From contig NZ_CP094289.1 of NCBI RefSeq assembly GCF_022759505.1, forward strand, positions 496,001-560,000: 64,000 bases of DNA, written 5' to 3'. Origin of the DNA: Georgenia sp. TF02-10. GTDB taxonomy: Bacteria; Actinomycetota; Actinomycetes; Actinomycetales; Actinomycetaceae. The notes beneath the pieces are model-generated. The model was not told the DNA's origin. It did not search any database and saw nothing but the letters and a program-made list of their open reading frames with translations. The translations under genes were made by a program, and so were the position numbers. Positions 1-64,000 of this stretch are shown here, piece by piece (position 1 is the stretch's first letter; each line of letters opens with the position of its first letter).

Positions 1-61
1 CCGGGTGGCGAGGAGCCGGCAGGGTCCTCGGTGGGGGAGTTCGGGTAGTGCTTCGCGGTCA
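1..61 (-). CDS. N-terminus of an unidentified protein leaving the left edge
   Basis: A start ATG (reverse complement of 59-61) opens a frame with no stop to the window edge, giving about 20 residues beginning MTAKHYPNSPTEDPAG. A weak ribosome binding site (AGGGGC) lies about 6 nt upstream. The visible residues are polar and disordered and match no family I recognise. A CsoR-like inverted repeat (94-110) lies about 35 nt upstream of the start, so a copper-responsive gene (exporter, chaperone or the regulator itself) is a reasonable guess. That is inference from context only; the frame could also be spurious. Confidence 0.35.
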
Positions 62-93
62 TGACAGCCCCTGACGACGGATGGATCCAACGT

Positions 94-110
94 ATACCCA
101 TGGGGGGTAT
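94..110. promoter_or_regulatory. CsoR/RcnR-type operator candidate
   Basis: The 17-bp inverted repeat ATACCC-N5-GGGTAT has a G-tract in its centre. CsoR/RcnR copper and metal sensors commonly bind TACC...GGTA dyads with G/C tracts. It lies directly upstream of the gene leaving the left edge on the minus strand. App1 ends at 255 and is transcribed toward this site, so it is not the target. Confidence 0.4.
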
Positions 111-254
111 GCAGGCCGCAACCCGACGACGCCTCTCGTTGTTCCCCACCGTGCCCGTGCCTGCGTGCCTCCTGCCGGCCGTGCCGGCCCCCGCTGTCCA
201 GCGTCCGGCCGGCGCCCCCGACCGGCCCGGGACGTCGGTCCCCGGGCTGGTCGG

Positions 255-1409
255 TCAGACCCGGTCCACCGCCCGCGCCGGCGAGGCGACGGTGTCGCCG
301 GCCGGTACCGCCGCCCCGGCTGGGTCCGCGCGCCGCTGCTCGTCGCGGGCCAGCAGCACGTCGGGCAGCTGCGCGGCCAGCGCATGCCCGTCCGGCCCAC
401 GGACGATGGGGACGCCGTGCTCGGCGGCGGCGTTGCGCAGCGGGTTGGGCTTCTCGATCGCCTCCGGCGTGCCGTGCGAGAGCACCTGCTCGGTGGGCGA
501 GAGCTCCCGGAGCCCGATGGCCGCGATGTGGTGCGGGTGCTCCCGGGCCAGCTCGTCGTAGATCATCGGGTCGTGCTGGCCGTCGTCGCCGACGAGCAGC
601 CACCGGATGTCGGGGAAGGTGATGAGCAGGTTGCGCAGCTGGATGCGCTTGTGCTCCACGCCGGAGCGGAACAGGCCGGTCGGCGTCGGCCCCCAGTCGG
701 TCATCAGCATCGGCCCGTCCGGGTAGCCGTGCTGGCGCATGAACCGGCGCAGGGTGGGGACGGTGTTCCACGCGCCGGTGGAGAGGTAGAACACCGGCGT
801 CTCGGGGTGGTTCGCCCGCAATGAGCGGTACAGCTGGGCCATCCCGGGCACCGGCTTGCGGGTGTTGGTGTGCCGCACGAAGGTGTTCCAGGCGGCGATG
901 AACGCCCGCGGCAGCATCGTGACCATGATGGTGTCGTCGATGTCGGAGATGATCCCGGCCCGGGCGGCCGGGTCGACCACCAGCACCCGGGCGGTCACCG
1001 GCTCGGCGGCCAGCGCCTCGATCGTCACGTCGTGCCAGCCCGGTGGCAGCCCGTGCTCGCGGAGCATGACGTCGATGTACCCGCCGCGGTCCGTCGTCGA
1101 GCGGAGCGTCTGGTTGCCGGCACGGACGGTGACCGGGAGGAAGCCGACCTGGGCGGTGAAGAAGGCGCGCCACCCGCGCTGGGCCTCGGCGGCGACGTTG
1201 AACGGTCCCACCGGGGCGACGTCCTCGTCCTCGGCGTGCAGGTTGAGCGGGTCCGCCATCACCACCCGGCCCAGCACGTGCAGGCTGTCCACCGAGCCGT
1301 ACCCGGTGAGCCCGATCGCCCGCGGCCGCCACCCCCGCCTGCGCAGAGCGACGACGCTGCGGCGGTTGACGGCGTCCTCGAGTGTGGTGGCCAGCCGGCT
1401 CATACCCAT
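255..1409 (-). CDS. App1-family phosphatase (DUF2183)
   Basis: 384-residue protein of the App1 phosphatidate-phosphatase-like family (DUF2183), a HAD-fold group whose yeast founder dephosphorylates phosphatidic acid. The HAD nucleophile motif DIDDTI is at residues 156-161. Downstream are the family segments FYLSTGAWN and WLLVGDDGQHDP, the latter supplying the acidic motif III. The first 140 residues form the beta-rich N-terminal part usual for bacterial members. There is no signal peptide or membrane helix. The ATG at 1409 is preferred over 1403 because a -10-like TAGCGT ends six bases before it, suggesting a leaderless mRNA. It is divergent from the secreted protease. The lipid substrate is inferred from the family, not shown by the sequence. 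Confidence 0.85.
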   Translation of the reverse strand: MGMSRLATTLEDAVNRRSVVALRRRGWRPRAIGLTGYGSVDSLHVLGRVVMADPLNLHAEDEDVAPVGPFNVAAEAQRGWRAFFTAQVGFLPVTVRAGNQTLRSTTDRGGYIDVMLREHGLPPGWHDVTIEALAAEPVTARVLVVDPAARAGIISDIDDTIMVTMLPRAFIAAWNTFVRHTNTRKPVPGMAQLYRSLRANHPETPVFYLSTGAWNTVPTLRRFMRQHGYPDGPMLMTDWGPTPTGLFRSGVEHKRIQLRNLLITFPDIRWLLVGDDGQHDPMIYDELAREHPHHIAAIGLRELSPTEQVLSHGTPEAIEKPNPLRNAAAEHGVPIVRGPDGHALAAQLPDVLLARDEQRRADPAGAAVPAGDTVASPARAVDRV

Positions 1410-1415
1410 GGCCCC

Positions 1416-1421
1416 ACGCTA
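1416..1421 (-). promoter_or_regulatory. -10 element, leaderless App1-family gene
   Basis: On the minus strand TAGCGT ends 6 nt before the ATG at 1409. This spacing puts the transcription start at or next to the start codon. No Shine-Dalgarno sequence is visible. Confidence 0.4.
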
Positions 1422-1627
1422 TTGCAGGGCGATCGACGGCGGGAGCGTACTCCACCGGCGCCATACCGGACCCTGCCGGCCCGGTACCGGAGTGCCACCA
1501 GACGGCACCGGCCCGGTACCAAACCGCCACCGGCCCGTGCCGCCCCCTTCCCCCCGCCGGCGCCTGGCTCTACCGTTGCCGTCCTGAGGGTGGGCGACGA
1601 CGCCGACCGTGGACCTGGGAGGGCCTG

Positions 1628-3373
1628 ATGCACGTCCGAAAGATGCTTGCCGGCGCCGGGGTGGGGGCGCTGCTCGCCACCGCCGCGGTGACCGGCCCGG
1701 CCGGCGCGGCGCCGGCCGGAGACACGGAGAGCCAGGAGTGGCTCGTGCTCAGCGAGGAGGGCGCCGCCGTCGACGCCGTCGTCGAGGAGCTGGCGGCGGC
1801 CGGCGCCACGGTGGAGTCGGTCAACGACGCCATCGGCCTGGTCCGCGTCACCGCGGCCGACGACGCCTTCGCCGAGAAGGCCAGGGACCTCGACGGCGTC
1901 GCCGGGGTGGCCACCAACCGGATCATCGGCTCGGTGCCCGAGCGGGCCGCCCAGCCCGACGCCGTCGAGCGGGAGAACCTGCTCACCCCGCCCACCGCCG
2001 CACCCCAGCCCCGCGCCAAGCGCGGCGCCGACCCGCTCGACGACCGGCTCTGGGGCATGGACATGATCGACGCGGACAAGGCGCACCGCGTCGAGCGCGG
2101 CGACGACCAGGTCACCGTGGGCGTGCTCGACACCGGCGTGCAGGCCGACCACCCCGACCTCACCGCGAACGTCGACGCCGCCCGCTCCCGCAACTTCGTC
2201 ACCGACATCCCGGCCATCGACGGCCCGTGCGAGGACCCCAGCTGCGTGGACCCGGCCACCGAGGACGACGGCGGCCACGGCACCCACGTCGCCGGCACCA
2301 TCGCCGCGAGCCTGGACGGCTTCGGGCTCAGCGGCGTCGCGCCGGACGTCACCCTGGTGAACATCCGCGGCGGGCAGGACAGCGGCTACTTCTTCCTCGG
2401 CCCGGTCACCGACGCCCTCACCTACGCCGCCGACACCGGCATCGACGTGGTCAACATGTCCTTCTACGTCGACCCGTGGCTGTACAACTGCATCGGCGGG
2501 GCGCCCGAGGATCCCCTCGAGGCGGCCGCGGACCAGGCCGTCGTCATCGAGGCGATGACCCGGTCGCTGAACTACGCCCACGACCACGGCGTCACCCTCG
2601 TCGCGGCGCTCGGCAACGATTTCGACAACCTGTCCGCCCCGCGCGTGGACACCTCCAGCCCGGACTACGACGACCCGGCCAACGACTGGGACAACGCCCC
2701 GTACCCGCGCACCATCGACAACAGCACGTGCTTCAACCTGCCCACCGAGGGTCCGCACGTCATCGGCGTCTCCGCCGTCGGGCCGTCCGAGCGCAAGGCC
2801 GACTACTCCAACTGGGTCACCGACCTGCGCTCGGGCGAGATCGAGGTGGCGGCCCCGGGCGGCTGGTTCCGCGACGGGTTCGGCACCCCGAGCTACATGA
2901 CCAACGAGAACCTGATCCTCTCCACGGTGCCGCTGGTCTCCCTGCAGGACACCGGCGAGGTGGACGAGAAGGGCGACATCACCCCGATCGGGGAGAGCAC
3001 CGGCGTCATCAAGCAGTGCACTGACGCCGGCGTCTGCGGGTACTACGCCTGGTACCAGGGCACGTCGATGGCCGCCCCGCACGCCTCCGGGGTCGCCGCG
3101 CTCGTGGTCAGCAACGCCGGCCGCCGCGAGGCCGACCGGTCCCGGGGCCTGACCATGGACCCCGACGCGGTGCGCGACGTCATCATGTTCACCGCCCGGA
3201 ACCACCCCTGCCCGCGCGGCGGGGTGCAGTCCTACGAGCAGGAGGGCCGGGGGCCGGAGTGGACTGCCACCTGCACCGGCAGCTCCCGGTTCAACGGCTT
3301 CTACGGCGACGGCATCGTCAACGCCCACCGCGCCGCCCAGGTGCCGGGGATCTTCGCGAACTGGGGCCGCTGA
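1628..3373 (+). CDS. secreted S8 subtilisin-family serine protease
   Basis: 581-residue exported protease. The ATG at 1628 has GGGAGGG 4 nt upstream and opens a signal peptide (MHVRK, hydrophobic stretch, cleavage near AGA/APA around residue 27). An inhibitor-like propeptide follows to about residue 135. The catalytic triad is complete: Asp168 in VLDTGVQADHPDL, His217 in HGTHVAGT, Ser480 in GTSMAAPHASG. A long insertion (about 285-420) between the His and Ser motifs carries several cysteines that could form disulfides. There is no C-terminal anchor or repeat domain, so it should be released from the cell. A -10-like TACCGT at 1571-1576 would give a leader of about 45 nt. Substrate specificity cannot be read from the sequence. 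Confidence 0.93.
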   Translation: MHVRKMLAGAGVGALLATAAVTGPAGAAPAGDTESQEWLVLSEEGAAVDAVVEELAAAGATVESVNDAIGLVRVTAADDAFAEKARDLDGVAGVATNRIIGSVPERAAQPDAVERENLLTPPTAAPQPRAKRGADPLDDRLWGMDMIDADKAHRVERGDDQVTVGVLDTGVQADHPDLTANVDAARSRNFVTDIPAIDGPCEDPSCVDPATEDDGGHGTHVAGTIAASLDGFGLSGVAPDVTLVNIRGGQDSGYFFLGPVTDALTYAADTGIDVVNMSFYVDPWLYNCIGGAPEDPLEAAADQAVVIEAMTRSLNYAHDHGVTLVAALGNDFDNLSAPRVDTSSPDYDDPANDWDNAPYPRTIDNSTCFNLPTEGPHVIGVSAVGPSERKADYSNWVTDLRSGEIEVAAPGGWFRDGFGTPSYMTNENLILSTVPLVSLQDTGEVDEKGDITPIGESTGVIKQCTDAGVCGYYAWYQGTSMAAPHASGVAALVVSNAGRREADRSRGLTMDPDAVRDVIMFTARNHPCPRGGVQSYEQEGRGPEWTATCTGSSRFNGFYGDGIVNAHRAAQVPGIFANWGR

Positions 3374-3405
3374 CCGGTCCGGTCGGCAGGACCTAGCCAG
3401 ACGGC

Positions 3406-3438
3406 GAGCGGGAGGGCCGGTCAGCGGCCCTCCCGCTC
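3406..3438 (+). terminator. strong hairpin after the subtilase
   Basis: A perfect 13-bp G+C-rich stem (arms 3406-3418 and 3426-3438) with a 7-nt loop begins about 30 nt after the protease stop. There is no clear T-run, as is common in high-G+C terminators. The rest of the gap to 3625 is low-complexity GC sequence with no gene I can support. Confidence 0.65.
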
Positions 3439-3625
3439 TTCGTCGGCCGACCGGGCCTGCCGTTCGTCGTCGGTCCAGACGGGGTGGCGGCGGCGTCCTG
3501 GACGGGGGTGGCGGCGTCGCGGCGCGCTTCGGCGTTCGGCGTTCGGCGACGGCGCCGCTGGTCGCGCGCCGCCCGTTGCGCGCAGCCGGGTGCGCGCCGC
3601 CGGGTGCGCCGGCCGGCGGCGGGCG

Positions 3626-4420
3626 TCACACGACCGACGTCATCCCGCCGTCGACGAAGATGTTCTGCCCGGAGACGAAGCTCGAGGCGTCCGAGGCGAG
3701 GTACAGCAGCGTGCCGACGAGCTCCTCGACCCGGCCCCACCGCCGGGCCGGGGTCCGGCCGACCACCCAGGAGCTGAAGGCCTCGTCCGCCACCAGCGCC
3801 TGGTTCATCTCGGTGGCGAAGTACCCCGGGGAGATGGCGTTGACCTGGACGTTGTGCCGGGCCAGGTCCGCCGCCATGCCCTTGGTCAGCATGACCAGGC
3901 CGCCCTTGGCGGCCGCGTAGGGCGCGATCGTCTCGCGGGCCAGCATCGACTGCACCGAGCCGATGTTGATGATCTTGCCGGACCCGCGCTCGGCCATGCC
4001 CCGCGCCACCTGCTGGGCGATGTAGAAGGCGCTGGAGAGGTTCGTGGCGACGACGGCGTCCCAGTCCGCCGGGGCGAGCTCGGTGATCGGCGCGCGGCGC
4101 TGGATGCCGGCGTTGTTGACCAGGACGTCGGGCACGCCGTGCTCGCCGACCAGCCCGGTGATGCCCGCGGCGACGGCGGGCTGGTCCGTCACGTCGAAGA
4201 CCAGCGGCGCCGGTGCCGGCGACCCGGCGACGGCCTCGATCTCCGCCCGCGCGGCCGCCAGGGCCGCCCGGTCCCGGCCGTGCAGCACCACCCGGGCGCC
4301 GGCCTGGGCCAGGCCGACGGCGAGGGTCCGGCCCAGCCCGCGGGAGGAGCCGGTCACCAGGGCCAGCCGGCCGGTGATGTCGAACAGGTCGCGACTCCCG
4401 CCGTCGTCCGCGGCCCTCAT
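3626..4420 (-). CDS. SDR oxidoreductase, gluconate 5-dehydrogenase-like
   Basis: 264-residue classical short-chain dehydrogenase. It has the NAD(P) motif TGSSRGLG at 23-30, NNAG at 102-105, catalytic Ser155, and Tyr168-x3-Lys172 in PYAAAKGG. The pattern GSRDLFDITGRLALVTGSSRGLG and the ending FVSGQNIFVDGGMTSVV are typical of gluconate 5-dehydrogenases (Gno/IdnO), which interconvert D-gluconate and 5-ketogluconate. Its ATG overlaps the stop of the upstream GntP permease by 4 bases (ATGA), so the two are translationally coupled and likely form a sugar-acid uptake and oxidation unit. No gluconate kinase is next to it. Other sugar-acid or polyol substrates are possible. Confidence 0.82.
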   Translation of the reverse strand: MRAADDGGSRDLFDITGRLALVTGSSRGLGRTLAVGLAQAGARVVLHGRDRAALAAARAEIEAVAGSPAPAPLVFDVTDQPAVAAGITGLVGEHGVPDVLVNNAGIQRRAPITELAPADWDAVVATNLSSAFYIAQQVARGMAERGSGKIINIGSVQSMLARETIAPYAAAKGGLVMLTKGMAADLARHNVQVNAISPGYFATEMNQALVADEAFSSWVVGRTPARRWGRVEELVGTLLYLASDASSFVSGQNIFVDGGMTSVV

Positions 4421-5793
4421 CCGATCCAGAAGATGACGAGCGTGACCGCGAAGCCGAGGACGGACTCCAGCGCCTGCTGGACGGTCCAGGTCTTCAGGGT
4501 GGTCTTGACGTCCATCCCCATCAGCCGGCCGACCAGCCAGAAGCCGGAGTCGTTGACGTGGCTGCCGAAGACGGAGCCGGCCGCCGTCGCGAGGGTGATC
4601 GCCACGATCTGCAGGGCGCTGTAGTCCCCGGCGGCCACGGCCGGGGCCATCAGCCCGGCGGCGGTGACCAGCGCGACGGTCGCCGAGCCCTGCGCCAGGC
4701 GCAGCACGACGGCGATGATGTACGCCGCGACGATGACCGGCAGGCCGATGTTGCCCAGGGAGTCCGCCAGGGCGTCGCCGATGCCGGAGGTGCGCAGCAC
4801 CCCGCCGAACATCCCGCCGGCGCCGGTGATGAGGATGACCGAGCAGACCGGGCCGAGGGAGGAGTCCAGGACCTTCTCCAGCGCGGTGCCGTTCTCCCCG
4901 CGGCGCCGGCCGAGGACCCAGGTGGCCACCAGCACGGAGATGAGCAGCGCGACCGGGGCGCTGCCGATCACGGTGAGGACCTGCACCCAGGTGGCCTCGC
5001 CGTCGACCACCCCGGCGGTGTCGAGGAAGTCCAGGCCGGTGTTGAGGAAGATCAGCAGCAGCGGCAGGAGCAGGACGGCGATGACCGTGCCGACCGACGG
5101 CGGGTTCTTCGGCTGGTCCTCGTCGGTGCTGCCGAACAGGGCCGGGACCGGGAGGACGTAGCGGCGGCCCACGAAGGTGCCCCAGAGGTAACCGGAGACG
5201 TACCACAGCGGGAAGGCGATGATGATGCCGACCAGCAGCACGATCCCGATGTTGGCGCCGTAGAGGTCGGTGGCCGCGACCGGCCCGGGGTGCGGCGGGA
5301 CGAACACGTGCATGACGGAGAACGCCGCGGCCGCCGGCATGCCGTACAGCAGCACGTTGTTCCCCAGCCGGCGGGCGACGGCGAAGATGATCGGCAGCAT
5401 GACGACCAGGCCGGCGTCGAAGAAGATCGGGAAGCCCATGATCAGGGACGCCAGGCCGAGCCCGAACTGGGCGCGCTTCTCGCCGAAGATGTCGACCATC
5501 TTCTCGGCGAGCACCCGGGCGCCGCCGCTGTGCTCGACCATCTTGCCGAGCATCGCGCCGAGCCCGATGAGCAGGGCGACGGAGCCGAGCGTCCCGCCGA
5601 AGCTCTGGATGAGCGTGTCGACGATGTTGCCGGCCGGGATGCCGGTGACGAAGGCGGTGAGCAGCGAGACGAGGATCAGCGTGAGGAACGCGTGCATCCG
5701 GAACCCGATGACCAGGATCAGGATGAGCGCGATCGCCCCCGCCGCGATGCCCAGGAGCGGGCCCGCCCCGAGGGTCTGGGTCCATTCGTCCAT
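4417..5793 (-). CDS. gntP: GntP-family gluconate:H+ symporter
   Basis: 458-residue integral membrane protein with about 12-14 hydrophobic helices and the GntP hallmarks FGGTLGSVALLIGLGAMLGKMVE near residues 65-85, GFPIFFDAGLVVMLPI, and FGSHVNDSGFWLV near the C-terminus. The family imports D-gluconate or related sugar acids with protons. It is the first gene of a two-gene unit with the SDR downstream. The ATG at 5793 has a GGAAGG-type site upstream. No regulator of the GntR or LacI type adjoins it. The 112-bp gap to poxB holds nothing else I can support. Confidence 0.9.
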   Translation of the reverse strand: MDEWTQTLGAGPLLGIAAGAIALILILVIGFRMHAFLTLILVSLLTAFVTGIPAGNIVDTLIQSFGGTLGSVALLIGLGAMLGKMVEHSGGARVLAEKMVDIFGEKRAQFGLGLASLIMGFPIFFDAGLVVMLPIIFAVARRLGNNVLLYGMPAAAAFSVMHVFVPPHPGPVAATDLYGANIGIVLLVGIIIAFPLWYVSGYLWGTFVGRRYVLPVPALFGSTDEDQPKNPPSVGTVIAVLLLPLLLIFLNTGLDFLDTAGVVDGEATWVQVLTVIGSAPVALLISVLVATWVLGRRRGENGTALEKVLDSSLGPVCSVILITGAGGMFGGVLRTSGIGDALADSLGNIGLPVIVAAYIIAVVLRLAQGSATVALVTAAGLMAPAVAAGDYSALQIVAITLATAAGSVFGSHVNDSGFWLVGRLMGMDVKTTLKTWTVQQALESVLGFAVTLVIFWIG

Positions 5794-5905
5794 GTGCCTG
5801 CCTTCCGCTGGCCGGCGCCGTCGCGGGCCGGGCAGGGGACAGCATGCCAGGACGGCGGCTCGGCGACCGGCAGGACGGCGTCGTGTCGGGCGCCGGGCCG
5901 CCGCG

Positions 5906-7645
5906 TCAGGGCCGGGGGATGTTCCGCAGGTTCGACCGGGCCATGGCCACCACCTCGCCGGCGCCGCCGCCGAAGATCTGCTTGGTCATCGCCGTCGCGA
6001 AGCCGCGGATCTGCTCCCCGCTGATCGAGGGCGGGATGGACAGCGCGTTGGGGTCGGTGACGATGTCGATCAGGGCCGGCCCCGGCCGGGCGAGGCCGTC
6101 GGTCAGCGCCTTGCGCAGGTCCGCCGGGTCCTCCACCCGCACCGCCGGGATGCCGACGGCGCGGGCGACGTTGCGGTAGTCCACCGGCGGGGAGTCCGTC
6201 GCGTGGTCGGGCAGGCCTTCGACGATCATCTCGAGCTTGACCATGCCGAGGGTGGCGTTGTTGAACACCACGATCTTGACGGGCAGGTTGGCGGCCCGGA
6301 CCGTGATGAGCTCGCCGAGCAGCATCGAGAGGCCGCCGTCGCCGACCATGGCCACCACCTGCCGGCCCGGGTTAGCGAACGCGGCGCCGATGGCGTGCGG
6401 CAGGGCGTTGGCCATCGAGCCGTGCAGGAAGGACCCGATGACCCGGCGGCGGCCGTTGGGGGTGATGTAGCGCGCCGCCCAGACGTTGTCCATGCCGGTG
6501 TCGACGGTGAAGACGGCGTCGTCGGCGGCCGCCTCGTCCAGCAGCGCCGCGGCGTACTCGGGGTGGATGGGCCTCAGCTTGTCGGCGCGCCGGGTGTAGG
6601 CGCCGACGACCTTGGACATCGTGCTCTCGTGCTTCTTGAGCATCTGCTCGAGGAACCGGCGGTTCTTCTTGCGGTGGACCTGGGGGACCAGGAGCCGCAT
6701 CGTCTCCGCGACGTCGCCGTGGACCGGCAGCTCCACCGGGGTGCGCCGGCCGAGGTGGCGGGCGTCGTCGTCGATCTGCGCGGTGCGCACGTCCGGCAGG
6801 AAGGTGCTGTACGGGAAGTCGGTGCCGATCAGCACGAGCAGGTCCGCGCCGTCCAGGGCGTCCTGGCAGGCGCCGTAGCCGAGCAGGCCGGTCATGCCGA
6901 CGTCGAAGGGGTTGTCGTACTGGATGACCTCCTTCCCGCGCAGGGAGTGCCCGACCGGGGCGGCGGCGAGGTCGGCGAGCTCGAGCACGCCCTCCCGCGC
7001 CCCGCGGGCCCCGGCGCCAACGAAGAGGGTGACCTTCTTCGCCTCGTTGATCGCCCGGGCGAGGGCGGCGACGTCGGCGGCGGCCGGGACGAGCCGGCCG
7101 GGGGCGGTGGGCGGGACGACGAGCTGGTCGTCCCCGCCGGGGACCTCGTGGTCGGCGACGTCGCCCGGCAGGGTCAGCACGGCGACGCCCGGGGCGTGCA
7201 GCGCGTGCTGGATCGCCGAGCGGGTCACCCGGGGCACCTGCTCGCCGGTGGAGATCATCTCGGAGAACACCGACGCCTCGGTGAAGAGCCGGTCGGGGTG
7301 GGTCTCCTGGAAGAACTGGGTGCCGATCTGGCCGGTGGGGATGTGCGAGGCGATGGCGAGCACCGGGACCCGGGAGCGGTTGGCGTCGTAAAGGCCGTTG
7401 ATGAGATGGAGGTTGCCCGGCCCGCACGAGCCGGCGCACACGGCCAGCCGGCCGGTGACGGTCGCCTCGGCGGCGGCGGCAAAAGCGGCCGCCTCCTCGT
7501 GGCGGACGTGCACCCAGTCGATGCCGTCGGTGCGGCGCACGGCGTCGACGACGGGGTTGAGGGAGTCCCCGACGATGCCGTAGATGCGCCGCACCCCGGC
7601 GGCGACGAGCTGGTTGACGAGCTGCTCGGCGACGGTGGTGGCCAC
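5906..7645 (-). CDS. poxB: pyruvate dehydrogenase (quinone), PoxB
   Basis: 579 residues, close to the 572 of E. coli PoxB. This thiamine-diphosphate and FAD flavoenzyme converts pyruvate to acetate and CO2 and passes electrons to the membrane quinone pool. Visible features are the catalytic Glu50 in HVRHEEAAAFAA, the FAD-domain segment near residues 190-330, and the ThDP/Mg motif starting at GDG 435-437 and ending in FNNATLGM about 27 residues later. It lacks the carboligase features of acetolactate synthase. It starts with GTG at 7645, with GAGGAG 5 nt upstream. It seems to be a single-gene unit between the gluconate genes and the WYL regulator. Confidence 0.93.
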   Translation of the reverse strand: MATTVAEQLVNQLVAAGVRRIYGIVGDSLNPVVDAVRRTDGIDWVHVRHEEAAAFAAAAEATVTGRLAVCAGSCGPGNLHLINGLYDANRSRVPVLAIASHIPTGQIGTQFFQETHPDRLFTEASVFSEMISTGEQVPRVTRSAIQHALHAPGVAVLTLPGDVADHEVPGGDDQLVVPPTAPGRLVPAAADVAALARAINEAKKVTLFVGAGARGAREGVLELADLAAAPVGHSLRGKEVIQYDNPFDVGMTGLLGYGACQDALDGADLLVLIGTDFPYSTFLPDVRTAQIDDDARHLGRRTPVELPVHGDVAETMRLLVPQVHRKKNRRFLEQMLKKHESTMSKVVGAYTRRADKLRPIHPEYAAALLDEAAADDAVFTVDTGMDNVWAARYITPNGRRRVIGSFLHGSMANALPHAIGAAFANPGRQVVAMVGDGGLSMLLGELITVRAANLPVKIVVFNNATLGMVKLEMIVEGLPDHATDSPPVDYRNVARAVGIPAVRVEDPADLRKALTDGLARPGPALIDIVTDPNALSIPPSISGEQIRGFATAMTKQIFGGGAGEVVAMARSNLRNIPRP

Positions 7646-7717
7646 GGTTGCTCCTCTGTCGGGTGGTGGTCGTCCCTCGATCCTGCCCGCGGACGGCGCC
7701 GGGCGCAGGTCGGGGGT

Positions 7718-8674
7718 TCAGAGCGCCCGGGACAGCCGGTCCCGGAAGCCGGCGAGGGCGGCGGTCACCTCCGGGTCGCCGGAGATGGTCCACGGCATCT
7801 CCGGCGGGATCCACAGCAGGGCGTAGAGCATGTCCAGCGGCCGGCTGCCCCCGATCGGCCAGTCCATCCCGCCGTCGGGGTTCTCCGTCGCGTCCTGCGC
7901 CCAGACGCCGAAGTGCTCGCGCACCTGCGCCGGGCTGGCCCGGAGGTGGACGACGGCGGAGTAGCGGTAGGCGATGCGGCCGTGCGCGGCCCGGACGAAC
8001 TCCGCGGCGTCGGCGGCCGGCAGGTCGCGCGCGGGCACCCGGACCCCGGTGCCGAGCAGGGCGCGCATCCGGTCGATCCGGAAGGTGCGCCAGTCGCCCC
8101 GACCCACGTCCCAGGCCACGAAGTACCACCGCCGCTCGTGCGGCACCAGTGCGTGCGGCTCGACGTGCCGGGCGGTCTCCGTCCCGTCCGCGCTGGTGTA
8201 CCGGAACCGCAGCCGCTCGTGGTCCCGGCACAGCAGCGCCAGCTGGGCCAGCACCTCCCCGGCCACGTGCGCGCCCGGGCGCACCGAGGGCACGGTGTGC
8301 TCGTGCAGCGCGGTGACGCGCCGGCGCAGGTTCCGCGGCAGGACCTGCTCGAGCTTGGCCAGCGCGCTCAGCGTCGTGTGCTCGTCCTGGCCCACCCCGG
8401 TCACCGCCGCGGCACGCAGCCCGACGGCGATCGCGACGGCCTCCTCGTCGTCGAGCAGCAGCGGGGGGAGGCTGCCGCCGCCCTCGAGCTGGTACCCGCC
8501 GGCGCTGCCCGGCCGGGCGGCGACCCGGTAGCCGAGCTCGCGCAGCCGGTCCACGTCCCGGCGCAGGGTGCGGTCGGTGACGCCGAGGCGCTCGGCGAGC
8601 GCGGCGCCGGTCCAGTGCCGGTGGGTCTGCAGCAGGGAGAGCAGCCGCAGCGCCCGGGCGGTCGGGTCGGGCAT
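7718..8674 (-). CDS. WYL-domain transcriptional regulator (YafY-like)
   Basis: 318 residues: an N-terminal winged HTH (about 5-55, with LAERLGVTDRTLRRDVDRLRELGY as the helix-turn-helix), then a WYL domain (about 130-205, including RWYFVAWDVGRGDWRTFRIDRM) and a WCX C-terminal extension. WYL proteins sense ligands, often nucleic acid or small molecules, and repress or activate adjacent genes. It is divergent from a two-gene ABC exporter with 64 bp between the starts. A perfect dyad sits at the midpoint (8699-8713), so autoregulation and control of the exporter are likely. The ATG at 8674 has TAGTTT seven bases upstream and no Shine-Dalgarno, suggesting a leaderless mRNA. Confidence 0.9.
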   Translation of the reverse strand: MPDPTARALRLLSLLQTHRHWTGAALAERLGVTDRTLRRDVDRLRELGYRVAARPGSAGGYQLEGGGSLPPLLLDDEEAVAIAVGLRAAAVTGVGQDEHTTLSALAKLEQVLPRNLRRRVTALHEHTVPSVRPGAHVAGEVLAQLALLCRDHERLRFRYTSADGTETARHVEPHALVPHERRWYFVAWDVGRGDWRTFRIDRMRALLGTGVRVPARDLPAADAAEFVRAAHGRIAYRYSAVVHLRASPAQVREHFGVWAQDATENPDGGMDWPIGGSRPLDMLYALLWIPPEMPWTISGDPEVTAALAGFRDRLSRAL

Positions 8675-8681
8675 GCCGGCA

Positions 8682-8730
8682 AAACTACCCGCCGACGAGG
8701 ACAGGATCTGTCCGGGTACCGGCCTAGCCT
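8682..8730. promoter_or_regulatory. divergent leaderless promoters with central operator
   Basis: The minus-strand -10 TAGTTT (8682-8687) lies 7 nt before the WYL start, and the plus-strand -10 TAGCCT (8725-8730) lies 8 nt before the exporter start. Centred at 8706 is the perfect inverted repeat GGACAG-GAT-CTGTCC (8699-8713), 21.5 bp from the centre of each -10. It therefore covers both presumed -35 regions. This layout suits one dimeric repressor controlling both genes. Confidence 0.65.
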
Positions 8731-8738
8731 CGCTCGGC

Positions 8739-9764
8739 ATGGACGCACCCATCATCCAGGCCCGCGGCCTGAGCAAGCGGTTCAAGGCCCGCAAGGGCAG
8801 CGCCGAGGTCGTCGCCGTCGCCGACCTCACCACGGACATCGCCCCCGGCTCCCTCACCGCCTTCCTGGGGCCGAACGGGGCGGGCAAGTCCACCTCCCTG
8901 CGGATGCTCACCACCCTCCTCGAGCCCAGCGGCGGGACCGCCACGGTCTGCGGGTACGACGTCGCCACCCAGGCCCCGCTGGTGCGGGCGAGCATCGGCT
9001 ACGTCGGCCAGAAGAACGGCGCGGGGCACTACCAGCGCATCCGGGACGAGCTCGTCAGCCAGGGCGCGCTCTACGGCCTGGGCCCGGCCGAGCGGCGGCG
9101 CCGCGCCACCGAGCTCATCGAGATGCTCGACCTCGGCGAGGTGGCGGACCGCAACGCCATCACCCTCTCCGGCGGCCAGCGCCGGCGGGCCGACGTCGCG
9201 CTCGGGCTCATCCCCGGCCCCAGCCTGCTCTTCCTCGACGAGCCGTCCACCGGGCTGGACCCGCAGTCCCGCGCGCACCTGTGGGAGCACATCCTCACCC
9301 TGCGCGCGCGGTACGGGATGACCATCTTCCTCACCACGCACTACCTGGAGGAGGCGGACCAGCTCGCCGAGCGGGTGATGATCGTTGACCAGGGCCGGAT
9401 CATCGCCGACGGCACCGCCAGCCGGCTCAAGGCCGACCTGGCCGGGGACCGGGTCACCGTCCTCGTCGCGGCCGATCCCGACGGCGCCGCCCGGGTGCTG
9501 CGGGCGGCGTCGGCCCGGTCCGGGGTCACCGAGCCGGACCTCACCGTCGGGCAGACCCCGGAGGGCACCCGGTTCGTCGCCACCGTCCAGCACGGGGACC
9601 GGGTGCTGCCCGGGCTGCTGCGCGACCTGGCGCCGCACGACGTGCGCGCCGCCGAGCTGGCCCGGCCGAGCCTCGACGACGTCTTCCTCACCCTCACCGG
9701 GCGCAGCCTGCGCGAGGAGAACCAGACCCAGACCACGCCCGAGCCGCAGGGAGCCCCCCGATGA
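8739..9764 (+). CDS. ABC exporter ATPase, DrrA-like
   Basis: 341-residue ATPase subunit of an ABC-2 type exporter of the daunorubicin-resistance group. Walker A GPNGAGKS is at 44-51, the signature LSGGQRRR follows, Walker B is LLFLDEPSTGLDP, and the switch histidine is in LTTHYLEEADQLAE. The C-terminal about 100 residues match the DrrA extension that regulates such pumps. It pairs with the permease that overlaps its end by 4 bases. It is probably transcribed without a leader from the promoter shared with the WYL regulator. The exported compound (drug, lipid or metabolite) cannot be deduced. Confidence 0.92.
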   Translation: MDAPIIQARGLSKRFKARKGSAEVVAVADLTTDIAPGSLTAFLGPNGAGKSTSLRMLTTLLEPSGGTATVCGYDVATQAPLVRASIGYVGQKNGAGHYQRIRDELVSQGALYGLGPAERRRRATELIEMLDLGEVADRNAITLSGGQRRRADVALGLIPGPSLLFLDEPSTGLDPQSRAHLWEHILTLRARYGMTIFLTTHYLEEADQLAERVMIVDQGRIIADGTASRLKADLAGDRVTVLVAADPDGAARVLRAASARSGVTEPDLTVGQTPEGTRFVATVQHGDRVLPGLLRDLAPHDVRAAELARPSLDDVFLTLTGRSLREENQTQTTPEPQGAPR

Positions 9765-10549
9765 CCACGACGACCGACCCCCGCCCCGCGGCCCGGCCCG
9801 CGCTCGCCCGGGACAGCTGGGCCGTGCTGGTCCGCGAGCTGCGGCCGGTGCTGCGCGACCCGTTCAGCCTCGTCTTCTCCGTCCTCCAGCCGCTGATGTT
9901 CCTGGCCCTGTTCGGGCCGCTGCTCGGCGGGATGACCGGGCTGCCGATCGCCGAGGCGTTCCAGTGGTTCGTCCCCGGCATCATCGTGATGATTGCCCTC
10001 TTCGGCACCGCGATGACCGGCTCGAACCTGCTCTACGAGATCCAGAGCGGGGCGCACGAGCGGATGCTGGTCGCGCCGGTCGCCCGCTCCGCGCTCCTGG
10101 TCGGCCGGGCGGTGAAGGAGATGGTCCCGCTCGTCGTCCAGGCGCTGGTCATCGTCGGGATCGCCGCGCTGTGGGGCTTCCGGCCCTCGCTGCCGGGGAT
10201 GGTCCTCGGCCTGGTCGTCCTGGCCGTGTTCGGCCTGGGGCTCGGGTCGCTGAGCTACGCGCTGGGGATCGTCAGCCGGGAGCGGGACTGGATGTTCTGG
10301 ACCGTCCAGCAGAGCCTGCTGTTCCCGCTCATGCTGCTCTCCGGCATGCTGCTGCCGCTGGACGCCGGGCCGGGCTGGATGCAGGGCCTGGCCGCGTTCA
10401 ACCCGCTGACCTACATGGTCGAGGCGGAGCGGGCGCTGTTCAACGGCGACCTCGGCGCGACGGCGGCCTGGCAGGGGGCGCTGGCCGCGGCGGTCACGGC
10501 GGTGGTCGGGATGTGGGTAGGCATCCGGGCGATGCGGCACAGCATCTGA
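9761..10549 (+). CDS. ABC-2 exporter permease, DrrB-like
   Basis: 262-residue permease with six predicted membrane helices. It has the ABC-2 segment IQSGAHERMLVAPVARSALLVGRAVKEM and the conserved FPLMLLSGMLLPL near residue 190. The N-terminal about 25 residues are cytoplasmic. The ATG lies in the last codons of the ATPase gene (ATGA overlap), so the two are made in fixed ratio and should form a (DrrA)2(DrrB)2-type pump. A short GC-rich gap separates it from the oppositely oriented MFS gene. Confidence 0.9.
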   Translation: MTTTTDPRPAARPALARDSWAVLVRELRPVLRDPFSLVFSVLQPLMFLALFGPLLGGMTGLPIAEAFQWFVPGIIVMIALFGTAMTGSNLLYEIQSGAHERMLVAPVARSALLVGRAVKEMVPLVVQALVIVGIAALWGFRPSLPGMVLGLVVLAVFGLGLGSLSYALGIVSRERDWMFWTVQQSLLFPLMLLSGMLLPLDAGPGWMQGLAAFNPLTYMVEAERALFNGDLGATAAWQGALAAAVTAVVGMWVGIRAMRHSI

Positions 10550-10664
10550 CCGGCCGATCCGGCCGCCGTCGGCGGCGCCTGACCAAGCCCCCTCCCGGGG
10601 ACCCGAGGCGCCCGACGGCGGGCCGGCCGGCCGGTCCGGTGGGACGGTGCCGACCGCCCGCCGG

Positions 10665-11873
10665 TCAGGGCAGGCGGGCCTCGCCGCCGCGGTCCCGGGC
10701 GCGCAGCACCGGGGCCGCGGCGCACGCGGCCAGCACCGCCAGGCCGCCGCTGACCGCCACCACGGCGAACCCGGCGTGGGACCCGGCGGCGTCGATGAGC
10801 GAGCCGGCCACCGAGGAGCCCAGCGAGACCCCGATGTTGATGGCCGTGCTCAGCCAGGTCAGGCCCTCGGTGAGCTTGGCCCGCGGGACGACGTGCTCGA
10901 CCATCGAGTTGCCGTTGATGATCGTCGGGGAGATGGCGAAGCCGGCGACGAACCCGACAGCGCCCATCACCAGGATGCTCTGGATGGCCAGGAAGAGCGC
11001 CGTGCCGACGGCGAGGACCGCCACGCCGAGGACGAACCGGCGCCAGGCCGGCCCGGTCCACGCCCGCGCCCCGTAGCCGAGGCCGGCGATCATCGACCCG
11101 AGCGCGAAGATGCCGAGCACCAGCCCGGCGGCCCCCGGGTTGTCGTGCTCGGCGGTGAACGCGACGACGGAGACGTCGGTGGCGCCGAAGATGCTGCCGA
11201 CGAAGAGGAAGACGGCGACGAGGCCGACCATGGCGGGGGAGCGCATGACCGACCCGCGCGACGCCGAGGTCCGGACCGCCGTCGGCGGCTCGGTGGCCCG
11301 CTGGCTGAGGAACAGGTAGCCGCCCAGGACCAGCAGCACGAGCGCCGTCGCGATGCCCGCCCAGGCCGTGACGGAGGTGGCCAGGGCGGTGGCGACGACC
11401 GGGCCGAGGACGAAGGTGAGCTCGTCCAGCGCGGACTCCAGGGAGTACGCGCGGTGCAGCTCGCGCGGGTTGCGCACCACGACCGTCCACCGGGCGCGGA
11501 CCAGCGCGCCGATCGAGCCGGCGGTGGCCCCGGCGAGCGCGGCGGCCACGAACAGGGTCCAGGACGGGGCCCGCAGCACGGCGGCGGTGACCAGCGCGAC
11601 CAGGCCGACGGCGCTGACCGAGATCGCCGGGAGCATGACCGGCGCCTGCCCGTGCCGGTCCACCAGCCGGGCCAGCTGCGGCGCGCCGACCGCGAGGGCG
11701 ATGACGAAGGTCGCCGAGACCCCGCCGGCCATCCCGTAGGAGCCGTAGAGCTGGGAGACCATCAGGACGATGCTGATCCCGACCATCGAGACCGGGAACC
11801 GGGCCAGCAGCCCGGCCATCGAGAAGGCCAGGGCCCCGGGCAGCGCGAGGATCTGACGGTACGGGCCGAGCAC
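10665..11873 (-). CDS. MFS transporter
   Basis: 402-residue major facilitator protein with about 12 membrane helices in two halves. The loop after helix 2 has the motif A-like LARLVDRHGQAPVM. The first half ends near residue 190, where a basic linker separates the halves. It starts with GTG. MFS proteins of this kind are usually drug or metabolite exporters; nothing nearby fixes the substrate. It lies tail to tail with the DrrB-like gene, and 150 bp separate it from pgm, with nothing recognisable between. Confidence 0.82.
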   Translation of the reverse strand: MLGPYRQILALPGALAFSMAGLLARFPVSMVGISIVLMVSQLYGSYGMAGGVSATFVIALAVGAPQLARLVDRHGQAPVMLPAISVSAVGLVALVTAAVLRAPSWTLFVAAALAGATAGSIGALVRARWTVVVRNPRELHRAYSLESALDELTFVLGPVVATALATSVTAWAGIATALVLLVLGGYLFLSQRATEPPTAVRTSASRGSVMRSPAMVGLVAVFLFVGSIFGATDVSVVAFTAEHDNPGAAGLVLGIFALGSMIAGLGYGARAWTGPAWRRFVLGVAVLAVGTALFLAIQSILVMGAVGFVAGFAISPTIINGNSMVEHVVPRAKLTEGLTWLSTAINIGVSLGSSVAGSLIDAAGSHAGFAVVAVSGGLAVLAACAAAPVLRARDRGGEARLP

Positions 11874-12023
11874 CGGGCGATTCTCTCACCGGTCCCGGCC
11901 GGCGGGACGACGGCGATCGGTCCCGGCCGCCGTCGCCAGGGAGGGTGGCGGCGGTGACGGCGACGAGGCCCGGCGCGCGACGGCGGCGCTGCCCGACACG
12001 CCCGACGGCCGCGCCGCCCGGCG

Positions 12024-13703
12024 CTACTCCGCCAGCGCCGCGTCCACGACCTCCTTCGCGGCGGCCTGCACCTGGGCCAGGTGCTCGGGGCCGCGGAAGG
12101 ACTCGGCGTAGATCTTGTACACGTCCTCGGTGCCGGAGGGCCGGGCGGCGAACCAGGCATTCTCCGTGGTGACCTTCAGGCCGCCGATCGCCGCACCGTT
12201 GCCCGGCGCCTCGACCAGCCGGTCGGTGATGGGCTCCCCGGCCAGCGCGGTGGCGGTGACGTCGGCCGGGGTGAGGCTGGCGAGCCGGGCCTTCTGGGCC
12301 GCGGTGGCCGGGGCGTCGATCCGGGCGTAGGCGCTCGCCCCGTGCCGCTCGACCAGCTCGCGGTGGAACTGGCTGGGGGAGGAGCCGGTCACCGCGGTGA
12401 TCTCCGCGGCGAGCAGCGCGAGCAGGATGCCGTCCTTGTCGGTGGTCCACACGGTGCCGTCGGTGCGCAGGAAGGAGGCACCGGCCGACTCCTCCCCGCC
12501 GAAGCCCACCGAGGCGTCGAGCAGGCCGGGGACGAAGTACTTGAAGCCCACCGGCACCTCGACGAGCCGGCGGCCCAGGCCCGCGGCCACCCGGTCGATC
12601 AGCGCGGAGGAGACCAGGGTCTTGCCCACCGCCGCCGTCGCCGGCCAGTGCGGGCGGTGGCCGAAGAGGTAGGCGATGGCGACGGCGAGGTAGTGGTTGG
12701 GGTTCATCAGCCCGCCGTCCGGGGTGACGATGCCGTGCCGGTCGGCGTCGGCGTCGTTGCCGGTGGCGACGTCGTAGGGGGCCCGGCCGCCGTCGGCCGC
12801 CATGGTCTCCCGCAGCGCCGCCATGGCGTAGGGGGAGGAGCAGTCCATCCGGATCTTGCCGTCCCAGTCCAGCGTCATGAACCGCCAGGTGGGGTCGACG
12901 GTGGGGTTGACCACGGTCAGGTCCAGCCCGTGCCGCTCGGCGACGGCGGCCCAGTAGTCCACCGACGCCCCGCCCAGCGGGTCGGCGCCGATGCGCACCC
13001 CGGCGGCGCGGATCGCGTCGATGTCCAGGACGTTGACGAGGTCGTCGACGTAGGCCGTGAGGTAGTCGTTGCGACCGGTGGTCTCCGCGGCGAGCGCGCG
13101 CTCCACCGGGACCCGGGGGACCGTGCGCCACCCGTCGCGCAGGATCTCGTTCGCCCGGGCCGCGATGGCCTTGGTCGCGTCCGAGCCGGCCGGCCCGCCG
13201 TGCGGGGGGTTGTACTTGAACCCGCCGTCGCGCGGGGGGTTGTGCGACGGCGTGACGACGATGCCGTCGGCCAGGCCCGGGCCCGTGGTGCGCACGCCGC
13301 CGGAGGTGCCGGCGCCGTTGTCGCGCAGGATCGCGTGGGAGACCGCCGGGGTGGGGGTGTAGGAGTCCCGCGCGTCGACGCGGGACTCCACGCCGGCGGC
13401 GGCGAGGACCTCCAGGGCGGTGCGCCAGGCCGGCTCGGACAGTGCGTGGGTGTCCCGGCCGAGGTAGAGGGTGCCGTCGATGCCCTGGGCCCGGCGGTAC
13501 TCCACGATCGCGGCCGTGGTGGCGACGATGTGCGCCTCGTTGAAGGCGCCGTCGAGGCTGGAGCCGCGGTGGCCGGAGGTGCCGAAGACCACCTGCTGCG
13601 CCGGGTCGTCGGCGTCCGGCACCCGGTCGTAGTAGGCGGCGCGGACCGCGTCGACGTCGATGAGGTCCTCGGGCTGGGCGGGGGTGCCGGCGCGCTCGTG
13701 CAT
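12024..13703 (-). CDS. pgm: phosphoglucomutase (alpha-D-glucose specific)
   Basis: 559-residue alpha-D-phosphohexomutase interconverting glucose 1-phosphate and glucose 6-phosphate, linking glycolysis with glycogen, trehalose and cell-wall sugar synthesis. GTSGHRGSS is at 41-49, the phosphoserine loop TPSHNPP at 151-157 (Ser153), and the Mg-binding DADADRHG starts at Asp317. The sugar-binding EESAGASF and the C-terminal phosphate-binding [16 protein letters not shown] are intact. Length and motifs fit the E. coli Pgm type rather than the PMM/PGM or GlmM types. The ATG at 13703 precedes [14 protein letters not shown] at the usual distance from the conserved region. Confidence 0.95.
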
Positions 13704-14006
13704 GGTCCGATCCTGCCAGCCAGGCGCCGGGTGCGCGCCAGGCAGCGCTGGGCGCCGGCGCCGAGAAAGCTGGCCGCCAGCGCCGGCACCGACCGCCGCC
13801 AGTGCCGAGAACGTCATAACGGTTGCTGTCAGCAACCGTTATGACGTTCTCGACGTACCCCATATCGGGCAGGGGCCCCCACGACCCTTCCAGACTCCTT
13901 GGGGTCCGGTCCTGCATAGTGTTGCTGCTGTGAAGGTTCCGACACCGCGCCCAGGGAAGCTCCTCGTTGGGACTGCCGAGCACCTCTCGCTGCCCGGAGA
14001 CCGCGT
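13704..14006. other. divergent intergenic region pgm / S51 peptidase
   Basis: 303 bp with no supported gene. It contains the perfect palindrome at 13806-13852 and, toward the peptidase, a possible -10 (TAGTGT at 13917-13922). Local A+T content is higher than in the flanking genes. Confidence 0.6.
13806..13852. repeat. intergenic palindrome, copy 1 of 3
   Basis: A perfect 22-bp inverted repeat (arms 13806-13827 and 13831-13852) with a 3-nt loop. The arm reads cgagaacgtcataacggttg and then ct. Two imperfect relatives lie at 21324-21376 and 21413-21459, sharing the outer CGAGAACGTCA and inner CGGTTGCT blocks. This copy lies between two divergent starts, so it is not a terminator of either flanking gene. 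A REP-like or MITE-like mobile palindrome is the best fit. Confidence 0.8.
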
Positions 14007-14714
14007 ATGAGGGGCACGATCGTCGCGCTGGGCGGCGGCGGGTTCTCGATGTCCGACGACGGGTCCTCGGCGATCGACGATCACATCGTCGAGCTGACGG
14101 GCAAGGCACAGCCGAAGGTCTGCTTCGTCCCGACCGCCAGCGGCGACGCGGACGGCTACGCAGCGCGGTTCGAGGAAGCCTTCAGCGGCCGCGCGCGCAC
14201 ATCGGTGCTCTCGCTCTTCTGCCACGAACCGTGGGGGTACACCGATCCGAACATGTTGCTCGACCAGGACGTGGTCTACGTCGGCGGCGGTTCCACCGCC
14301 AACCTGCTGGCGGTCTGGCGGCTGCACGGGCTTCCCGACCTGCTGCGGCAGGCCGCTGGAAACGGCACGGTGCTCGCCGGGATCAGCGCGGGGATGAACT
14401 GCTGGTTCGAGGGCTCGTCCACGGACTCCTTCGGGCCGCTGTCCCCGCTGCCGGACGGCCTCGGCTTCATCCCGGGAAGCGCCTGTCCGCACTACCTTGG
14501 CGAACCTGACCGCCGCGAGAAGTACCAGCGGTGGGTGGCGACCGGTGCGCTGGGCGACGGCTACGCGGTCGACGAGTACGCGGCCATCGTGTGGCGCGAT
14601 GGTGCGCTGGCGGAAGCGGTCGCTGAGCAGTCGGGCCGGCCGGTGTTCCGGGTCGAGCGGACTGGTGACGACGCCGTGGAGCACGAGGTGGACGTGCGCA
14701 CGCTCGTGCGGTGA
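14007..14714 (+). CDS. peptidase S51 (peptidase E-like)
   Basis: 235-residue protein of the S51 family (dipeptidase E/cyanophycinase fold). The nucleophile elbow GISAGM places the catalytic serine at 127. The glycine-rich YVGGGSTANLL (91-101) and the start GTIVALGGGGFSM match the family, and HIV/CHEPWGY segments lie between. Family members hydrolyse Asp-X dipeptides or related amides in the cytosol; no signal peptide is present. The ATG at 14007 follows CGGAGA. A 10-bp stem overlaps its stop codon (14711-14758). Exact substrate is unknown. Confidence 0.88.
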   Translation: MRGTIVALGGGGFSMSDDGSSAIDDHIVELTGKAQPKVCFVPTASGDADGYAARFEEAFSGRARTSVLSLFCHEPWGYTDPNMLLDQDVVYVGGGSTANLLAVWRLHGLPDLLRQAAGNGTVLAGISAGMNCWFEGSSTDSFGPLSPLPDGLGFIPGSACPHYLGEPDRREKYQRWVATGALGDGYAVDEYAAIVWRDGALAEAVAEQSGRPVFRVERTGDDAVEHEVDVRTLVR

Positions 14715-14758
14715 AGAGCCAACGATCTGCGGCAGCCTGACCGCTTGCGGCTCTTCAC
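14711..14758 (+). terminator. stem-loop overlapping the peptidase stop codon
   Basis: GTGAAGAGCC (14711-14720, containing the stop TGA) pairs with GGCTCTTCAC (14749-14758). An additional GCGG/CCGC pairing lies inside. There is no T-tract. It could act as a terminator or an mRNA 3'-end stabiliser before the rhodanese promoter. Confidence 0.45.
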
Positions 14759-14804
14759 AGTTGGGGGTGTGTGCGACACGCATGCAGACCGCTGTACGGC
14801 CACC

Positions 14805-14810
14805 TACCCT
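14805..14810 (+). promoter_or_regulatory. -10 element, leaderless rhodanese gene
   Basis: TACCCT ends 7 nt before the ATG at 14818, and no Shine-Dalgarno is visible. The spacing predicts transcription starting at the start codon. Confidence 0.4.
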
Positions 14811-14817
14811 GGCTGCC

Positions 14818-15171
14818 ATGGCTCTCCCCGACGTCCCCGGCAGTTCCGTCCCCGTCACCGCGCTCGACCCCGAGCGCCCGGTGCCCGAGGGTTACGTGCT
14901 GCTCGACGTGCGCGAGCAGGACGAGTGGGACGCCGGCCACGCCCCCGGCGCCGTCCACATCCCGATGGGCGACCTCCCGGACCGGATCGACGACCTGCCC
15001 GAGGGCGAGCTCCTGGTGGTCTGCCGCACGGGCGGCCGCTCGGGCCGTTCGGTGGCCTGGCTCAACCAGGCTGGCTTCGATGCCTACAACGTCGACGGCG
15101 GCATGTCGGCCTGGGCCAAGACGGGCCTGCCGCTGTCCTCCGAGACCGGCACGGAGCCGACGATCATCTGA
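14818..15171 (+). CDS. single-domain rhodanese-like protein
   Basis: 117-residue rhodanese domain. The active-site loop VVCRTGGRS has Cys69, the persulfide-carrying residue, and the family markers LLDVREQDEWDAGHAPGAVHIPM (about 28-50) and DAYNVDGGMSAW are present. Such stand-alone domains transfer sulfane sulfur or move sulfur to acceptors such as cyanide or thiols in the cytosol. No partner gene adjoins it. Its stop codon lies in the first copy of a 26-bp tandem duplication. Confidence 0.92.
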   Translation: MALPDVPGSSVPVTALDPERPVPEGYVLLDVREQDEWDAGHAPGAVHIPMGDLPDRIDDLPEGELLVVCRTGGRSGRSVAWLNQAGFDAYNVDGGMSAWAKTGLPLSSETGTEPTII

Positions 15172-15216
15172 GCCGCGGCCGGCCGGAGGGCATCTGAGTT
15201 GCGGCCGGCCGGAGGG
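15165..15216. repeat. 26-bp tandem duplication at the rhodanese stop
   Basis: Two adjacent 26-bp units (15165-15190 and 15191-15216), identical except for CC versus TT at positions 9-10. The unit begins CATCTGAG, so the duplication carries the last codon, stop codon and 3' flank. The coding sequence ends in the first unit. Confidence 0.85.
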
Positions 15217-15339
15217 CAGACCTTCCCGGCCCACCCAAACCTTCGGGGCCGGCGGAGCAGCAAGCGACCCGATCGGGAGAGTCGCCGCAGCGCTGCCGAC
15301 GCACGCCCGGCCCCAGTCAGGGCGCCCCCCGGCGGCCCG

Positions 15340-15345
15340 TACAGT
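15340..15345 (+). promoter_or_regulatory. -10 element, leaderless DUF5926 gene
   Basis: TACAGT ends 8 nt before the ATG at 15354; no ribosome binding site is visible between them. Confidence 0.35.
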
Positions 15346-15353
15346 GGCGCCCC

Positions 15354-16226
15354 ATGGGAAAGAAGAGCCGCCGCAAGTCCCGCCCCGAGGGCGCCCCCAA
15401 GCGCCGGCGCGCGGAGGTCGCCTACGTCGAGCGGCCCTTCGCCGGGCTGCCGGCCGAGACTGACCTGGTCGCGATGCGCGAGGTGGTGCCCGCGGCGACC
15501 GCGACGGTGCACACCACCGCCGAGTACGGCGACCGCGAGGTCCAACTCGTCACCCTCCTGCCGGACATGGTGCCGGCGCTGCACCGCGACGACGGCACCG
15601 TCCTGGTCGCGCTGCAGACGGCCGCGCACTCCGGGGACGCCTCCCGCGACGTCGCCGCCGCCCTGCTCGAGGCCCTCGACCTCGCCCCCGGCTCCGCGCT
15701 CGCCACCGCCGAGCCGCCCGAGCCCGGCCCGCGCCTGCAGGACGTCCTGGACTCCGGCGCCGGCGTGGACGTGGAGGTCCGCAGCACCTTCGACTTCTGG
15801 CTCACCGACCAGGCCCGGCAGGACGCCGACGTCGCCCGCGCCCTCGAGCAGGCCAACGAGAACATCGTCCCCACGGTCAAGGTCGACGGCGTGGAGTCGG
15901 CCTACTGGTGCCGGATGAGCCGGGAGTTCCTGCGCTGGGCCCGGCCGGAGGACTCCGAGCAGGTCCTCGACGCGATCGCTCGGCTGCACGCCGCGCGGCA
16001 GTCCGCCGTCGACGACGGCGCCCGGTTCGTCGGCGCGTTCCGGTCCTGCGGCATCCTCATCCCGGTCTGGGAGCTGGCCCCCGGCACCGAGGCCGAGGAG
16101 CTGACCGCACCGCTCCAGGCGTTCGAGGAGCGGTTCACCGCCGCCCTCGCCGCCGACCAGCCGCTCACGCCCGAGGAGCGCCGGGCGCGTGCGGGCATCG
16201 TCTCCCGGCAGGTCGCCCTGCGCTGA
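15354..16226 (+). CDS. DUF5926-family protein
   Basis: 290-residue soluble protein matching an actinobacterial conserved family (DUF5926) of unknown function. The first 20 residues are strongly basic (MGKKSRRKSRPEGAPKRRR), as in nucleic-acid- or ribosome-associated proteins. The body is acidic and alpha/beta, including AYVERPFAGLPAETDLVAMREVVPAATA and WCRMSREFLRWARPEDSEQVLDAIARLHA. No catalytic motif, signal peptide or membrane helix is visible. It appears to be a single gene followed by a minisatellite and a large palindrome. Confidence 0.8.
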   Translation: MGKKSRRKSRPEGAPKRRRAEVAYVERPFAGLPAETDLVAMREVVPAATATVHTTAEYGDREVQLVTLLPDMVPALHRDDGTVLVALQTAAHSGDASRDVAAALLEALDLAPGSALATAEPPEPGPRLQDVLDSGAGVDVEVRSTFDFWLTDQARQDADVARALEQANENIVPTVKVDGVESAYWCRMSREFLRWARPEDSEQVLDAIARLHAARQSAVDDGARFVGAFRSCGILIPVWELAPGTEAEELTAPLQAFEERFTAALAADQPLTPEERRARAGIVSRQVALR

Positions 16227-16231
16227 CCGCG

Positions 16232-16335
16232 CCTCTCGCCCGGTCCCCTCTCATCCGGTCCCTCTCATCCGGCCCCCTCTCGCCCGGTCCCCTCTCGCCC
16301 GGTCCCCTCTCGCCCGGTCCCCTCTCGCCCGGTCC
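16232..16335. repeat. 15-bp minisatellite, seven units
   Basis: Seven head-to-tail copies of cctctcgcccggtcc (units at 16232, 16247, 16261, 16276, 16291, 16306 and 16321). Units 2 and 3 carry ATC for GCC, and unit 2 is one base short. The last four units are identical, suggesting recent expansion by slippage. Confidence 0.9.
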
Positions 16336-16378
16336 GCCCGCTGGCGTCGTCAGTCAGGATCGCCGACACCGGCAATCC

Positions 16379-16444
16379 CCATGTCTGTACTCGTTATGGC
16401 GGCTTGCCGTCGAGCGGAAGCAGCCATAACGAGTACAGACATGG
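16379..16444. repeat. 27-bp palindrome, possible terminator or mobile palindrome
   Basis: Arms 16379-16405 and 16418-16444 pair with one mismatch around a 12-nt loop. The outer 20 bp are perfect (catgtctgtactcgttatgg). It differs in sequence from the palindromes at 13.8 and 21.3 kb but has similar size, intergenic placement and unusually high A+T. It lies downstream of the DUF5926 gene, so termination is possible. Confidence 0.75.
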
Positions 16445-16631
16445 CAGCTCGCGACCCGAGTCTCGGCTCCCGAGCGCCGTCGGATCATGGCTCGAGCCCC
16501 GTGCGTACCAGCGCATGAGCACACGCCGTGCCGCGCCGCACCGGCCGCCGTCGGCACCTCGGATCCCGGCACCGTCATGAGCTGGTCAAGGGAACCCCTC
16601 GCTCGGGTGCGGCCTTGGTCGCACTCCTGGA

Positions 16632-16637
16632 TACTCT
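16632..16637 (+). promoter_or_regulatory. -10 element, leaderless glycosyltransferase gene
   Basis: TACTCT ends 6 nt before the GTG at 16644; no Shine-Dalgarno is present. Confidence 0.4.
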
Positions 16638-16643
16638 TGACGC

Positions 16644-17432
16644 GTGAGGCAGGAGTCGGGGTCGCAGCGGGTCGCCGTCGTCATCCCTGCCAAGGACGAG
16701 GTTGACCGCATCGCCGCGACCGTCCGGGCCGCCCGCGCCATCCCGCACGTGGACCTCGTCGTCGTCGTCGACGACGGCTCGGAGGACGGCACGCAGCACG
16801 CCGCGCGGGCGGCGGGCGCCGTCGTCGTGCGCCACTCGGTCAACCGGGGGAAGGCCTCCGCGATGGAGACCGGCGCCCGCGTCGTCGCCATGCGCGACGC
16901 CCAGGGCGAGCCGGCCCGGCTGCTGCTCTTCCTCGACGCCGACCTCGGCGAGAGCGCGGTGGCCACCGCGCCGCTGGTGCCGCCGGTCCTGGAGGGGCGG
17001 GCGGACTGCACCATCGCGGTGCTCCCGCCCCAGCCCGGCGCCGGCGGCCGGGGGATCGTCACCGGCCTGGCGCGCCGGTCGATCGCCCGGGCCACCGGGT
17101 GGACGCCCACCCAGCCCCTGTCCGGGCAGCGGTGCATGACGCGGGAGGCGTTCGAGGCCGCCCAGCCCCTCGCCCACGGCTGGGGCGTGGAGACCGGGAT
17201 GACGATCGACCTGCTCGTCGCCGGCCTGACCGTCCAGGAGGTGCCCTGCGACCTGCGCCACCGCCCGTCCAGCAACAACCTGGCCGGGCAGCTGCACCGC
17301 TCCGCCCAGTACCGGGACGTCGCCCTCGCCGTCGCGCACCGCAACGTCCGCCGGGTGCGGGTCCCGCCCGGCCGGCGGGGGGAGAACCCCAGCCGGCAGC
17401 GCCCCGGCCGGCCCTACCGCGCCTGGGCCTGA
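16644..17432 (+). CDS. family 2 glycosyltransferase
   Basis: 262-residue GT-A fold transferase with AVVIPAKDEVDRI at the start, nucleotide-binding VVVDDGSEDGT (Asp43-Asp44) and the metal-binding DAD at 98-100 in LLFLDADLGE. No transmembrane helix follows the catalytic domain, so it is cytosolic or peripheral. The overall pattern resembles polyprenyl-phosphate sugar transferases and glucosyl-3-phosphoglycerate synthases, but I cannot choose a donor or acceptor. It starts at GTG 16644. Its 3' end overlaps the convergent membrane-protein gene by 19 bp. Confidence 0.85.
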   Translation: MRQESGSQRVAVVIPAKDEVDRIAATVRAARAIPHVDLVVVVDDGSEDGTQHAARAAGAVVVRHSVNRGKASAMETGARVVAMRDAQGEPARLLLFLDADLGESAVATAPLVPPVLEGRADCTIAVLPPQPGAGGRGIVTGLARRSIARATGWTPTQPLSGQRCMTREAFEAAQPLAHGWGVETGMTIDLLVAGLTVQEVPCDLRHRPSSNNLAGQLHRSAQYRDVALAVAHRNVRRVRVPPGRRGENPSRQRPGRPYRAWA

Positions 17433-20068
17433 GGGCCGGCCCGCAGGGCGTCCGACCGGCCGGGGGAATCCGCCCGCCCCTCCGGCGGGCCCGGCGCCGC
17501 TGGGTCCTGCCGGCCCAGCAGCCACCCGGTCACCACCGAGATGAGCAGCGGGACCGCCACCGAGATCCCGATCGCCGGGATGACGATGCCGGAGTCGTTG
17601 AGGACGAAACCGATGCCGAGCGTGACCCCCAGGGCCACCAGCAGCGGCGTGAGCAGCATCGCGGCCCGGTCGATCCGGCCCACCGCGCCGTCCCCGACCA
17701 GCCACCCGTAGGCCCCGCCGTCCTGCCCGCGGGCGGCGTCGCGCAGCGGGCGGGAGAGCAGCACGACGACCAGCACGATCCCGCCGATGGCCAGGAAGGT
17801 CAGCGGCGAGCCGAACAGGTTGGCCAGGTTCTGGCCGAGCTTGCGGCCCACCACCGACCACAGCCCGCCGTCGAGGACCGTCTCGACGAACCGGCCCAGG
17901 TGCGAGCGCTCCGCCGGCGGGCGCAGCCAGTCCACCAGGGAGAAGCCGACCACCACCACGGCCGCGGCCGCCAGCACCCCGGCGACCCGGCGCAGCGTCA
18001 GCCGCACGCCCAGGGTCAGCAGGCCCAGGACGAGGAAGCCGGGGACGAGCGCGGGCGGGCCGCCGAAGTCGGCGCCGATGGCCGGCAGCCCGTCCAGCAC
18101 CACCGCCGTGACGCCGACGGCGCCCACCGCGGCCGCCGCGGCCCGCCGTCGGCCGCGGCGCACCAGTGGCTCGGCCAGGCACATGGCCACCAGCAGCGCG
18201 GCCGCGGCGAACAGGGCGAAGGAGGAGTTGTTGAACCCGTAGAACCGGCCGCCCACCTGCGGCTGGACCCCCATCAGGGCCGAGACCTGCAGCGTCGCGC
18301 CGGTCAGCACGTCCACCGCCAGCACCGCGGCGGTCAGCCCGGCGACGACGGCGACCGGGCCGAGCAGCCCGCGCCAGGGCCCGAGCAGCGCCGCGGCCGC
18401 GACCGCCGCGGCGAGCACCGCCGTCGCCGCGAACAGCACCAGCCCGGGGGCGTCGGCGCGCCACCAGGGCAGCAGGTTGGCCAGGTAGGACGCCACCGGG
18501 ACGGCGCCGACGCCGACCGCCACCGCCCGCAGCACCCGCAGCATCCCGCCGGGCCGGCCGGACCGCAGCGCCCGTGCCACCCGGCCCGGCAGGCCCCGCC
18601 CGCGGGCCTCCAGCCGGGCCGCCGTCCGGTCCAGCCAGCGCCGGTTCAGGCCCACGCTGGCCACCCCGTACAGCAGCAGGTTCATCGCCACCAGCGCGGA
18701 GTAGAACGGCCCGGTCAGTGGCCGGACGGCCACCGCGTGCGCGTTCACGTCCGCCAGGTACGCCACCCGCTCCGGGCCGGTGCGCCCGTCGGCCGCGTGC
18801 CCGAGCGGGGCGCCGGCCAGCCCGGCGGGCACGTCCAGCCCGAGCATGCCGAGCACGGTGGGGGTGAGGTCGGTGGACTGCAGCATCCCGGGCTGGCGGG
18901 TGGAGCGGGTGTCCAGCAGCGCCCCGTCCGCGGGCAGGTCGGGGCCGAGCGCCGGGCCGGCGGCCACCGCGACCTGCATGAGCGACCGGGTCCCGGAGTC
19001 GGCGAGCGAGCCGAGCACCACGGTCGCCTGGGGGGAGGCGGCCTGGACCGCCTCGAGGACGGCGCCCACCCGGGCGTCCACGCCGGCCACCTGCTCCGCC
19101 CGCTCGGGGGAGGCGAGCAGCCAGGCCTCGCCGGAGCTGGGCGGGGCGGTCTCGGAGGGGTCCGGCTCGTCGGTGCGGTCCACCGATGCCGACTCCGGGA
19201 CGAGCACGAGCGGCCGGTTGCGGTCCCGTACGGTGCCGACGTCGACGACGGCGAGCGCGTGGCCGGGCAGGGCGGCGCCGACCTGCTCCCCGAGCCGGGT
19301 GGGGCTGACCGGGGCGAAGGTGTGCTCCCCGGTGACGACGCCGTCACTGCCGGCCAGCGCGATGGCCGCACCGGCGCCGACGGCGACGGCCGGCATGCCG
19401 GCGTCGGCGAGGCGGTCCCCGAGCAGGCCGGGCTGGGCGTCGTAGGAGGCCTCGGCGGCGGCGTCGAGATAGTCCGACCATCCGGGGACGGCGCCGTCCG
19501 AGCCGGCCTCGCGCAGCGCCCGGCAGGTGCCATAGGTGCCGGTCGGCAGGTCGGCCGCGCGGCGGCCGGCCGACAGCGCCAGCCAGCCGTCGGCCGGGCA
19601 GGTGCTCGAGCGGACGGAGCGCACGACCATGTTGCCGCTCGCGCCGTGCTCGGCCAGCGCCCACAGGTTCGGGGTGGCCAGCGCGGAGAGGTCCTCCCAG
19701 CGCACCCCGCCGGTGCCGATGACGACGAGGGGGGCGCTGGGGCTGGCGGTGGCACCGGCGGCCGTACCGGGGTCGGCGGGGGTGCCTGGGTCGGTGGGTG
19801 CGCCGGCGGCCGGCGTCCTTGCTCGGTCGGTGGGTGCGCCGGCGACCGGAGCGCCGGGCGAATCGGTAGGTGCACCCGCGCTGGCGAGGGCGCCCGAGTC
19901 GGTGGTCGCGGCCGGGCCGGCCGTCTCGGCCGCCCCGGCACTCGCCGTGGGCCCCGGCGCCGCGGCCGCCACCAGCGGCGCGATCAGGGGCAGCACGAGC
20001 GCGAGGGTGACCACCGCGGCGAGGACGATGACGACCCACCGCTGCGTGCGCTGTCGCCGCCGGCTCAC
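17414..20068 (-). CDS. large membrane protein with alkaline-phosphatase-like extracytoplasmic domain
   Basis: 884 residues. A short basic N-terminus and one helix (about 11-35) lead to a low-complexity Pro/Ala/Thr/Gly linker (about 40-112) with repeated GAPTD units. An extracytoplasmic domain of about 340 residues follows (VVIGTGGVRWEDLSALATPNLWALAEHGASGNMVVR, then ADGWLALSAGRRAAD). The pattern suggests the alkaline phosphatase/sulfatase fold without all metal ligands. The C-terminal half (about 480-870) holds ten or more helices. This architecture occurs in uncharacterised actinobacterial envelope proteins. Lying next to a glycosyltransferase hints at a role in envelope polysaccharide or lipid export, which is inference. 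Function is unknown. Confidence 0.75.
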   Translation of the reverse strand: MSRRRQRTQRWVVIVLAAVVTLALVLPLIAPLVAAAAPGPTASAGAAETAGPAATTDSGALASAGAPTDSPGAPVAGAPTDRARTPAAGAPTDPGTPADPGTAAGATASPSAPLVVIGTGGVRWEDLSALATPNLWALAEHGASGNMVVRSVRSSTCPADGWLALSAGRRAADLPTGTYGTCRALREAGSDGAVPGWSDYLDAAAEASYDAQPGLLGDRLADAGMPAVAVGAGAAIALAGSDGVVTGEHTFAPVSPTRLGEQVGAALPGHALAVVDVGTVRDRNRPLVLVPESASVDRTDEPDPSETAPPSSGEAWLLASPERAEQVAGVDARVGAVLEAVQAASPQATVVLGSLADSGTRSLMQVAVAAGPALGPDLPADGALLDTRSTRQPGMLQSTDLTPTVLGMLGLDVPAGLAGAPLGHAADGRTGPERVAYLADVNAHAVAVRPLTGPFYSALVAMNLLLYGVASVGLNRRWLDRTAARLEARGRGLPGRVARALRSGRPGGMLRVLRAVAVGVGAVPVASYLANLLPWWRADAPGLVLFAATAVLAAAVAAAALLGPWRGLLGPVAVVAGLTAAVLAVDVLTGATLQVSALMGVQPQVGGRFYGFNNSSFALFAAAALLVAMCLAEPLVRRGRRRAAAAAVGAVGVTAVVLDGLPAIGADFGGPPALVPGFLVLGLLTLGVRLTLRRVAGVLAAAAVVVVGFSLVDWLRPPAERSHLGRFVETVLDGGLWSVVGRKLGQNLANLFGSPLTFLAIGGIVLVVVLLSRPLRDAARGQDGGAYGWLVGDGAVGRIDRAAMLLTPLLVALGVTLGIGFVLNDSGIVIPAIGISVAVPLLISVVTGWLLGRQDPAAPGPPEGRADSPGRSDALRAGPQAQAR

Positions 20069-20184
20069 CCGGGCAGCCTACGTGGCGCGCCCCCGGGGCA
20101 ACCTTGGCCACAGCCGCGCGCGGCACCCGGCCGCCCCACGGCGACGACTACCCTGCAGGGGTCGCACCGCCCCCAGGAGGTCCC

Positions 20185-21159
20185 ATGCCCGCCGTCGACG
20201 GCGTCCGTCCCCGCGCCCGGTACGCCTACCTCGGGCCGGAGGGCACCTTCTCCGAGGTCGCGCTGCGGCAGGTCGTCACCGGGGAGGACGCCGACCTGGT
20301 GCCGTGCACCGACGTGGTGACCGCGCTGGACCGGGTCCGGTCGGGCGAGGTCGACTTCGCCGTCGTCCCGATCGAGAATTCCGTAGAGGGCGGCGTCAAC
20401 GTCACCATGGACACCCTTGCCACCGGGGCGCCGCTGCGGATCGTGGCGGAGATGCTGGTCCCGGTCGCGTTCACCCTCTCCGCCCGGGCCGGGACCACCC
20501 TGGAGCAGGTCCGGCGCATCGGCACCCACCCGCACGCCTGGGCGCAGTGCCGCCGCTGGGTCGCCGCGCACCTGCCCGGCGCCGTGCACGTCCCGGCCAC
20601 CTCCACCGCCGCCGCGGCCGCGCTGCTCGCCGAGCGGCCCGACGCCGGCTTCGACGCCGCCCTGTCCTCGGCCGTCTCGGTGGAGAAGTACGGCCTGACC
20701 CCGCTGGCCGAGGGCATCAACGACAACCCGCACGCGGTGACCCGGTTCATCCTCGTCGCCGCCCCCGGCTACCTCCCCCCGCCCACGGGCGCGGACAAGA
20801 CCACGCTCATGGTGCACCTGCCCGACAACGAGGCCGGGGCCCTGCTGAGCATGCTCGAGCAGTTCGCGACCCGGGGGGTCAACCTCTCCCGGATCGAGTC
20901 CCGGCCGATCGGGGACTCCCTGGGCCGGTACTCCTTCTCCATCGACGCCGAGGGGCACGTGGCCGAGGAACGGGTGCAGGCCACCCTCATCGGCCTGCAC
21001 CGGGTGTGCCCCACCGTGCGGTTCCTCGGCTCCTACCCGCGCGCCGACGGGCAGCGCCCGCAGATGCGGCCCGGGACGCACGACGCCGACTTCCGCGCGG
21101 CACGGGACTGGGTGGCGGGACTGCTGGACGGGCTGGCGCCGACCGGGGCGGGGGACTGA
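20185..21159 (+). CDS. pheA: prephenate dehydratase
   Basis: 324-residue monofunctional enzyme that decarboxylates and dehydrates prephenate to phenylpyruvate in phenylalanine synthesis. It begins with the family signature YLGPEGTFSEVALRQV (14-29), continues with EIENSVEGGVN-like VPIENSVEGGVN and the GTHPHAWAQCR segment, and ends with an ACT domain. The allosteric ESRP motif is at 238-241 in LSRIESRPIGDSLGRYSF, predicting feedback inhibition by phenylalanine. The ATG at 20185 is chosen because AGGAGG sits 4 nt upstream. A TACCCT at 20150-20155 is a plausible -10. No chorismate mutase domain is fused. Confidence 0.96.
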   Translation: MPAVDGVRPRARYAYLGPEGTFSEVALRQVVTGEDADLVPCTDVVTALDRVRSGEVDFAVVPIENSVEGGVNVTMDTLATGAPLRIVAEMLVPVAFTLSARAGTTLEQVRRIGTHPHAWAQCRRWVAAHLPGAVHVPATSTAAAAALLAERPDAGFDAALSSAVSVEKYGLTPLAEGINDNPHAVTRFILVAAPGYLPPPTGADKTTLMVHLPDNEAGALLSMLEQFATRGVNLSRIESRPIGDSLGRYSFSIDAEGHVAEERVQATLIGLHRVCPTVRFLGSYPRADGQRPQMRPGTHDADFRAARDWVAGLLDGLAPTGAGD

Positions 21160-21323
21160 GGACCCGCTGCCGGGCCAGCTGAGGACCGGCTGCCGGGCCG
21201 GGTCGGCGGCGGGCTCTAGCGTGCGGACCGTCGGCGGCCCGGCGCCGGTGCGACTGGCCCATCCCCAGCCGAGCTCCGGCTGGCCCTGTCCACAGCCGGG
21301 CCCGAGCAGTAGCTGGCGCCCAA

Positions 21324-21376
21324 CATCGAGAACGTCAAAACGGTTGCTGTCAGCAACCACTTTGGCAGTCTCGATG
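21324..21376. repeat. intergenic palindrome, copy 2 of 3
   Basis: Imperfect inverted repeat of about 26-bp arms beginning CATCGAG and ending CTCGATG, with five mismatched positions, several tolerated as G-U pairs. The core GGTTGCTG-T-CAGCAACC is perfect and identical to copy 1. The left arm matches copy 1 more closely than the right arm does. Confidence 0.75.
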
Positions 21377-21412
21377 CTGCCGGGCGGCCGTCGCCGTCGG
21401 CGGGCCGAACAC

Positions 21413-21459
21413 CGAGAACGTCAAAACGGTTGCTCTCAGCAACCACTTTGCCAGTCTCG
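21413..21459. repeat. intergenic palindrome, copy 3 of 3
   Basis: The left arm cgagaacgtcaaaacggttg(ct) is identical to copy 2. The 3-nt loop is CTC, and the right arm ends CCAGTCTCG. Its arm mismatches fall at the same positions as in copy 2, so copies 2 and 3 are probably a tandem duplication of one diverged element. Confidence 0.75.
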
Positions 21460-21519
21460 ACGCGGGAGGCAGGGCCGAGGCGCGGCCTGAGGCCGGTCTG
21501 CCGCTGGCGACCCCGGCCG

Positions 21520-22809
21520 CTACGCCGTGCGCACCACCAGCGCCCGCTCCTCCACCCGGGCCCGCACGACCCGGGCGTAGCCGATGAGGTCGCCGTCGAC
21601 CTGGACGTGCTCGGGCTCCTCGGTGCGGACCACCACCTCCTGGGAGCGGCGGAACTCGATGGTGCCGGTGGCGTAGGGCACCAGGTCCCGGCGCACGCCG
21701 ATGCCCTGGAGGACCACCTTGCGGAGCAGGTCCGCCCAGCCGATCAGGCCGCCCCGGGTGTCGATCGCCGCCACGTCCAGCCACCCGTCATCGAGCTGGG
21801 CGTCGGGGAAGAGCACCACCCCGCCGGGCAGCCGACCGACGTTGGCGAACAGGATGGTCCGGGCCGTGATCGTGTCCCCCGGCCCGGACCCGCCGAGCTC
21901 GACGGTGGCCCGGATCTTCCGGCCGGTCAGGTGCTTGACCCCGGCGAGGAAGTACGCCAGCCAGCCGATCCGGGCCTTGAGCTCGTCGTCGGCGCCGGCG
22001 ACCATCGCCGCGTCGAAGCCGAGGCCGCCGATGACCAGGAACACGTGCTCCTTGTCCGGGTCCTCGACCGGGACCTGCGGGGTCTCGGCGGCGTGCGCGC
22101 GCAGCTCCTCCTCGTCCTCGGGCAGCGCGCTGTCCAGGTAGCGGCCCTCGGCGGCCGCGCCGGACCCGGTCGCGTCGGCGCTCTTGGCGGTCGAGGCGTC
22201 AGCCCGGCCGGCGACCTTCGCCTCGTCCTCCGCGGAGAGCGGCTCGGTGCGCAGCCAGCCCATGTCGATCGGCCGGTCTCGCCCGGTCAGGGCGGTGGAG
22301 ACCATCTCGCGCTGGCTGCCCAGCGGAATCTCCAGGTTGCGGGCCAGCAGGTTGCCGGTGCCCAGCGGGACGAGGCCCATCGGCACCTCGCTGCCGGCCA
22401 GGGCCTCGGCGACGGCGCGCACGGTGCCGTCCCCGCCGGCGGCGATCACCAGCGACGCCCCGGCGGCCAGCGCCTCCCGCGCCTGCCCCAGGCCCGGGTC
22501 CTCCACGGTGGTCTCGAACCACAGCGGCTCGGCCAGCCCCACCTCGCCGGCGGTCTGGTTCACCAGGTCCCGCAGGCCTTCCACGTCCCGGACCTTCGAC
22601 GGGTTCAGCACGACGGCGGGCGGGCCGGGCGGCTCCTCGTCCGCGGGCTGGTCCTCGGTCGCCTCCTCGGCCGCACCGTCCCCGGCCGTCCCGGGCCGGC
22701 GGGTCCCGGCGCGGGCAGGGCGAACGGCGCGCCAGGCCAGCGCACCGGCGATGAGGGCCACCACGGCGAGGAGGAGCGCCACGACCGCCAGCCACTGCTC
22801 CCACGCCAT
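21520..22809 (-). CDS. diacylglycerol/sphingosine kinase family protein
   Basis: 429 residues. One N-terminal membrane helix (about 6-27) is followed by an acidic Pro-rich linker and a lipid kinase catalytic domain: VVLNPSKV (about 80), the ATP-binding GGDGT at 125-129, and [18 protein letters not shown]. The C-terminal part carries the [11 protein letters not shown] segment of the family. An acidic insertion at about 215-260 interrupts the domain. Members phosphorylate diacylglycerol or related lipids at the membrane. The ATG at 22809 follows TACCGT by 6 nt, so the mRNA may be leaderless. It is divergent from serS. Confidence 0.87.
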
Positions 22810-22815
22810 GGGCGA

Positions 22816-22821
22816 ACGGTA
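22816..22821 (-). promoter_or_regulatory. -10 element, leaderless lipid kinase gene
   Basis: The minus-strand hexamer TACCGT ends 6 nt before the ATG at 22809; no ribosome binding site is seen. Confidence 0.4.
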
Positions 22822-23002
22822 CCCACGGCGGCCGGGGTGCACCGCGCGGGACCACGGCGCCGGGTGCTGGGGCCGACCGGCGCCGGGTGCGGGGGGCGTG
22901 CGGCCGGGCGGGCCGACCCCCCGACGCCCTGCCGTGTGCGGCGAGGCCGCCTGCCGTGCCGGGCCCACCGGCGCCCGGTGCGGGGCCGACCGCGCCGCCC
23001 GT

Positions 23003-23008
23003 TACCCT
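23003..23008 (+). promoter_or_regulatory. -10 element, serS
   Basis: TACCCT ends 6 nt before the GTG start of serS. GAGGGG directly before the GTG is too close to act as a normal Shine-Dalgarno, so leaderless initiation is favoured. Confidence 0.4.
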
Positions 23009-23014
23009 CGAGGG

Positions 23015-24286
23015 GTGATCGACCTCAAGGCCCTGCGGGCCGACCCGGAGAAGGTGCGGGCCAGCCAGCGGGCCCGCGGGGCCGACGTGGACGTCGTCGA
23101 CGCCCTGCTCCAGGCCGACGCCCGGCGCCGGTCCACCCTGACCCGGTTCGAGGAGCTCCGCGCCGAGCAGAAGCAGGCGTCCCGGAGCGTCGGCGCCGCC
23201 GACCCGGCGGAGCGGCCGGCCGTGCTGGCCCGCGCCAAGGAGCTCGCCGCCCAGGTCCGCGCCGCCGAGGTCGAGGCCGACGCCGCCGCCGCGGAGGTCG
23301 ACGCGCTGCTGCAGCAGGTCCCCAACGTCGTCCTCGACGGCGTCCCGGCCGGCGGGGAGGAGGACTACGCGGTCCTCAAGCACGTGGGCACCCCCCGCGA
23401 CTTCGCCGCCGAGGGCCTCGCCCCGCTGGACCACCTCGACCTGGGCGAGGGCCTGCGCGCCATCGACACCAAGCGCGGCACCAAGGTCGCCGGCGCCCGG
23501 TTCTACTTCCTCACCGGTATCGGCGCCCGGCTCGAGCTCGCCCTGCTCACCGCCGCCCTGGACCAGGCGCTCGCCACCGGCTTCACGCCGATGGTCACCC
23601 CCACCCTGGTCACCCCGCAGACGATGGCCGGCACCGGCTTCCTCGGCGCGCACACCGATGAGGTCTACCACCTGGCCACCGACGACCTGTACCTCACCGG
23701 CACCTCCGAGGTCGCGCTCGCCGGCTACCACGCCGACGAGATCCTCGACCTCGACGGCGGCCCGCTGCGCTACGCCGGCTGGTCCACCTGCTACCGGCGC
23801 GAGGCCGGCTCCTACGGCAAGGACACCCGCGGCATCATCCGGGTGCACCAGTTCAACAAGGTGGAGATGTTCTCTTACGTCCCGGCGGAGCAGGCGGAGG
23901 AGGAGCACGCCCGGCTGCTCGCCTGGGAGGAGGAGATGCTCGCCAAGGTCGAGCTGCCCTACCGGGTCATCGATACCGCCGCCGGGGACCTCGGCACCTC
24001 CGCCGCCCGGAAGTTCGACTGCGAGGCCTGGCTGCCCAGCCAGTCCCGGTACCTCGAGCTCACCTCCACCTCCAACTGCACCACCTTCCAGGCCCGGCGG
24101 CTGGGCATCCGGGAGCGGGCGGCCGACGGCCAGACCCGCCCGGTGGCCACCCTCAACGGCACGCTCGCCACCACCCGGTGGCTGGTGGCGATCCTGGAGA
24201 ACCACCAGCTGCCCGGCGGGGCCGTCCGGGTGCCCGCCGGGCTGCGGCCCTACCTCGGGGGCCTGGAGGTCATCGAGCCCGCATGA
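23015..24286 (+). CDS. serS: seryl-tRNA synthetase
   Basis: 423-residue class II aminoacyl-tRNA synthetase charging tRNA-Ser. Residues 1-110 form the coiled-coil tRNA-binding arm ([20 protein letters not shown] onward). The catalytic core has the motif 2 loop in [22 protein letters not shown], the serine-binding [14 protein letters not shown], and motif 3 [18 protein letters not shown]. The length is standard. The GTG at 23015 is required to begin with IDLK. The next gene's ATG overlaps the stop by 4 bases, so the HAD phosphatase is translated with serS. Two tRNA-Ser genes lie elsewhere in this window. Confidence 0.97.
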
Positions 24287-25197
24287 CGGACCTCACCGGC
24301 GCCAGCGTCCCGGCGGAGCCGGCCGGCAACGGCGTCCTGCCGCTGGCCGCGCGCGCCGCCCGGTGGCGGGAGGCGCTGCCGCCCACCCTGCCCGCCGCGG
24401 GGGCGGACCTGCTCGTCGCCCTGGACATCGACGGCACCCTGCTCACCCACGACGGCGAGCTCCGCCCCGCCGTCGCCGAGGCCGTGGCCGACCTGCGCGA
24501 CACCGGGACCCGGGTGGTCCTGGCCACCGGCCGCTCCCTCCAGGCCGTCACCCCGGTGGCCGCCGCCCTGGGCCTGACCCACGGCTGGGCGGTGTGCTCC
24601 AACGGGGCCGTCGTCATCCGGCTGGACCCCGGGCTGGCGGAGGGGCACGAGATCACCGACGTCGTCACCTTCGACCCGGGGCCGACCCTGCGGCTGCTGC
24701 GCGAGGAGGTGCCGTCCGGGCTGTTCGCGGTGGAGGACCTCGGCCGCGGGTTCAAGGTGACCTCGCCCTTCCCGATGGGGGAGCTGACCGGGGAGGTGGA
24801 GGTGGTGGACTTCGAGGAGCTCGCCGCCGCCCCCGCCACCCGGGTGACGCTGCGGGCGCCGGAGCTGAGCTCGGCGGACTTCCACGACCTCGTCCAGCGG
24901 GTGGGCCTGCACGGGGTGGGCTACGCGGTCGGCTGGACCGCGTGGCTGGACATCTCCCCGGAGGGCGTGAGCAAGGCCAGCGCGCTGGAGATGCTGCGCG
25001 GGCGGATGGACGTCCGGCCCGCCGCCACGGTCGCGGTGGGCGACGGGTCGAACGACCTGGAGATGCTCGCCTGGGCCGCGCACGGGGTGGCCATGGGCGA
25101 CGCCGGCCCGCAGGTGGTGGCGGCGGCCGACGTCGTCACCGACCGGGTGGGCCAGGACGGCGCCGCCGTCGTGCTGCGGGCGCTGCTCGAGCGCTGA
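24283..25197 (+). CDS. Cof-type HAD-superfamily phosphatase
   Basis: 304 residues. After a 40-residue non-conserved N-terminus come HAD motif I DIDGT (Asp48, Asp50), a class IIB cap in the middle, and the C-terminal motifs: the lysine in [12 protein letters not shown] and GDGSNDLEM at 253-261. Cof proteins dephosphorylate sugar phosphates or cofactor phosphates in the cytosol. Coupling to serS by an ATGA overlap is common in actinobacteria, though no functional link is known to me. Substrate not predictable. Confidence 0.9.
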
Positions 25198-25334
25198 CCC
25201 GGCCGACGGAGAGGGGTGTGGCACGGTCACCAGGGCGGTGGCCGACGGCGGTCCCGCACCGCCGGCCGAGACGATCCCGACGGTGGCCGCCGTCGTCGGG
25301 ACCCCGTTAGCGAGCAGCCGACCGGCCGCTCCCG

Positions 25335-26129
25335 TCAGGACACGTGCGCCTGCCGGTCGGCGTTGGCGTGGATGGCGTCCCGGACGTACTGCGCGAGGCC
25401 CGGGTGGACGTCCTCGTACGTCTTGGTGTACCGCGGTTCGGTGACGTACATGTCGCTGAGCTTGCGGTGGAACTGGGCGTCGAGGTCGTAGAACCAGCGC
25501 TCGATATGGGCCCGCGCCGCCTCGGCGGCGTCCATCGCCTCGGCGGAGGTGGCCGGCAGCCCGGCGGTCAGCGCCGCGACGAACGCGGCGTTGACCGCCT
25601 CGCTCTCGGCCTTGATCTGCTCCCAGTCCGCCTTGGTGTACTCCCGGGTGCGCTGCTCGGACTGCCGCCACGCGTCGGTGCCGCCCCAGCGCTCCTGGGC
25701 CTCGGCCGCGTACTCGTCGCTGAAGCTGTCCCCGAACAGCTCGCGCTGCTCCTGCGGGGTGAGGTTCACGCCGTTCATCTCTTGCTCCCACGCTCGGTCG
25801 ATGGCTGCCAGGAGCTCGGTGAGCTCCGCCAGCCGGGACACGACCACCGCGCGCTGGCGCTGCAGGTGCTCGGCCACCGCCCCCGGCGTCTCCTGCGCGA
25901 GCAGCTCGTGGATCTGCTCGAGCGGCAGGCCCAGGCGCCGGTAGACCACCACGCTGCGCAGCCGGTCGATGTCCGCCGGCGCGTACAGGCGGTACCCGGC
26001 GTGGCTGCGTGCGCTCGGGGTGACCAGGCCGATCTCGTCGTAGTGGTGCAGGGTCCGCACCGTGACGCCGAGCTGCTCGGCGATCTGGCCCACCGTGAGC
26101 ACCTGCTGCTCCTCCGTCGCTGCGGTCAT
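25335..26129 (-). CDS. MerR-family regulator, TipAL type
   Basis: 264 residues: a MerR winged HTH (LTVGQIAEQLGVTVRTLHHYDEIGLVTPS, about 12-75), a coiled-coil dimer helix (about 80-120) and a C-terminal TipAS-like antibiotic-recognition domain (WFYDLDAQFHRKLSDMYVTEPRYTKTYE). TipAL proteins bind thiopeptides and other peptide drugs and activate their own promoter. The ATG at 26129 is preferred over a GTG at 26138 because it sits 7 nt after the -10 position predicted by a MerR-type 19-bp spacer. A dyad like the TipAL site lies in that spacer. No efflux gene is directly attached. Confidence 0.87.
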   Translation of the reverse strand: MTAATEEQQVLTVGQIAEQLGVTVRTLHHYDEIGLVTPSARSHAGYRLYAPADIDRLRSVVVYRRLGLPLEQIHELLAQETPGAVAEHLQRQRAVVVSRLAELTELLAAIDRAWEQEMNGVNLTPQEQRELFGDSFSDEYAAEAQERWGGTDAWRQSEQRTREYTKADWEQIKAESEAVNAAFVAALTAGLPATSAEAMDAAEAARAHIERWFYDLDAQFHRKLSDMYVTEPRYTKTYEDVHPGLAQYVRDAIHANADRQAHVS

Positions 26130-26146
26130 GCCCTCCACCGTGCTGG

Positions 26147-26167
26147 CTCACGTCGGGTGAGGGTCAA
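26147..26167 (-). promoter_or_regulatory. TipAL-like operator in a 19-bp-spacer promoter
   Basis: Minus-strand -35 TTGACC (26162-26167) is followed immediately by the dyad CTCAC-N5-GTGAG (26147-26161). A 19-nt spacer then leads to the presumed -10 (CACGGT, 26137-26142). Long spacers holding a dyad are the hallmark of MerR-activated promoters. The half-sites match the CTCAC/GTGAG ends I recall for the tipA operator. Confidence 0.6.
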
Positions 26168-26381
26168 CCGCCATCGTCCGCCACCGGTGGGCGGCGGCGC
26201 TCGCCGACGGCGGGCACCGGGCCGGTCGTCGTCGGCCGGTACCGGGCCGGTCGCCGTCGGCGGCACCGACCCGGGACCTCCGTCCCGGATCTGCGCCGCC
26301 GGGCCATCGTTGCCGGATCGTTACCGGTTCCGGGCCGCTTTCGGTTGAAGAACCGGGGGCCGACGGCTTGGGTAGCCGTGG

Positions 26382-26395
26382 GAGCGGTTCCGCTC
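26382..26395. promoter_or_regulatory. operator candidate upstream of sugar ABC operon
   Basis: Perfect inverted repeat GAGCGG-TT-CCGCTC, 30 nt before the GTG of the binding protein. The even, close-spaced form resembles LacI-family sites that control alpha-glucoside importers. No LacI gene is present in the window. Confidence 0.4.
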
Positions 26396-26424
26396 GCGGA
26401 CGATGACGTACGAGGAGGACTGTC

Positions 26425-27807
26425 GTGAGGATGACGACCAAGCGGCGTGCCATGGGGACGCTGGCCGGCGCGGCGGCGCTGGCCATGACCCTGGGGGCCT
26501 GTGGCGGGGCCGACGAGCTTGGCGGCGGGGGCGGCGGGGGCGGCGGGGACGACACCGCCGGCGGCACCGACTGCTCGCCGTACGAGGACTACGGCAGCTT
26601 CGACGGCGAGACGGTCTCGCTGTTCTCCTCCATCCGCGAGGTCGAGGCGGACCAGCTCCAGGACACCTTCACCGAGTTCACCGAGTGCACCGGCATCACC
26701 GTGGAGCACAACGGCTCCGGGGAGTTCGAGCAGCAGGTCGTCGTGCAGGCCGAGGGCGGCAACGCGCCCGACCTGGCGATCTTCCCCCAGCCCGGCCTGT
26801 TCGCCCGCATGGTCGAGTCCGGCTACCTCGTCGAGCCGTCGGAGGAGGTCGAGGCCAACGTCGACGAGGGCTGGAGCGAGGACTGGAAGAGCTACGGCAC
26901 GGTGGACGGGACGTTCTACGGCGCGCCGCTCATGGCCAGCGTGAAGTCCTTCGTCTGGTACAGCCCGACGGCGTTCGAGGAGAACGGCTACGAGGTCCCC
27001 ACCACGTGGGACGACCTGATGGCGCTGACCGAGCAGATCGCCGCCGACCACGGCTCGGAGGACGTCAAGCCCTGGTGCGCCGGGATCGAGTCCGGCGGGG
27101 CGACCGGCTGGCCGGCCACCGACTGGATCGAGGACATGGTCCTGCGCGCCGGCGGCCCGGACGTCTACGACCAGTGGGTCAACCACGAGATCCCGTTCAA
27201 CGACCCGCAGATCGTCGAGGCCGTGGACATGGCCGGGGGCATTCTGAAGAACCCGGACTACGTCAATGGCGGCATCGGCGACCCCCGCTCGATCGCCACG
27301 ACGTCCTTCAACGACGCCGGCCTGCCGATCCTCGACGGCAACTGCTTCCTGCACCGCCAGGCCTCCTTCTACGAGGCGCAGTGGCCCGAGGGCACCGACG
27401 TCAGCCCCGAAGGCGACGTGTTCGCCTTCTACCTGCCCGGCGAGACCGAGGACGAGAGCCCGCTGCTGGTCGGCGGGGAGTTCGTCGGCGCCTTCAACGA
27501 CAATGAGGCCACCCAGGCCGTCCAGGCGTACATGTCCTCGGGCGAGTGGGCGAACACCCGGGTGGAGATCGGCGGGGTGACGAGCGCGAACACCGCCGTC
27601 GACCCCGAGAACGCCTCCTCCGACGTCCTGCGCCTGGCCATCGAGCTGCTCCAGGACGAGAACGCGGTCGCCCGCTTCGACGGCTCGGACATGATGCCCT
27701 CCGAGGTCGGTGCGGGGGCCTTCTGGTCCGGGATGGTGAGCTGGATCGACGGCGCCGAGACCCAGACGGCGGTGGACCAGATCGAGGCCGCCTGGCCCGC
27801 CGGCTGA
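26425..27807 (+). CDS. alpha-glucoside-type ABC substrate-binding lipoprotein
   Basis: 460-residue solute-binding protein of the carbohydrate family 1 type (AglE-like). The lipobox LGAC places the lipidated Cys at residue 26. A Gly-rich linker follows, then the two-lobed binding domain (EGGNAPDLAIFPQPGLFARMV, WYSPTAFEENGYEVPTTWDDL). It is anchored outside the membrane and delivers sugar to the two permeases downstream. The GTG at 26425 has GAGGAGG 6 nt upstream. A strong hairpin after the gene probably allows more binding protein than permease. Alpha-glucosides such as maltose, trehalose or sucrose are likely ligands by family. Confidence 0.9.
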   Translation: MRMTTKRRAMGTLAGAAALAMTLGACGGADELGGGGGGGGGDDTAGGTDCSPYEDYGSFDGETVSLFSSIREVEADQLQDTFTEFTECTGITVEHNGSGEFEQQVVVQAEGGNAPDLAIFPQPGLFARMVESGYLVEPSEEVEANVDEGWSEDWKSYGTVDGTFYGAPLMASVKSFVWYSPTAFEENGYEVPTTWDDLMALTEQIAADHGSEDVKPWCAGIESGGATGWPATDWIEDMVLRAGGPDVYDQWVNHEIPFNDPQIVEAVDMAGGILKNPDYVNGGIGDPRSIATTSFNDAGLPILDGNCFLHRQASFYEAQWPEGTDVSPEGDVFAFYLPGETEDESPLLVGGEFVGAFNDNEATQAVQAYMSSGEWANTRVEIGGVTSANTAVDPENASSDVLRLAIELLQDENAVARFDGSDMMPSEVGAGAFWSGMVSWIDGAETQTAVDQIEAAWPAG

Positions 27808-27821
27808 GGACGCCGGCCACC

Positions 27822-27851
27822 GGGGGGAGCAGCCACCGCGCTGCTCCCCCC
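27822..27851 (+). terminator. intra-operon hairpin between binding protein and permeases
   Basis: A perfect 12-bp stem (GGGGGGAGCAGC / GCTGCTCCCCCC) with a 6-nt loop starts 14 nt after the binding-protein stop. There is no T-run. In sugar ABC operons such hairpins typically give partial termination or protect the upstream mRNA. Confidence 0.65.
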
Positions 27852-27957
27852 AGCCCGTCCCGCGGCGCGCGCCCCCGGCCCCGGTGGCGGGCCGGGCCGC
27901 AGCCGCCGACCCCCGTCCGGCCCCAGGGCGGCGCCGCCGCCGCCGAGGAGATGAGAG

Positions 27958-28944
27958 ATGGACTTCTTCCTGTACTCCAAGATCGGGCAGATGGTCCTGG
28001 CGCTGCTGGCCTTCGCCGCGGTCGTCGCGGTCCTGATGCTCGGCGCGCGGGTGGCCGACCGGGTCGCCGGGCGGACCCGCAACCTGTGGGCGCTGCTCGT
28101 CTTCGCCGGGCCGGCGCTCCTCCTGCTCGGCGTCGGCCTGATCTACCCGGCCGGCCGCACGATCGTCATGTCCTTCATGGACCGCCGCTCGGAGGAGTGG
28201 GTGGCCCTGGACAACTACGCCTGGGTCCTCAACAACCCCGAGTCCCTGCGGGCCTTCATCAACACGTTCTGGTGGGTGATCCTCACCCCGCTCGTGGCGA
28301 CGGTCGTGGGCCTGCTCTACGCCATCCTCATCGACGGCAAGCGGTTCGAGAAGGTCGCCAAGTCGCTGCTGTTCATGCCCATGGCGATCTCCTTCGTCGG
28401 TGCCGGGATCATCTGGAAGTTCGTCTACGAGTACCGCGGCGCGGCGCAGGACCAGATCGGCCTGCTCAACGCCGTCCTGGTGGCGGTCGGCCTGGAGCCG
28501 GTGCGGTTCCTCCAGGACGGGCCGTGGAACACCTTCTTCCTCATCTTCGTGATGATCTGGGTGCAGGCCGGGTTCGCCATGGTGCTGCTCTCGGCGGCGA
28601 TCAAGGCGATTCCGACCGACATCGTCGAGGCGGCCCGGCTCGACGGCGTCAGCCCCTGGCAGATGTTCCGCTCGATCACCGTGCCCTCGATCCGGCCCAC
28701 CCTGGTGGTGGTGGTGACCACGATCTCCATCGCCACGCTGAAGATCTTTGACATCACCCGGACGATGACCGGCGCCCGGTTCGGCACCCAGGTGCTGGCG
28801 AACCAGATGTACGACCAGTCCTTCACCTTCGGCAACAACGGGATCGGCTCGGCGACGGCCGTGGTCATCTTCGTCCTAGTGATCCCGATCATCGTGTACA
28901 ACGTCCGGCAGATGCTCAGGAACCGGGAGGTGCGTGGAGCATGA
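27958..28944 (+). CDS. alpha-glucoside-type ABC permease 1 (AglF-like)
   Basis: 328 residues with an N-terminal pair of helices plus the six-helix MalF-type core. The EAA loop that docks the ATPase is EAARLDGVSPWQMFRSITVPSIRP (about 224-247). Features such as FLQDGPWNTFFLIFVMIWVQAGFAMVLLSAAIKAIPTD match AglF proteins. It forms a heterodimeric channel with the next gene product, whose ATG overlaps its stop by 4 bases. Confidence 0.92.
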   Translation: MDFFLYSKIGQMVLALLAFAAVVAVLMLGARVADRVAGRTRNLWALLVFAGPALLLLGVGLIYPAGRTIVMSFMDRRSEEWVALDNYAWVLNNPESLRAFINTFWWVILTPLVATVVGLLYAILIDGKRFEKVAKSLLFMPMAISFVGAGIIWKFVYEYRGAAQDQIGLLNAVLVAVGLEPVRFLQDGPWNTFFLIFVMIWVQAGFAMVLLSAAIKAIPTDIVEAARLDGVSPWQMFRSITVPSIRPTLVVVVTTISIATLKIFDITRTMTGARFGTQVLANQMYDQSFTFGNNGIGSATAVVIFVLVIPIIVYNVRQMLRNREVRGA

Positions 28945-29912
28945 GCGGCACCACTCCGGCGAACCCGGCGGTCGCCGTCGGCCGCCCCGCCACGTCCGTC
29001 CCGGACCCGATGGGCGGCCGGCCGGCCCCCACCAACCGGGTGACCACGTCCTCCCGGGCCAAGAAGACGCTGTCCACCCGGGTGGGCTCCGCCGTCGCTC
29101 TGGTCATCGCGGTGCTGTGGACGCTGCCGACGGCGGGCCTGCTCATCACCTCCGTGCGGCCCGAGGGGCAGATCCGGTCCACCGGCTGGTGGACGTTCTT
29201 CAGCGACCCCGCGTTCACCCTGGACAACTACCGCGAGGTCGTGTTCGGGCGGGCCTCCTCGGGCGCGCTGGCGAACTTCTTCATGAACTCCCTCACGATC
29301 ACCGTGCCGGCGACGGTGATCCCGCTGGTGCTCGCCATCATGGCGGCCTACGCCTTCTCGGTGCTGCAGTGGAAGGGCCGGGACACGGTGTTCGTGCTGG
29401 TCTTCGCACTGCAGATCGTGCCGCTGCAGATGGCACTCATCCCCCTCCTGCGGATCTTCTCCGGGACGGCCGTGGCGGAGGCGTTCCCGTTCCTGTCGAT
29501 CTGGGTGGCGCACTCGATCTTCGCGCTGCCGCTGGCGGTGTTCCTGCTGCACAACTTCATGGCCGAGGTGCCGCGGGAGCTCATCGAGGCGGCCCGGGTC
29601 GACGGCGCCGGGCACGTGACCCTCTTCTTCCGGATCATGCTGCCGCTGCTGGTGCCGGCCATCGCCAGTTTTGCCATCTTCCAGTTCCTGTGGGTGTGGA
29701 ACGACCTGCTCGTCGGGCTGACGTTCTCCGGCGGGAACAACCAGATCCAGCCGCTGACCGCGCGGCTGTCGGAGATGGCCGGCTCGCGCGGGCAGGACTG
29801 GCACCTGCTGACCTCCGGGGCCTTCGTCTCGATGATCGTCCCGTTGGTCGTGTTCTTCGCCCTGCAGAAGTACTTCGTGCGCGGGCTGCTCGCCGGGTCG
29901 GTCAAGGGCTGA
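28941..29912 (+). CDS. alpha-glucoside-type ABC permease 2 (AglG-like)
   Basis: 323 residues. A 35-residue disordered N-terminus precedes six helices with the EAA loop EAARVDGAGHVTLFFRIMLPLLVPA and the AglG segment VLQWKGRDTVFVLVFALQIVPLQMALIPLL. It partners the preceding permease. No ATPase gene follows, so the pump probably uses a shared ATPase of the MsiK type encoded elsewhere, and no glucosidase is linked. The 91 bp to the convergent oxidoreductase is GC-rich with no clear terminator. Confidence 0.92.
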   Translation: MSGTTPANPAVAVGRPATSVPDPMGGRPAPTNRVTTSSRAKKTLSTRVGSAVALVIAVLWTLPTAGLLITSVRPEGQIRSTGWWTFFSDPAFTLDNYREVVFGRASSGALANFFMNSLTITVPATVIPLVLAIMAAYAFSVLQWKGRDTVFVLVFALQIVPLQMALIPLLRIFSGTAVAEAFPFLSIWVAHSIFALPLAVFLLHNFMAEVPRELIEAARVDGAGHVTLFFRIMLPLLVPAIASFAIFQFLWVWNDLLVGLTFSGGNNQIQPLTARLSEMAGSRGQDWHLLTSGAFVSMIVPLVVFFALQKYFVRGLLAGSVKG

Positions 29913-30003
29913 GGCCGGGGCCGGGCGCCGGGCCGCTGGTGCCGGGGGCGGTGCTGACCGCCTGCTGGGCTGCGGTGGTGCTCGTCCCCGGCGGCGCGAC
30001 GGG

Positions 30004-30969
30004 TCAGGGCACCAGCAGGACCTTGCCGAACACCTCGCCCGAGTCCAGGAGCTCGTGACCGCGAGCGGCCGCGGCGAGCGGCAGCCGGGCGTGCACGATC
30101 GGGCGGAGCCGCCCGTCGGTGAGCATCGGCCAGACGTGCTCGCGGACCTCGGCGACGATGGCTGCCTTCTCCGGCCTCGGCCGGGCGCGCAGCGTGGTGA
30201 CGTGCACGCTGGCCCGCTTGGTGAGCAGGCGGCCGAGGTCGATCTCCCCCCGGCGCCCGCGCTGGGTGCCGATGATCACCAGCCGCCCGCCGGTGGCGAG
30301 CACCGCAGTGTTCTGCTCCAGGCCGCCGGCGCCGAGGACGTCGAGGACGACGTCGACCCCGCGTCCGTCGGTGGCCCGCAGGACCTCCGCCGCCACGTCC
30401 TGGCTGCGGTGGTCGACGGCGACGTCGGCCCCCAGCTCGAGGCAGCGCCGGGTCCGGTCCGGGCCGCCCGCCGTCGTGAGCACCCGGGCGCCGAGCGCGC
30501 GGGCGAGCTGGATCGCCGCCGACCCGACCCCGCCGGAGCCGCCCTGGACCAGGACGGCCTGGCCCGCCGCGAGGTGGGCGACGGTGACGAGGTTGGACCA
30601 GGCGGTGCACACCGCCTCCGGGAGGGCGGCGGCGTCGAGGAGGTCGAGGCCGGGCGGGACGGAGAGCAGCTGCCCGGCCGGGACCGCGACCAGCTCGGCG
30701 TACCCGCCGCCCGCGAGCAGGGCGGCGACCTTGTCCCCGACCTGCCAGCCGGTGACGTCGGCGCCGAGCGCCGCGACGGTGCCGGAGACCTCCAGGCCGA
30801 GGAGCTCGCTGGCGCCGGGCGGCGGGGGGTAGTGGCCGGCCCGCTGGAGGAGGTCGGCCCGGTTGATGCCGGCGGCCGCCACCCGGACGAGGACCTCGTC
30901 CGGGGCGGGCTCGGGGTCGGGGGCGTCGGCGAGGACGAGGTCGTGGTCGGAGATGGTGATCGCGCGCAT
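30004..30969 (-). CDS. NAD(P)H:quinone oxidoreductase, zinc-free MDR type
   Basis: 321-residue medium-chain reductase of the quinone oxidoreductase/PIG3 group. It has a GroES-like N-terminal domain (NRADLLQRAGHYPPPPGASELLGLEVSGTV) and a Rossmann domain with GGSGGVGS at 143-150. The zinc-binding Cys/His residues of alcohol dehydrogenases are missing. It should reduce quinones or enones with NADPH in the cytosol. The ATG at 30969 has AGGA 8 nt upstream; an in-frame ATG at 30978 would add three residues. It ends just before the tRNA-Ser element. Confidence 0.9.
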   Translation of the reverse strand: MRAITISDHDLVLADAPDPEPAPDEVLVRVAAAGINRADLLQRAGHYPPPPGASELLGLEVSGTVAALGADVTGWQVGDKVAALLAGGGYAELVAVPAGQLLSVPPGLDLLDAAALPEAVCTAWSNLVTVAHLAAGQAVLVQGGSGGVGSAAIQLARALGARVLTTAGGPDRTRRCLELGADVAVDHRSQDVAAEVLRATDGRGVDVVLDVLGAGGLEQNTAVLATGGRLVIIGTQRGRRGEIDLGRLLTKRASVHVTTLRARPRPEKAAIVAEVREHVWPMLTDGRLRPIVHARLPLAAAARGHELLDSGEVFGKVLLVP

Positions 30970-31041
30970 GGGTCCCATCCTGGCCGCCCGTAGACTGGCC
31001 CGCGCCGCCAGCAGGGGCCGCGTCCGCACCGCCGGCGGCAG

Positions 31042-31126
31042 GGAGGGCTGACAGAGCGGCCGAATGTGGCGGTCTTGAAAACCGCTGTGGGGCGACCCAC
31101 CAAGGGTTCGAATCCCTTGCCCTCCG
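31042..31126 (+). tRNA. tRNA-Ser (anticodon UGA)
   Basis: An 85-nt cloverleaf with acceptor stem GGAGGGC/GCCCTCC and discriminator G. The anticodon loop CTTGAAA (31074-31080) carries TGA at 31076-31078. A long variable arm and the T-loop GGTTCGAATCC are present, and no CCA is encoded. A possible -10 TAGACT lies at 30990-30995. Its 3' half is the left attachment repeat of the element that follows. Confidence 0.96.
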
Positions 31127-31127
31127 C
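31074..31127 (+). repeat. left attachment repeat (attL), inside tRNA-Ser
   Basis: 54 bp from the anticodon loop to one base past the tRNA 3' end. It is repeated at 32535-32588 with one mismatch (C at 31083, T at 32544). Integration into a tRNA 3' half is the usual mode of tyrosine integrases and leaves the tRNA intact. Confidence 0.85.
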
Positions 31128-31254
31128 GTCGTCGCAGGTAATGCGGTCGACGAGGGGTCCAGCGACCTCCGCCGTGAAGAGCTGGGTGTAGTCACCGACA
31201 GCGCCGAAGTCGTCCCGGTCCATCCGTACTATGTCGATCCTCCACGGCGCGGTG

Positions 31255-31620
31255 ATGGCTAACCTTCAGGCATACCTCGCTGAGCACCCGCTGGGCGGAC
31301 CCAAGGGTGGCTGCAGCCGGGCGGGGTGCGGCGGTGCGCCTCGAACGAGGATCGGGACGCGCCGCTGGAGCACGGCAAGCACTACCTGAGGTACGTCAAC
31401 TTTGCGCTTCACCGTCGAGGTCGCGGGAACGCGCTTCCACGGCCTGCGGCACACCTACGCGTCGCTTGGGTTCATGGCTGGCGTCGACCCGAGCATGGTC
31501 AGCCGGGTTGATGGGATACGGCTCCCGGAGCATCACGACCAAGTCTTCGTCAGCGACCTGTCGCCGGCCGACGAGGCTCTACACCCGCGCCGCGTCGGCG
31601 TTGTGGCCGAGCACGTACCG
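31255..31620 (+). pseudogene. tyrosine recombinase/integrase remnant, C-terminal part
   Basis: Phage-type integrase fragments are spread over shifted frames. The clearest is TRFHGLRHTYASLGFMAGVDPSMVSR at about 31432-31508, which holds the R-H-x-Y box II region of tyrosine recombinases (usual form FHDLRHTHASLLLAAG). Farther on, LSPADEALHPR resembles the FPSADEAL end that follows the catalytic tyrosine in many actinophage integrases; the H/GHSSI block and the tyrosine region are damaged. Upstream, NEDRDAPLEHGKHYLRYVN in another frame resembles the segment preceding box II. The N-terminal half is gone. It sits immediately downstream of the tRNA used as attachment site, as expected for the element's own integrase. 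Confidence 0.8.
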
Positions 31621-31635
31621 GTGAGGATCCCCGCG

Positions 31636-32208
31636 CTACTCCGCGAGGATGCGCTTGCACAAGGCGAACATGACAAGGCCATGGACGAGTGAAACACTCA
31701 CCTCGTAACGCGGGATCCCGCCCGGCTCTCGCAGTTCGACGGTGAAGGTCTCACCCGCCTGAGTCACGGACGCCAGCATCAGATCGTCTGCCGAGGTCTC
31801 GTACCGAGTGGCGACCCGGAGGCGAGCGCTCTCGATCGCTTCGTCCTCTGTGAATGTTCGTCTCGCCGACGCGTCCCGTACGTGCGTTGCGAGCCGTCGC
31901 GCGTAGCGCAGGAGCGAGTCGGCAGCGATGGCTATGAAGATGTCTCCGGACAGTTGCACAGCGACTTCCGCTACGTCACCCGACGCGCCCCACTCGGTGG
32001 TTCTCCGGCTGTACACGATCGAATATCGGGGTTCCCCGCCGTTCGGCCGAAGGATGTCGTCTAGAGTTGTCCAGAGCCACCCTTGGGGCACGTCGAGACC
32101 GTTTGCGTCAATGGCGACGAAGTCACCGGTCCACTCGAAGTGTTCGTCAAGCGGTTCAAACGTAAAGTAGGTGACTTCCGGTGGTCCCTCCGCCCACTCG
32201 TCGCTCAC
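31636..32208 (-). CDS. hypothetical protein, element cargo
   Basis: 190-residue acidic, soluble protein that I do not recognise. It has a mixed alpha/beta pattern. Segments include EWTGDFVAIDANGLDVPQGW, YSIVYSRRTTEWG and a C-terminal ELREPGGIPRYEVSVSLVHGLVMFALCKRILAE whose last part is hydrophobic. No signal peptide or catalytic motif is visible. The GTG start at 32208 overlaps the stop of a 35-codon reading frame upstream (GTGA), suggesting coupled translation. It lies inside the tRNA-Ser element and has lower G+C than its neighbours. Defence, toxin or immunity roles are possible for such cargo but unproven. Confidence 0.7.
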   Translation of the reverse strand: MSDEWAEGPPEVTYFTFEPLDEHFEWTGDFVAIDANGLDVPQGWLWTTLDDILRPNGGEPRYSIVYSRRTTEWGASGDVAEVAVQLSGDIFIAIAADSLLRYARRLATHVRDASARRTFTEDEAIESARLRVATRYETSADDLMLASVTQAGETFTVELREPGGIPRYEVSVSLVHGLVMFALCKRILAE

Positions 32209-32312
32209 GGCTGGGGAGCCTTGAACTGCCGCAACGACCCGCCGTCGATCGAACTGCGTGGTGGGCGGTTGGTGATACCGTGGGTAGCGAGAGTGCTGGG
32301 GTCGTCGCTCAT
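32205..32312 (-). CDS. small reading frame coupled to the element cargo gene
   Basis: 35 codons, ATG at 32312 to TGA at 32205-32207, starting MSDDPSTLATHGITNR. Its stop overlaps the GTG of the 190-residue gene by 4 bases. The peptide is polar and basic toward its end. It may be a leader peptide, a small partner protein or a remnant; length alone does not decide. Confidence 0.4.
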   Translation of the reverse strand: MSDDPSTLATHGITNRPPRSSIDGGSLRQFKAPQP

Positions 32313-32740
32313 GGGCCTAAGGTAGCAGGACGTAGCCACACCCCCGACTCGGAACGGGCGGCGGACTTCACGATCCCTCCGAGAAACCCTGCAGGTACGC
32401 CGCGTGAATAATTTTCAGCTTGCGCGGCTGTCGACCATCCCTTCCGTTGCTAGTCCAGACAGTGGCTAAGCCCCGCGCCGCATGGCGCCACGACTGTTCG
32501 CTGCGGACGACTGTGGCGCAAGCGAAGGACTGTACTTGAAAACTGCTGTGGGGCGACCCACCAAGGGTTCGAATCCCTTGCCCTCCGCCGGATGTTGGCC
32601 GGCCACTCGCTCGCGTCGGAAGCGCCGTCTCGGGCGGGGTGAGGGGTCGACGTCGCCTGGTGGCCGGAACGCCGCACCGGAGAGGTGCCGCGCTGGCGGA
32701 CACGTGCGAGGCACCATGTACTCCTGACAGGGAGGTGACG
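32313..32740. other. right end of the tRNA-Ser element
   Basis: 428 bp without a supported gene. It includes an A+T-rich patch near 32400-32420 (gaataattttcagc), unusual for this genome, and the right attachment repeat at 32535-32588. Sequence after 32589 leads into the MerR-DUF433 gene. Confidence 0.6.
32535..32588 (+). repeat. right attachment repeat (attR), tRNA-Ser 3'-half copy
   Basis: 53 of 54 bases match the anticodon loop to 3' end of tRNA-Ser(UGA) at 31074-31127. The 5' half of a tRNA is absent upstream, so this is not a functional tRNA gene but the second junction of an integrated element. Confidence 0.85.
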
Positions 32741-33364
32741 ATGCTTGCCAACCTCGATCTCGTGGCCATCCCCCGCGAGAAGGCTGCAGCCCTTGCCGGC
32801 ATCAGTCAGCGCCGGCTTCGGTACTGGCATCGCAAGGGGCTCGTGGCACCCACGATCGAGTCCCACCGAACCTCGCGCCCGGTGTACCTCTACGCCTACC
32901 AGGACCTCCTGGCGGTGCTCGTCCTCGTCGAACTCAAGGCGCGCGGCGTGCGTCTGCAGCACGTCCGGCGAGTGGTGCCTTACGTTCGCGCGCTCGGGTA
33001 CTCCCAGCCGCTGACCGAGGTCTGCTACGCCATCCACGGCGGCGAGATCCACCTGCAGCACCCCGACGGCGGCTGGGAGGGTGATCGCCGCCCCGGCCAA
33101 GGGGTCCTCCCCGAGGTGCTCGAGCTCGAGCCGCTGCGCGCGCGCATCCAGCGAGCCGTGATCCGGCCAGAGCAGCAGCACGGCTCTACGGAGCGGCGGT
33201 CGGGGACGCTGGGAGGGAAGGAGGTGTTCGCCGGCACGCGCGTCCCCGTCAGCACCGTGCAGCGCTACCTCGACATGGGTGCTTCCGTGGAGCAGGTCCT
33301 GACGTCCTTCCCAGCCCTGGATCGTGCCGACGTCGACGAGGTGATCAGTCGGCGAGCATCATGA
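32741..33364 (+). CDS. MerR-like HTH plus DUF433 antitoxin-type protein
   Basis: 207 residues. A MerR-like winged HTH (about 8-75, AALAGISQRRLRYWHRKGLVAPTIES) is followed by a DUF433 domain at the C-terminus (GKEVFAGTRVPVSTVQRYLDMGASVEQVLTSFPALDRADVDEVISRR). This fusion typically precedes a DUF5615/PIN-like toxin gene in actinobacteria, and the protein then serves as DNA-binding antitoxin. The ATG at 32741 has GGGAGG 5 nt upstream. The following toxin frame overlaps by ATGA but breaks after 27 codons. Confidence 0.85.
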   Translation: MLANLDLVAIPREKAAALAGISQRRLRYWHRKGLVAPTIESHRTSRPVYLYAYQDLLAVLVLVELKARGVRLQHVRRVVPYVRALGYSQPLTEVCYAIHGGEIHLQHPDGGWEGDRRPGQGVLPEVLELEPLRARIQRAVIRPEQQHGSTERRSGTLGGKEVFAGTRVPVSTVQRYLDMGASVEQVLTSFPALDRADVDEVISRRAS

Positions 33365-33444
33365 TCGCCTTGCGTTTCGTGCTGGAGCAGGACGTCGACG
33401 TCGCTGTCCGCGCAGCCTTGGAGCGGCTGGGGCGCGAGTGCTGA
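33361..33444 (+). pseudogene. truncated DUF5615/PIN-like toxin
   Basis: 27 codons, MIALRFVLEQDVDVAVRAALERLGREC, ending at TGA. Intact toxins of this class begin MRxLLDQDV...ALxxxGHxCWTA. A single missing base after TGC would turn CTGACC into the expected TGG-ACC (Trp-Thr). The frame beyond (AHGAGSGTTATRR) is not well conserved, so the rest is decayed or divergent. The ATG overlaps the antitoxin stop (ATGA). Confidence 0.6.
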
Positions 33445-33588
33445 CCGCGCACGGGGCCGGGTCTGGAACCACCGCGACGCGGCGATCGGCAGCGCCCGGC
33501 CTCGCTGCGGTGAACGCGCACGGCACCTCAACCGGCTACCCGCCAGCCCGCAAGGTGCGGCTCCCCGTCGGTCGGTACCGGGAGCGTC

Positions 33589-33939
33589 CTACCGAGCTTT
33601 GACGGCAAGCACGGGGACCTCGGCCTCCAGCAGCACCCGCTGCGCCATCGAGCCGAGCAACAGCTTGCCGACCGGGCTGCGGTGACGCAGGCCCATCACC
33701 ACGAGCGAGACGTCTTCGGCAACGACGGAGTCGAGAAACGCGTCGACCTTGTCCATCCTCGGGTTGAGCTGGACCTCGCGGGCCGGCAGGTCCCCGACCG
33801 CCGCGGTCACGTCGGGGACCGGGTCGGAGCCGAGGTTGGCCCACAGCAGCTCGGTCCCGCGCAGTTGCGCCTCGGTAACGCCGGCGGCCAGGGCCGCACG
33901 CCCCTCCGCCGACGAACTCGCCGCCACCAGCACGCTCAT
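33589..33939 (-). CDS. universal stress protein family, short form
   Basis: 116 residues, shorter than the usual 140-160. The core UspA pattern is present: MSVLVAASSSAEGRAALAAG at the start, VVMGLRHRSPVGKLLLGSMAQRVLLEAEVPVLAVK at the end with a GxxxGK...GS-like nucleotide loop. The segment between strand 1 and helix 2 is abbreviated. ATG at 33939 with GAGAGGA upstream. It is divergent from the TTT transporter operon with 135 bp between them. Confidence 0.8.
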   Translation of the reverse strand: MSVLVAASSSAEGRAALAAGVTEAQLRGTELLWANLGSDPVPDVTAAVGDLPAREVQLNPRMDKVDAFLDSVVAEDVSLVVMGLRHRSPVGKLLLGSMAQRVLLEAEVPVLAVKAR

Positions 33940-34001
33940 CGCGTAGTTCCTCTCCGTCGAACCCCTATGGGGACACGCTAGAGGGCACGCCGTGGTCCGT
34001 C

Positions 34002-34033
34002 TAGCGGTACACATTGACCGCATAGCGGTACAC
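34002..34033. promoter_or_regulatory. direct-repeat operator upstream of tctC
   Basis: TAGCGGTACAC occurs at 34002-34012 and 34023-34033, exactly 21 bp apart, that is two helical turns on the same face. The second copy ends about 40 nt before the tctC start. The IclR regulator encoded in the same locus is the obvious candidate to bind. Confidence 0.6.
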
Positions 34034-34074
34034 GTGATTGTGTGGGCCGCGTCACTTCACCGTAAGGAGGCGGC

Positions 34075-35052
34075 GTGTCACGTCCGTGGAAGACCGTGCT
34101 GGCCGTGCTGTGCGTGCCCCTGGTGGTCGCCGCGGCCGTCCAGGCCAACCGCAGCGGCGACATCACCGGGGCACGGGCCGGCCTGACCCTGCTCGTCCCG
34201 GCCGCACCGGGGGGCGGGTGGGACACCGTCGCCCGCGAGATGCAGAACGCCATGAGGCAGAACGGGATCGTCACCAACCCCCAGGTCGTCAACGTGCCCG
34301 GCGCGGGCGGCACGATCGGCCTGGGCCAGCTCGCCGATCAGGAGGGCGCCGATGACGTCCTGATGGTCATGGGCACCGTCATGGTCGGCGGGATCGAGGT
34401 CAACGACTCGGAGTACTCGCTCGAACAGACCACGCCGGTGGCTCACCTGGCCGACGACTACCTGGCACTGGTCGTCCCGGCCGACTCCCCCTTCCAGGAC
34501 ATCGACGCGTTCGTGGAAGCCTTCCGGACCGATCCGCACTCGATCGCGATCGGTGGCGGCTCCCTCGGCGGCACCGACCACCTCACCGCCGGCCTGCTGG
34601 CGCAGGAGGTCGGCGCAGATCCCGGCGCCGTCAACTACATCCCGTTCGCGGGCGGTGGTGAGGCGATCAACGCCCTCCTGTCGAACAGCGTCGACGCCGG
34701 GATGAGCGGCTACAACGAGTTCGCCGACCAGATCGAGACAGGCAACCTGCGCTTGCTCGCCCTCTCTGCGCCCGAGCCGCAGGAGGGTATCGACGGCCCG
34801 ACCTTCATCCAGGCCGGCTACGACGTGTACCTGCCGAACTTCCGCGGGGTCGTCGCGCCGACCGGCCTAGACGATGCTCAGGTCCAGGAACTGACCGACA
34901 TCGTCGAGGAGACGGTGGCCACACCGGAGTGGGAGGACGCGCTCCGCCGGAACAAGTGGACGGCGAACCTGCAGACCCGCGACGAGTACAGGGACTTCCT
35001 CGCCGCGGAGACCGACCGGATCCGCACGATCGTGGAGGAGCTCGGACTGTGA
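34075..35052 (+). CDS. tctC: TTT-family substrate-binding protein TctC
   Basis: 325-residue periplasmic-type receptor of the tripartite tricarboxylate transporter family. Residues 1-25 form a signal peptide without a lipobox. The ligand-site loop PAAPGGGWDTVAREM (about 42-56) is a family hallmark, as is GGSLGGTDHLTAGLL in the second lobe. It hands a carboxylate to the TctAB membrane pair encoded next. The GTG at 34075 has AAGGAGG 4 nt upstream. tctB starts on a GTG overlapping its stop. Ligand likely citrate or another tri- or dicarboxylate. Confidence 0.92.
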   Translation: MSRPWKTVLAVLCVPLVVAAAVQANRSGDITGARAGLTLLVPAAPGGGWDTVAREMQNAMRQNGIVTNPQVVNVPGAGGTIGLGQLADQEGADDVLMVMGTVMVGGIEVNDSEYSLEQTTPVAHLADDYLALVVPADSPFQDIDAFVEAFRTDPHSIAIGGGSLGGTDHLTAGLLAQEVGADPGAVNYIPFAGGGEAINALLSNSVDAGMSGYNEFADQIETGNLRLLALSAPEPQEGIDGPTFIQAGYDVYLPNFRGVVAPTGLDDAQVQELTDIVEETVATPEWEDALRRNKWTANLQTRDEYRDFLAAETDRIRTIVEELGL

Positions 35053-35612
35053 CTGCGCAACCCCAGATCCCGGCCGAGGACGTCACCGAGGTGACCGTGC
35101 CCGCTGCGGCCGAAGGCCGTCGAAGCCCGGTCCCTCTGGCCGTGGTGGTGCTCGGCGTCGCTGGCTACCTCACCCACGGCCTGCTCACCATGGAGGTGAG
35201 CACCAGCGCCGCGGCGCCCGGGCCGAGACTGTTCCCCACCCTCGTAGCGGTCCTTGCCTACGCGGTCGGCCTGGCACTGCTCGTCGAGGGGCTGCGGTTC
35301 CGGCGCCGAGGCGCCGGTAAGGCAGTGCCACCGCCGGCCGAGGGCATCCCGGACGGGGACGGCACCATGCGCATCAGCTGGGCGGGGGTGGCCATCGTCT
35401 CGGCCTCGCTCGGGGTGTTCATGGTCATGCTGACCACCTTGGGCTGGCTGGTCAGCGCTGCGCTGCTCTTCGCAGGGGTGGCATGGGGTCTCGGGTCAAA
35501 CCGGCACCTGGTCAACCTGGGCGTGGGGCTGGTGCTGTCGTCGGTCATCCAGCTGGCGTTCTCCGGCGGGCTCGGACTCCCGCTGCCCGCCGGGATCCTG
35601 GCAGGCCTGTGA
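35049..35612 (+). CDS. tctB: TTT-family small membrane subunit TctB
   Basis: 187 residues with four predicted helices and the typical TctB opening after a 25-residue cytoplasmic tail (LAVVVLGVAGYLTHGLLTMEV, GPRLFPTLVAVLAYAVGLALL). It starts at GTG 35049, overlapping the tctC stop, and ends one base into tctA (TGATG). Confidence 0.88.
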   Translation: MTAQPQIPAEDVTEVTVPAAAEGRRSPVPLAVVVLGVAGYLTHGLLTMEVSTSAAAPGPRLFPTLVAVLAYAVGLALLVEGLRFRRRGAGKAVPPPAEGIPDGDGTMRISWAGVAIVSASLGVFMVMLTTLGWLVSAALLFAGVAWGLGSNRHLVNLGVGLVLSSVIQLAFSGGLGLPLPAGILAGL

Positions 35613-37117
35613 TGGACGCACTCACCCAGCTGCTCGACGGGTTCGCCACCGCGCTGAGCCCGATCAACCTGTTGTGGGTCACCGTCGGAGCACTGCTCGG
35701 TACAGCCGTCGGGGTGCTGCCTGGCCTGGGCTCGGCGATGGCGGTAGCGCTGCTGCTGCCGATCACGTTCAGCCTCGACCCCACCGGTGCGTTCATCATG
35801 TTCGCCGGCGTGTACTACGGCGGGCTGTTCGGGGACTCGATCTCCGGCATCCTGCTGAACACCCCTGGCAACTCCTCCGCGATCGCCGCGACGTTCGAGG
35901 GCCACAAGATGGCGCTGTCCGGACGCGCGCCGCAGGCCCTGGCCACCTCGGCGATCGGCGCCTTCGTCGGTGGCCTCATCGCCACGACCGTGGTGGCCTT
36001 CGGTGCACCAATCATGGCCGAACTGGCGACCTACTTCGGTTCGCCGGAGTACTTCGCGCTCGCGGTGTTCGCCTTTGTCGCAACATCCGCGGTGGTGGCC
36101 GACTCGGTGCTGAAGGGATTGGCCAGCCTCGTCATCGGTCTCGCCGTCGCCATGGTGGGCATCGAGACCCAGTCGGGGGCGTCGCGGTTCACCCTCGGCC
36201 TGCCGCAGCTGTTCGACGGGATCAGCATCGTGATCATCACGGTCGGCCTGCTCGCGCTCGGTGAGGTGCTCCGGATCGCCTCGGCCGGCAGCCGGGCCCA
36301 CCGCGAGGAGCTGCTGCACCCGCAACGGCGTCCCTTCCTGTCCCGCACGGAGTTCCGCAAGGCGCTGCCCGCCTGGCTGCGCGGCACCGGGTTCGGGCTG
36401 CCGTTCGGAGTGATCCCAGTCGGCGGCTCCGAGATCCCCACCTTCCTCGCCTACGGCAACGAGCGCCGCATCGACCGCAAGCTCTCGAAGCCGGAGTTCG
36501 GGCGCGGCGCTATCCGCGGCGTTGCCGCACCGGAGGCGGCGGGCAACGCGACGTCCGGCACCGCGATGGGCGCCCTGCTCACCCTCGGCCTGCCCACGTC
36601 CGCCACCGCGGCGATCATGATCGCCGCGTTCCAGCAGTACGGCCTGCAGCCGGGGCCGCTGCTGTTCGAGCGCAACGGCGACCTGGTCTGGGCACTGATC
36701 GCGTCCCTGTTCGTCGGCCTGGTGGTGCTACTCATCGTGAACATGCCGTTCGCGGCGGTGTGGGCCCGGATGCTGCTGATCCCGCGACCGTTCCTGTACG
36801 CGGGCATCACGTTGTTCTGCGCGCTCGGCGTCTACGCCAGCGCCGGGTCGGTGGTCGACCTGGCCCTGCTCCTCGCCTTCGGCCTGCTCGGCCTGCTCAT
36901 GCGCCGCTACGACGTGCCGGTCGCCCCGGCGCTGATCGCGGTGATTCTCGGACCGCTGGCCGAGACCGAGCTGAGCCGGTCGCTCGCCGCCAGTGAAGGC
37001 GACCTGTCCACCCTGGTCGCCAGCCCGATCACCATCACGATCTACCTGGTCCTCCTGGTGGTCGCGGTCGTGGTGCTGGTGAGACGGGTCCGCGCGAGTC
37101 GGAGGGTGGACGTGTGA
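35612..37117 (+). CDS. tctA: TTT-family large membrane subunit TctA
   Basis: 501 residues with about 12 helices. The family signature VGVLPGLGSAMAVALLLPITF lies at about 33-53, the second signature LGLPTSATAAIMIAAFQQYGLQPG in the second half, and GDSISGILLNTPGNSSA between. It forms the sodium- or proton-driven channel with TctB. The upstream stop and this start share one base. Confidence 0.94.
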   Translation: MDALTQLLDGFATALSPINLLWVTVGALLGTAVGVLPGLGSAMAVALLLPITFSLDPTGAFIMFAGVYYGGLFGDSISGILLNTPGNSSAIAATFEGHKMALSGRAPQALATSAIGAFVGGLIATTVVAFGAPIMAELATYFGSPEYFALAVFAFVATSAVVADSVLKGLASLVIGLAVAMVGIETQSGASRFTLGLPQLFDGISIVIITVGLLALGEVLRIASAGSRAHREELLHPQRRPFLSRTEFRKALPAWLRGTGFGLPFGVIPVGGSEIPTFLAYGNERRIDRKLSKPEFGRGAIRGVAAPEAAGNATSGTAMGALLTLGLPTSATAAIMIAAFQQYGLQPGPLLFERNGDLVWALIASLFVGLVVLLIVNMPFAAVWARMLLIPRPFLYAGITLFCALGVYASAGSVVDLALLLAFGLLGLLMRRYDVPVAPALIAVILGPLAETELSRSLAASEGDLSTLVASPITITIYLVLLVVAVVVLVRRVRASRRVDV

Positions 37118-37410
37118 GCCGGCCCGAGCGCTGCCCGACGACGTCCTGCCACGGGCCGCACCGACATCGTGCCCGTTCGCCGTGTACCAGTCGCGGCTGC
37201 CCGATGCCGACATCGTGGAGGTGGGAGCCCGGGACGCACCGCTCCGCCCACGCTCGGCGCCGATCCGGTCCGCGACGACGACTGATGCGCCCTGGTCTCG
37301 GCGTGCAGCACGGTAGGAGAGGCGCGGTGGCGCTCCCGCCGGACCACACCACGCCTGCGGCGCCGCTGCAGGTCGGGGTGCCAGAGCCAACCGACCAGGA
37401 GAGATGAGAG
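37118..37410 (+). other. gene-poor spacer with a possible HMG-CoA-lyase N-terminal remnant
   Basis: 293 bp between tctA and the IclR gene. One frame from GTG 37182 reads VYQSRLPDADIVEVGARDAPL. The ADIVEVGARD part resembles the N-terminus of hydroxymethylglutaryl-CoA lyases (TIVEVGPRDGLQ), which often accompany CoA-transferase and citryl-CoA-lyase-type genes, but it loses similarity within 15 codons. Another frame (97 codons from GTG 37114) looks like chance. No intact gene is supported. Confidence 0.3.
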
Positions 37411-38184
37411 ATGCAGAGCTCGCCGGCCGAGGGGGGCGAGGCAGTCCGCAGCGTCACTCGCGCGCTGGACCTGCTCGCCCTGTTCGACGACTCCCACCGC
37501 TCGCGCAGCATGCGCGAGCTGATCACCGGCACCGGGCTGGCCAAGACCACCGTGGTCCGTCTGGTCGCCACCCTCGAGCAGCGCGGGCTGCTCTGGACCC
37601 GCGGCGACGGCCGCCTCACCCCCGGCGCCGGACTGCTGCGCTGGGCACGGCTGGCGCTGGACGCCTGGCAGCTGCCGCCCGAGGCTGCGGAGTGCCTGCG
37701 GGACCTGTCGGAGGCGGTGGGTGGAGAGTCGGCCCGCATCTACCTCCGGCAGGGTGGCACATCCCGGGTGTGTGTGGCTCAGCACGAGGGCACGCAGCAG
37801 CTGCGGCACGTCGTGCGCATCGGCGAGGAGATGCCCTTGTGGGCCGGCGCCTCCTCGCACGTCCTGCTCGCCAGCTGCTCCGTCCGGGAGGTGCACGTCG
37901 CGGCATCCGTCGCCGGCCGAGGCCCCGGCTTCGAGTCCATCCTGGCCGAACGCGCCCGCCGCGCCGCGGACCAGGGCTGGGCCGTCAGCCACGGTGAACG
38001 CGAGGACGGAGTGTCGGCCGTAGCGGCCCCCATCACCGACACGGCGGGCCGCACCGTCGCTGCCGTGGCTCTCGGCGGCCCCACCACCCGCTTCACGGAG
38101 GAGCGCATCGAGGCATTCCTGCCCGTATTGACCACGGCCGCCGGCCGGCTGTCAGACCTGCAGTTCATCGGAGGGAACACGTGA
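37411..38184 (+). CDS. IclR-family transcriptional regulator
   Basis: 257 residues: an N-terminal winged HTH (about 12-70, SVTRALDLLALFDDSHRSRSMRELITGTGLAKTTVVRLVATLEQRGLL) and a C-terminal effector domain with the GAF-like core and EEMPLWAGASSHVLLAS, GWAVSHGEREDGVSAVAAPI. IclR proteins control aromatic and carboxylic acid catabolism in response to a pathway acid. It stands inside the operon it probably controls, between the transporter and the two enzymes. The ATG at 37411 has AGGAGAG upstream; the CoA-transferase GTG overlaps its stop. Confidence 0.93.
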   Translation: MQSSPAEGGEAVRSVTRALDLLALFDDSHRSRSMRELITGTGLAKTTVVRLVATLEQRGLLWTRGDGRLTPGAGLLRWARLALDAWQLPPEAAECLRDLSEAVGGESARIYLRQGGTSRVCVAQHEGTQQLRHVVRIGEEMPLWAGASSHVLLASCSVREVHVAASVAGRGPGFESILAERARRAADQGWAVSHGEREDGVSAVAAPITDTAGRTVAAVALGGPTTRFTEERIEAFLPVLTTAAGRLSDLQFIGGNT

Positions 38185-39407
38185 CCCACGCACGAGGCGA
38201 CCATGCAGGCCAGCTGTTGAGCGGCGTTCGCGTGCTCGACCTCACGAACGTGCTGGCCGGACCGTTCGCGACGTACCAGCTGGCCCTGCTGGGCGCGGAC
38301 GTGATCAAGGTCGAGATTCCGGGCGCGGGGGACCTCGCCAGACAGCTGGGCGCGGACCAATCGCTGAACGAGGAGCGTCTCGGCGCCTCGTTCCTGGCGC
38401 AGAACAGCGGGAAGAGGTCGATGACGGTCAACCTCAAGTCGGAACGGGGGCGGGAGGTCCTGCTGCGGGCCGTGCAACGTGCCGACGTCCTGGTGGAGAA
38501 CTTCCGCCCGGGCGTGATGGACCGGCTCGGTGTCGGTTGGGAGGTGCTGCGCACGGCCAACCCGGGGCTCGTGTACTGCGGGATCTCCGGGTTCGGCCAG
38601 GACGGGCCGCTGCGCGACCGCCCGGCGTACGACCAGATCGTGCAGGGCCTCTCCGGGATGATGAGCGTGACCGGCACCCGGAAGACCGGCCCGCTGAGGG
38701 CGGGGTACCCCGTTGCCGACACCCTCGGCGGCATGGCGGCCGCCTTCTCCATCGCCTCGGCGCTGGTCCACCGGGAGCGCACCGGGGAGGGGGTCCGCCT
38801 GGACGTCTCCATGCTGGAAGCCGCCCTGAGCGCCATGGGGTGGGTCGTGTCCAACTACCTCATCGCCGGCCAGGAGCCGGCGGCCATGGGCAACGACAAC
38901 TTCACCGCCGCCCCGTCGGGCACCTTCGCGACGGCCGACGGCATGCTGAACATCTCTGCCAACGAGCAGCGGCAGTTCATCGCCCTGTGCCGGGTCCTGG
39001 GGCGACCCGAGCTGGCCGAGGACACACGCTTCGCCGAACGCGCGGCACGCAAGACCCACCGGCACGAGCTGACCGAGGAGCTGGAGAAGGCGCTCGCTGC
39101 ACGAACCGCCCAGGACTGGGAGCCGCTGCTCGCCGCCGTCGGCGTTCCCGCCGCAAGCGTGCTGACCGTACCCGAAGCACTCGCTCATGAGCAGATCGCC
39201 ACCCGCGACTTCATCCACGAGCTTCCGTTCCCGGGCCGCAGGGAGCTACACCTGCGGGTGCTCGGCAGCCCCGTCCGCGTCCAAGGCATCAGCCCAGGGC
39301 CGCAGACCCCGCCTCCGTTGCTCGGCGAGCACACCGACGCTCTGCTCGCCGAGCTCGGCTACGGCGCCGAGGACGTCGCGGACCTTCGGAAGGAGGGAAC
39401 GGTATGA
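38181..39407 (+). CDS. family III CoA-transferase (CaiB/BaiF)
   Basis: 408 residues of the formyl-CoA/carnitine CoA-transferase family. It has the N-terminal LLSGVRVLDLTNVLAGPFATYQLALLGADVIKVE, the CoA-binding KRSMTVNLKSERGRE, and the acyl-carrying aspartate in GEGVRLDVSMLEA (Asp208, equivalent to Asp169 of formyl-CoA transferase). It should move CoA from an acyl-CoA donor to the imported carboxylate. Placed between an IclR regulator and a citryl-CoA-lyase-like enzyme, activation of a tricarboxylate or related acid is the likely role. GTG start overlaps the IclR stop; its own stop overlaps the lyase ATG. Confidence 0.92.
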   Translation: MTHARGDHAGQLLSGVRVLDLTNVLAGPFATYQLALLGADVIKVEIPGAGDLARQLGADQSLNEERLGASFLAQNSGKRSMTVNLKSERGREVLLRAVQRADVLVENFRPGVMDRLGVGWEVLRTANPGLVYCGISGFGQDGPLRDRPAYDQIVQGLSGMMSVTGTRKTGPLRAGYPVADTLGGMAAAFSIASALVHRERTGEGVRLDVSMLEAALSAMGWVVSNYLIAGQEPAAMGNDNFTAAPSGTFATADGMLNISANEQRQFIALCRVLGRPELAEDTRFAERAARKTHRHELTEELEKALAARTAQDWEPLLAAVGVPAASVLTVPEALAHEQIATRDFIHELPFPGRRELHLRVLGSPVRVQGISPGPQTPPPLLGEHTDALLAELGYGAEDVADLRKEGTV

Positions 39408-40258
39408 CGCGGCCGGCCTTCGGCAGCGCGGAGGAGCACGAGGACAGAGTCACCGCCTGGTGGCGCACCGGGATCAGTCGCATCCGTCCGGGCGAGATCC
39501 TGCTGCGCGGCTACCCGGTCGAGCAGCTGATCGGCGAGGTGTCCTTCGCGGAGATGGTGTGGCTCCTCCTGCGCGGCGACCTGCCGTCACCGGCACAGGG
39601 CCGGCTGCTGGAGGCCGCCCTCGTCGCAGCAGTCGATCACGGGCCCCAGGCGCCGTCGATCGCCGCCGCCCGCATGGCGGCTACCTGCGGAGTGGGCCTG
39701 AACAACGCGGTCGCCACCGGCGCCAACCTCCTCGGTGACGTCCACGGCGGTGCCGGTCAGCAGTGCATGGAGGTCCTGGCCGAGCTGAACCAGGCCGTGT
39801 CCGAGGGTGCAGACGTTGACGCAGCCGCCCAGCGACTCGTCGCGGACTACCGAGCCACCAAGCGGCACGTCCCTGGTTTCGGCCACCGATTCCACCCGCG
39901 CGACCCCCGTCGAGACCCGCTGCTCGACCTGACGAGCCAGGCCGTGTCAGCGGGCGAGGCGCCGGGCTGGGCGCTCCGTGCCGGCAGGGCGTTGGAGCGA
40001 GCACTCGCCGAGGGGCGTAGCCGCCCCGTCCCCATGAACATCGATGGCGCCACAGCCATCATCTATAGCGAGCTCGGGTTCGCCCCCGAACTCGGGCGGG
40101 GCCTGTTCGTCCTCTCCCGGAGCGTGGGCATCCTCGCTCACGCCTGGGAGGAGAAGGGCTCCGGCAGCCGGATCAAGGGACCGCTGCCTCCGCCCTTGCT
40201 ACCCGCCTACGACGGGCCGGATCCACGCGAGCTCCCATCCAGGGGACGTATGACGTAG
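39404..40258 (+). CDS. citryl-CoA lyase / citrate-synthase-like protein
   Basis: 284 residues, the length of stand-alone citrate-synthase-fold lyases rather than the about 430 of citrate synthase. The active-site histidines lie in GDVHGGAGQQ (His114) and PGFGHRFHPRDPR (His161), matching the two catalytic histidines of the superfamily. The large-domain N-terminal half of citrate synthase is reduced. Family members cleave citryl-CoA or a similar hydroxyacyl-CoA to acetyl-CoA plus an oxoacid. With the CoA-transferase and TTT importer, a two-step breakdown of an imported tricarboxylate is inferred. It could instead act on citramalyl- or methylcitryl-CoA. Confidence 0.82.
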   Translation: MTRPAFGSAEEHEDRVTAWWRTGISRIRPGEILLRGYPVEQLIGEVSFAEMVWLLLRGDLPSPAQGRLLEAALVAAVDHGPQAPSIAAARMAATCGVGLNNAVATGANLLGDVHGGAGQQCMEVLAELNQAVSEGADVDAAAQRLVADYRATKRHVPGFGHRFHPRDPRRDPLLDLTSQAVSAGEAPGWALRAGRALERALAEGRSRPVPMNIDGATAIIYSELGFAPELGRGLFVLSRSVGILAHAWEEKGSGSRIKGPLPPPLLPAYDGPDPRELPSRGRMT

Positions 40259-40449
40259 CCAGTCCATCCATACCGGCCGATGACCTCACCGGCTACGCCT
40301 CGGATGGCCGAGATCGAGCCCGTCCCTGACCGGCATCTGAACGTCTACGTTCAGGTCACCGGCTGTGGCCCTCGCTTCCGATGCCGTGACCTCGCACGGC
40401 AAGCGCTTTGGCCGGACGACGGGCGCCCGGTAGCCTGTTCGCTGGACTT

Positions 40450-40538
40450 GGAGACGTCGCATAGTCAGGTCTAGTGCGCGGCCCTGCTAAGGCCGTGACG
40501 GGGCAACCCGTCCGTGGGTTCAAATCCCACCGTCTCCG
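40450..40538 (+). tRNA. tRNA-Ser (anticodon GCU)
   Basis: 89 nt with acceptor GGAGACG/CGTCTCC and discriminator G. The anticodon loop CTGCTAA (40484-40490) has GCT at 40486-40488. The long variable arm of serine tRNAs and T-loop GGTTCAAATCC are present; CCA is not encoded. A -10-like TAGCCT lies at 40431-40436. The 190 bp before it holds no other feature. Confidence 0.95.
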
Positions 40539-40658
40539 CTTCGGGATGCAGCCGACGACGGCGGGCCTCAGCGGCGGTCGTCCCGCGACCCGGGCGTTAC
40601 CGCCCGTGTCATGCTCGGGGCCAACGCCCGGTCCGTCCCAGCCCGCACGGAGAGAGTC

Positions 40659-41348
40659 ATGACGACAACGCCCTCGCCCGACCCCGCACCCGGCGAGGAC
40701 CCCGGGCGTCCCGAGCGCCGGCAGCAGCAGCCGGCCTCCTGGGACCGGCCGCCGTCGTCCGTCGCCGGCGGGCCGGGCGACTACCCGCCCGCAGCCGGCG
40801 CGCACCCCGCCCCGGCAGGGCCGAGCCCGTACGCGCCGTCGCCCGGCGGCTACTCACCGCCCGGACCGGGGCCCGGGCAGCCCGGGGGCTACCCGCCGCC
40901 AGGCCCGGGACAGCCCGGTGGCCCGTACGGCCAGCCCGGTGACCCGTACTGGCAGTCCGGCACTCCGTACGGGCAGCCCGCTGGCCACGCCGTGCCCGGA
41001 GCCCCCGGCGCGCCGACCCGTGCCGGCGGGGGATCGGTGGGGGAGCTGCTGCAGGGCCGCGAGCCCGGCGAGGTCAAGCGGCCCGGCCGGGCCGCCCCGC
41101 TGCTCCTCATCGGGCTCATCGCCGGTGTGGTCGGGACCGTGTTCAGCTTCATCGGGATCTCCACCATGACGGCCACGCTCTTCGACCCGTTCTCGCCCGG
41201 CGGCGGTGGCGGCGGAGGCGGCGGCGCGCTGACGGTGCTGGGCTTCCTGATCGGCGTGGCCGGGGCGGTCTGCGCGGTCATCGGCGTCTACCGCCTGGCC
41301 GCGGGGTTCGACTACCTCGTCGACCGGGCGAGCCGCCGGCGGGAGTAG
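40659..41348 (+). CDS. proline-rich membrane protein
   Basis: 229 residues. The first 125 are disordered and rich in Pro, Gly, Tyr and Gln, with PGQPGGYPPPGPGQPGGPYG-type repeats. A short folded linker (SVGELLQGREPGEVKRPGR) and two membrane helices (about 148-170 and 190-212) follow, separated by a run of nine glycines. The tail is basic. Cytoplasmic Pro-rich extensions on small membrane proteins are common in actinobacteria. I recognise no specific function. ATG at 40659 with GGAGAGAG 2 nt upstream. Confidence 0.8.
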   Translation: MTTTPSPDPAPGEDPGRPERRQQQPASWDRPPSSVAGGPGDYPPAAGAHPAPAGPSPYAPSPGGYSPPGPGPGQPGGYPPPGPGQPGGPYGQPGDPYWQSGTPYGQPAGHAVPGAPGAPTRAGGGSVGELLQGREPGEVKRPGRAAPLLLIGLIAGVVGTVFSFIGISTMTATLFDPFSPGGGGGGGGGALTVLGFLIGVAGAVCAVIGVYRLAAGFDYLVDRASRRRE

Positions 41349-41494
41349 GTCGGGCGCTCCGCCGACCCGCTCCGCCTGCCTGCACCGCCGACCGCCGACC
41401 GCCGACCGTCGACGGCGCCCGCGTTGCCGCCGATCCCGACGGCGTGACCGGGTCCGCGGACCGAGCTGGTGGCCGGCCGCTCACCGCCCGTCGA

Positions 41495-42265
41495 TCAGCC
41501 CAGACCGTCCAGGAACGAGAACATGTCCGGCATCCGGCCGAACGCGTCCCGCGCGATGAGGAACCCGACGATCCCGACGATCCAGGCGGTGGTCTCCGCC
41601 CCGTTCTTCTCCATCCACCGGGCGATCCGCTGCAGCAGGGGCTGCACCCACCGGCCGGCGACCGCGCGGGCGGCGAGCAGCACCAGCGCGGGCGCGACCA
41701 TCACCAGGCAGTACCCGGCCAGCACCGCGACCCGTTGGGCCACCGGGAGATCGGCGGTGCCGATGAGGCCGGTCGCGGCCAGGTATGGGAGCATCGTGGC
41801 CACCTCCACGACCGCCGCGCCGAGCGCCAGACCCATCACCCCGACGACGGCCGACCGGTCGCCGGTCTCCGCCATCGCCCGCTGCCGCCAGCGGAGCATC
41901 CGCCCGGGGCGTGCCTGGCCGCGGGCGTCGGCCGCGCCCTCGCCGCCCCGCCCGTCGTCGTCCTTCTTCTTCCCCAGGAAGAAGCTCCAGACGAACAGGC
42001 CGACGCCGAGCACGAGCTGGGCCCGCGTCACCAGCGGGTTGTCCAGCAGGGCGTCGAGGTCACCGAGGAAGGCCAGCGCGCCGGCCACCAGGGCGAGGCC
42101 GACCAGGAAGTAGAAGCCGGCGACCGTGGCCAGGAAGAGCAGGAGCCGGCCCACCCGGACCCGGCCCGGCGCCAGCAGCAGCCAGACCGGGATCAGCAGG
42201 GTGCCGAAGCTGGTGGAGTCGATGAGGGCGAGCACGGCCAGCGAGCCCGCCAGAGCGGTAGACAT
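41495..42265 (-). CDS. GAP-family (Sap-like) integral membrane protein
   Basis: 256 residues with six helices and the LysE/GAP-like opening LAVLALIDSTSFGTLLIPVWLLL. A charged cytoplasmic loop (KKKDDDGRGGEGAADARGQARPGRM, about 103-130) separates the halves. Members include the mycobacterial Sap protein linked to sulfolipid and peptidoglycolipid export. An exporter role is inferred. It is divergent from the two-component system and convergent with the Pro-rich gene. Confidence 0.8.
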   Translation of the reverse strand: MSTALAGSLAVLALIDSTSFGTLLIPVWLLLAPGRVRVGRLLLFLATVAGFYFLVGLALVAGALAFLGDLDALLDNPLVTRAQLVLGVGLFVWSFFLGKKKDDDGRGGEGAADARGQARPGRMLRWRQRAMAETGDRSAVVGVMGLALGAAVVEVATMLPYLAATGLIGTADLPVAQRVAVLAGYCLVMVAPALVLLAARAVAGRWVQPLLQRIARWMEKNGAETTAWIVGIVGFLIARDAFGRMPDMFSFLDGLG

Positions 42266-42375
42266 GGCGCCAGGCTCGCGCGGGCGAGCCGGTCGGTCAT
42301 CGGGCATCCGGGTGACCCGGCCCCGCGCCGTCGTACCTCTTTCGGCCGACTCCGCCGGCATCCGGGTGTGCTGGG

Positions 42376-43818
42376 ATGAGGTCCGTGACGAGGTTGCGGC
42401 GCCTGTGGACCGACCGGGTCCGCGGCTCCGCGCGGGCCCGGGACGTCAGCGACGCCGCCGGCATCGCCCTGGTCGGGCTCGTGCTGCTGGCCGCCGGGCT
42501 GGTCGGCACCTCGCCGGTCGCCGCGGCCCCGACCGGCGCCGACCGGTGGTGGCTCGCGGTGCCGTTGCTGACGATCTGCGCCGTCATGCTCGGCAAACGA
42601 CGGCGCCCGCTGCTCGCGCTCCTGGCCGGCACGGCCGTGTTCGCCGCCGACGCCATGCTCGGCGGCAGCCTCGGGGTGCTGCTGGGCCTGCTCGACCTCA
42701 TCTACTCCGCCGCCCTCTACGCCGGTGCGGCGGCGGTGCGCCGGCTGGAGGTGCTCGCGGGCGCGGTCGTCGTCGGCGGGTCGGCTGCCACGTTCGTCGG
42801 CACCGGCGACCCGCCGCAGACCGTGAACGTCGCCCTGACCCTCTTCGCGGTCCTCGGCACGCCGCTGTGGTGGGCCCGGACGGTCCGGCAGCAGGCCGAG
42901 CTGGCCGCCCTCGCCACCGCCCGCGCCGGTGACCTGCAGCGCCTGGCCGCGCTGCGCGAGACGGAGGTGGTGCGCGCCGAACGCACCCGGATGGCCCGGG
43001 ACCTGCACGACGCCCTGGCCGGGAACCTCTCCGCCATCGCGCTGCACACGGAGGCTGCCCTGGTGGCGCCACCCGCCCCGGCCCCGGGGCTCGCGCCCGC
43101 CCCGGCCCCGGCCGCCGCACCGGCCTCGGCCCCGGGTCCCGCCCTCGCCCTCGCGCGGGCCGGCAGCACCGCCGGTCCTCTCACCACCCCGGCGCCCACC
43201 GGCGCCGCTCCCGCCGGCCCGCCCGCGGAGACCCGGGAACGGCAGGCCCTGCGGGCGATCCGCACCGCCAGCGTCGCGGCGCTGCAGGAGATGCGTTCGA
43301 TGATCCTGCTCCTGCGCACCGGCGGCACCGGCGCCGAGGAGGTCGCCTCCCCGGCGCGGCTGGCCGGGCTCGGCACCCTGCTCGACGGCGCCCGGTCCGG
43401 CGGGCTGCGGGTGCGGGCCGAGACCGCCGCCCTCCCGGAGACCCTGCCCACCGCCGTCGACCAGGCCGCCTACCGGATCATCCAGGAAGCCCTGACCAAC
43501 GCGGCCAAGCACAGCCCGGGCGCCGCGGTGACGGTCCGGGTCGGCGTCGCCGACGACGCCCTGCACCTCTCCGTCGTCAGCGCCGGGCCCGCCGGCCCGG
43601 GCGGGCCGGGGCGCCCGGCGCCGGCGGAACCGCGACGACCTTGGCTGGCCGACGGCGATGCGAACCCGTCGGCCCCGGCTGCCGGCGTCGGGCTGCTCAC
43701 CATGCGGGAGCGGGCCGAAGGGCTCGGCGGGACGTTCGAGGCCGGCTGGGAGCCGAGCGGGGACGCGCCGCTCCGCTGGCGCGTCCGCGCCATCCTGCCC
43801 CTGGACGGCGCCCGGTGA
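42376..43818 (+). CDS. NarL-type sensor histidine kinase with low-complexity insertion
   Basis: 480 residues. Four or five N-terminal helices (about 28-165) are followed by a HisKA_3 dimerisation domain with the phospho-acceptor His211 in RMARDLHDALAGNLSAIALH. A HATPase domain carries the N-box (YRIIQEALTNAAKHS) and G-box (GVGLLTMRERAEGLGG). A Pro/Ala-rich stretch of about 55 residues (230-284) is inserted between the acceptor helix and the second dimerisation helix (RAIRTASVAALQEMRSMILLLR), which is unusual. A second Pro/Gly-rich insertion lies in the ATP lid. The response regulator GTG overlaps its stop. The signal is unknown. Confidence 0.92.
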   Translation: MRSVTRLRRLWTDRVRGSARARDVSDAAGIALVGLVLLAAGLVGTSPVAAAPTGADRWWLAVPLLTICAVMLGKRRRPLLALLAGTAVFAADAMLGGSLGVLLGLLDLIYSAALYAGAAAVRRLEVLAGAVVVGGSAATFVGTGDPPQTVNVALTLFAVLGTPLWWARTVRQQAELAALATARAGDLQRLAALRETEVVRAERTRMARDLHDALAGNLSAIALHTEAALVAPPAPAPGLAPAPAPAAAPASAPGPALALARAGSTAGPLTTPAPTGAAPAGPPAETRERQALRAIRTASVAALQEMRSMILLLRTGGTGAEEVASPARLAGLGTLLDGARSGGLRVRAETAALPETLPTAVDQAAYRIIQEALTNAAKHSPGAAVTVRVGVADDALHLSVVSAGPAGPGGPGRPAPAEPRRPWLADGDANPSAPAAGVGLLTMRERAEGLGGTFEAGWEPSGDAPLRWRVRAILPLDGAR

Positions 43819-44477
43819 CGACCCGGGTCCTCGTCGCCGACGACCACGCCGCCATCCGGTCCGGCCTGCGCCTCATCCTCGAGGCCGCCGGGGACATCGA
43901 GGTGGTGGCCGAGGCCGCCGACGGCGCCGCCGCGGTGACCAACGCGCGGGCCCTGCGGCCGGACGTGGTCCTGATGGACATCCGGATGCCCGGCATGGAC
44001 GGGATCACGGCCACCCGCACCCTCACCGGCGAGCGGCTGGCCGACGTCCTCGTCCTGACCACCTTCGACCTGGACGAGTACGTCTTCGGCGCGCTGCGCG
44101 CCGGCGCCGCCGGGTTCCTGCTCAAGACCGCCGACGCCGCCACCCTCGTCGACGCGGTCCGCCGCGTCGGCGCCGGGGAGGGGGTCCTCGCCCCGGAGGT
44201 GACCCGCCGGCTGCTGGCCACCTTCGCCGCGACGCCCGGCCCCGGCCAGGACGCGGGGGCCGACGACGGCGCCCGCGCCGCGGTGGCGGAGCTCACCGCC
44301 CGGGAGCGGGAGGTGCTGGCCGGTCTCGGGCGGGGGCTCTCCAACGCCGGGCTGGCCGCCGACCTCGGCGTCTCCCCGGCGACGGCGAAGACCCACGTCT
44401 CCCGCGTGCTGGCCAAGCTCGGCTGCACCTCCCGGGTGCAGGCGGCGATCCTGGCCCGGGAGGCCGGGCTGGTGTGA
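43815..44477 (+). CDS. NarL/LuxR-family response regulator
   Basis: 220 residues. Receiver domain (1-120) with the acidic pocket DD at 9-10, phospho-acceptor Asp55 in VVLMDIRMPGMDG, LTTFD and the Lys in LLKTAD. The C-terminal LuxR HTH is TAREREVLAGLGRGLSNAGLAADLGVSPATAKTHVSRVLAKLGC. It is coupled to the kinase by a GTGA overlap. Target genes are not evident; the GAP-family membrane gene divergent from the kinase is one candidate. Confidence 0.95.
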   Translation: MTTRVLVADDHAAIRSGLRLILEAAGDIEVVAEAADGAAAVTNARALRPDVVLMDIRMPGMDGITATRTLTGERLADVLVLTTFDLDEYVFGALRAGAAGFLLKTADAATLVDAVRRVGAGEGVLAPEVTRRLLATFAATPGPGQDAGADDGARAAVAELTAREREVLAGLGRGLSNAGLAADLGVSPATAKTHVSRVLAKLGCTSRVQAAILAREAGLV

Positions 44478-44611
44478 CGGGGACGGCGGGCGGACGGGGG
44501 AGCGACGGTGGGCGCCGTCGCCGAGCCTCGGCCGGTGAGCACGCTCACGGGGAGGTCGTTTGTCGGGGTCGGAAGCCGCGCGGTAGAGTCGACGCTGGCC
44601 CTTGAGGCTGT

Positions 44612-44684
44612 GCGCCCGTAGCTCAATGGATAGAGCATCTGACTACGGATCAGAAGGTTGGGGGTTCGAGTCCCTTCGGGCGCG
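44612..44684 (+). tRNA. tRNA-Arg (anticodon ACG)
   Basis: 73 nt with acceptor GCGCCCG/CGGGCGC and discriminator G. The anticodon loop CTACGGA carries ACG, normally modified to ICG to read CGU/CGC/CGA. T-loop GGTTCGAGTCC; no encoded CCA. A -10-like TAGAGT is at 44584-44589. Confidence 0.96.
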
Positions 44685-44694
44685 CTGAGCAGGA

Positions 44695-44725
44695 GCGGTG
44701 CAACCCTTGAGGTTGCGCCGCTTTT
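44695..44725 (+). terminator. intrinsic terminator after tRNA-Arg
   Basis: Stem GCGGTGCAACC / GGTTGCGCCGC (one G-U pair) with a 5-nt loop, followed by TTTT. This is the clearest T-tailed terminator in the window. Confidence 0.85.
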
Positions 44726-44950
44726 CTCGTCTGTGGCCGTGGGTCAGGCCGAACTCACATACCCATCTACACACCCATCTCCCTCGTCTTGTCGCTCCCG
44801 ACGGCTGCCCCTCGCGCGCGTCCGGGACTCCACGAGCTCGAGTACGACGTCGGGAAGCGCGAAGCTGCCCCCGGTTCGCCGGACCGCACCGGACCGAGTC
44901 GCTACGGTGATCGGCGTCACGAGACCCGGACCCGGAGGCAGGAGAGCGGC

Positions 44951-46510
44951 ATGACCACGCCCGACATCCACGAGAGCACGTCGCAGGCGGAGGGGATGCG
45001 CGCGCCGGCCGTGGACCGCAAGGTCCGCAACCGGCGGCTGGTCGGGCTCTTCGGCGGGCTGGTGCTGGCCGTCGTCGTCTACCTCCTGATGCCCGGCCAG
45101 CTCGCCCCGGACCTCGCCGACGCCCTGGCCGAGAACGAGATCGAGACCAGCGCGCACGCGATCCGGGCGACCGCCGCGATCGCCGTCCTCATGGGCGTGT
45201 GGTGGATGACCGAGGCCATCCCGCTGGCGGCCACGGCGCTCGTGCCGCTCGTCGCGTTCCCGCTCCTGCGGGTCAGCACGTTCGGCGACACCGCCCCGCC
45301 CTACGCCTCGGGCACGATCTTCCTGTTCATGGGCGGGTTCATCCTCGCCCTGGCGCTGCAGCGCTGGAACCTGCACCGGCGCATCGCCCTGGTGACCGTG
45401 CTCGCCGTCGGCACCCGGCCCACCCGTCTGGTCGCTGGGTTCATGATCGCCACCGGCTTCATCTCGATGTGGGTGTCCAACACGGCCACCGCGGTGATGA
45501 TGCTGCCCATCGGCCTGTCGGTGCTGACCCTGGTCGGCCAGCTGCGGCCGGGGCAGTCCACGGCGGGCTCGAACTTCGGCACCTCCCTCATGCTGGGGAT
45601 CGCCTACGCCGCGTCCATCGGGTCCCTCGGCACCCTGATCGGCACGCCGCCGAACGCGCTGCTGCGCGGCTACCTGCAGGACAACCACGACATCACCATC
45701 GGCTTCGGGGAGTGGATGCTCTTCGGGGTGCCGCTGTCCGTCGTCTTCCTCGCGTTCTGCTGGTGGCTGCTGACCCACGTGCTGTACAAGCCGGAGATCA
45801 GCGAGCTGCCCGGCGGGCGGGCCGCCATCGAGGGCGAGCTGAAGAACCTCGGGCCGATGAGCGGCCCGGAGAAGACGGTCGGGCTGGTGTTCATCGCCGC
45901 CGCGCTCTCCTGGATCTTCCTGCCCACGCTGTTCCCGGACTCCGGCATCACCGACGAGCTCATCGCCATGGTCGTCGCGCTGGCGTGCTTCCTGCTGCCG
46001 GCCCGGCCGAAGGAGGGAGTGGCGCTCCTGGACTGGCAGAGCGCCAAGGAGCTGCCCTGGGACGTCCTGCTGCTCTTCGGCGGCGGCCTGGCCCTGTCCG
46101 CGCAGTTCACCAGCGCCGGCCTCAGCACCTGGATCGGCCAGCAGGCCGCCGCCCTGGACGTCCTCCCGGCGATCCTCATCGTCGTGGCGGTGACCGCGCT
46201 CGTCATCTTCCTCACCGAGCTGACCTCCAACACGGCGACGGCGGCCGCCTTCCTGCCGATCATCGGCGGGGTCGCGGTGGGCATGGGGCTGGACGTCATG
46301 CTGCTCGTCGTGCCGGTGGCGCTGGCTGCCACGTGCGCGTTCATGCTGCCCGTGGCCACCCCGCCGAACGCCATCGCCTTCGGCTCCGGCTACATCAAGA
46401 TGAGCCAGATGATCCGGGCGGGCCTGTGGCTCAACATCGTCGGCATCGTGCTCATCACCATCACCGTCCTCACGCTCGGGCAGTGGGTGCTCGGCATCGC
46501 GCTGGGCTGA
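44951..46510 (+). CDS. DASS-family (SLC13) carboxylate:sodium symporter
   Basis: 519 residues with about 12-14 helices. The two SNT-type sodium/substrate motifs are seen as WVSNTATAVMMLPIG and ELTSNTATAAAFLPI, together with GTLIGTPPNALL and the C-terminal ATPPNAIAFGSGYIK. Substrates are usually C4-dicarboxylates, citrate or sulfate imported with sodium. The ATG at 44951 follows GGAGAG by 4 nt. It stands alone. Together with TctABC it gives the window two carboxylate importers. Confidence 0.92.
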   Translation: MTTPDIHESTSQAEGMRAPAVDRKVRNRRLVGLFGGLVLAVVVYLLMPGQLAPDLADALAENEIETSAHAIRATAAIAVLMGVWWMTEAIPLAATALVPLVAFPLLRVSTFGDTAPPYASGTIFLFMGGFILALALQRWNLHRRIALVTVLAVGTRPTRLVAGFMIATGFISMWVSNTATAVMMLPIGLSVLTLVGQLRPGQSTAGSNFGTSLMLGIAYAASIGSLGTLIGTPPNALLRGYLQDNHDITIGFGEWMLFGVPLSVVFLAFCWWLLTHVLYKPEISELPGGRAAIEGELKNLGPMSGPEKTVGLVFIAAALSWIFLPTLFPDSGITDELIAMVVALACFLLPARPKEGVALLDWQSAKELPWDVLLLFGGGLALSAQFTSAGLSTWIGQQAAALDVLPAILIVVAVTALVIFLTELTSNTATAAAFLPIIGGVAVGMGLDVMLLVVPVALAATCAFMLPVATPPNAIAFGSGYIKMSQMIRAGLWLNIVGIVLITITVLTLGQWVLGIALG

Positions 46511-46708
46511 TCTCCCGGCCGCCGGGGCGATGCTCCGGCCCACGCCCGCGCCCGTGCCGACGACGACGGCCGGCGCTCCCGTGCTGCGTGTGACGATGGC
46601 CCGATGGGTGTCCGGCCGGTGCGCATCCGCCGCTCCACCCCTGACGACGGCGGCGGGTGCCGGCTTTGCGGCGGCCAGCGGCGGCGACGGCGAGCGTGCA
46701 ACGAGCTC

Positions 46709-47626
46709 GTGCCGCACGGACGGGCCCTGGCCGCCGCGGCCGCGCTCTTCCTGGTGGCGGCCGGCTGCGCGGGCGCACCCGGTGCCCGGGCGCCCGGCAC
46801 GGACGAGCCTGACCCGGGCGCATCCCAGCCAGCGGTCACCGGAGGGTCCGACACGGCGGGACTGGCAGGGTACGAGCTGCCGCCGACGAGCGGCACGTTC
46901 GACTACCAGCTCGGCGGCGCCTACGACGAGCTCGCCAGCAGCAACCGGCCGGTCGCCGTCGACGTCGTGGTCCGGGACTCGACGGCCGCCCCACTAGCCG
47001 GGGCCTACAGCGTCTGCTACGTCAACGGCTTCCAGACGCAGCCGGGCGAGGCGGAGCGGTGGCTGGGCGAGCACGAGGACCTGCTCCTGCACGACGCGTC
47101 GGGCACTCCCGTCAGCGACCCGGCGTGGCCCGACGAGTACGTGCTCGACCCATCTACCGAGGACCAGCGCGCCGGCATCCTCCGGATCCTCGGCCCGGTC
47201 GTCACGGGATGCGCCGACGCCGGGTTCGACGCGGTGGAGATCGACAACCTCGACACCTGGACCCGCTTCGACCAGATCGACGAGGAAGGGGCGCTGGCGC
47301 TCGCCCGCGCGTACGTGGACCTCGCCCACGGCGCGGGGCTCGCCGTCGCGCAGAAGAACGCCGCCGAGGTCGCGCGGCTCGCCGCGGACGACCTCGGGTT
47401 CGACTTCGCCGTCACCGAGGAGTGCGCGGTGTGGTCCGAGTGCGCCGCGTACACCGCCGTCTACGGGAACCACGTGCTCCAGGTCGAGTACCCGGACGCG
47501 CTCGCCGGGGCGGGGATGACCTTCCAGGGCGTGTGCGCGCTCGACGACCGGGCGCCGCTGACGATCCTCCGCGACCGCCGGCTCGTCGCTGCGGGGGAGC
47601 GCGGGTACGTCTACGAGGCCTGCTGA
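46709..47626 (+). CDS. GH114 endo-alpha-1,4-polygalactosaminidase-like lipoprotein
   Basis: 305 residues. From the GTG at 46709 the protein begins MPHGRALAAAAALFLVAAGC, a lipoprotein signal with Cys20. A disordered linker precedes a TIM-barrel GH114 domain (about 65-305), with YQLGGAYDELASSNRPVAVDVVVRDS, VCYVNGFQTQPGEAERW, GFDAVEIDNLDTW (putative acidic active site) and VAQKNAAEVARLAADDLGFDFAVTEECAVWSEC. Relatives hydrolyse polygalactosamine. An in-frame ATG at 46604 would add 35 Arg/Cys-rich residues and bury the signal, so it is rejected. Confidence 0.82.
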   Translation: MPHGRALAAAAALFLVAAGCAGAPGARAPGTDEPDPGASQPAVTGGSDTAGLAGYELPPTSGTFDYQLGGAYDELASSNRPVAVDVVVRDSTAAPLAGAYSVCYVNGFQTQPGEAERWLGEHEDLLLHDASGTPVSDPAWPDEYVLDPSTEDQRAGILRILGPVVTGCADAGFDAVEIDNLDTWTRFDQIDEEGALALARAYVDLAHGAGLAVAQKNAAEVARLAADDLGFDFAVTEECAVWSECAAYTAVYGNHVLQVEYPDALAGAGMTFQGVCALDDRAPLTILRDRRLVAAGERGYVYEAC

Positions 47627-47644
47627 TTCGACGTGCTCACGCGA

Positions 47645-48109
47645 CTATTCAGGTAGCCGTTGAAGTGCGAGCGGTGGGCAGCGGAGCTGGCCCGTGGTGA
47701 AGCGGCCGGTGGGGTTGTCGAGCTGGACGATGACGTTGTGGCTCGCCCAGCCGGTCACGGTGCCGGTGGCGCCGTGGAGGTAGAGGGGGCGGACGTCGTG
47801 GTTGAGCATCACGCGGTCGCCGATCTGCAGGCGTGCGGCGGCCTGGTTGGAGGCCGTGCGTTGGCAGTCACGGTGACGCTGAGAGATGGCAGCCTGGAGG
47901 GTACCGAGGTGGTCGTCAAGGGCGCCGGTGGCGATCAGGCCGACGAGCAGCTGGATCTGCCCGCCTTCATTGCCCACCGGGTCGCCGGGACCGGGATCGC
48001 CAGCGGTCGGGACGGTCAGCTCGGCCGGGCTCTGCACCGGGCGCGGCGGGGCGTCGCTGGTTGTGCGGGGCCGGCTGGGACGGCGGCGCTTGTTCTTGGA
48101 CTTGCTCAC
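47645..48109 (-). CDS. conserved small protein with C-terminal SH3/KOW-like domain
   Basis: 154 residues. The first 15 are very basic (MSKSKNKRRRPSRPR), followed by a Pro-rich linker and a helical segment (QLLVGLIATGALDDHLGTLQAAISQRHRD). The end (IGDRVMLNHDVRPLYLHGATGTVTGWASHNVIVQLDNPTGRF) has the look of a small beta-barrel such as KOW or hypervirulence-type SH3. Nucleic-acid or ribosome association is a guess. The start is GTG at 48109; its end lies 18 bp from the convergent GH114 gene. Confidence 0.65.
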   Translation of the reverse strand: MSKSKNKRRRPSRPRTTSDAPPRPVQSPAELTVPTAGDPGPGDPVGNEGGQIQLLVGLIATGALDDHLGTLQAAISQRHRDCQRTASNQAAARLQIGDRVMLNHDVRPLYLHGATGTVTGWASHNVIVQLDNPTGRFTTGQLRCPPLALQRLPE

Positions 48110-48364
48110 CGACCCAGGGTGCCCGAGCGCGCCGGGCCTGGGCCAGGGGGTGTGGGTAAGGGCGCCGGACCGGCCGCAGCGCCCAGGGGCTGCCGGCGAA
48201 GAGTCGCGCAGCACGGTCCACTGGTTCTGGTGGTGCTTGCGGGTGGTGGAGAGGCAGGACCACAGCCGCAGGAAGCTCTGCGCATCGCCGGTCGAGCGCC
48301 ATCCACCGGCCGACGGCGCCTCGCCCGCCGGCCGCGGCCGCGCCCTGCGTGCCACCATGGCGTG

Positions 48365-48709
48365 ATGGGTGTTCGGCTGGCACGCGTCTATGACCCTGCC
48401 CCCGACGACGGCGGGTACCGGGTCCTCGTCGACCGGGTCTGGCCGCGGGGGGTACGGAAGGCGGACGCCCGGATCGACCGCTGGCTCAAGGAGGTCGGGC
48501 CGTCCACCGAGCTGCGGCGGTGGTTCGGGCACGACCCGGCACGCTTCGCCGAGTTCGCCGAGCGTTACCGGGCCGAGCTGGCCGGGAACCCGGCCTGGGA
48601 CGAGCTCGAGCAGCTCGCCCGCGAGCACCCGGACCTGACGCTGGTCTACGGCGCGAAGGACGCCGAGCACAACCAGGCGGTCGTGCTCGCCGGGATGCTA
48701 AAAGGCTAG
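48365..48709 (+). CDS. DUF488-family protein
   Basis: 114-residue compact member of DUF488 with LARVYDPAPDDGGYRVLVDRVWPRGVRK near the start, then WLKEVGPSTELRRWFGHDPARFAEFAERYRAEL and LTLVYGAKDAEHNQAVVL. The family is widespread and its biochemical role is uncharacterised. ATG at 48365. It ends 4 bp into the convergent HTH gene. Confidence 0.88.
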   Translation: MGVRLARVYDPAPDDGGYRVLVDRVWPRGVRKADARIDRWLKEVGPSTELRRWFGHDPARFAEFAERYRAELAGNPAWDELEQLAREHPDLTLVYGAKDAEHNQAVVLAGMLKG

Positions 48710-48978
48710 GCACTGGCACCGTAGCCCTGGCGAGCCGCCTCGCCGCTGGTGCCGATCGCCGCACCGACCTCGCGCCAGGACAGCCGCTGCTCGCGTGCCG
48801 CGCGCACCGCGTCAGCGAGGTCGCGCTCCGCCGCGTCCCGCCGCCAGGCGGCGAGCCTGACAGCCATCGCGGGCGGCAGCGCGGCATCCCGGTCACCGGG
48901 CTTCGGGTCGTAGCTCTCGAAGACGTCAGCCAACTCGTCAGCGCGAGCCTTGATGTCGTCCATGGAGCGTCGAGCCAT
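48706..48978 (-). CDS. small HTH protein, antitoxin-like
   Basis: 90 residues. The N-terminal helix is IKARADELADVFESYDP; the C-terminal HTH is AAREQRLSWREVGAAIGTSGEAARQGYG. This actinobacterial family usually lies just downstream of a small toxin-like gene of the type whose stub is visible at 48985-49083, 6 nt away. Antitoxin or regulator function is inferred from that arrangement. ATG at 48978 with GAGGTG upstream. Confidence 0.75.
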   Translation of the reverse strand: MARRSMDDIKARADELADVFESYDPKPGDRDAALPPAMAVRLAAWRRDAAERDLADAVRAAREQRLSWREVGAAIGTSGEAARQGYGASA

Positions 48979-48984
48979 AGGGAT

Positions 48985-49083
48985 TCACCTCAGATGCTTG
49001 GAGCCGGCCTGGCGAATCGTGTGAGCGATGGCGATGAAGCCGTGCCGCTGGGCACTGTCCAAGATGATCGGCTCCGACCCCAC
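48985..49083 (-). pseudogene. toxin-like gene stub upstream of the HTH gene
   Basis: 32 codons from GTG 49083, VGSEPIILDSAQRHGFIAIA then HTIRQAGSKHLR, ending 6 nt before the HTH gene. The SEPIILDSAQRHG opening resembles the N-terminus (DIxxSDSAxKHGI) of the small toxin-like proteins paired with this HTH family, but about 60 residues of the expected body are absent. A truncated toxin is likely; a genuine short peptide is possible. Confidence 0.4.
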
Positions 49084-49196
49084 GGCACAAGTGGGGTTGC
49101 CACAAGTAACCTTGTCAACCCTGCCGATACAGAGTGGCCTGACTGATCCCCGACCCAGCCGGTCTGTCGACCCAGCCCGTGCCGGGGACCCGCATC

Positions 49197-50405
49197 TCAG
49201 GCCGGGTAGACCGCCACCTCCGCCGCCTTCACCGCGAGAAGGACCCGCATGCCAGGCGCCAGGCCGAGCCCGGCCACCGACGTGGGCGTGATGTCGGCGG
49301 CGAGCCGGTGCCCGCCGTCGGTCACGGTCCGCACCCGGACGAGCTCGCCCTGCTGCTCCAGCCCGAGCACCGTCACCGGCACCGTGTTGCGGGGACTGCC
49401 ACCGGGCGGGTCACGGTGGACGGAGACGGCACGCGGCGCGACCGAGGCCGCCACCGCCGCCCCCGCCCGGCAGGCGGGGTCGACCAGGCCGTGCAGGACC
49501 AGCTCGGGTCCCGCCGTCGGCGTCCCCGCGCGGACGGGTGCCGCGGGCGGCACGATCACCGCGCCGTCGGGCCGGAGCCGGCCGGGCAGGAGGTTCACCC
49601 CGGCCAGGGACGCGGCGAACCCGGACCGCGGGCGGGTGAGCACCTCCAGCGTCGACCCCTCCTCGACCACCGCGCCGTGCTCCAGGACGACGACGGCGTC
49701 GGCCACGGCCAGGACGTCGAGCAGGTCGTGGGTCACCAGGACCGCGGTGCGGCGGGCCGCCCGCAGCACCTCCCGGAGGAGCTGGCGCATGGCGGCGGCG
49801 GCCTCGACGTCCAGCGCCGAGAGGGGCTCGTCCAGCAGGACCACCGCCGGGTCCGGGGCCAGGGCGCGGGCCAGCGCGACCCGCTGGGCCTGCCCGCCGG
49901 AGAGCTGGCCCGGCCGCCGCCCGGCCAGCTCGGCCGCGCCGACCTGCGCCAGCCGCTCCCGGGCCAGCGCGGCGGCGGCCCGGCGCCCCGCACCGGTGGC
50001 GCGCGGCCCGAACGCGACGTTCTCCAGCGCGGTCAGGTGGGGGAACAGCAGCGGCTCCTGGGCCAGCAGCGAGACCCGCCGGCCGTGCGGCGGCAACCAG
50101 GTCCGGGCGTCGGCCACCACCCGGCCGGCGATCGTCACCGCCCCGGCCGTCGGGCGGAGGAGCCCGGCCGCCAGCGCCAGCAGCGTGGACTTGCCGGCCC
50201 CGTTCGCGCCGAGCACGCCGAGGACCTGCCCGGCGGGGAGGTCGACGTCCAGCCGGACGTCACGGTCGGCGACGGCCGCGTGCACCGCCAGGCCGGTGCC
50301 CCGGCCGTCAGGGGGCGGACCATCAGGGGACGGACCATCAGGGGACGGGGCCGCGGGGCCCGACGGCCCGGTGCGCACGCCCGTCCGGCCCGGCGGCTCG
50401 GTCAT
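49197..50405 (-). CDS. modC: molybdate ABC transporter ATPase ModC
   Basis: 402 residues. A disordered N-terminus (1-40) with SPDG/PPDG repeats encoded by short tandem DNA repeats precedes the ATPase: Walker A GANGAGKS at 66-73, signature LSGGQAQR, Walker [14 protein letters not shown]-loop VLVTHD. The C-terminal about 140 residues contain a TOBE/MOP-like regulatory domain ([37 protein letters not shown]) typical of ModC. It is the last gene of mop-modA-modB-modC; the start overlaps the modB stop (ATGA). Confidence 0.92.
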
Positions 50406-51289
50406 CGGACCGCCGCCGCCCGACCGCGCTGCGTCATCAGCACCATGACGGCGGCGACGGCGATGAGGAGGACGGACAGGGCGAGCGCGGCATCGGGGTC
50501 GGTCTCGCGCTGGAGGTAGATCTCCAGCGGCAGGGTCCGGGTGACGCCCTGCAGCGAGCCGGCGAACGTCAGCGTGGCGCCGAACTCCCCGAGCGCCCGG
50601 GCGAAGGCCAGCGCGGTGCCCGACGCCAGCGCCGGCGCGAGCAGCGGGAGGGTGACGCGCCGCAGCACGGTGGTGGGCCGGGCCCCGAGGGTGGCCGCGA
50701 CCTCCTCGTGCCGCCGGCCGGCCGTGCGGACCGCCCCCTCGAGGGAGATGACGAGGAACGGCAGGGAGACGAAGGTCTGGGCCAGGACCACGGCCGCCGT
50801 CGTGAACGCGATGTCGATCCCGAGGGCCTCCAGGTGCCCGCCGAGCAGGCCGCGCCGGCCCAGCGTGGTCAGCAGCGCGAGGCCGGAGACGACCGGGGGC
50901 AGCACCAGCGGCAGCAGGACGAGCGTGCGGAGCACCCGCCGGCCCGGCAGCCGGGTGCGGGCCAGGACCAGGGCCAGGGGCACCCCGAGGACGACGACGA
51001 GGACGGTCGCCGCGGCGGAGGTCCGCAGGCTCAGGGCCAGCGCGGCGAGGGACGCCTCGGAGGTGAGGAGCGCGGGCAGCCGCGTCCACGGGACGCGGGC
51101 CAGCATCCCGAGCACCGGCACGGCCAGGAGCAGCAGACCCATCGTGGCGGGCAGGAAGACCCAGCGGGGCAGGCCGGCGCCGGGACCCGTCGCCCGTTGC
51201 CCGGTCGCCCGGTGCCCGGGCGCCCGGGGACCGGCTGCCCGCGCGGCCGCCGGCGGCGGCCCGGTGCCCTCCGGACCCGGCCCGGTCAT
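50402..51289 (-). CDS. modB: molybdate ABC transporter permease ModB
   Basis: 295 residues. A Pro/Ala/Arg-rich N-terminal extension of about 40 residues precedes the ModB core of about six helices. It has the CysTW-type motif [31 protein letters not shown], in which the EAA-like loop docks ModC, and [28 protein letters not shown]. It starts 4 bp before the modA stop. Confidence 0.92.
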
Positions 51290-52257
51290 GGCAGCCGGAA
51301 CCCGGCGTCGGCCAGGACCTGGCGGCCCTGCTCGCCGGTGACCGTCTCGACCCAGAGCCGGGCGAGGCCGGGGTCTTCGGCGTCGGCCAGGACGGCGAGC
51401 GGGTACCGGTTGACCACCTCGGCGGCGCCGGGGACCGCGATGACCTCGACCGCGTCCCCGGCCGCCGTGGCGTCGGTGGTGTAGACGAGGCCGGCGTCGG
51501 CCTGGCCGGCGGTGACCTTGCCGAGCACGTCGGTGACGCTGGACTCCTCGCTCACCGGTGCCAGCGTGACGCCCGCGCGGTCGGCGAGCTGGGCGGTGGC
51601 CGCCCCGCAGGGCACCTGCGGCGCGCACACGACCAGGTGGGCCTCGTCGAGGCTGGCGTCCAGGCCGGTGACGCCCGCCGGGTTGCCCGGCGGCACCACC
51701 AGGGTCAGCACGTTCTCGGCGAAGATCGTCGGCTCGGCGGCGACCACGCCCGCGGCGACGGCGTCCGCCATGGTGGTTTCGTCGGCGGTGGCGAGGACGT
51801 CGGCCGGCGCGCCGGCGCCAACCTGCGCGACCAGGTCCGCGGAGCCGGCGAAGGAGAACGTGACGCGCACCCCGGGGTGCTGCGCCTCCAGCGTCTCGGC
51901 GATGTCCGTGAACACCCGGGTCAGCGAGGCCGCGGCGAAGACCGTGAGCTCGCCCGACGGCGACTCTCCGGCTGCCTCGGTTGCGGTGCCCGCGGGGGTG
52001 CCCGCCGTCCAGTCGGCCGCGCCCGTGCCCGGGTCTGCCGCCGACCCCCCGCACGCCGCGAGGGCGGGGAGCAGGGCCAGGGCCGCCGCGGCGACGAGCC
52101 GGCCGCGGACGAGGCGGCGGCCGCTGGTGCTGGTGCTGGTGCTGGTACCGGTGCGGGACATGGCGCCGGGCGGACCGACTGTGGTGGCGGGGCCGGCGCC
52201 GGCCGCGGAGGGGGTAGCCATGTCGGTGGCGGTGGCCGAGGGGTGGCTGCCGTCCAT
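51286..52257 (-). CDS. modA: molybdate-binding lipoprotein ModA
   Basis: 323 residues from the ATG that shares one base with the mop stop. The lipobox LAAC puts the lipid Cys at 69 behind an unusually long N-region; the internal ATG at 52161 would give a normal signal with Cys37 and may be the true start, though it lacks a ribosome binding site. The mature protein matches Mod[50 protein letters not shown] (oxyanion-binding serines), and [18 protein letters not shown] run near residue 38-45 comes from a hexanucleotide repeat. Confidence 0.93.
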
Positions 52258-52667
52258 CAGGACCCCCGCGGCGGCGTCTCGACGATGACGTTGGTGGCCT
52301 TGACCACCGCCGTGGCGAGGCTGCCCGGCTCGAGGCCGAGCTCGGCCGCGGCCTCGCTGCTCATCAGCGAGACGACCCGGTACGGCCCGCACTGGAGCTC
52401 CACCTGGGCCATCACCGTGTCGGTGACGACGCGAGTGACGAGCCCGGTGAACCGGTTCCGGGCCGAGCGGCCCACGCCGTCGGCCGCCGGCGCGGCGGCC
52501 CGGGCGGCCAGCCGCTGGGCGTGCGCGGCGAGGTCGGCGCCGTCGACCACCTTCCGGCCCGACCCGTCGGTGGTCGACTCCAGCGTGCCCTCGTCCACCC
52601 ACCGGCGGACGGTGTCGTCGCTGACCCCGAGGAGCCGGCCCGCCTCGCGGATCCGATACTGCGGCAT
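52257..52667 (-). CDS. HTH-Mop molybdopterin/molybdate-binding protein
   Basis: 136 residues: an excisionase/MerR-like HTH (3-45, [24 protein letters not shown]) and a single Mop/TOBE domain (70-133, [46 protein letters not shown]). Mop domains bind molybdate or tungstate. Fused to an HTH, it likely senses molybdate and controls the mod operon it heads. The ATG at 52667 lies 7 nt after TATGCT, suggesting a leaderless mRNA. It is divergent from jetA. Confidence 0.9.
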
Positions 52668-52674
52668 AGCAGGA

Positions 52675-52680
52675 AGCATA
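52675..52680 (-). promoter_or_regulatory. -10 element of the mop-mod operon
   Basis: The minus-strand TATGCT is a near-consensus -10 ending 7 nt before the ATG at 52667, with no Shine-Dalgarno. Confidence 0.5.
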
Positions 52681-52762
52681 GAGCCGCACGCGCGGCGGTC
52701 GAGCCCGATAAGCACCCGGACCGCGGAGAGGCCAGAGAGCGCGCCCCGCACGGCCGGGCCGA

Positions 52763-52799
52763 CGCGGCGGCACGGCCATGCCGTCGCGGCGGCACGGCC
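52763..52799. promoter_or_regulatory. 22-bp-spaced direct repeats upstream of jetA
   Basis: CGCGGCGGCACGGCC at 52763-52777 is repeated at 52785-52799, two helical turns apart, just upstream of the jetA -10. It could be an activator or repressor site, or a simple duplication. Confidence 0.4.
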
Positions 52800-52816
52800 G
52801 TGTCGGTCCCAGCCCA

Positions 52817-52822
52817 TAGAGT
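52817..52822 (+). promoter_or_regulatory. -10 element of the Wadjet operon
   Basis: TAGAGT ends 7 nt before the jetA GTG at 52830, predicting a leaderless jetABCD message. Confidence 0.4.
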
Positions 52823-52829
52823 CGTGCGG

Positions 52830-54281
52830 GTGAGCGTGCTGCACAGCGCGCTGGCCGCGCAGCGGCTGATCGCGGAGAGCCCGGCCTGGTCGCTGCTGCG
52901 CGCCCAGCACGCCGGACCCATGGTTGCCATCCTCGGCGCGCACCTGGCGGGCGAGGACAAGCGCCTGCCCGCCCCGGTGCTCTTCGAGCGGGTGGAGGAG
53001 GACCTGGCGTTGCTGCGCGACCACGGCCTGGACCTCCCGCAGACCGCCCAGGCCTACTGCGCCGCCTGGCGCGAGGCCGGCTTCCTCATCCGCCGCGCCG
53101 CCGAGGGCGCCCGGGACGAGACCTTCGAGCTGTCCGAGGGCGCGCTGACCGCCATCCGGTTCGTCAACCAGCTCGCCGCACCCCGCCAGAGCGTCACCGA
53201 GTCCCGGCTGTCCCTCATCCTCGAGCGGGTCCGGGCCCTCGCCGTCGAGACCGACCCCGACGCCACCTCCCGGCTCGCCGCGCTCCGGGAGCAGCGGGAC
53301 CGCCTGGACGCCGAGATCGAGCGGGTGGCCGCCGGGGACTTCGAGGTGCTGCCCGCCGACCGGGCCATGGAGCGGGTGCTGGACATCCTCGGGCTGGCCG
53401 CGGAGATCCCGGCGGACTTCGCCCGGGTGCGGGCCGAGATGGAGCAGATCAACCGGTCGTTGCGGGAGCGGCTGATCGAGCAGGCCGAGACCCGCGGCGC
53501 GGTGCTGGAGGACATCTTCCGCGGCGTGGACCACCTCGCCGAGTCCGACGCCGGCCGCAGCTTCAACGGGTTCTACTCCCTGGTCCTGGACGCGGAGCGG
53601 GCGACGGCGTTCGAGGACGACGTCGCCAACGTCCTGGAGCGGGCCTTCGCCGACGGGCTCACAGCCGAGCAGGCCCGGGTGCTGCGCCGGATGCTGCCCG
53701 CCCTGCAGGACAGCAGCGGCGAGATCCACGACGTCATGACGGCGTTCAGCCGGTCCCTGCGCCGGTTCGTGCAGAGCCAGCAGTTCCAGGAGGACCGCCG
53801 GATCAACACCCTGCTGCGCCAGGCGCTGGGCGAGGCCATGCGGCTGTCCGAGGAGGTCCCGCCCTTCCGCCGCACCTCCCTGACCCTGGACCTCAGCGCG
53901 GTGCCGCTGGACTCCGTCGCCGTGCTGCGCCCGCACAACCCGGCCGACTCCGAGACCGTCGAGGACGTCACCGCCCGGGAAGCCCCGCCGGTCGACGTCG
54001 CCCGGCTCCGCGAGCTCGCCCGCGCCTCGGAGATCGACCTCAAGGAGCTCACCCGCAACGTCAACGACGTGCTCCGGCGCCGCGGTCCGGTCACCATCGG
54101 GGAGGTCCTCGCCGAGCACCCCGCCACCCAGGGGGTGGCCAGCGTCGTCGGGCTGCTGGTGCTGGCCGAGCAGCACGGCGCGGCGCTGACCGGCGCCGAG
54201 ACCGTGCGGTGGGTTTCCGGCACCGGGGTGCCGCGCGTCGGGTCCGTCCCGCTGCACCTGTTCGAGGAGGCGGTTCCGTGA
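52830..54281 (+). CDS. jetA: Wadjet type I subunit JetA (DUF3375)
   Basis: 483-residue DUF3375 protein, the MukF/kleisin-associated winged-helix-type subunit of the Wadjet SMC complex. It begins SVLHSALAAQRLIAESPAWSLLRAQHAG, as in the family. Helical coiled regions lie at about 100-300 (SRLAALREQRDRLDAEIERVAAGDFEVL, ARVRAEMEQINRSLRERLIEQ), and SDAGRSFNGFYSLVLDAE is a conserved stretch. Wadjet complexes recognise and cleave small circular DNA such as plasmids. It is the first gene of jetABCD; the jetB GTG overlaps its stop. No transmembrane or catalytic motif is seen, as expected. Confidence 0.94.
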   Translation: MSVLHSALAAQRLIAESPAWSLLRAQHAGPMVAILGAHLAGEDKRLPAPVLFERVEEDLALLRDHGLDLPQTAQAYCAAWREAGFLIRRAAEGARDETFELSEGALTAIRFVNQLAAPRQSVTESRLSLILERVRALAVETDPDATSRLAALREQRDRLDAEIERVAAGDFEVLPADRAMERVLDILGLAAEIPADFARVRAEMEQINRSLRERLIEQAETRGAVLEDIFRGVDHLAESDAGRSFNGFYSLVLDAERATAFEDDVANVLERAFADGLTAEQARVLRRMLPALQDSSGEIHDVMTAFSRSLRRFVQSQQFQEDRRINTLLRQALGEAMRLSEEVPPFRRTSLTLDLSAVPLDSVAVLRPHNPADSETVEDVTAREAPPVDVARLRELARASEIDLKELTRNVNDVLRRRGPVTIGEVLAEHPATQGVASVVGLLVLAEQHGAALTGAETVRWVSGTGVPRVGSVPLHLFEEAVP

Positions 54282-55207
54282 CCGAGACCGACGGCGCCGA
54301 CGTCACCGACGCGGGCCTCACCGGTCCCGGCCTCACCGACGCCGGCGAGGGCGTCCTCGCCGATCAGGCACCGGCCGACGGCGGCCTGTGGCCCGGTGAC
54401 ACCGGGACGCTGCGGGAGCCCTCGCGCCGCGCCCTCGTCCAGCTGCTCCGCGGGCCCTACGTCTCCGCCGACCGGCAGGGCCACCTGTGGCGCGCCGTCC
54501 TGAACGACGAGGCGGCCATCCGCTCCCGCCTCGCCGACGTCTTCCTCGACCTCGTCGTCGACACCGAGGCGCAGGTGGCGTTCGTCCGCAACGCCGACAC
54601 CGGCGGCCTCGACGCCCCGCGGGTGGTCCGGTCCGCGCCGATGACGTTCATGGACACCGCGCTGGTGCTGCACCTGCGCCAGCTGCTGCTCCAGTCCGCC
54701 GGGAGCGAGCGGGTCATCGTCGGCCAGGACGAGGTCAGCGACCAGCTCCAGGTCTACCGCGGCCGGGACAACGCCGACCCGGCCATGTTCGGCAAGCGGA
54801 TCAACGCCTCCTGGCGCAAGCTCGAGCAGTACGGCATCCTCGCCCGGACCAGCACCGAGGGGCGCTACGAGATCTCCCCGGTCCTGCGGCTGGTCTTCGG
54901 CGCCGAGGAGATCGCCGCCGTCCAGGCCGAGTACGCGCGGCTGGCCGACGGCGGCCGAACCCCGGGCAGCACCGGGTCACCGGCCGGGCCGACCACCGAC
55001 GACGCCGCGGGCGACGACGGCGGGGTCGACCCTGGCACCGACGACGTCGCGAGCGACGGCGTCCGGTCGGCTGTCACGGGCGCGGCGATCGGCGATGTCG
55101 GTGGCACGTCCCATGATGGGCCGAGACCGGCACCGGACGAGGACGGGACGCCGGCACCGGGCGAGGACGGGACGCCGGTTCCCGGCGAGGACGAGGGAGA
55201 GACGTGA
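54278..55207 (+). CDS. jetB: Wadjet type I subunit JetB (DUF4194), with acidic tail
   Basis: 309 residues. The DUF4194 core spans about 45-222 (RRALVQLLRGPYVSADRQGHLWRAVLNDEAAIRSRLADVFLDLVVD ... MTFMDTALVLHLRQLLLQ ... SWRKLEQYGILAR), corresponding to the MukE-like winged-helix subunit. A 45-residue acidic N-terminus and a disordered acidic C-terminal tail (about 227-309) with PAPDEDGT/PAPGEDGT/PVPGEDEG repeats flank it. The tail is longer than I would expect for the family. GTG starts and overlaps join it to jetA and jetC. Confidence 0.92.
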   Translation: MTETDGADVTDAGLTGPGLTDAGEGVLADQAPADGGLWPGDTGTLREPSRRALVQLLRGPYVSADRQGHLWRAVLNDEAAIRSRLADVFLDLVVDTEAQVAFVRNADTGGLDAPRVVRSAPMTFMDTALVLHLRQLLLQSAGSERVIVGQDEVSDQLQVYRGRDNADPAMFGKRINASWRKLEQYGILARTSTEGRYEISPVLRLVFGAEEIAAVQAEYARLADGGRTPGSTGSPAGPTTDDAAGDDGGVDPGTDDVASDGVRSAVTGAAIGDVGGTSHDGPRPAPDEDGTPAPGEDGTPVPGEDEGET

Positions 55208-58200
55208 GCACCGACGTCGTGGAGCACCCGGGCCAGTGGCGGCTGGACCGCATCGAGCTGGTCAACTGGGGCACGTTCGACGGCCACCACCGCCTCGACC
55301 TCGCCCGCAAGGGCTTCCTGCTCACCGGCGCCTCCGGGTCGGGCAAGTCCTCCCTGGTCGACGCCGTCGCCGCCGTCCTCGTCCCGCGCGGCAAGCTCCG
55401 GTTCAACGCCGCCGCGGCCGACGGCGCGAGCCGGCGGGCGGACCGGACCACCGCCAGCTACGTCCGCGGGGCATGGCGGCGCCAGGCGGACGAGGAGACC
55501 GGCGAGATCGTCAGCGAGTACCTCCGCCCGGGCGCCACCTGGAGCGGGATCCTGCTGCGCTACGCCGACGGCCGTGGACGGACGGTGAGCCTGGTCAAGC
55601 TCTACCACCTGCGCCGCGGGGCGAACACGCCGGCCGAGGCCACCGAGCTGAACGTGCTGCTCCAGGAGGACGTCGACCTCCTGGACTTCCAGGCCTTCGC
55701 CCGCAACGGGCTGGACGTGCGCCGGATCAAGGCGCACTGGCCGCAGGCCACGGTCACCGACAAGCACTCCACCTTCGCCGCCCGGTTCTGCCGGATCCTG
55801 GGGATCGCCGGGGAGAACGCCCTGGTCCTGCTGCACAAGACCCAGTCCGCCAAGAGCCTGGAGAACCTCGACGACCTCTTCCGCAGCTTCATGCTCGACG
55901 AGCCGCGCACCCGGAAGATGGCCGAGACCGCCGTCGAGCAGTTCGCCGAGCTCTCCCAGGCGCACACCCTCGTCGTCGAGGCGCGCCAGCAGGTCGACCA
56001 CCTCGCCGCGCTCGAGCCGCAGGCCCGCGCCTACGACGAGCACATCGAAGCCGCCGCGGCCGCCGAGCGCCTCTCCGCCGCCCTGGAGCCGTTCAAGAAC
56101 GCCTGGAAGCTCGACCTGGCCGAGCAGGAGCGCAGCACCGCCGAGTCCGAGCTGCGCACCGCCGAGCACGGCCTCGCTGCCGCCGAGGCCACCACCGCCG
56201 ACGCCGACACCGCCCTGGACCAGGCCCGCCGGCTGGTCGCCGAGCGCGGCGGGGACGCCCTGGCGGTGCAGAAGAAGCAGGTCGAGCTCGACGCCCAGCA
56301 CCTGGCCGCCGTGCGCAAGGGCCGGGCCGAGCTCGCCGAGGACCTGACCGCCGTCGGCATCGCCCTGCCGGAGACCTTCGCCGAGTACGAGGAGCTGCGG
56401 GCCACCGCCCGCACCGAGCTCGCCGGGCTGGCCCGCGCCCAGGACCAGGCCCGCGAGCAGGTCGGCGCCCTGTACGAGACCCGCGCCGAGGTCCAGACCC
56501 GGCTCGCCGCCGTCGCGGAGGAGCTGACCGCCCTCAAGGGCGTGCGGTCCAACCTCGACGCCCGCCTGCTGCAGGCCCGCCGCCTGGTCTGCCAGGAGAC
56601 CGGCCTGACCCCCGCGACCCTGCCCTTCGCCGGCGAGCTGGTGCAGGTCCGGCCCGAGCACGCGGACTGGACCGGCGCCATCGAGCGCGTCCTGCGGCCG
56701 CTGGCCACCGTCATGCTCGTCCCGGCCGCGCACCGGGAGCGGGTCGCGGCCGCCGTCGACGGCGTCCACCTCGGGACCCGGCTCGTCTTCGAGGCCGTGC
56801 CCACCGAGGTCGAGCCGCCCCGCCCGGTCGCCGCCGAGACGTCGCTGGTCCACCGCGTCGAGGTCGCCCCCGGCCCGATGGCCGCCTGGCTGCACGCCAC
56901 GCTCTCCCGCTCCTACGACTACGCCTGCGTCGCCGGCCCGGCCGAGCTGCACCGCCACGACCGCGCCGTGACCCGGGCCGGGCAGGTCAAGCGCGGCCGC
57001 GGCCGGTACGAGAAGGACGACCGGTTCCGGGTCGACGACCGGGCCCGGTGGGTGCTCGGCTTCGACAACGCCGACAAGGTGGAGCACTTCCTGGCCCGAC
57101 GGAGGGCGGTGGAGGCCGAGCTGGCCGCCGTCGACAGGCGCCTGGCCGACGCCGAGCGCGCCCGGGTGGGCGCCCAGCGCCGGGCCGACGTGCTGCGCAC
57201 GCTGGAGCGGCGCGGGTGGGCCGACCTGGACGTCGGCGCCGCCGAGGACGCCCTGCTCCGCAACCAGGCCCGGCTCGACGAGCTGCGCCTGGGCAACACC
57301 GACCTGCGCGCCGCCGAGGCCGCGGAGCACCGGGCCACCGCCGACCTCGCCGCCGCCAAGGAGGCGGAGCAGGCACGGCGCGGCGCCGTCGCCGAGGCCC
57401 GGGCCCGGCTCAACCAGATCGACCGGGTCCTCGCTGAGCTGCGGCCCGCCGTCGCCGACGGCGTCCCGCTCCCGCACCAGGAGGAGCTCGAGCGGCGCTT
57501 CCACGCCAGCAAGCACGCGCGCAGCATCACCCACCGCACGATCGACGACATCGCCGTCCGGGTGGCCAAGGGGCTGGCCGCCGAGCAGAAGGCCGCGACC
57601 GAGGCCGCCCAGGACGCCGAGAAGCGGATCCTGGAGATGGCCGGCGCCTTCCTGCGCCGGTGGCCCGCGCTGGCCGGCAACCTCACCGCGCACGTGGCGG
57701 ACCGCGGCGGCTTCCTGCAGATCCTCGACCGGCTCCGGGCGGACCGGCTGCCAGAGTTCGAGCAGCGGTTCTTCGACCTGCTGGAGAGCCAGTCCCGGCG
57801 CAACGTCGGCCAGCTCGCCAGCGAGATCCGCCGCGCGCCGGGGGAGATCCGGGACCGCATCGCCCCGGTCAACACCTCGCTGCGCCGCTCCCGCTTCGAC
57901 GTCGGCCGGTACCTGCAGATCCGGGTGACGGACAACCGCTCCGCGGCCGCCAAGGAGTTCCTCGCCGACCTGCAGACCATCGCCTCGGACTCCTGGCAGG
58001 ACCACGACCGCGCCTCGGCCGAGGCGACCTACACCGTGCTCGCCCGGATCATGGGACGGCTGACCTCCTCGGAGAGCGGGGACCGCGCCTGGCAGGACCT
58101 GTGCCTGGACACCCGCCGGCACGTCCGCTTCACCGCCTACGAGGTGGACGAGGCCGGGGCGGTCGTCAGCGTGCACGACTCCGGCTCCGGCCTCTCCGGC

Positions 58201-58692
58201 GGGCAGAAGCAGAAGCTGGTGGTCTTCTGCCTCGCCGCGGCGCTGCGCTACCAGCTCGCGACCGACGGCGCCGAGGTGCCCAGCTACGGCACGGTCATCC
58301 TGGACGAGGCCTTCGACAAGGCCGATGCCACCTTCACCCGGATGGCGATGGACATCTTCGCCGAGTTCGGCTTCCACATGGTCCTCGCCACCCCGCTCAA
58401 GCTCCTCCAGACCCTGGAGGAGTACGTCGGCGGGATCGGGCTGGCGGTGTGCCGCGACCGGCAGCAGTCCACCGTCGGCGTGGTCTCCGTCGACGACGCG
58501 AGCCTGGTCACTGCGCTGGCCGAGGACGGGGTCGGCGCCGGCGCCGACGGCGCGAACGGCCGGAGCGGCGCGGACAGCCGCATCGGCGCTGCTGTCGGCG
58601 TCCAGGCCGACGGCGGCCGGCCCGGCGACGAGGGCCGCTCGCCCGACGGCGGGGGCGTCGTCGTCGACACCCTCCCGCTCGACCTGTCGTGA
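55204..58692 (+). CDS. jetC: Wadjet type I SMC-like ATPase JetC
   Basis: 1162-residue SMC/MukB-like ATPase. Walker A GASGSGKSS is at 42-50 (Lys48), the ABC signature LSGGQKQK at 997-1004, and Walker B VILDEAFDKAD from 1031 with Asp1034/Glu1035. Two long Ala/Glu/Arg-rich coiled coils (about 260-480 and 600-850) flank a hinge-like region near 490-600. JetC dimers extrude DNA loops to sense plasmid size before JetD cuts. The last about 55 residues are a Gly/Asp-rich low-complexity tail ending VVVDTLPLDLS. GTG overlaps the jetB stop; jetD follows after 13 nt. Confidence 0.95.
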   Translation: MSTDVVEHPGQWRLDRIELVNWGTFDGHHRLDLARKGFLLTGASGSGKSSLVDAVAAVLVPRGKLRFNAAAADGASRRADRTTASYVRGAWRRQADEETGEIVSEYLRPGATWSGILLRYADGRGRTVSLVKLYHLRRGANTPAEATELNVLLQEDVDLLDFQAFARNGLDVRRIKAHWPQATVTDKHSTFAARFCRILGIAGENALVLLHKTQSAKSLENLDDLFRSFMLDEPRTRKMAETAVEQFAELSQAHTLVVEARQQVDHLAALEPQARAYDEHIEAAAAAERLSAALEPFKNAWKLDLAEQERSTAESELRTAEHGLAAAEATTADADTALDQARRLVAERGGDALAVQKKQVELDAQHLAAVRKGRAELAEDLTAVGIALPETFAEYEELRATARTELAGLARAQDQAREQVGALYETRAEVQTRLAAVAEELTALKGVRSNLDARLLQARRLVCQETGLTPATLPFAGELVQVRPEHADWTGAIERVLRPLATVMLVPAAHRERVAAAVDGVHLGTRLVFEAVPTEVEPPRPVAAETSLVHRVEVAPGPMAAWLHATLSRSYDYACVAGPAELHRHDRAVTRAGQVKRGRGRYEKDDRFRVDDRARWVLGFDNADKVEHFLARRRAVEAELAAVDRRLADAERARVGAQRRADVLRTLERRGWADLDVGAAEDALLRNQARLDELRLGNTDLRAAEAAEHRATADLAAAKEAEQARRGAVAEARARLNQIDRVLAELRPAVADGVPLPHQEELERRFHASKHARSITHRTIDDIAVRVAKGLAAEQKAATEAAQDAEKRILEMAGAFLRRWPALAGNLTAHVADRGGFLQILDRLRADRLPEFEQRFFDLLESQSRRNVGQLASEIRRAPGEIRDRIAPVNTSLRRSRFDVGRYLQIRVTDNRSAAAKEFLADLQTIASDSWQDHDRASAEATYTVLARIMGRLTSSESGDRAWQDLCLDTRRHVRFTAYEVDEAGAVVSVHDSGSGLSGGQKQKLVVFCLAAALRYQLATDGAEVPSYGTVILDEAFDKADATFTRMAMDIFAEFGFHMVLATPLKLLQTLEEYVGGIGLAVCRDRQQSTVGVVSVDDASLVTALAEDGVGAGADGANGRSGADSRIGAAVGVQADGGRPGDEGRSPDGGGVVVDTLPLDLS

Positions 58693-58705
58693 GGGGAACG
58701 CGGCC

Positions 58706-59929
58706 GTGAGGCGCGCGATGGTCACCGTGGCCGCCGCCCGGGAGGCGGCCCGCCGCAGGTACGACCGGCACGGCGCGGCCTGGGCCGTCGCCGCCGCCCT
58801 CGGTGAGCTCGACGGCGCGCCCGTGCTCGACCTCCCGCTGCACCCGCCCACCGAGGCCGACGCGCTCGCGGACGAGCGGTCGGCCGTCGCCTGGGTCCGG
58901 TCCTGGCGCGACGCCGGCGCCCCGGGCGTGCAGTGGGGACGGCGTCGCTGGGCGAGCGTCGGCGCGCAGGACGTCCCGGAACGCCTCCGGGTCACCGACC
59001 CGGCCGACGTCGCCCGGCTCGCCGGCCGGTCCCCGCACTGGCGGGTGCTCCGGGAGCGGACGGCGGCGCTCGTCGGCGAGTGGGCCGGGCCGGTGGGTGC
59101 GCTGGCGGGCGACGCCGCGCCGAGCGGCGCCGCGGCGGACGATGCCGCGGCGGGCGGTGTTGCGGCGAGCGCCGTGCCCACGGAGGTGCGCCGCCAGGCC
59201 CGCGCCCTCACCGACCTCGACGACGCCGACTTCTGGCGACTGCAGGAGGTGCTCCGCTGGCTCGTCGCCCACCCCGGCTCCGGGCTCTACGTCCGCCAGC
59301 TGCCGGTGCGCGGCGTCGACACCAAGTGGGTCGGGCACCACCGCGGCCTGGTCACCGGGCTGGTCGGGGCCATCACCGGCAGCACCGACCTGGGCCTGGC
59401 CCACCCGCCGGACCTGGTGCGCGTGCGCTTCCTCGACCCGGCCCTCGCCCCCGGCGGGCTGACCGACGTCGCCGCCCCGGTGGCGCAGCTCGACGCGCTG
59501 GGCATCGCGCCGCGCACGGTGCTGGTAGCGGAGAACCTGGAGTCGGTGGTGGCCCTGCCCCCGCTGCCCGGCGCGGTCGCCGTGCACGGCTCGGGCTACG
59601 CCGTCGAGCGGCTCGGCGAGATCTCCTGGGTGCGGGACGGGCGCGTCCTCTACTGGGGCGACCTGGACAGCCACGGCTTCGCCATCCTCGACCGGCTCCG
59701 CGGAGCCTGCCCGGCGGCGGTCTCGGTCCTGATGGACCGCGCCACCCTGGAGGCCCACCGGGACCTGTGGGTGCCCGAGCCCACGCCCAGCCGGGCCGAC
59801 GTCGCCCGGCTCACCCCGGCCGAGGCGGAGGTCCTCGCCGTCCTGCGCGACGAGGGGGACGTGCGGCTGGAGCAGGAGCGGCTGGACTGGGCCACCTGCC
59901 TGGCCACGCTCCGCGCCGCGGCGGGTTGA
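58706..59929 (+). CDS. jetD: Wadjet type I nuclease JetD (DUF3322-DUF2220)
   Basis: 407 residues. The N-terminal DUF3322 arm (about 1-190) is followed by a DUF2220 Toprim-like nuclease domain. The metal residues are visible: Glu276 in VLVAENLESVVALP and Asp319/Asp321 in YWGDLDSHGFAILDRL. This is the topoisomerase VI-like subunit that cleaves plasmid DNA once JetABC has completed loop extrusion. An Ala/Gly/Asp-rich insert (about 130-158) interrupts the N-terminal domain. The GTG at 58706 has GAGGGGAA 6 nt upstream, the only Shine-Dalgarno-led gene of the operon. Confidence 0.94.
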   Translation: MRRAMVTVAAAREAARRRYDRHGAAWAVAAALGELDGAPVLDLPLHPPTEADALADERSAVAWVRSWRDAGAPGVQWGRRRWASVGAQDVPERLRVTDPADVARLAGRSPHWRVLRERTAALVGEWAGPVGALAGDAAPSGAAADDAAAGGVAASAVPTEVRRQARALTDLDDADFWRLQEVLRWLVAHPGSGLYVRQLPVRGVDTKWVGHHRGLVTGLVGAITGSTDLGLAHPPDLVRVRFLDPALAPGGLTDVAAPVAQLDALGIAPRTVLVAENLESVVALPPLPGAVAVHGSGYAVERLGEISWVRDGRVLYWGDLDSHGFAILDRLRGACPAAVSVLMDRATLEAHRDLWVPEPTPSRADVARLTPAEAEVLAVLRDEGDVRLEQERLDWATCLATLRAAAG

Positions 59930-60163
59930 GCGGCGGCGGGCCGAGCGGCGGCGGGCCGAGCGGGCGACGCCGGGACGCCGTCGTGAGGGACGGAAGCGCC
60001 GGGACGCCGTGAACCTCCCGAGGCTCCGCTGACGCCCAGGGCCATGGGGACCATCCTCAGGTACTAATGACAGAAGTTGATCGATCGCGTTGACTCTAGA
60101 TCACGCTCATGCGTACGTTGCCGGAGTGCCGCCGTGCCGGCGGTCCGGTCCCGAGGGAGCCCC
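59930..60163 (+). other. spacer between jetD and the GH112 gene
   Basis: 234 bp. The first part contains two copies of GAGCGGCGGCGGGCC (around 59930-59960) and GCCGGGACGCCG duplicated near 59969 and 59998. The second part, from 60060, is A+T-richer and carries the GH112 promoter. No gene is supported. Confidence 0.5.
60090..60119 (+). promoter_or_regulatory. GH112 promoter with DeoR operator candidate
   Basis: -35 TTGACT (60090-60095), an 18-bp spacer, then TACGTT (60114-60119). Overlapping the -35 and spacer is the reverse complement of TGATCTAGAGT (60093-60103), nearly identical to TGATCTAAAGT at 63258-63268 in front of the SIS gene. Confidence 0.55.
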
Positions 60164-62323
60164 ATGTCACGCGGTCGAGTCACCCTGCCCACCGAGGTCG
60201 GCGCCGAGCAGGCGTCCCTCGACCTGATCGCCCGGCTGGGCGCCGACGCGGTGCGCAACAGCGACGGCACCGAGCTGCCGGCCGGCGCCGCCGACATGGT
60301 GGAGAAGGTCTACGCGACCTACTTCGTCGCCCGGGGGGACCAGGAGTGGGCCCAGGCCCACCCCGACCAGCTCCAGCAGATCTACCTGCTCTCCGAGCGG
60401 GTCACCGCCACCGCCGAGGAGCTGACCATCGACCCGATGGCCGGCTACTTCGCCGAGCAGGTGCGCCCCGACGTCGAGCACGACCCGGCCGAGTGGTGGG
60501 AGGTCATCGACCGCACCACCGGCGCCGTCGTCCCGCCGGAGCGCTGGGCCGTCACCGCCGACGGCACCGTCCGGGTCACCGGCGCCACCCCCTGGCACGA
60601 GTACACCGTGACGTTCCTGGCCTGGCAGCTGTGGGACCCGACCCAGATGTACAACTACCTGACCAACCACTGGCAGGGCACCGGCCGGGCCAAGGAGATG
60701 CCCTACGACGCCCGCCACCCCGAGACGTGGGACCACATGGTGACGTCGCTGCGCACCTGGCTGGCCGCGCACCCGGAGGTCGACGTCGTCCGGTTCACCA
60801 CGTTCTTCTACCACTTCACCCTCGTCTTCAACGACCGGGCCGAGGAGAAGCTCGTCGACTGGTTCGGTTACACCGCCTCGGTCTCCACCATCGCGCTGGA
60901 TGCCTTCGCCGCGGAGCACGGGTACCGGCTGCGGCCGGAGGACCTGGTCGACGCCGGCTACCACAGCTCCCCGTTCCGGGTGCCGAGCAAGCCCTTCCGG
61001 GACTGGCTGGCGTTCCAGCAGCGGTTCGTCGCCGAGAAGGTGCGCGCCCTGGTCGCGGAGGTCCACGCCGCCGGCAAGGAGGCGATGATGTTCCTCGGCG
61101 ACAACTGGATCGGCACCGAGCCGTACGGCGAGCACTTCGCCGGCCTCGGCCTTGACGCCGTCGTCGGCTCGGTCGGCAGCGCCGCCACCACCCGGATGAT
61201 CAGCGACATCCCCGGCGTGCGGTACACCGAGGGCCGCCTCCTGCCCTACTTCTTCCCCGACGTCTTCCGGCCCGGCGGGGACCCGCTGGGGGAGGCCCGG
61301 CAGTGCTGGGTGGACGCCCGCCGCGCCATGCTGCGCAAGCCGCTGGACCGGATCGGCTACGGCGGGTACGTCTCGCTCGCCGCCCGGTTCCCCGACTTCC
61401 TCGACTACGCCGCCCAGGTCGCCGAGGAGTTCCGCACCCTGCACGACCGCGCCGCCGGCACCGCCCCGTGGACCGCGCCGGTGCGGGTGGCGGTGCTCAA
61501 CCACTGGGGCCGGTTGCGCACCTGGCAGACGTTCATGGTCGCGCACGCCATGCACTACAAGCAGACCTACACCTACCTCGGCGCGATCGAGGCCCTGGCC
61601 GGGCTGCCGGTGGACGTCACCTTCCTCTCCTTCGCGGAGGTGATGACGGCCGGGGTGCCCGACGGCGTGGACGTGGTCCTCAACGCGGGCGCCGCCGGCA
61701 CCGCGTTCTCCGGCGGGGAGGTCTGGGCCGACCCCCGCCTCACGACGGCGCTGCGCGCCTGGGTGCACGCCGGCGGCGGGCTCGTCGGCATCGGCGAGCC
61801 GTCCGCGCACCTGCGCGGCGGGCGCACCTTCCAGCTCGCGGACGTCCTCGGGGTGGACCAGGAGGTCGGCCTGTCGCTGAGCACCGACAAGTACGCCGAG
61901 CCGCGCCACGACGACCACTTCGTTACCGCCGACCTGCCCGGCGCCCCGGCCACCGGGGAGGGCGCCCGCAACGTCTACCCGACCGGACCGGCCACCCAGG
62001 TGCTGCGCTACGACGCGGAGGTGCAGGTAGCCACGCACGGCTACGGCGCCGGCCGCAGCGTCTACCTCGCCGGCCTGCCCTACACCCCCGACAACGCCCG
62101 GCTGCTGCACCGGGCCGTGCTCTGGGCCGCCGGGCACGAGCGGACGCCGGCGTGGTGGTCGGACAACCCGGCGGTGGACGTGGCCGCCTTCCCCGACGCC
62201 GGCTGCTGGGTGGCGGTGAACTCCACCCTCGAGCCGCAGTCGGCCCGGGTCACGCTGCCCGACGGCGAGGTGGCGACCGTCGCGCTCGGCGCGGCCGGCT
62301 CGGCCTGGGCGGACCTGGGCTGA
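60164..62323 (+). CDS. gnpA: 1,3-beta-galactosyl-N-acetylhexosamine phosphorylase (GH112)
   Basis: 719-residue cytosolic phosphorylase cleaving lacto-N-biose or galacto-N-biose with phosphate to galactose 1-phosphate and GlcNAc or GalNAc. It shows the GH112 landmarks: MSRGRVTLPTEVG start, TFFYHFTLVFND, the general acid region MMFLGDNWIGTEPYGEHF with Asp313 (the same number as the acid residue I recall for the Bifidobacterium longum enzyme), and GGYVSLAARFPDFLDYA. Length is standard. ATG at 60164 follows GAGGGAG. The neighbouring DeoR regulator and SIS gene suggest a mucin- or glycan-sugar utilisation locus. Confidence 0.93.
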   Translation: MSRGRVTLPTEVGAEQASLDLIARLGADAVRNSDGTELPAGAADMVEKVYATYFVARGDQEWAQAHPDQLQQIYLLSERVTATAEELTIDPMAGYFAEQVRPDVEHDPAEWWEVIDRTTGAVVPPERWAVTADGTVRVTGATPWHEYTVTFLAWQLWDPTQMYNYLTNHWQGTGRAKEMPYDARHPETWDHMVTSLRTWLAAHPEVDVVRFTTFFYHFTLVFNDRAEEKLVDWFGYTASVSTIALDAFAAEHGYRLRPEDLVDAGYHSSPFRVPSKPFRDWLAFQQRFVAEKVRALVAEVHAAGKEAMMFLGDNWIGTEPYGEHFAGLGLDAVVGSVGSAATTRMISDIPGVRYTEGRLLPYFFPDVFRPGGDPLGEARQCWVDARRAMLRKPLDRIGYGGYVSLAARFPDFLDYAAQVAEEFRTLHDRAAGTAPWTAPVRVAVLNHWGRLRTWQTFMVAHAMHYKQTYTYLGAIEALAGLPVDVTFLSFAEVMTAGVPDGVDVVLNAGAAGTAFSGGEVWADPRLTTALRAWVHAGGGLVGIGEPSAHLRGGRTFQLADVLGVDQEVGLSLSTDKYAEPRHDDHFVTADLPGAPATGEGARNVYPTGPATQVLRYDAEVQVATHGYGAGRSVYLAGLPYTPDNARLLHRAVLWAAGHERTPAWWSDNPAVDVAAFPDAGCWVAVNSTLEPQSARVTLPDGEVATVALGAAGSAWADLG

Positions 62324-62332
62324 CGCGCGGGC

Positions 62333-63115
62333 TCAGGCCCGCACCACCTCGATGCCCGCGGCGTCGAACCGGTCGGCGAGGTCGGCGCCGACCGAGTCGT
62401 CGGTCAGCAGCACGTCGATGCCCTCCGGGCCGCAGATGCGGGCGAAGGCGCTGCGGCCCAGCTTGCTGGCGTCGGCGACGACGACCACCCGCCGGGCCCG
62501 CGCGGCGAGCTTGGCGTTGATGCTGGCCTCGCCCTCGTTGTGGGCGGCGGCGCCGGCGTCGGGGTCCACGGCGTCGACGCCGAGGAAGAGGGTGTCGATG
62601 GAGATCTCGCCGAGGATCAGCTCGGCGAGCGGCCCGATCAGCTCGAAGCTCTGCGTGCGGGCGACGCCGCCGGTCACCACCACCCGGACGTGCGGGCGGA
62701 CCGTGAGCTCGTTGGCGATGTTCACCGCGTTGGTCACGACGACGACCGGCTGGTCCCGCGCCGCGGCCAGCTCCGGGCTGGTCGCCACCTCCCGGGCGAC
62801 CTCGGTCGTCGTCGTCCCGCCGTTGAAGGCGATGACCTCCCCGGGGTGGACCATGGCGGCCGCCGCCCTGGCGATGCGGCCCTTCTCGGCGGCCCGGCGG
62901 GCGGTCTTGTACCGCAGCGGCAGGTCGGAGGACCCCGGGTGCGGCGCCGCGCCGCCGCGGGTCCGGGTGATCAGCTGCTGCTCGGCCAGGGCGTCGAGGT
63001 CGCGCCGCGCGGTCGCCGCCGAGACCCCCAGCTCGCTGATGATCTCGTCGATGTGCACGCCGTCGCGCGCCATCACGAGCTCGAGCAGGGCGTTCAGCCT
63101 GTCGTGGCGGTTCAT
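62333..63115 (-). CDS. DeoR/GlpR-family sugar-phosphate-responsive repressor
   Basis: 260 residues: a DeoR HTH at 5-58 (RLNALLELVMARDGVHIDEIISELGVSAATARRDLDALAEQ) and a DeoRC sugar-phosphate-binding domain with IAFNGGTTTTEVAREV, VVTNAVNIANEL, VVTGGVARTQSFELIGPLAE and DTLFLGVDAVDPDAG. It likely represses the flanking GH112 and SIS genes until an amino-sugar or sugar phosphate binds. ATG at 63115 with GAGAGGAA; a -10-like TAGCCT is at 63138-63143. It is convergent with gnpA (9-bp gap) and divergent from the SIS gene. Confidence 0.93.
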   Translation of the reverse strand: MNRHDRLNALLELVMARDGVHIDEIISELGVSAATARRDLDALAEQQLITRTRGGAAPHPGSSDLPLRYKTARRAAEKGRIARAAAAMVHPGEVIAFNGGTTTTEVAREVATSPELAAARDQPVVVVTNAVNIANELTVRPHVRVVVTGGVARTQSFELIGPLAELILGEISIDTLFLGVDAVDPDAGAAAHNEGEASINAKLAARARRVVVVADASKLGRSAFARICGPEGIDVLLTDDSVGADLADRFDAAGIEVVRA

Positions 63116-63246
63116 CGCTTCCTCTCCGTCTGGTCGCAGGCTACCGGCCGGCCACCGAGGAGCCGGATACCCAGATCGAGGAGCGGCGGCGCGCGGACCG
63201 GCGCCGGGGGCACCCGGCCCGGCGGGGCCGGTGCGCCCGGCGACGG

Positions 63247-63278
63247 TTGACGGGTCATGATCTAAAGTGCATTGTTAG
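63247..63278 (+). promoter_or_regulatory. SIS gene promoter with DeoR operator candidate
   Basis: -35 TTGACG (63247-63252), a 17-bp spacer containing TGATCTAAAGT (63258-63268), and a -10 near CATTGT/TGTTAG (63270-63278). The operator-like word shares 10 of 11 bases with the one at 60093-60103 and occupies the spacer, a repressing position. Confidence 0.55.
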
Positions 63279-63314
63279 AGCGAGTAACACGCGGAAACGA
63301 TCAGAGGAGATGCC

Positions 63315-64000
63315 GTGGGGCAGGAGACCAGCCGGGAGATCGCGTCGCAGCCGGAGACCTGGCGCCGAGCCGTCGCCCTGGCCCCGACGGTCGAGGGGCT
63401 GCCGCACGCCGGCGAGCGCGTCGCCGTCGTCGGCTGCGGCACCTCCTGGTTCATGGCACAGAGCTACGCCGTCCTGCGGGAGCAGAGCGGGCAGGGCCTC
63501 ACCGACGCCTGGACCGCCACCGAGGTCCCCGCCGGGCGTGACTACGACCGCATCGTCGCGATCTCCCGCTCCGGGACCACGACGGAGATCACCCAGCTCC
63601 TCGCCGCGACAGCCGCCCCGTCGGTGCTCATCACCGCCGTCGCCGGCGGGCCGGCCGCCCAGCACGCCGACCACGAGATCGTCCTGCCCTTCGCCGACGA
63701 GCGTTCCGTGGTGCAGACCCGGTTCGCCACCTCCGCCCTGGTCCTGCTGCGCGCCAGCCTCGGGCAGGACCTCGCCCCCGCGGTGGCCGACGCCGAGCGG
63801 GCCCTGACCGCCGAGCTGCCCCCGGCGTGGGTCGCGGCGGACCAGATCACCTTCCTCGGCACCGGCTGGACGGTCGGGCTGGCGCACGAGGCGGCCCTGA
63901 AGCTCCGCGAGTCCTCCCAGTCCTGGACGGAGTCCTACCCGGCCATGGAGTACCGGCACGGGCCGATCGCCATCGCCCAGCCCGGCCGCCTGACCTGGGT
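63315..64000 (+). CDS. SIS-domain sugar-phosphate isomerase/deaminase (AgaS-like), partial
   Basis: 228 residues visible, continuing past the right edge. A sugar isomerase (SIS) domain begins after 15 residues: PHAGERVAVVGCGTSWFMAQSYAVLRE, then YDRIVAISRSGTTTEITQLL (phosphosugar-binding SRSGTT) and VQTRFATSALVLLR. A second SIS domain starts near 175 (QITFLGTGWTVGLAHEAALKLRESSQSWTESYPAMEYRHGP). The pattern fits AgaS or GlmS-C-like proteins acting on amino-sugar 6-phosphates. GTG at 63315, with GAGGAG 5 nt upstream. It should handle the GalNAc or GlcNAc released by the GH112 enzyme; the exact reaction is inferred. Confidence 0.9.
   Translation, partial: MGQETSREIASQPETWRRAVALAPTVEGLPHAGERVAVVGCGTSWFMAQSYAVLREQSGQGLTDAWTATEVPAGRDYDRIVAISRSGTTTEITQLLAATAAPSVLITAVAGGPAAQHADHEIVLPFADERSVVQTRFATSALVLLRASLGQDLAPAVADAERALTAELPPAWVAADQITFLGTGWTVGLAHEAALKLRESSQSWTESYPAMEYRHGPIAIAQPGRLTW

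What the first reader, a model, noticed from the sequence alone, without database searches (positions are those of the whole stretch)
52830..59929. Complete type I Wadjet anti-plasmid system
jetA (DUF3375), jetB (DUF4194), jetC (SMC-like ATPase with intact Walker A, signature and Walker B) and jetD (DUF3322-DUF2220 with Glu276, Asp319, Asp321) are in canonical order, the first three joined by GTGA overlaps. Every known key residue I can check is present, so it should actively restrict small circular plasmids. Wadjet itself is described; this copy is the main defence system of the window.
Basis: partly seen in the sequence, partly recalled or inferred. Interest (0 to 1): 0.7.

Follow-up and report, generated by a model that had tools for sequence, protein, structure and literature searches.

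The report
Intact type I Wadjet plasmid-defence operon
The window holds a complete four-gene Wadjet operon, a well-described bacterial machine thought to reel in and cut small circular plasmids; this copy looks intact and is ordinary for its group of bacteria.

Summary
The finding is right. Window 52830-59929 (+) holds jetA, jetB, jetC and jetD, all open. All Jet models that PADLOC lists for them are of the kind named JetA1-JetD1, Pfam agrees, and the nearest solved relatives are type I Wadjet proteins. jetA/jetB and jetB/jetC overlap by GTGA; jetC/jetD are 13 bases apart. JetC's ATPase motifs are intact. JetD Glu276, Asp319 and Asp321 align with known active-site residues and are the same in 48 of 48 JetD rows. 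A JetD model (mean pLDDT 93.4) is closest to C. glutamicum MksG (Z 29.8) and P. aeruginosa JetD (Z 23.2). Wadjet is reported in 42% of Actinobacteria (PMC10482375 passages), so this is a new member of a known kind. Plasmid restriction itself cannot be shown from sequence. Additions: the operon sits in a 26 kb block between molybdate-transport and molybdenum-cofactor genes that lie closer together in 7 of 8 relatives examined; JetB carries a conserved LWxxDxG peptide; the tyrosine proposed as catalytic in MksG is present here but missing in 12 of 48 rows, including the nearest relative.

The parts
52830..54281 (+). jetA (MksF/kleisin subunit, DUF3375, 483 aa)
   Evidence: PADLOC JetA1 1.2e-190, Pfam DUF3375 2.2e-146; solved JetA 8q72_E 2.9e-24
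54278..55207 (+). jetB (MksE/KITE subunit, DUF4194, 309 aa)
   Evidence: PADLOC JetB1 1.7e-83, Pfam DUF4194 5.4e-45; solved JetB 8dk1_E 6e-05
54386..54406 (+). JetB residues 37-43 LWPGDTG: conserved LWxxDxG peptide in a low-confidence (probably disordered) N-terminus
   Evidence: L37, W38, D41, G43 invariant in 18 of 18 rows; model block means 42-43 for residues 1-30 and 55 for 31-40
55204..58692 (+). jetC (MksB/SMC-like ATPase, 1162 aa)
   Evidence: PADLOC JetC1 1311.5 bits; solved JetC 8dk2_C 1.3e-67; Walker A, signature, Walker B intact
58706..59929 (+). jetD (MksG/Toprim nuclease, DUF3322 + JetD_C, 407 aa)
   Evidence: PADLOC JetD1 1.1e-120, Pfam JetD_C 3.6e-47 and DUF3322 2.7e-40; MksG 8b7f 1.4e-47; model pLDDT 93.4, Z 29.8 to 8b7f
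59531..59533 (+). JetD Glu276, opposite MksG Glu236 and E. coli JetD residue 248
   Evidence: alignment; 48 of 48 rows
59597..59599 (+). JetD Tyr298, opposite MksG Tyr258 (proposed catalytic tyrosine)
   Evidence: alignment; Tyr in 36 of 48 rows
59660..59668 (+). JetD Asp319-Leu-Asp321 (Toprim DxD)
   Evidence: Asp319 opposite MksG Asp279; both Asp in 48 of 48 rows
59870..59878 (+). JetD Glu389-Gln-Glu391, opposite MksG Glu349/Glu351
   Evidence: alignment; both Glu in 48 of 48 rows
52817..52822 (+). TAGAGT, a TANNNT -10-like element 13 bases before the jetA GTG, suggesting a leaderless transcript (inference)
   Evidence: read; TANNNT at -12 or -13 in L013, L014, L023 and L025 but in none of the other 14 of 18 loci listed

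Best explanation
This is an intact, chromosomal type I Wadjet (JetABCD, the same kind as corynebacterial MksBEFG). Shown here: four complete subunits in operon order, with intact ATPase motifs and an intact Toprim metal site. Inferred from described relatives: JetA (kleisin), JetB (KITE) and JetC (SMC ATPase) form two coupled motor units that extrude DNA loops using ATP; on a small closed circle the DNA runs out and is bent into JetD, whose dimer opens from an autoinhibited form and makes a double-strand cut at the metal site Glu276/Asp319/Asp321, helped by Glu389/Glu391 and, in this copy, perhaps Tyr298. Small circular plasmids are lost and the multi-megabase chromosome is spared. The conserved LWxxDxG peptide at the JetB N-terminus may dock JetD or JetA, in the role reported for the IFDR motif of another JetB (inference). 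The operon was probably gained horizontally, into a variable slot beside the molybdate operon.
For: Profiles. Solved type I relatives match by sequence. Active-site residues the same in 48 of 48 rows, 45 of them distinct. JetD fold: MksG Z 29.8, JetD of P. aeruginosa Z 23.2, topoisomerase VI A Z 14.4. Divergence from the nearest relative is highest at third codon positions (jetA 0.207/0.180/0.398, jetC 0.214/0.222/0.367, jetD 0.272/0.236/0.472), as under protein-level constraint. Loss of C. glutamicum MksB raises plasmid copy number, and MksG nuclease activity depends on Glu236 and Asp279 (PMC10123090 passages). Mechanism as reviewed (PMC10586767 passages). Horizontal gain: besides the window genome, 29 of 212 same-family genomes match JetC at E<=1e-50 (whose tally of 30 of 213 counts the window's own); same-family rows lie on several branches of the JetC tree, and Cellulomonadaceae and Micrococcaceae rows fall inside the window's own six-row group; the molybdate locus lacks Wadjet in 8 of 8 relatives examined. 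The three small contigs of the assembly (94.0, 28.7, 10.8 kb) carry chromosomal-looking genes by eye, which fits activity but does not show it.
Against: No activity, expression or plasmid assay. JetB's match to a solved chain is weak (6e-05) and its model is poor outside the core (mean pLDDT 68.4). The docking role of LWxxDxG is untested, and 6 more distant JetB rows lack it. In MksG, Tyr258Ala cuts activity drastically, which is against reading the tyrosine as a mere helper. No plasmid-gene profile search was run on the assembly.
Confidence: 0.93

Rival explanations
1. An intact-looking but silent or inactive Wadjet: genes present, but not expressed or not functional.
For: No expression data. 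Compared with 16 close relatives this copy has the longest JetB (309 against 206-271 aa) and JetC (1162 against 1098-1131), and the longest JetD hinge in alignment A1 (31 residues against 2-13 in 26 others). jetC looks broken in one relative, Demequina sediminis L033.
Against: Wider same-family rows are as long or longer (JetC up to 1230 aa, one JetB 319 aa with a doubtful start, hinge up to 55 residues), so length is no sign of decay. Frames open; motifs and active-site residues kept; codon-position pattern of constraint.
Confidence: 0.08
2. A condensin of the MukBEF/MksBEF kind, used mainly for chromosome organisation.
For: JetABC are homologues of MukFEB (PMC10123090 passage).
Against: A complete nuclease gene is in the operon; the genome has ScpA of the standard SMC-ScpAB complex; the system is patchy in its family.
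Confidence: 0.03
3. A Wadjet of type II or III, or Lamassu, mislabelled as type I.
For: JetC's ATPase parts give weak PADLOC matches to LmuB (2.5e-08), mad3, mad8 and PtuA.
Against: All Jet models listed bear the number 1 (that 1 means type I is recalled); nearest solved relatives are described as type I.
Confidence: 0.01

Closest known systems
MksBEFG of Corynebacterium glutamicum (type I Wadjet; MksG structure 8b7f)
   Same: Gene order F-E-B-G corresponds to A-B-C-D (PMC10123090 passages). JetD is 1.4e-47 to MksG, Z 29.8. Glu236, Tyr258, Asp279, Glu349, Glu351, Arg156 and Lys166 all have the same residue opposite (with an offset of 106 between construct and MksG numbering that I worked out).
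   Different: Longer JetD hinge (43 query residues against 12 between the two aligned stretches). MksB, MksE and MksF sequences were not compared.
JetABCD of Pseudomonas aeruginosa PA14 and Escherichia coli GF4-3
   Same: JetA, JetC and JetD chains of both match, and JetB of one (that 8dk1-8dk3 are PA14 is recalled). Residue 248, mutated in the E. coli chain, is opposite Glu276.
   Different: Both have Leu opposite Tyr298. JetB is only 6e-05 to 8dk1_E, and the E. coli JetB does not appear at E<=0.001.
Wadjet of Georgenia satyanarayanai P7 (L014)
   Same: Nearest full-length system found: JetA 72%, JetB 74%, JetC 67%, JetD 57%; sister in the JetC tree, SH-aLRT 95. Unnamed same-family genome G159 (L050) has a JetD identical over the last 200 residues.
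   Different: Different neighbours: no window ORF between 28 and 64 kb, nor in the next 20 kb, matches its flanks; His stands in place of Tyr298.

Membership tests
Type I Wadjet (JetABCD/MksBEFG) | JetA with DUF3375 | tested here: met
   PADLOC JetA1 1.2e-190; Pfam DUF3375 2.2e-146
Type I Wadjet (JetABCD/MksBEFG) | JetB with DUF4194 | tested here: met
   PADLOC JetB1 1.7e-83; Pfam DUF4194 5.4e-45
Type I Wadjet (JetABCD/MksBEFG) | JetC SMC-like ATPase with Walker A, signature and Walker B | tested here: met
   PADLOC JetC1 1311.5 bits; motifs at 42, 997, 1031
Type I Wadjet (JetABCD/MksBEFG) | JetD with DUF3322 plus JetD_C/DUF2220 and Toprim acidic residues | tested here: met
Type I Wadjet (JetABCD/MksBEFG) | jetA-jetB-jetC-jetD in one operon-like run | tested here: met
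   overlaps of 4 and 4 bases, gap of 13
Type I Wadjet (JetABCD/MksBEFG) | Restricts small circular plasmids | not testable with these tools
   needs transformation or cleavage assays
Wadjet types II and III | Best match to type II or III Jet profiles | tested here: inconclusive
   all Jet models listed at E<=0.001 bear the number 1, but that PADLOC numbers its models by type is recalled, and no curated type II or III reference was compared
MukBEF/MksBEF condensin without nuclease | No nuclease gene in the operon | tested here: not met
   jetD is present and complete
Lamassu | LmuB-type SMC with a Lamassu effector | tested here: not met
   LmuB matches only JetC residues 11-63 at 2.5e-08; no other Lamassu model is listed for the four proteins at E<=0.001

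The most novel reading that the evidence does not exclude
Within type I Wadjet, a large actinobacterial branch uses a short LWxxDxG peptide on the otherwise disordered JetB N-terminus as the docking point that brings JetD (or JetA) to the motor; and the tyrosine proposed as the MksG nucleophile is dispensable in nature, so that cleavage rests on the invariant acidic residues alone.
Probability: 0.35. Interest if true: 0.4.

Novelty: new member of a known kind. Interest (0 to 1): 0.18.

Why it matters
As a find it is one more copy of a system reported in 42% of Actinobacteria (PMC10482375 passages). Anyone wishing to transform this organism should expect small circular plasmids to be restricted. 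The comparison made around it bears on an open point, whether JetD/MksG cuts by a tyrosine or by acidic residues, and offers natural variants (Tyr here, His in the nearest relative) for a direct test.

Tried and rejected
Rejected: Lamassu and nuclease-free condensin; types II and III are unlikely but not formally excluded (see rivals and membership). Plasmid-borne relatives: tblastn of JetC against 72,556 plasmid records at E<=1e-60 found none; weaker matches were not asked for, and the E. coli system is called plasmid-borne in its structure entry, so this says nothing about Wadjet on plasmids in general. A resident plasmid in the assembly: contigs C2-C4 show no terminal overlap and carry chromosomal-looking genes by eye. 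NCBIfam gave nothing of use. Papers naming both Georgenia and Wadjet: none. Papers with both IFDR and JetB: only the review already read in passages.

A first flank comparison used an ORF list that missed jetD and had wrong-strand ORFs over the molybdate genes; it gave four weak outside matches and was redone in six frames. The JetD start chosen by script in L014 was too early and I shortened it by hand for alignment A1.

Rows dropped: the JetC tree (quick method, with warnings of long branches) left out L033 (frame appears broken), L026 (fragment), L010, L011, L032, L001, L002, L050 and L051 (repeats of L014 and L023), and L003 and L009, which I left out without a test. JetD: no JetD of 200 aa or more was found for 9 of 39 loci L003-L041 and 2 of 19 loci L050-L068, mostly short stretches. 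A2 left out L024 (doubtful start) and the more distant JetB rows. The genome-contig loci come from a search by six short peptides of this JetC, so they favour close relatives.
Full report
Observation. The best PADLOC models are JetA1 (1.2e-190), JetB1 (1.7e-83), JetC1 (1311.5 bits) and JetD1 (1.1e-120). All Jet models listed for the four proteins bear the number 1, which I take to mean type I (recalled); JetC also has five weak matches to other systems' ATPases. Pfam gives DUF3375, DUF4194, the SbcC/Rad50-type ATPase ends, and DUF3322 with JetD_C. The assembly has one DUF3375 and one DUF4194 match, both here; the same two searches ring, among 14 control genomes, only in Corynebacterium glutamicum.

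Key residues. JetC has GASGSGKSS (42), LSGGQKQK (997) and VILDEAFD (1031). In the JetD alignments with solved chains, Glu276 stands opposite MksG Glu236 and opposite residue 248 of the E. coli JetD(E248A) chain, which there reads Ala; Asp319 opposite MksG Asp279; Tyr298 opposite Tyr258; Glu389 and Glu391 opposite Glu349 and Glu351; Arg197 and Lys207 opposite Arg156 and Lys166. One offset, 106, between the 8b7f construct and MksG numbering fits all seven. MksG Glu236Ala and Asp279Ala have drastically impaired nuclease activity, and so has Tyr258Ala, with a residual activity (PMC10123090, passages).

Survey of JetD. Over 48 JetD rows, the window's included (45 distinct over their last 200 residues), Glu276, Asp319, Asp321, Glu389 and Glu391 are the same in 48 of 48. 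The Tyr298 column has Tyr 36, Phe 3, Asp 3, His 2, Ser 2, Asn 1, Lys 1. Both His rows carry the same Georgenia-type sequence, the nearest relative of the window's system. P. aeruginosa and E. coli JetD have Leu there; the MksG authors already noted that the tyrosine is not in JetD. So the tyrosine is common but not required by nature, while the acidic set is. I read this as cleavage by the acidic metal site with the tyrosine helping where present; the Tyr258Ala result is against calling it unimportant in MksG.

Structure. The JetD model has mean pLDDT 93.4; residues 131-150 are uncertain (block means 53 and 49). Closest solved chains are MksG 8b7f (Z 29.8, rmsd 8.1 over 362 residues), JetD 7til (Z 23.2, rmsd 13.8 over 355), then topoisomerase VI A 1d3y (Z 14.4) and Spo11 (Z 11.0). 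The high rmsd values would fit two domains moving about a hinge. The hinge is 31 residues here against 2-13 in the 26 other rows of alignment A1, but up to 55 in wider same-family rows, so a long hinge is not special. JetB models well only in its core; block means are 42-55 for residues 1-40 and 39-68 from residue 201 on.

JetB peptide. In 18 aligned JetB sequences, Leu37, Trp38, Asp41 and Gly43 are invariant although the N-terminus around them varies in length and sequence. The pattern [LIVM][WFY]xxDxG is found in the first 80 residues of 18 of 19 same-family JetB rows, the other reading AWPGDTG (two of the 19 repeat sequences already in the 18). Three further rows have LFxGDxG, and six more distant rows lack it. 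A review reports that an IFDR motif at the JetB N-terminus contacts JetD in cross-linking (PMC10586767, passage). I infer, without a test, that LWxxDxG is the counterpart.

Origin. The nearest full-length JetC is that of Georgenia satyanarayanai (67%), then Cellulomonas, an Actinomycetales genome and Arthrobacter at 55-58%; a short fragment, L026, is 69% over residues 832-1108. One search counts 30 of 213 same-family genomes with a match at E<=1e-50, the window's own among them, so 29 of 212 others. In the JetC tree of 50 rows the window pairs with Georgenia inside a six-row group with Cellulomonas and Arthrobacter, while other same-family rows fall on several branches. Of 19 close loci, 17 share no window ORF outside the operon and 2 share only weak, distant matches; the queries were ORFs ending beyond 28 kb and the next 20 kb, and some loci are short.

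Site. To the left of jetA lie a TOBE-domain regulator gene and genes for a solute-binding protein, a permease and a TOBE-bearing ATPase, which I take for a molybdate transporter. I took 8 of the 62 other genomes with a TOBE match, favouring good matches on long contigs. All 8 keep the four-gene block, and none is among the genomes with a JetC match at E<=1e-50. On the far side of the block they have, by eye, nitrate reductase, molybdenum-cofactor or unrelated genes. In this genome cofactor genes (mogA, mobA, moaC, moeA by eye; no profile search) come at about 79-84 kb on the window scale, some 26 kb from the TOBE gene, and 7 of the 8 relatives have matches to them 0.8-12 kb from theirs (L119 had none in the 19 kb fetched). 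The 26 kb hold Wadjet and then lacto-N-biose phosphorylase, a DeoR regulator and, by eye, other sugar genes. A NarI match lies elsewhere, at C1:3572891. So Wadjet lies in a variable slot; integrases and end repeats were not looked for systematically.

Promoter. TANNNT stands 13 bases before the jetA GTG, and 12-13 bases before it in L013, L014, L023 and L025, but in none of the other 14 of 18 loci. A leaderless transcript is plausible in this group only.

Function. The described mechanism is loop extrusion by a JetABC dimer of dimers until a small circle is exhausted, then a cut by JetD (PMC10586767, passages; the 2018 and 2022 primary papers were not read). Sharp bending of DNA in JetD is discussed from the topoisomerase VI work (PMC13040014, passages). 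Nothing in this copy contradicts that. Activity, expression and the size limit in this host are unknown.

Verdict. A correct annotation of a common system, worth keeping, low in surprise: interest 0.18.

Noticed in passing
L014 JetD, column of window Tyr298 (also L050): His replaces the proposed catalytic tyrosine in the nearest relative; Phe, Asp, Ser, Asn or Lys in ten further rows of 48.
   Followed up: partly
L033 (Demequina sediminis), jetC at about 10001-13247: tblastn spans residues 4-1094 but the best open frame covers only 184-827, so jetC looks frameshifted, by mutation or sequencing error.
   Followed up: no
window 52817-52822; upstream of jetA in L013, L014, L023, L025: TANNNT lies 12-13 bases before the jetA start, as expected for a leaderless transcript; absent there in the other 14 of 18 loci.
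   Followed up: partly
window 31042-33361: After a tRNA-Ser gene a short ORF resembles an integrase end by eye, though Pfam and PADLOC find nothing in it; then ORFs of lower third-position GC, one with MerR and DUF433 domains. Perhaps a remnant of a mobile element.
   Followed up: partly
window 58500-58692 (JetC end): A low-complexity tail ends in TLPLDLS; the Georgenia JetC ends in TLPLEL, so the tip may be a conserved peptide.
   Followed up: no
window 60077-64000 and G000 C1 560001-571000 (L128): A sugar block beside Wadjet: lacto-N-biose phosphorylase and a DeoR regulator, and by eye a sugar isomerase, ROK kinase, aldolase and ABC sugar transporter.
   Followed up: partly
window 46604-47626: A protein with a GH114 domain (Pfam 9.1e-45).
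   Followed up: no
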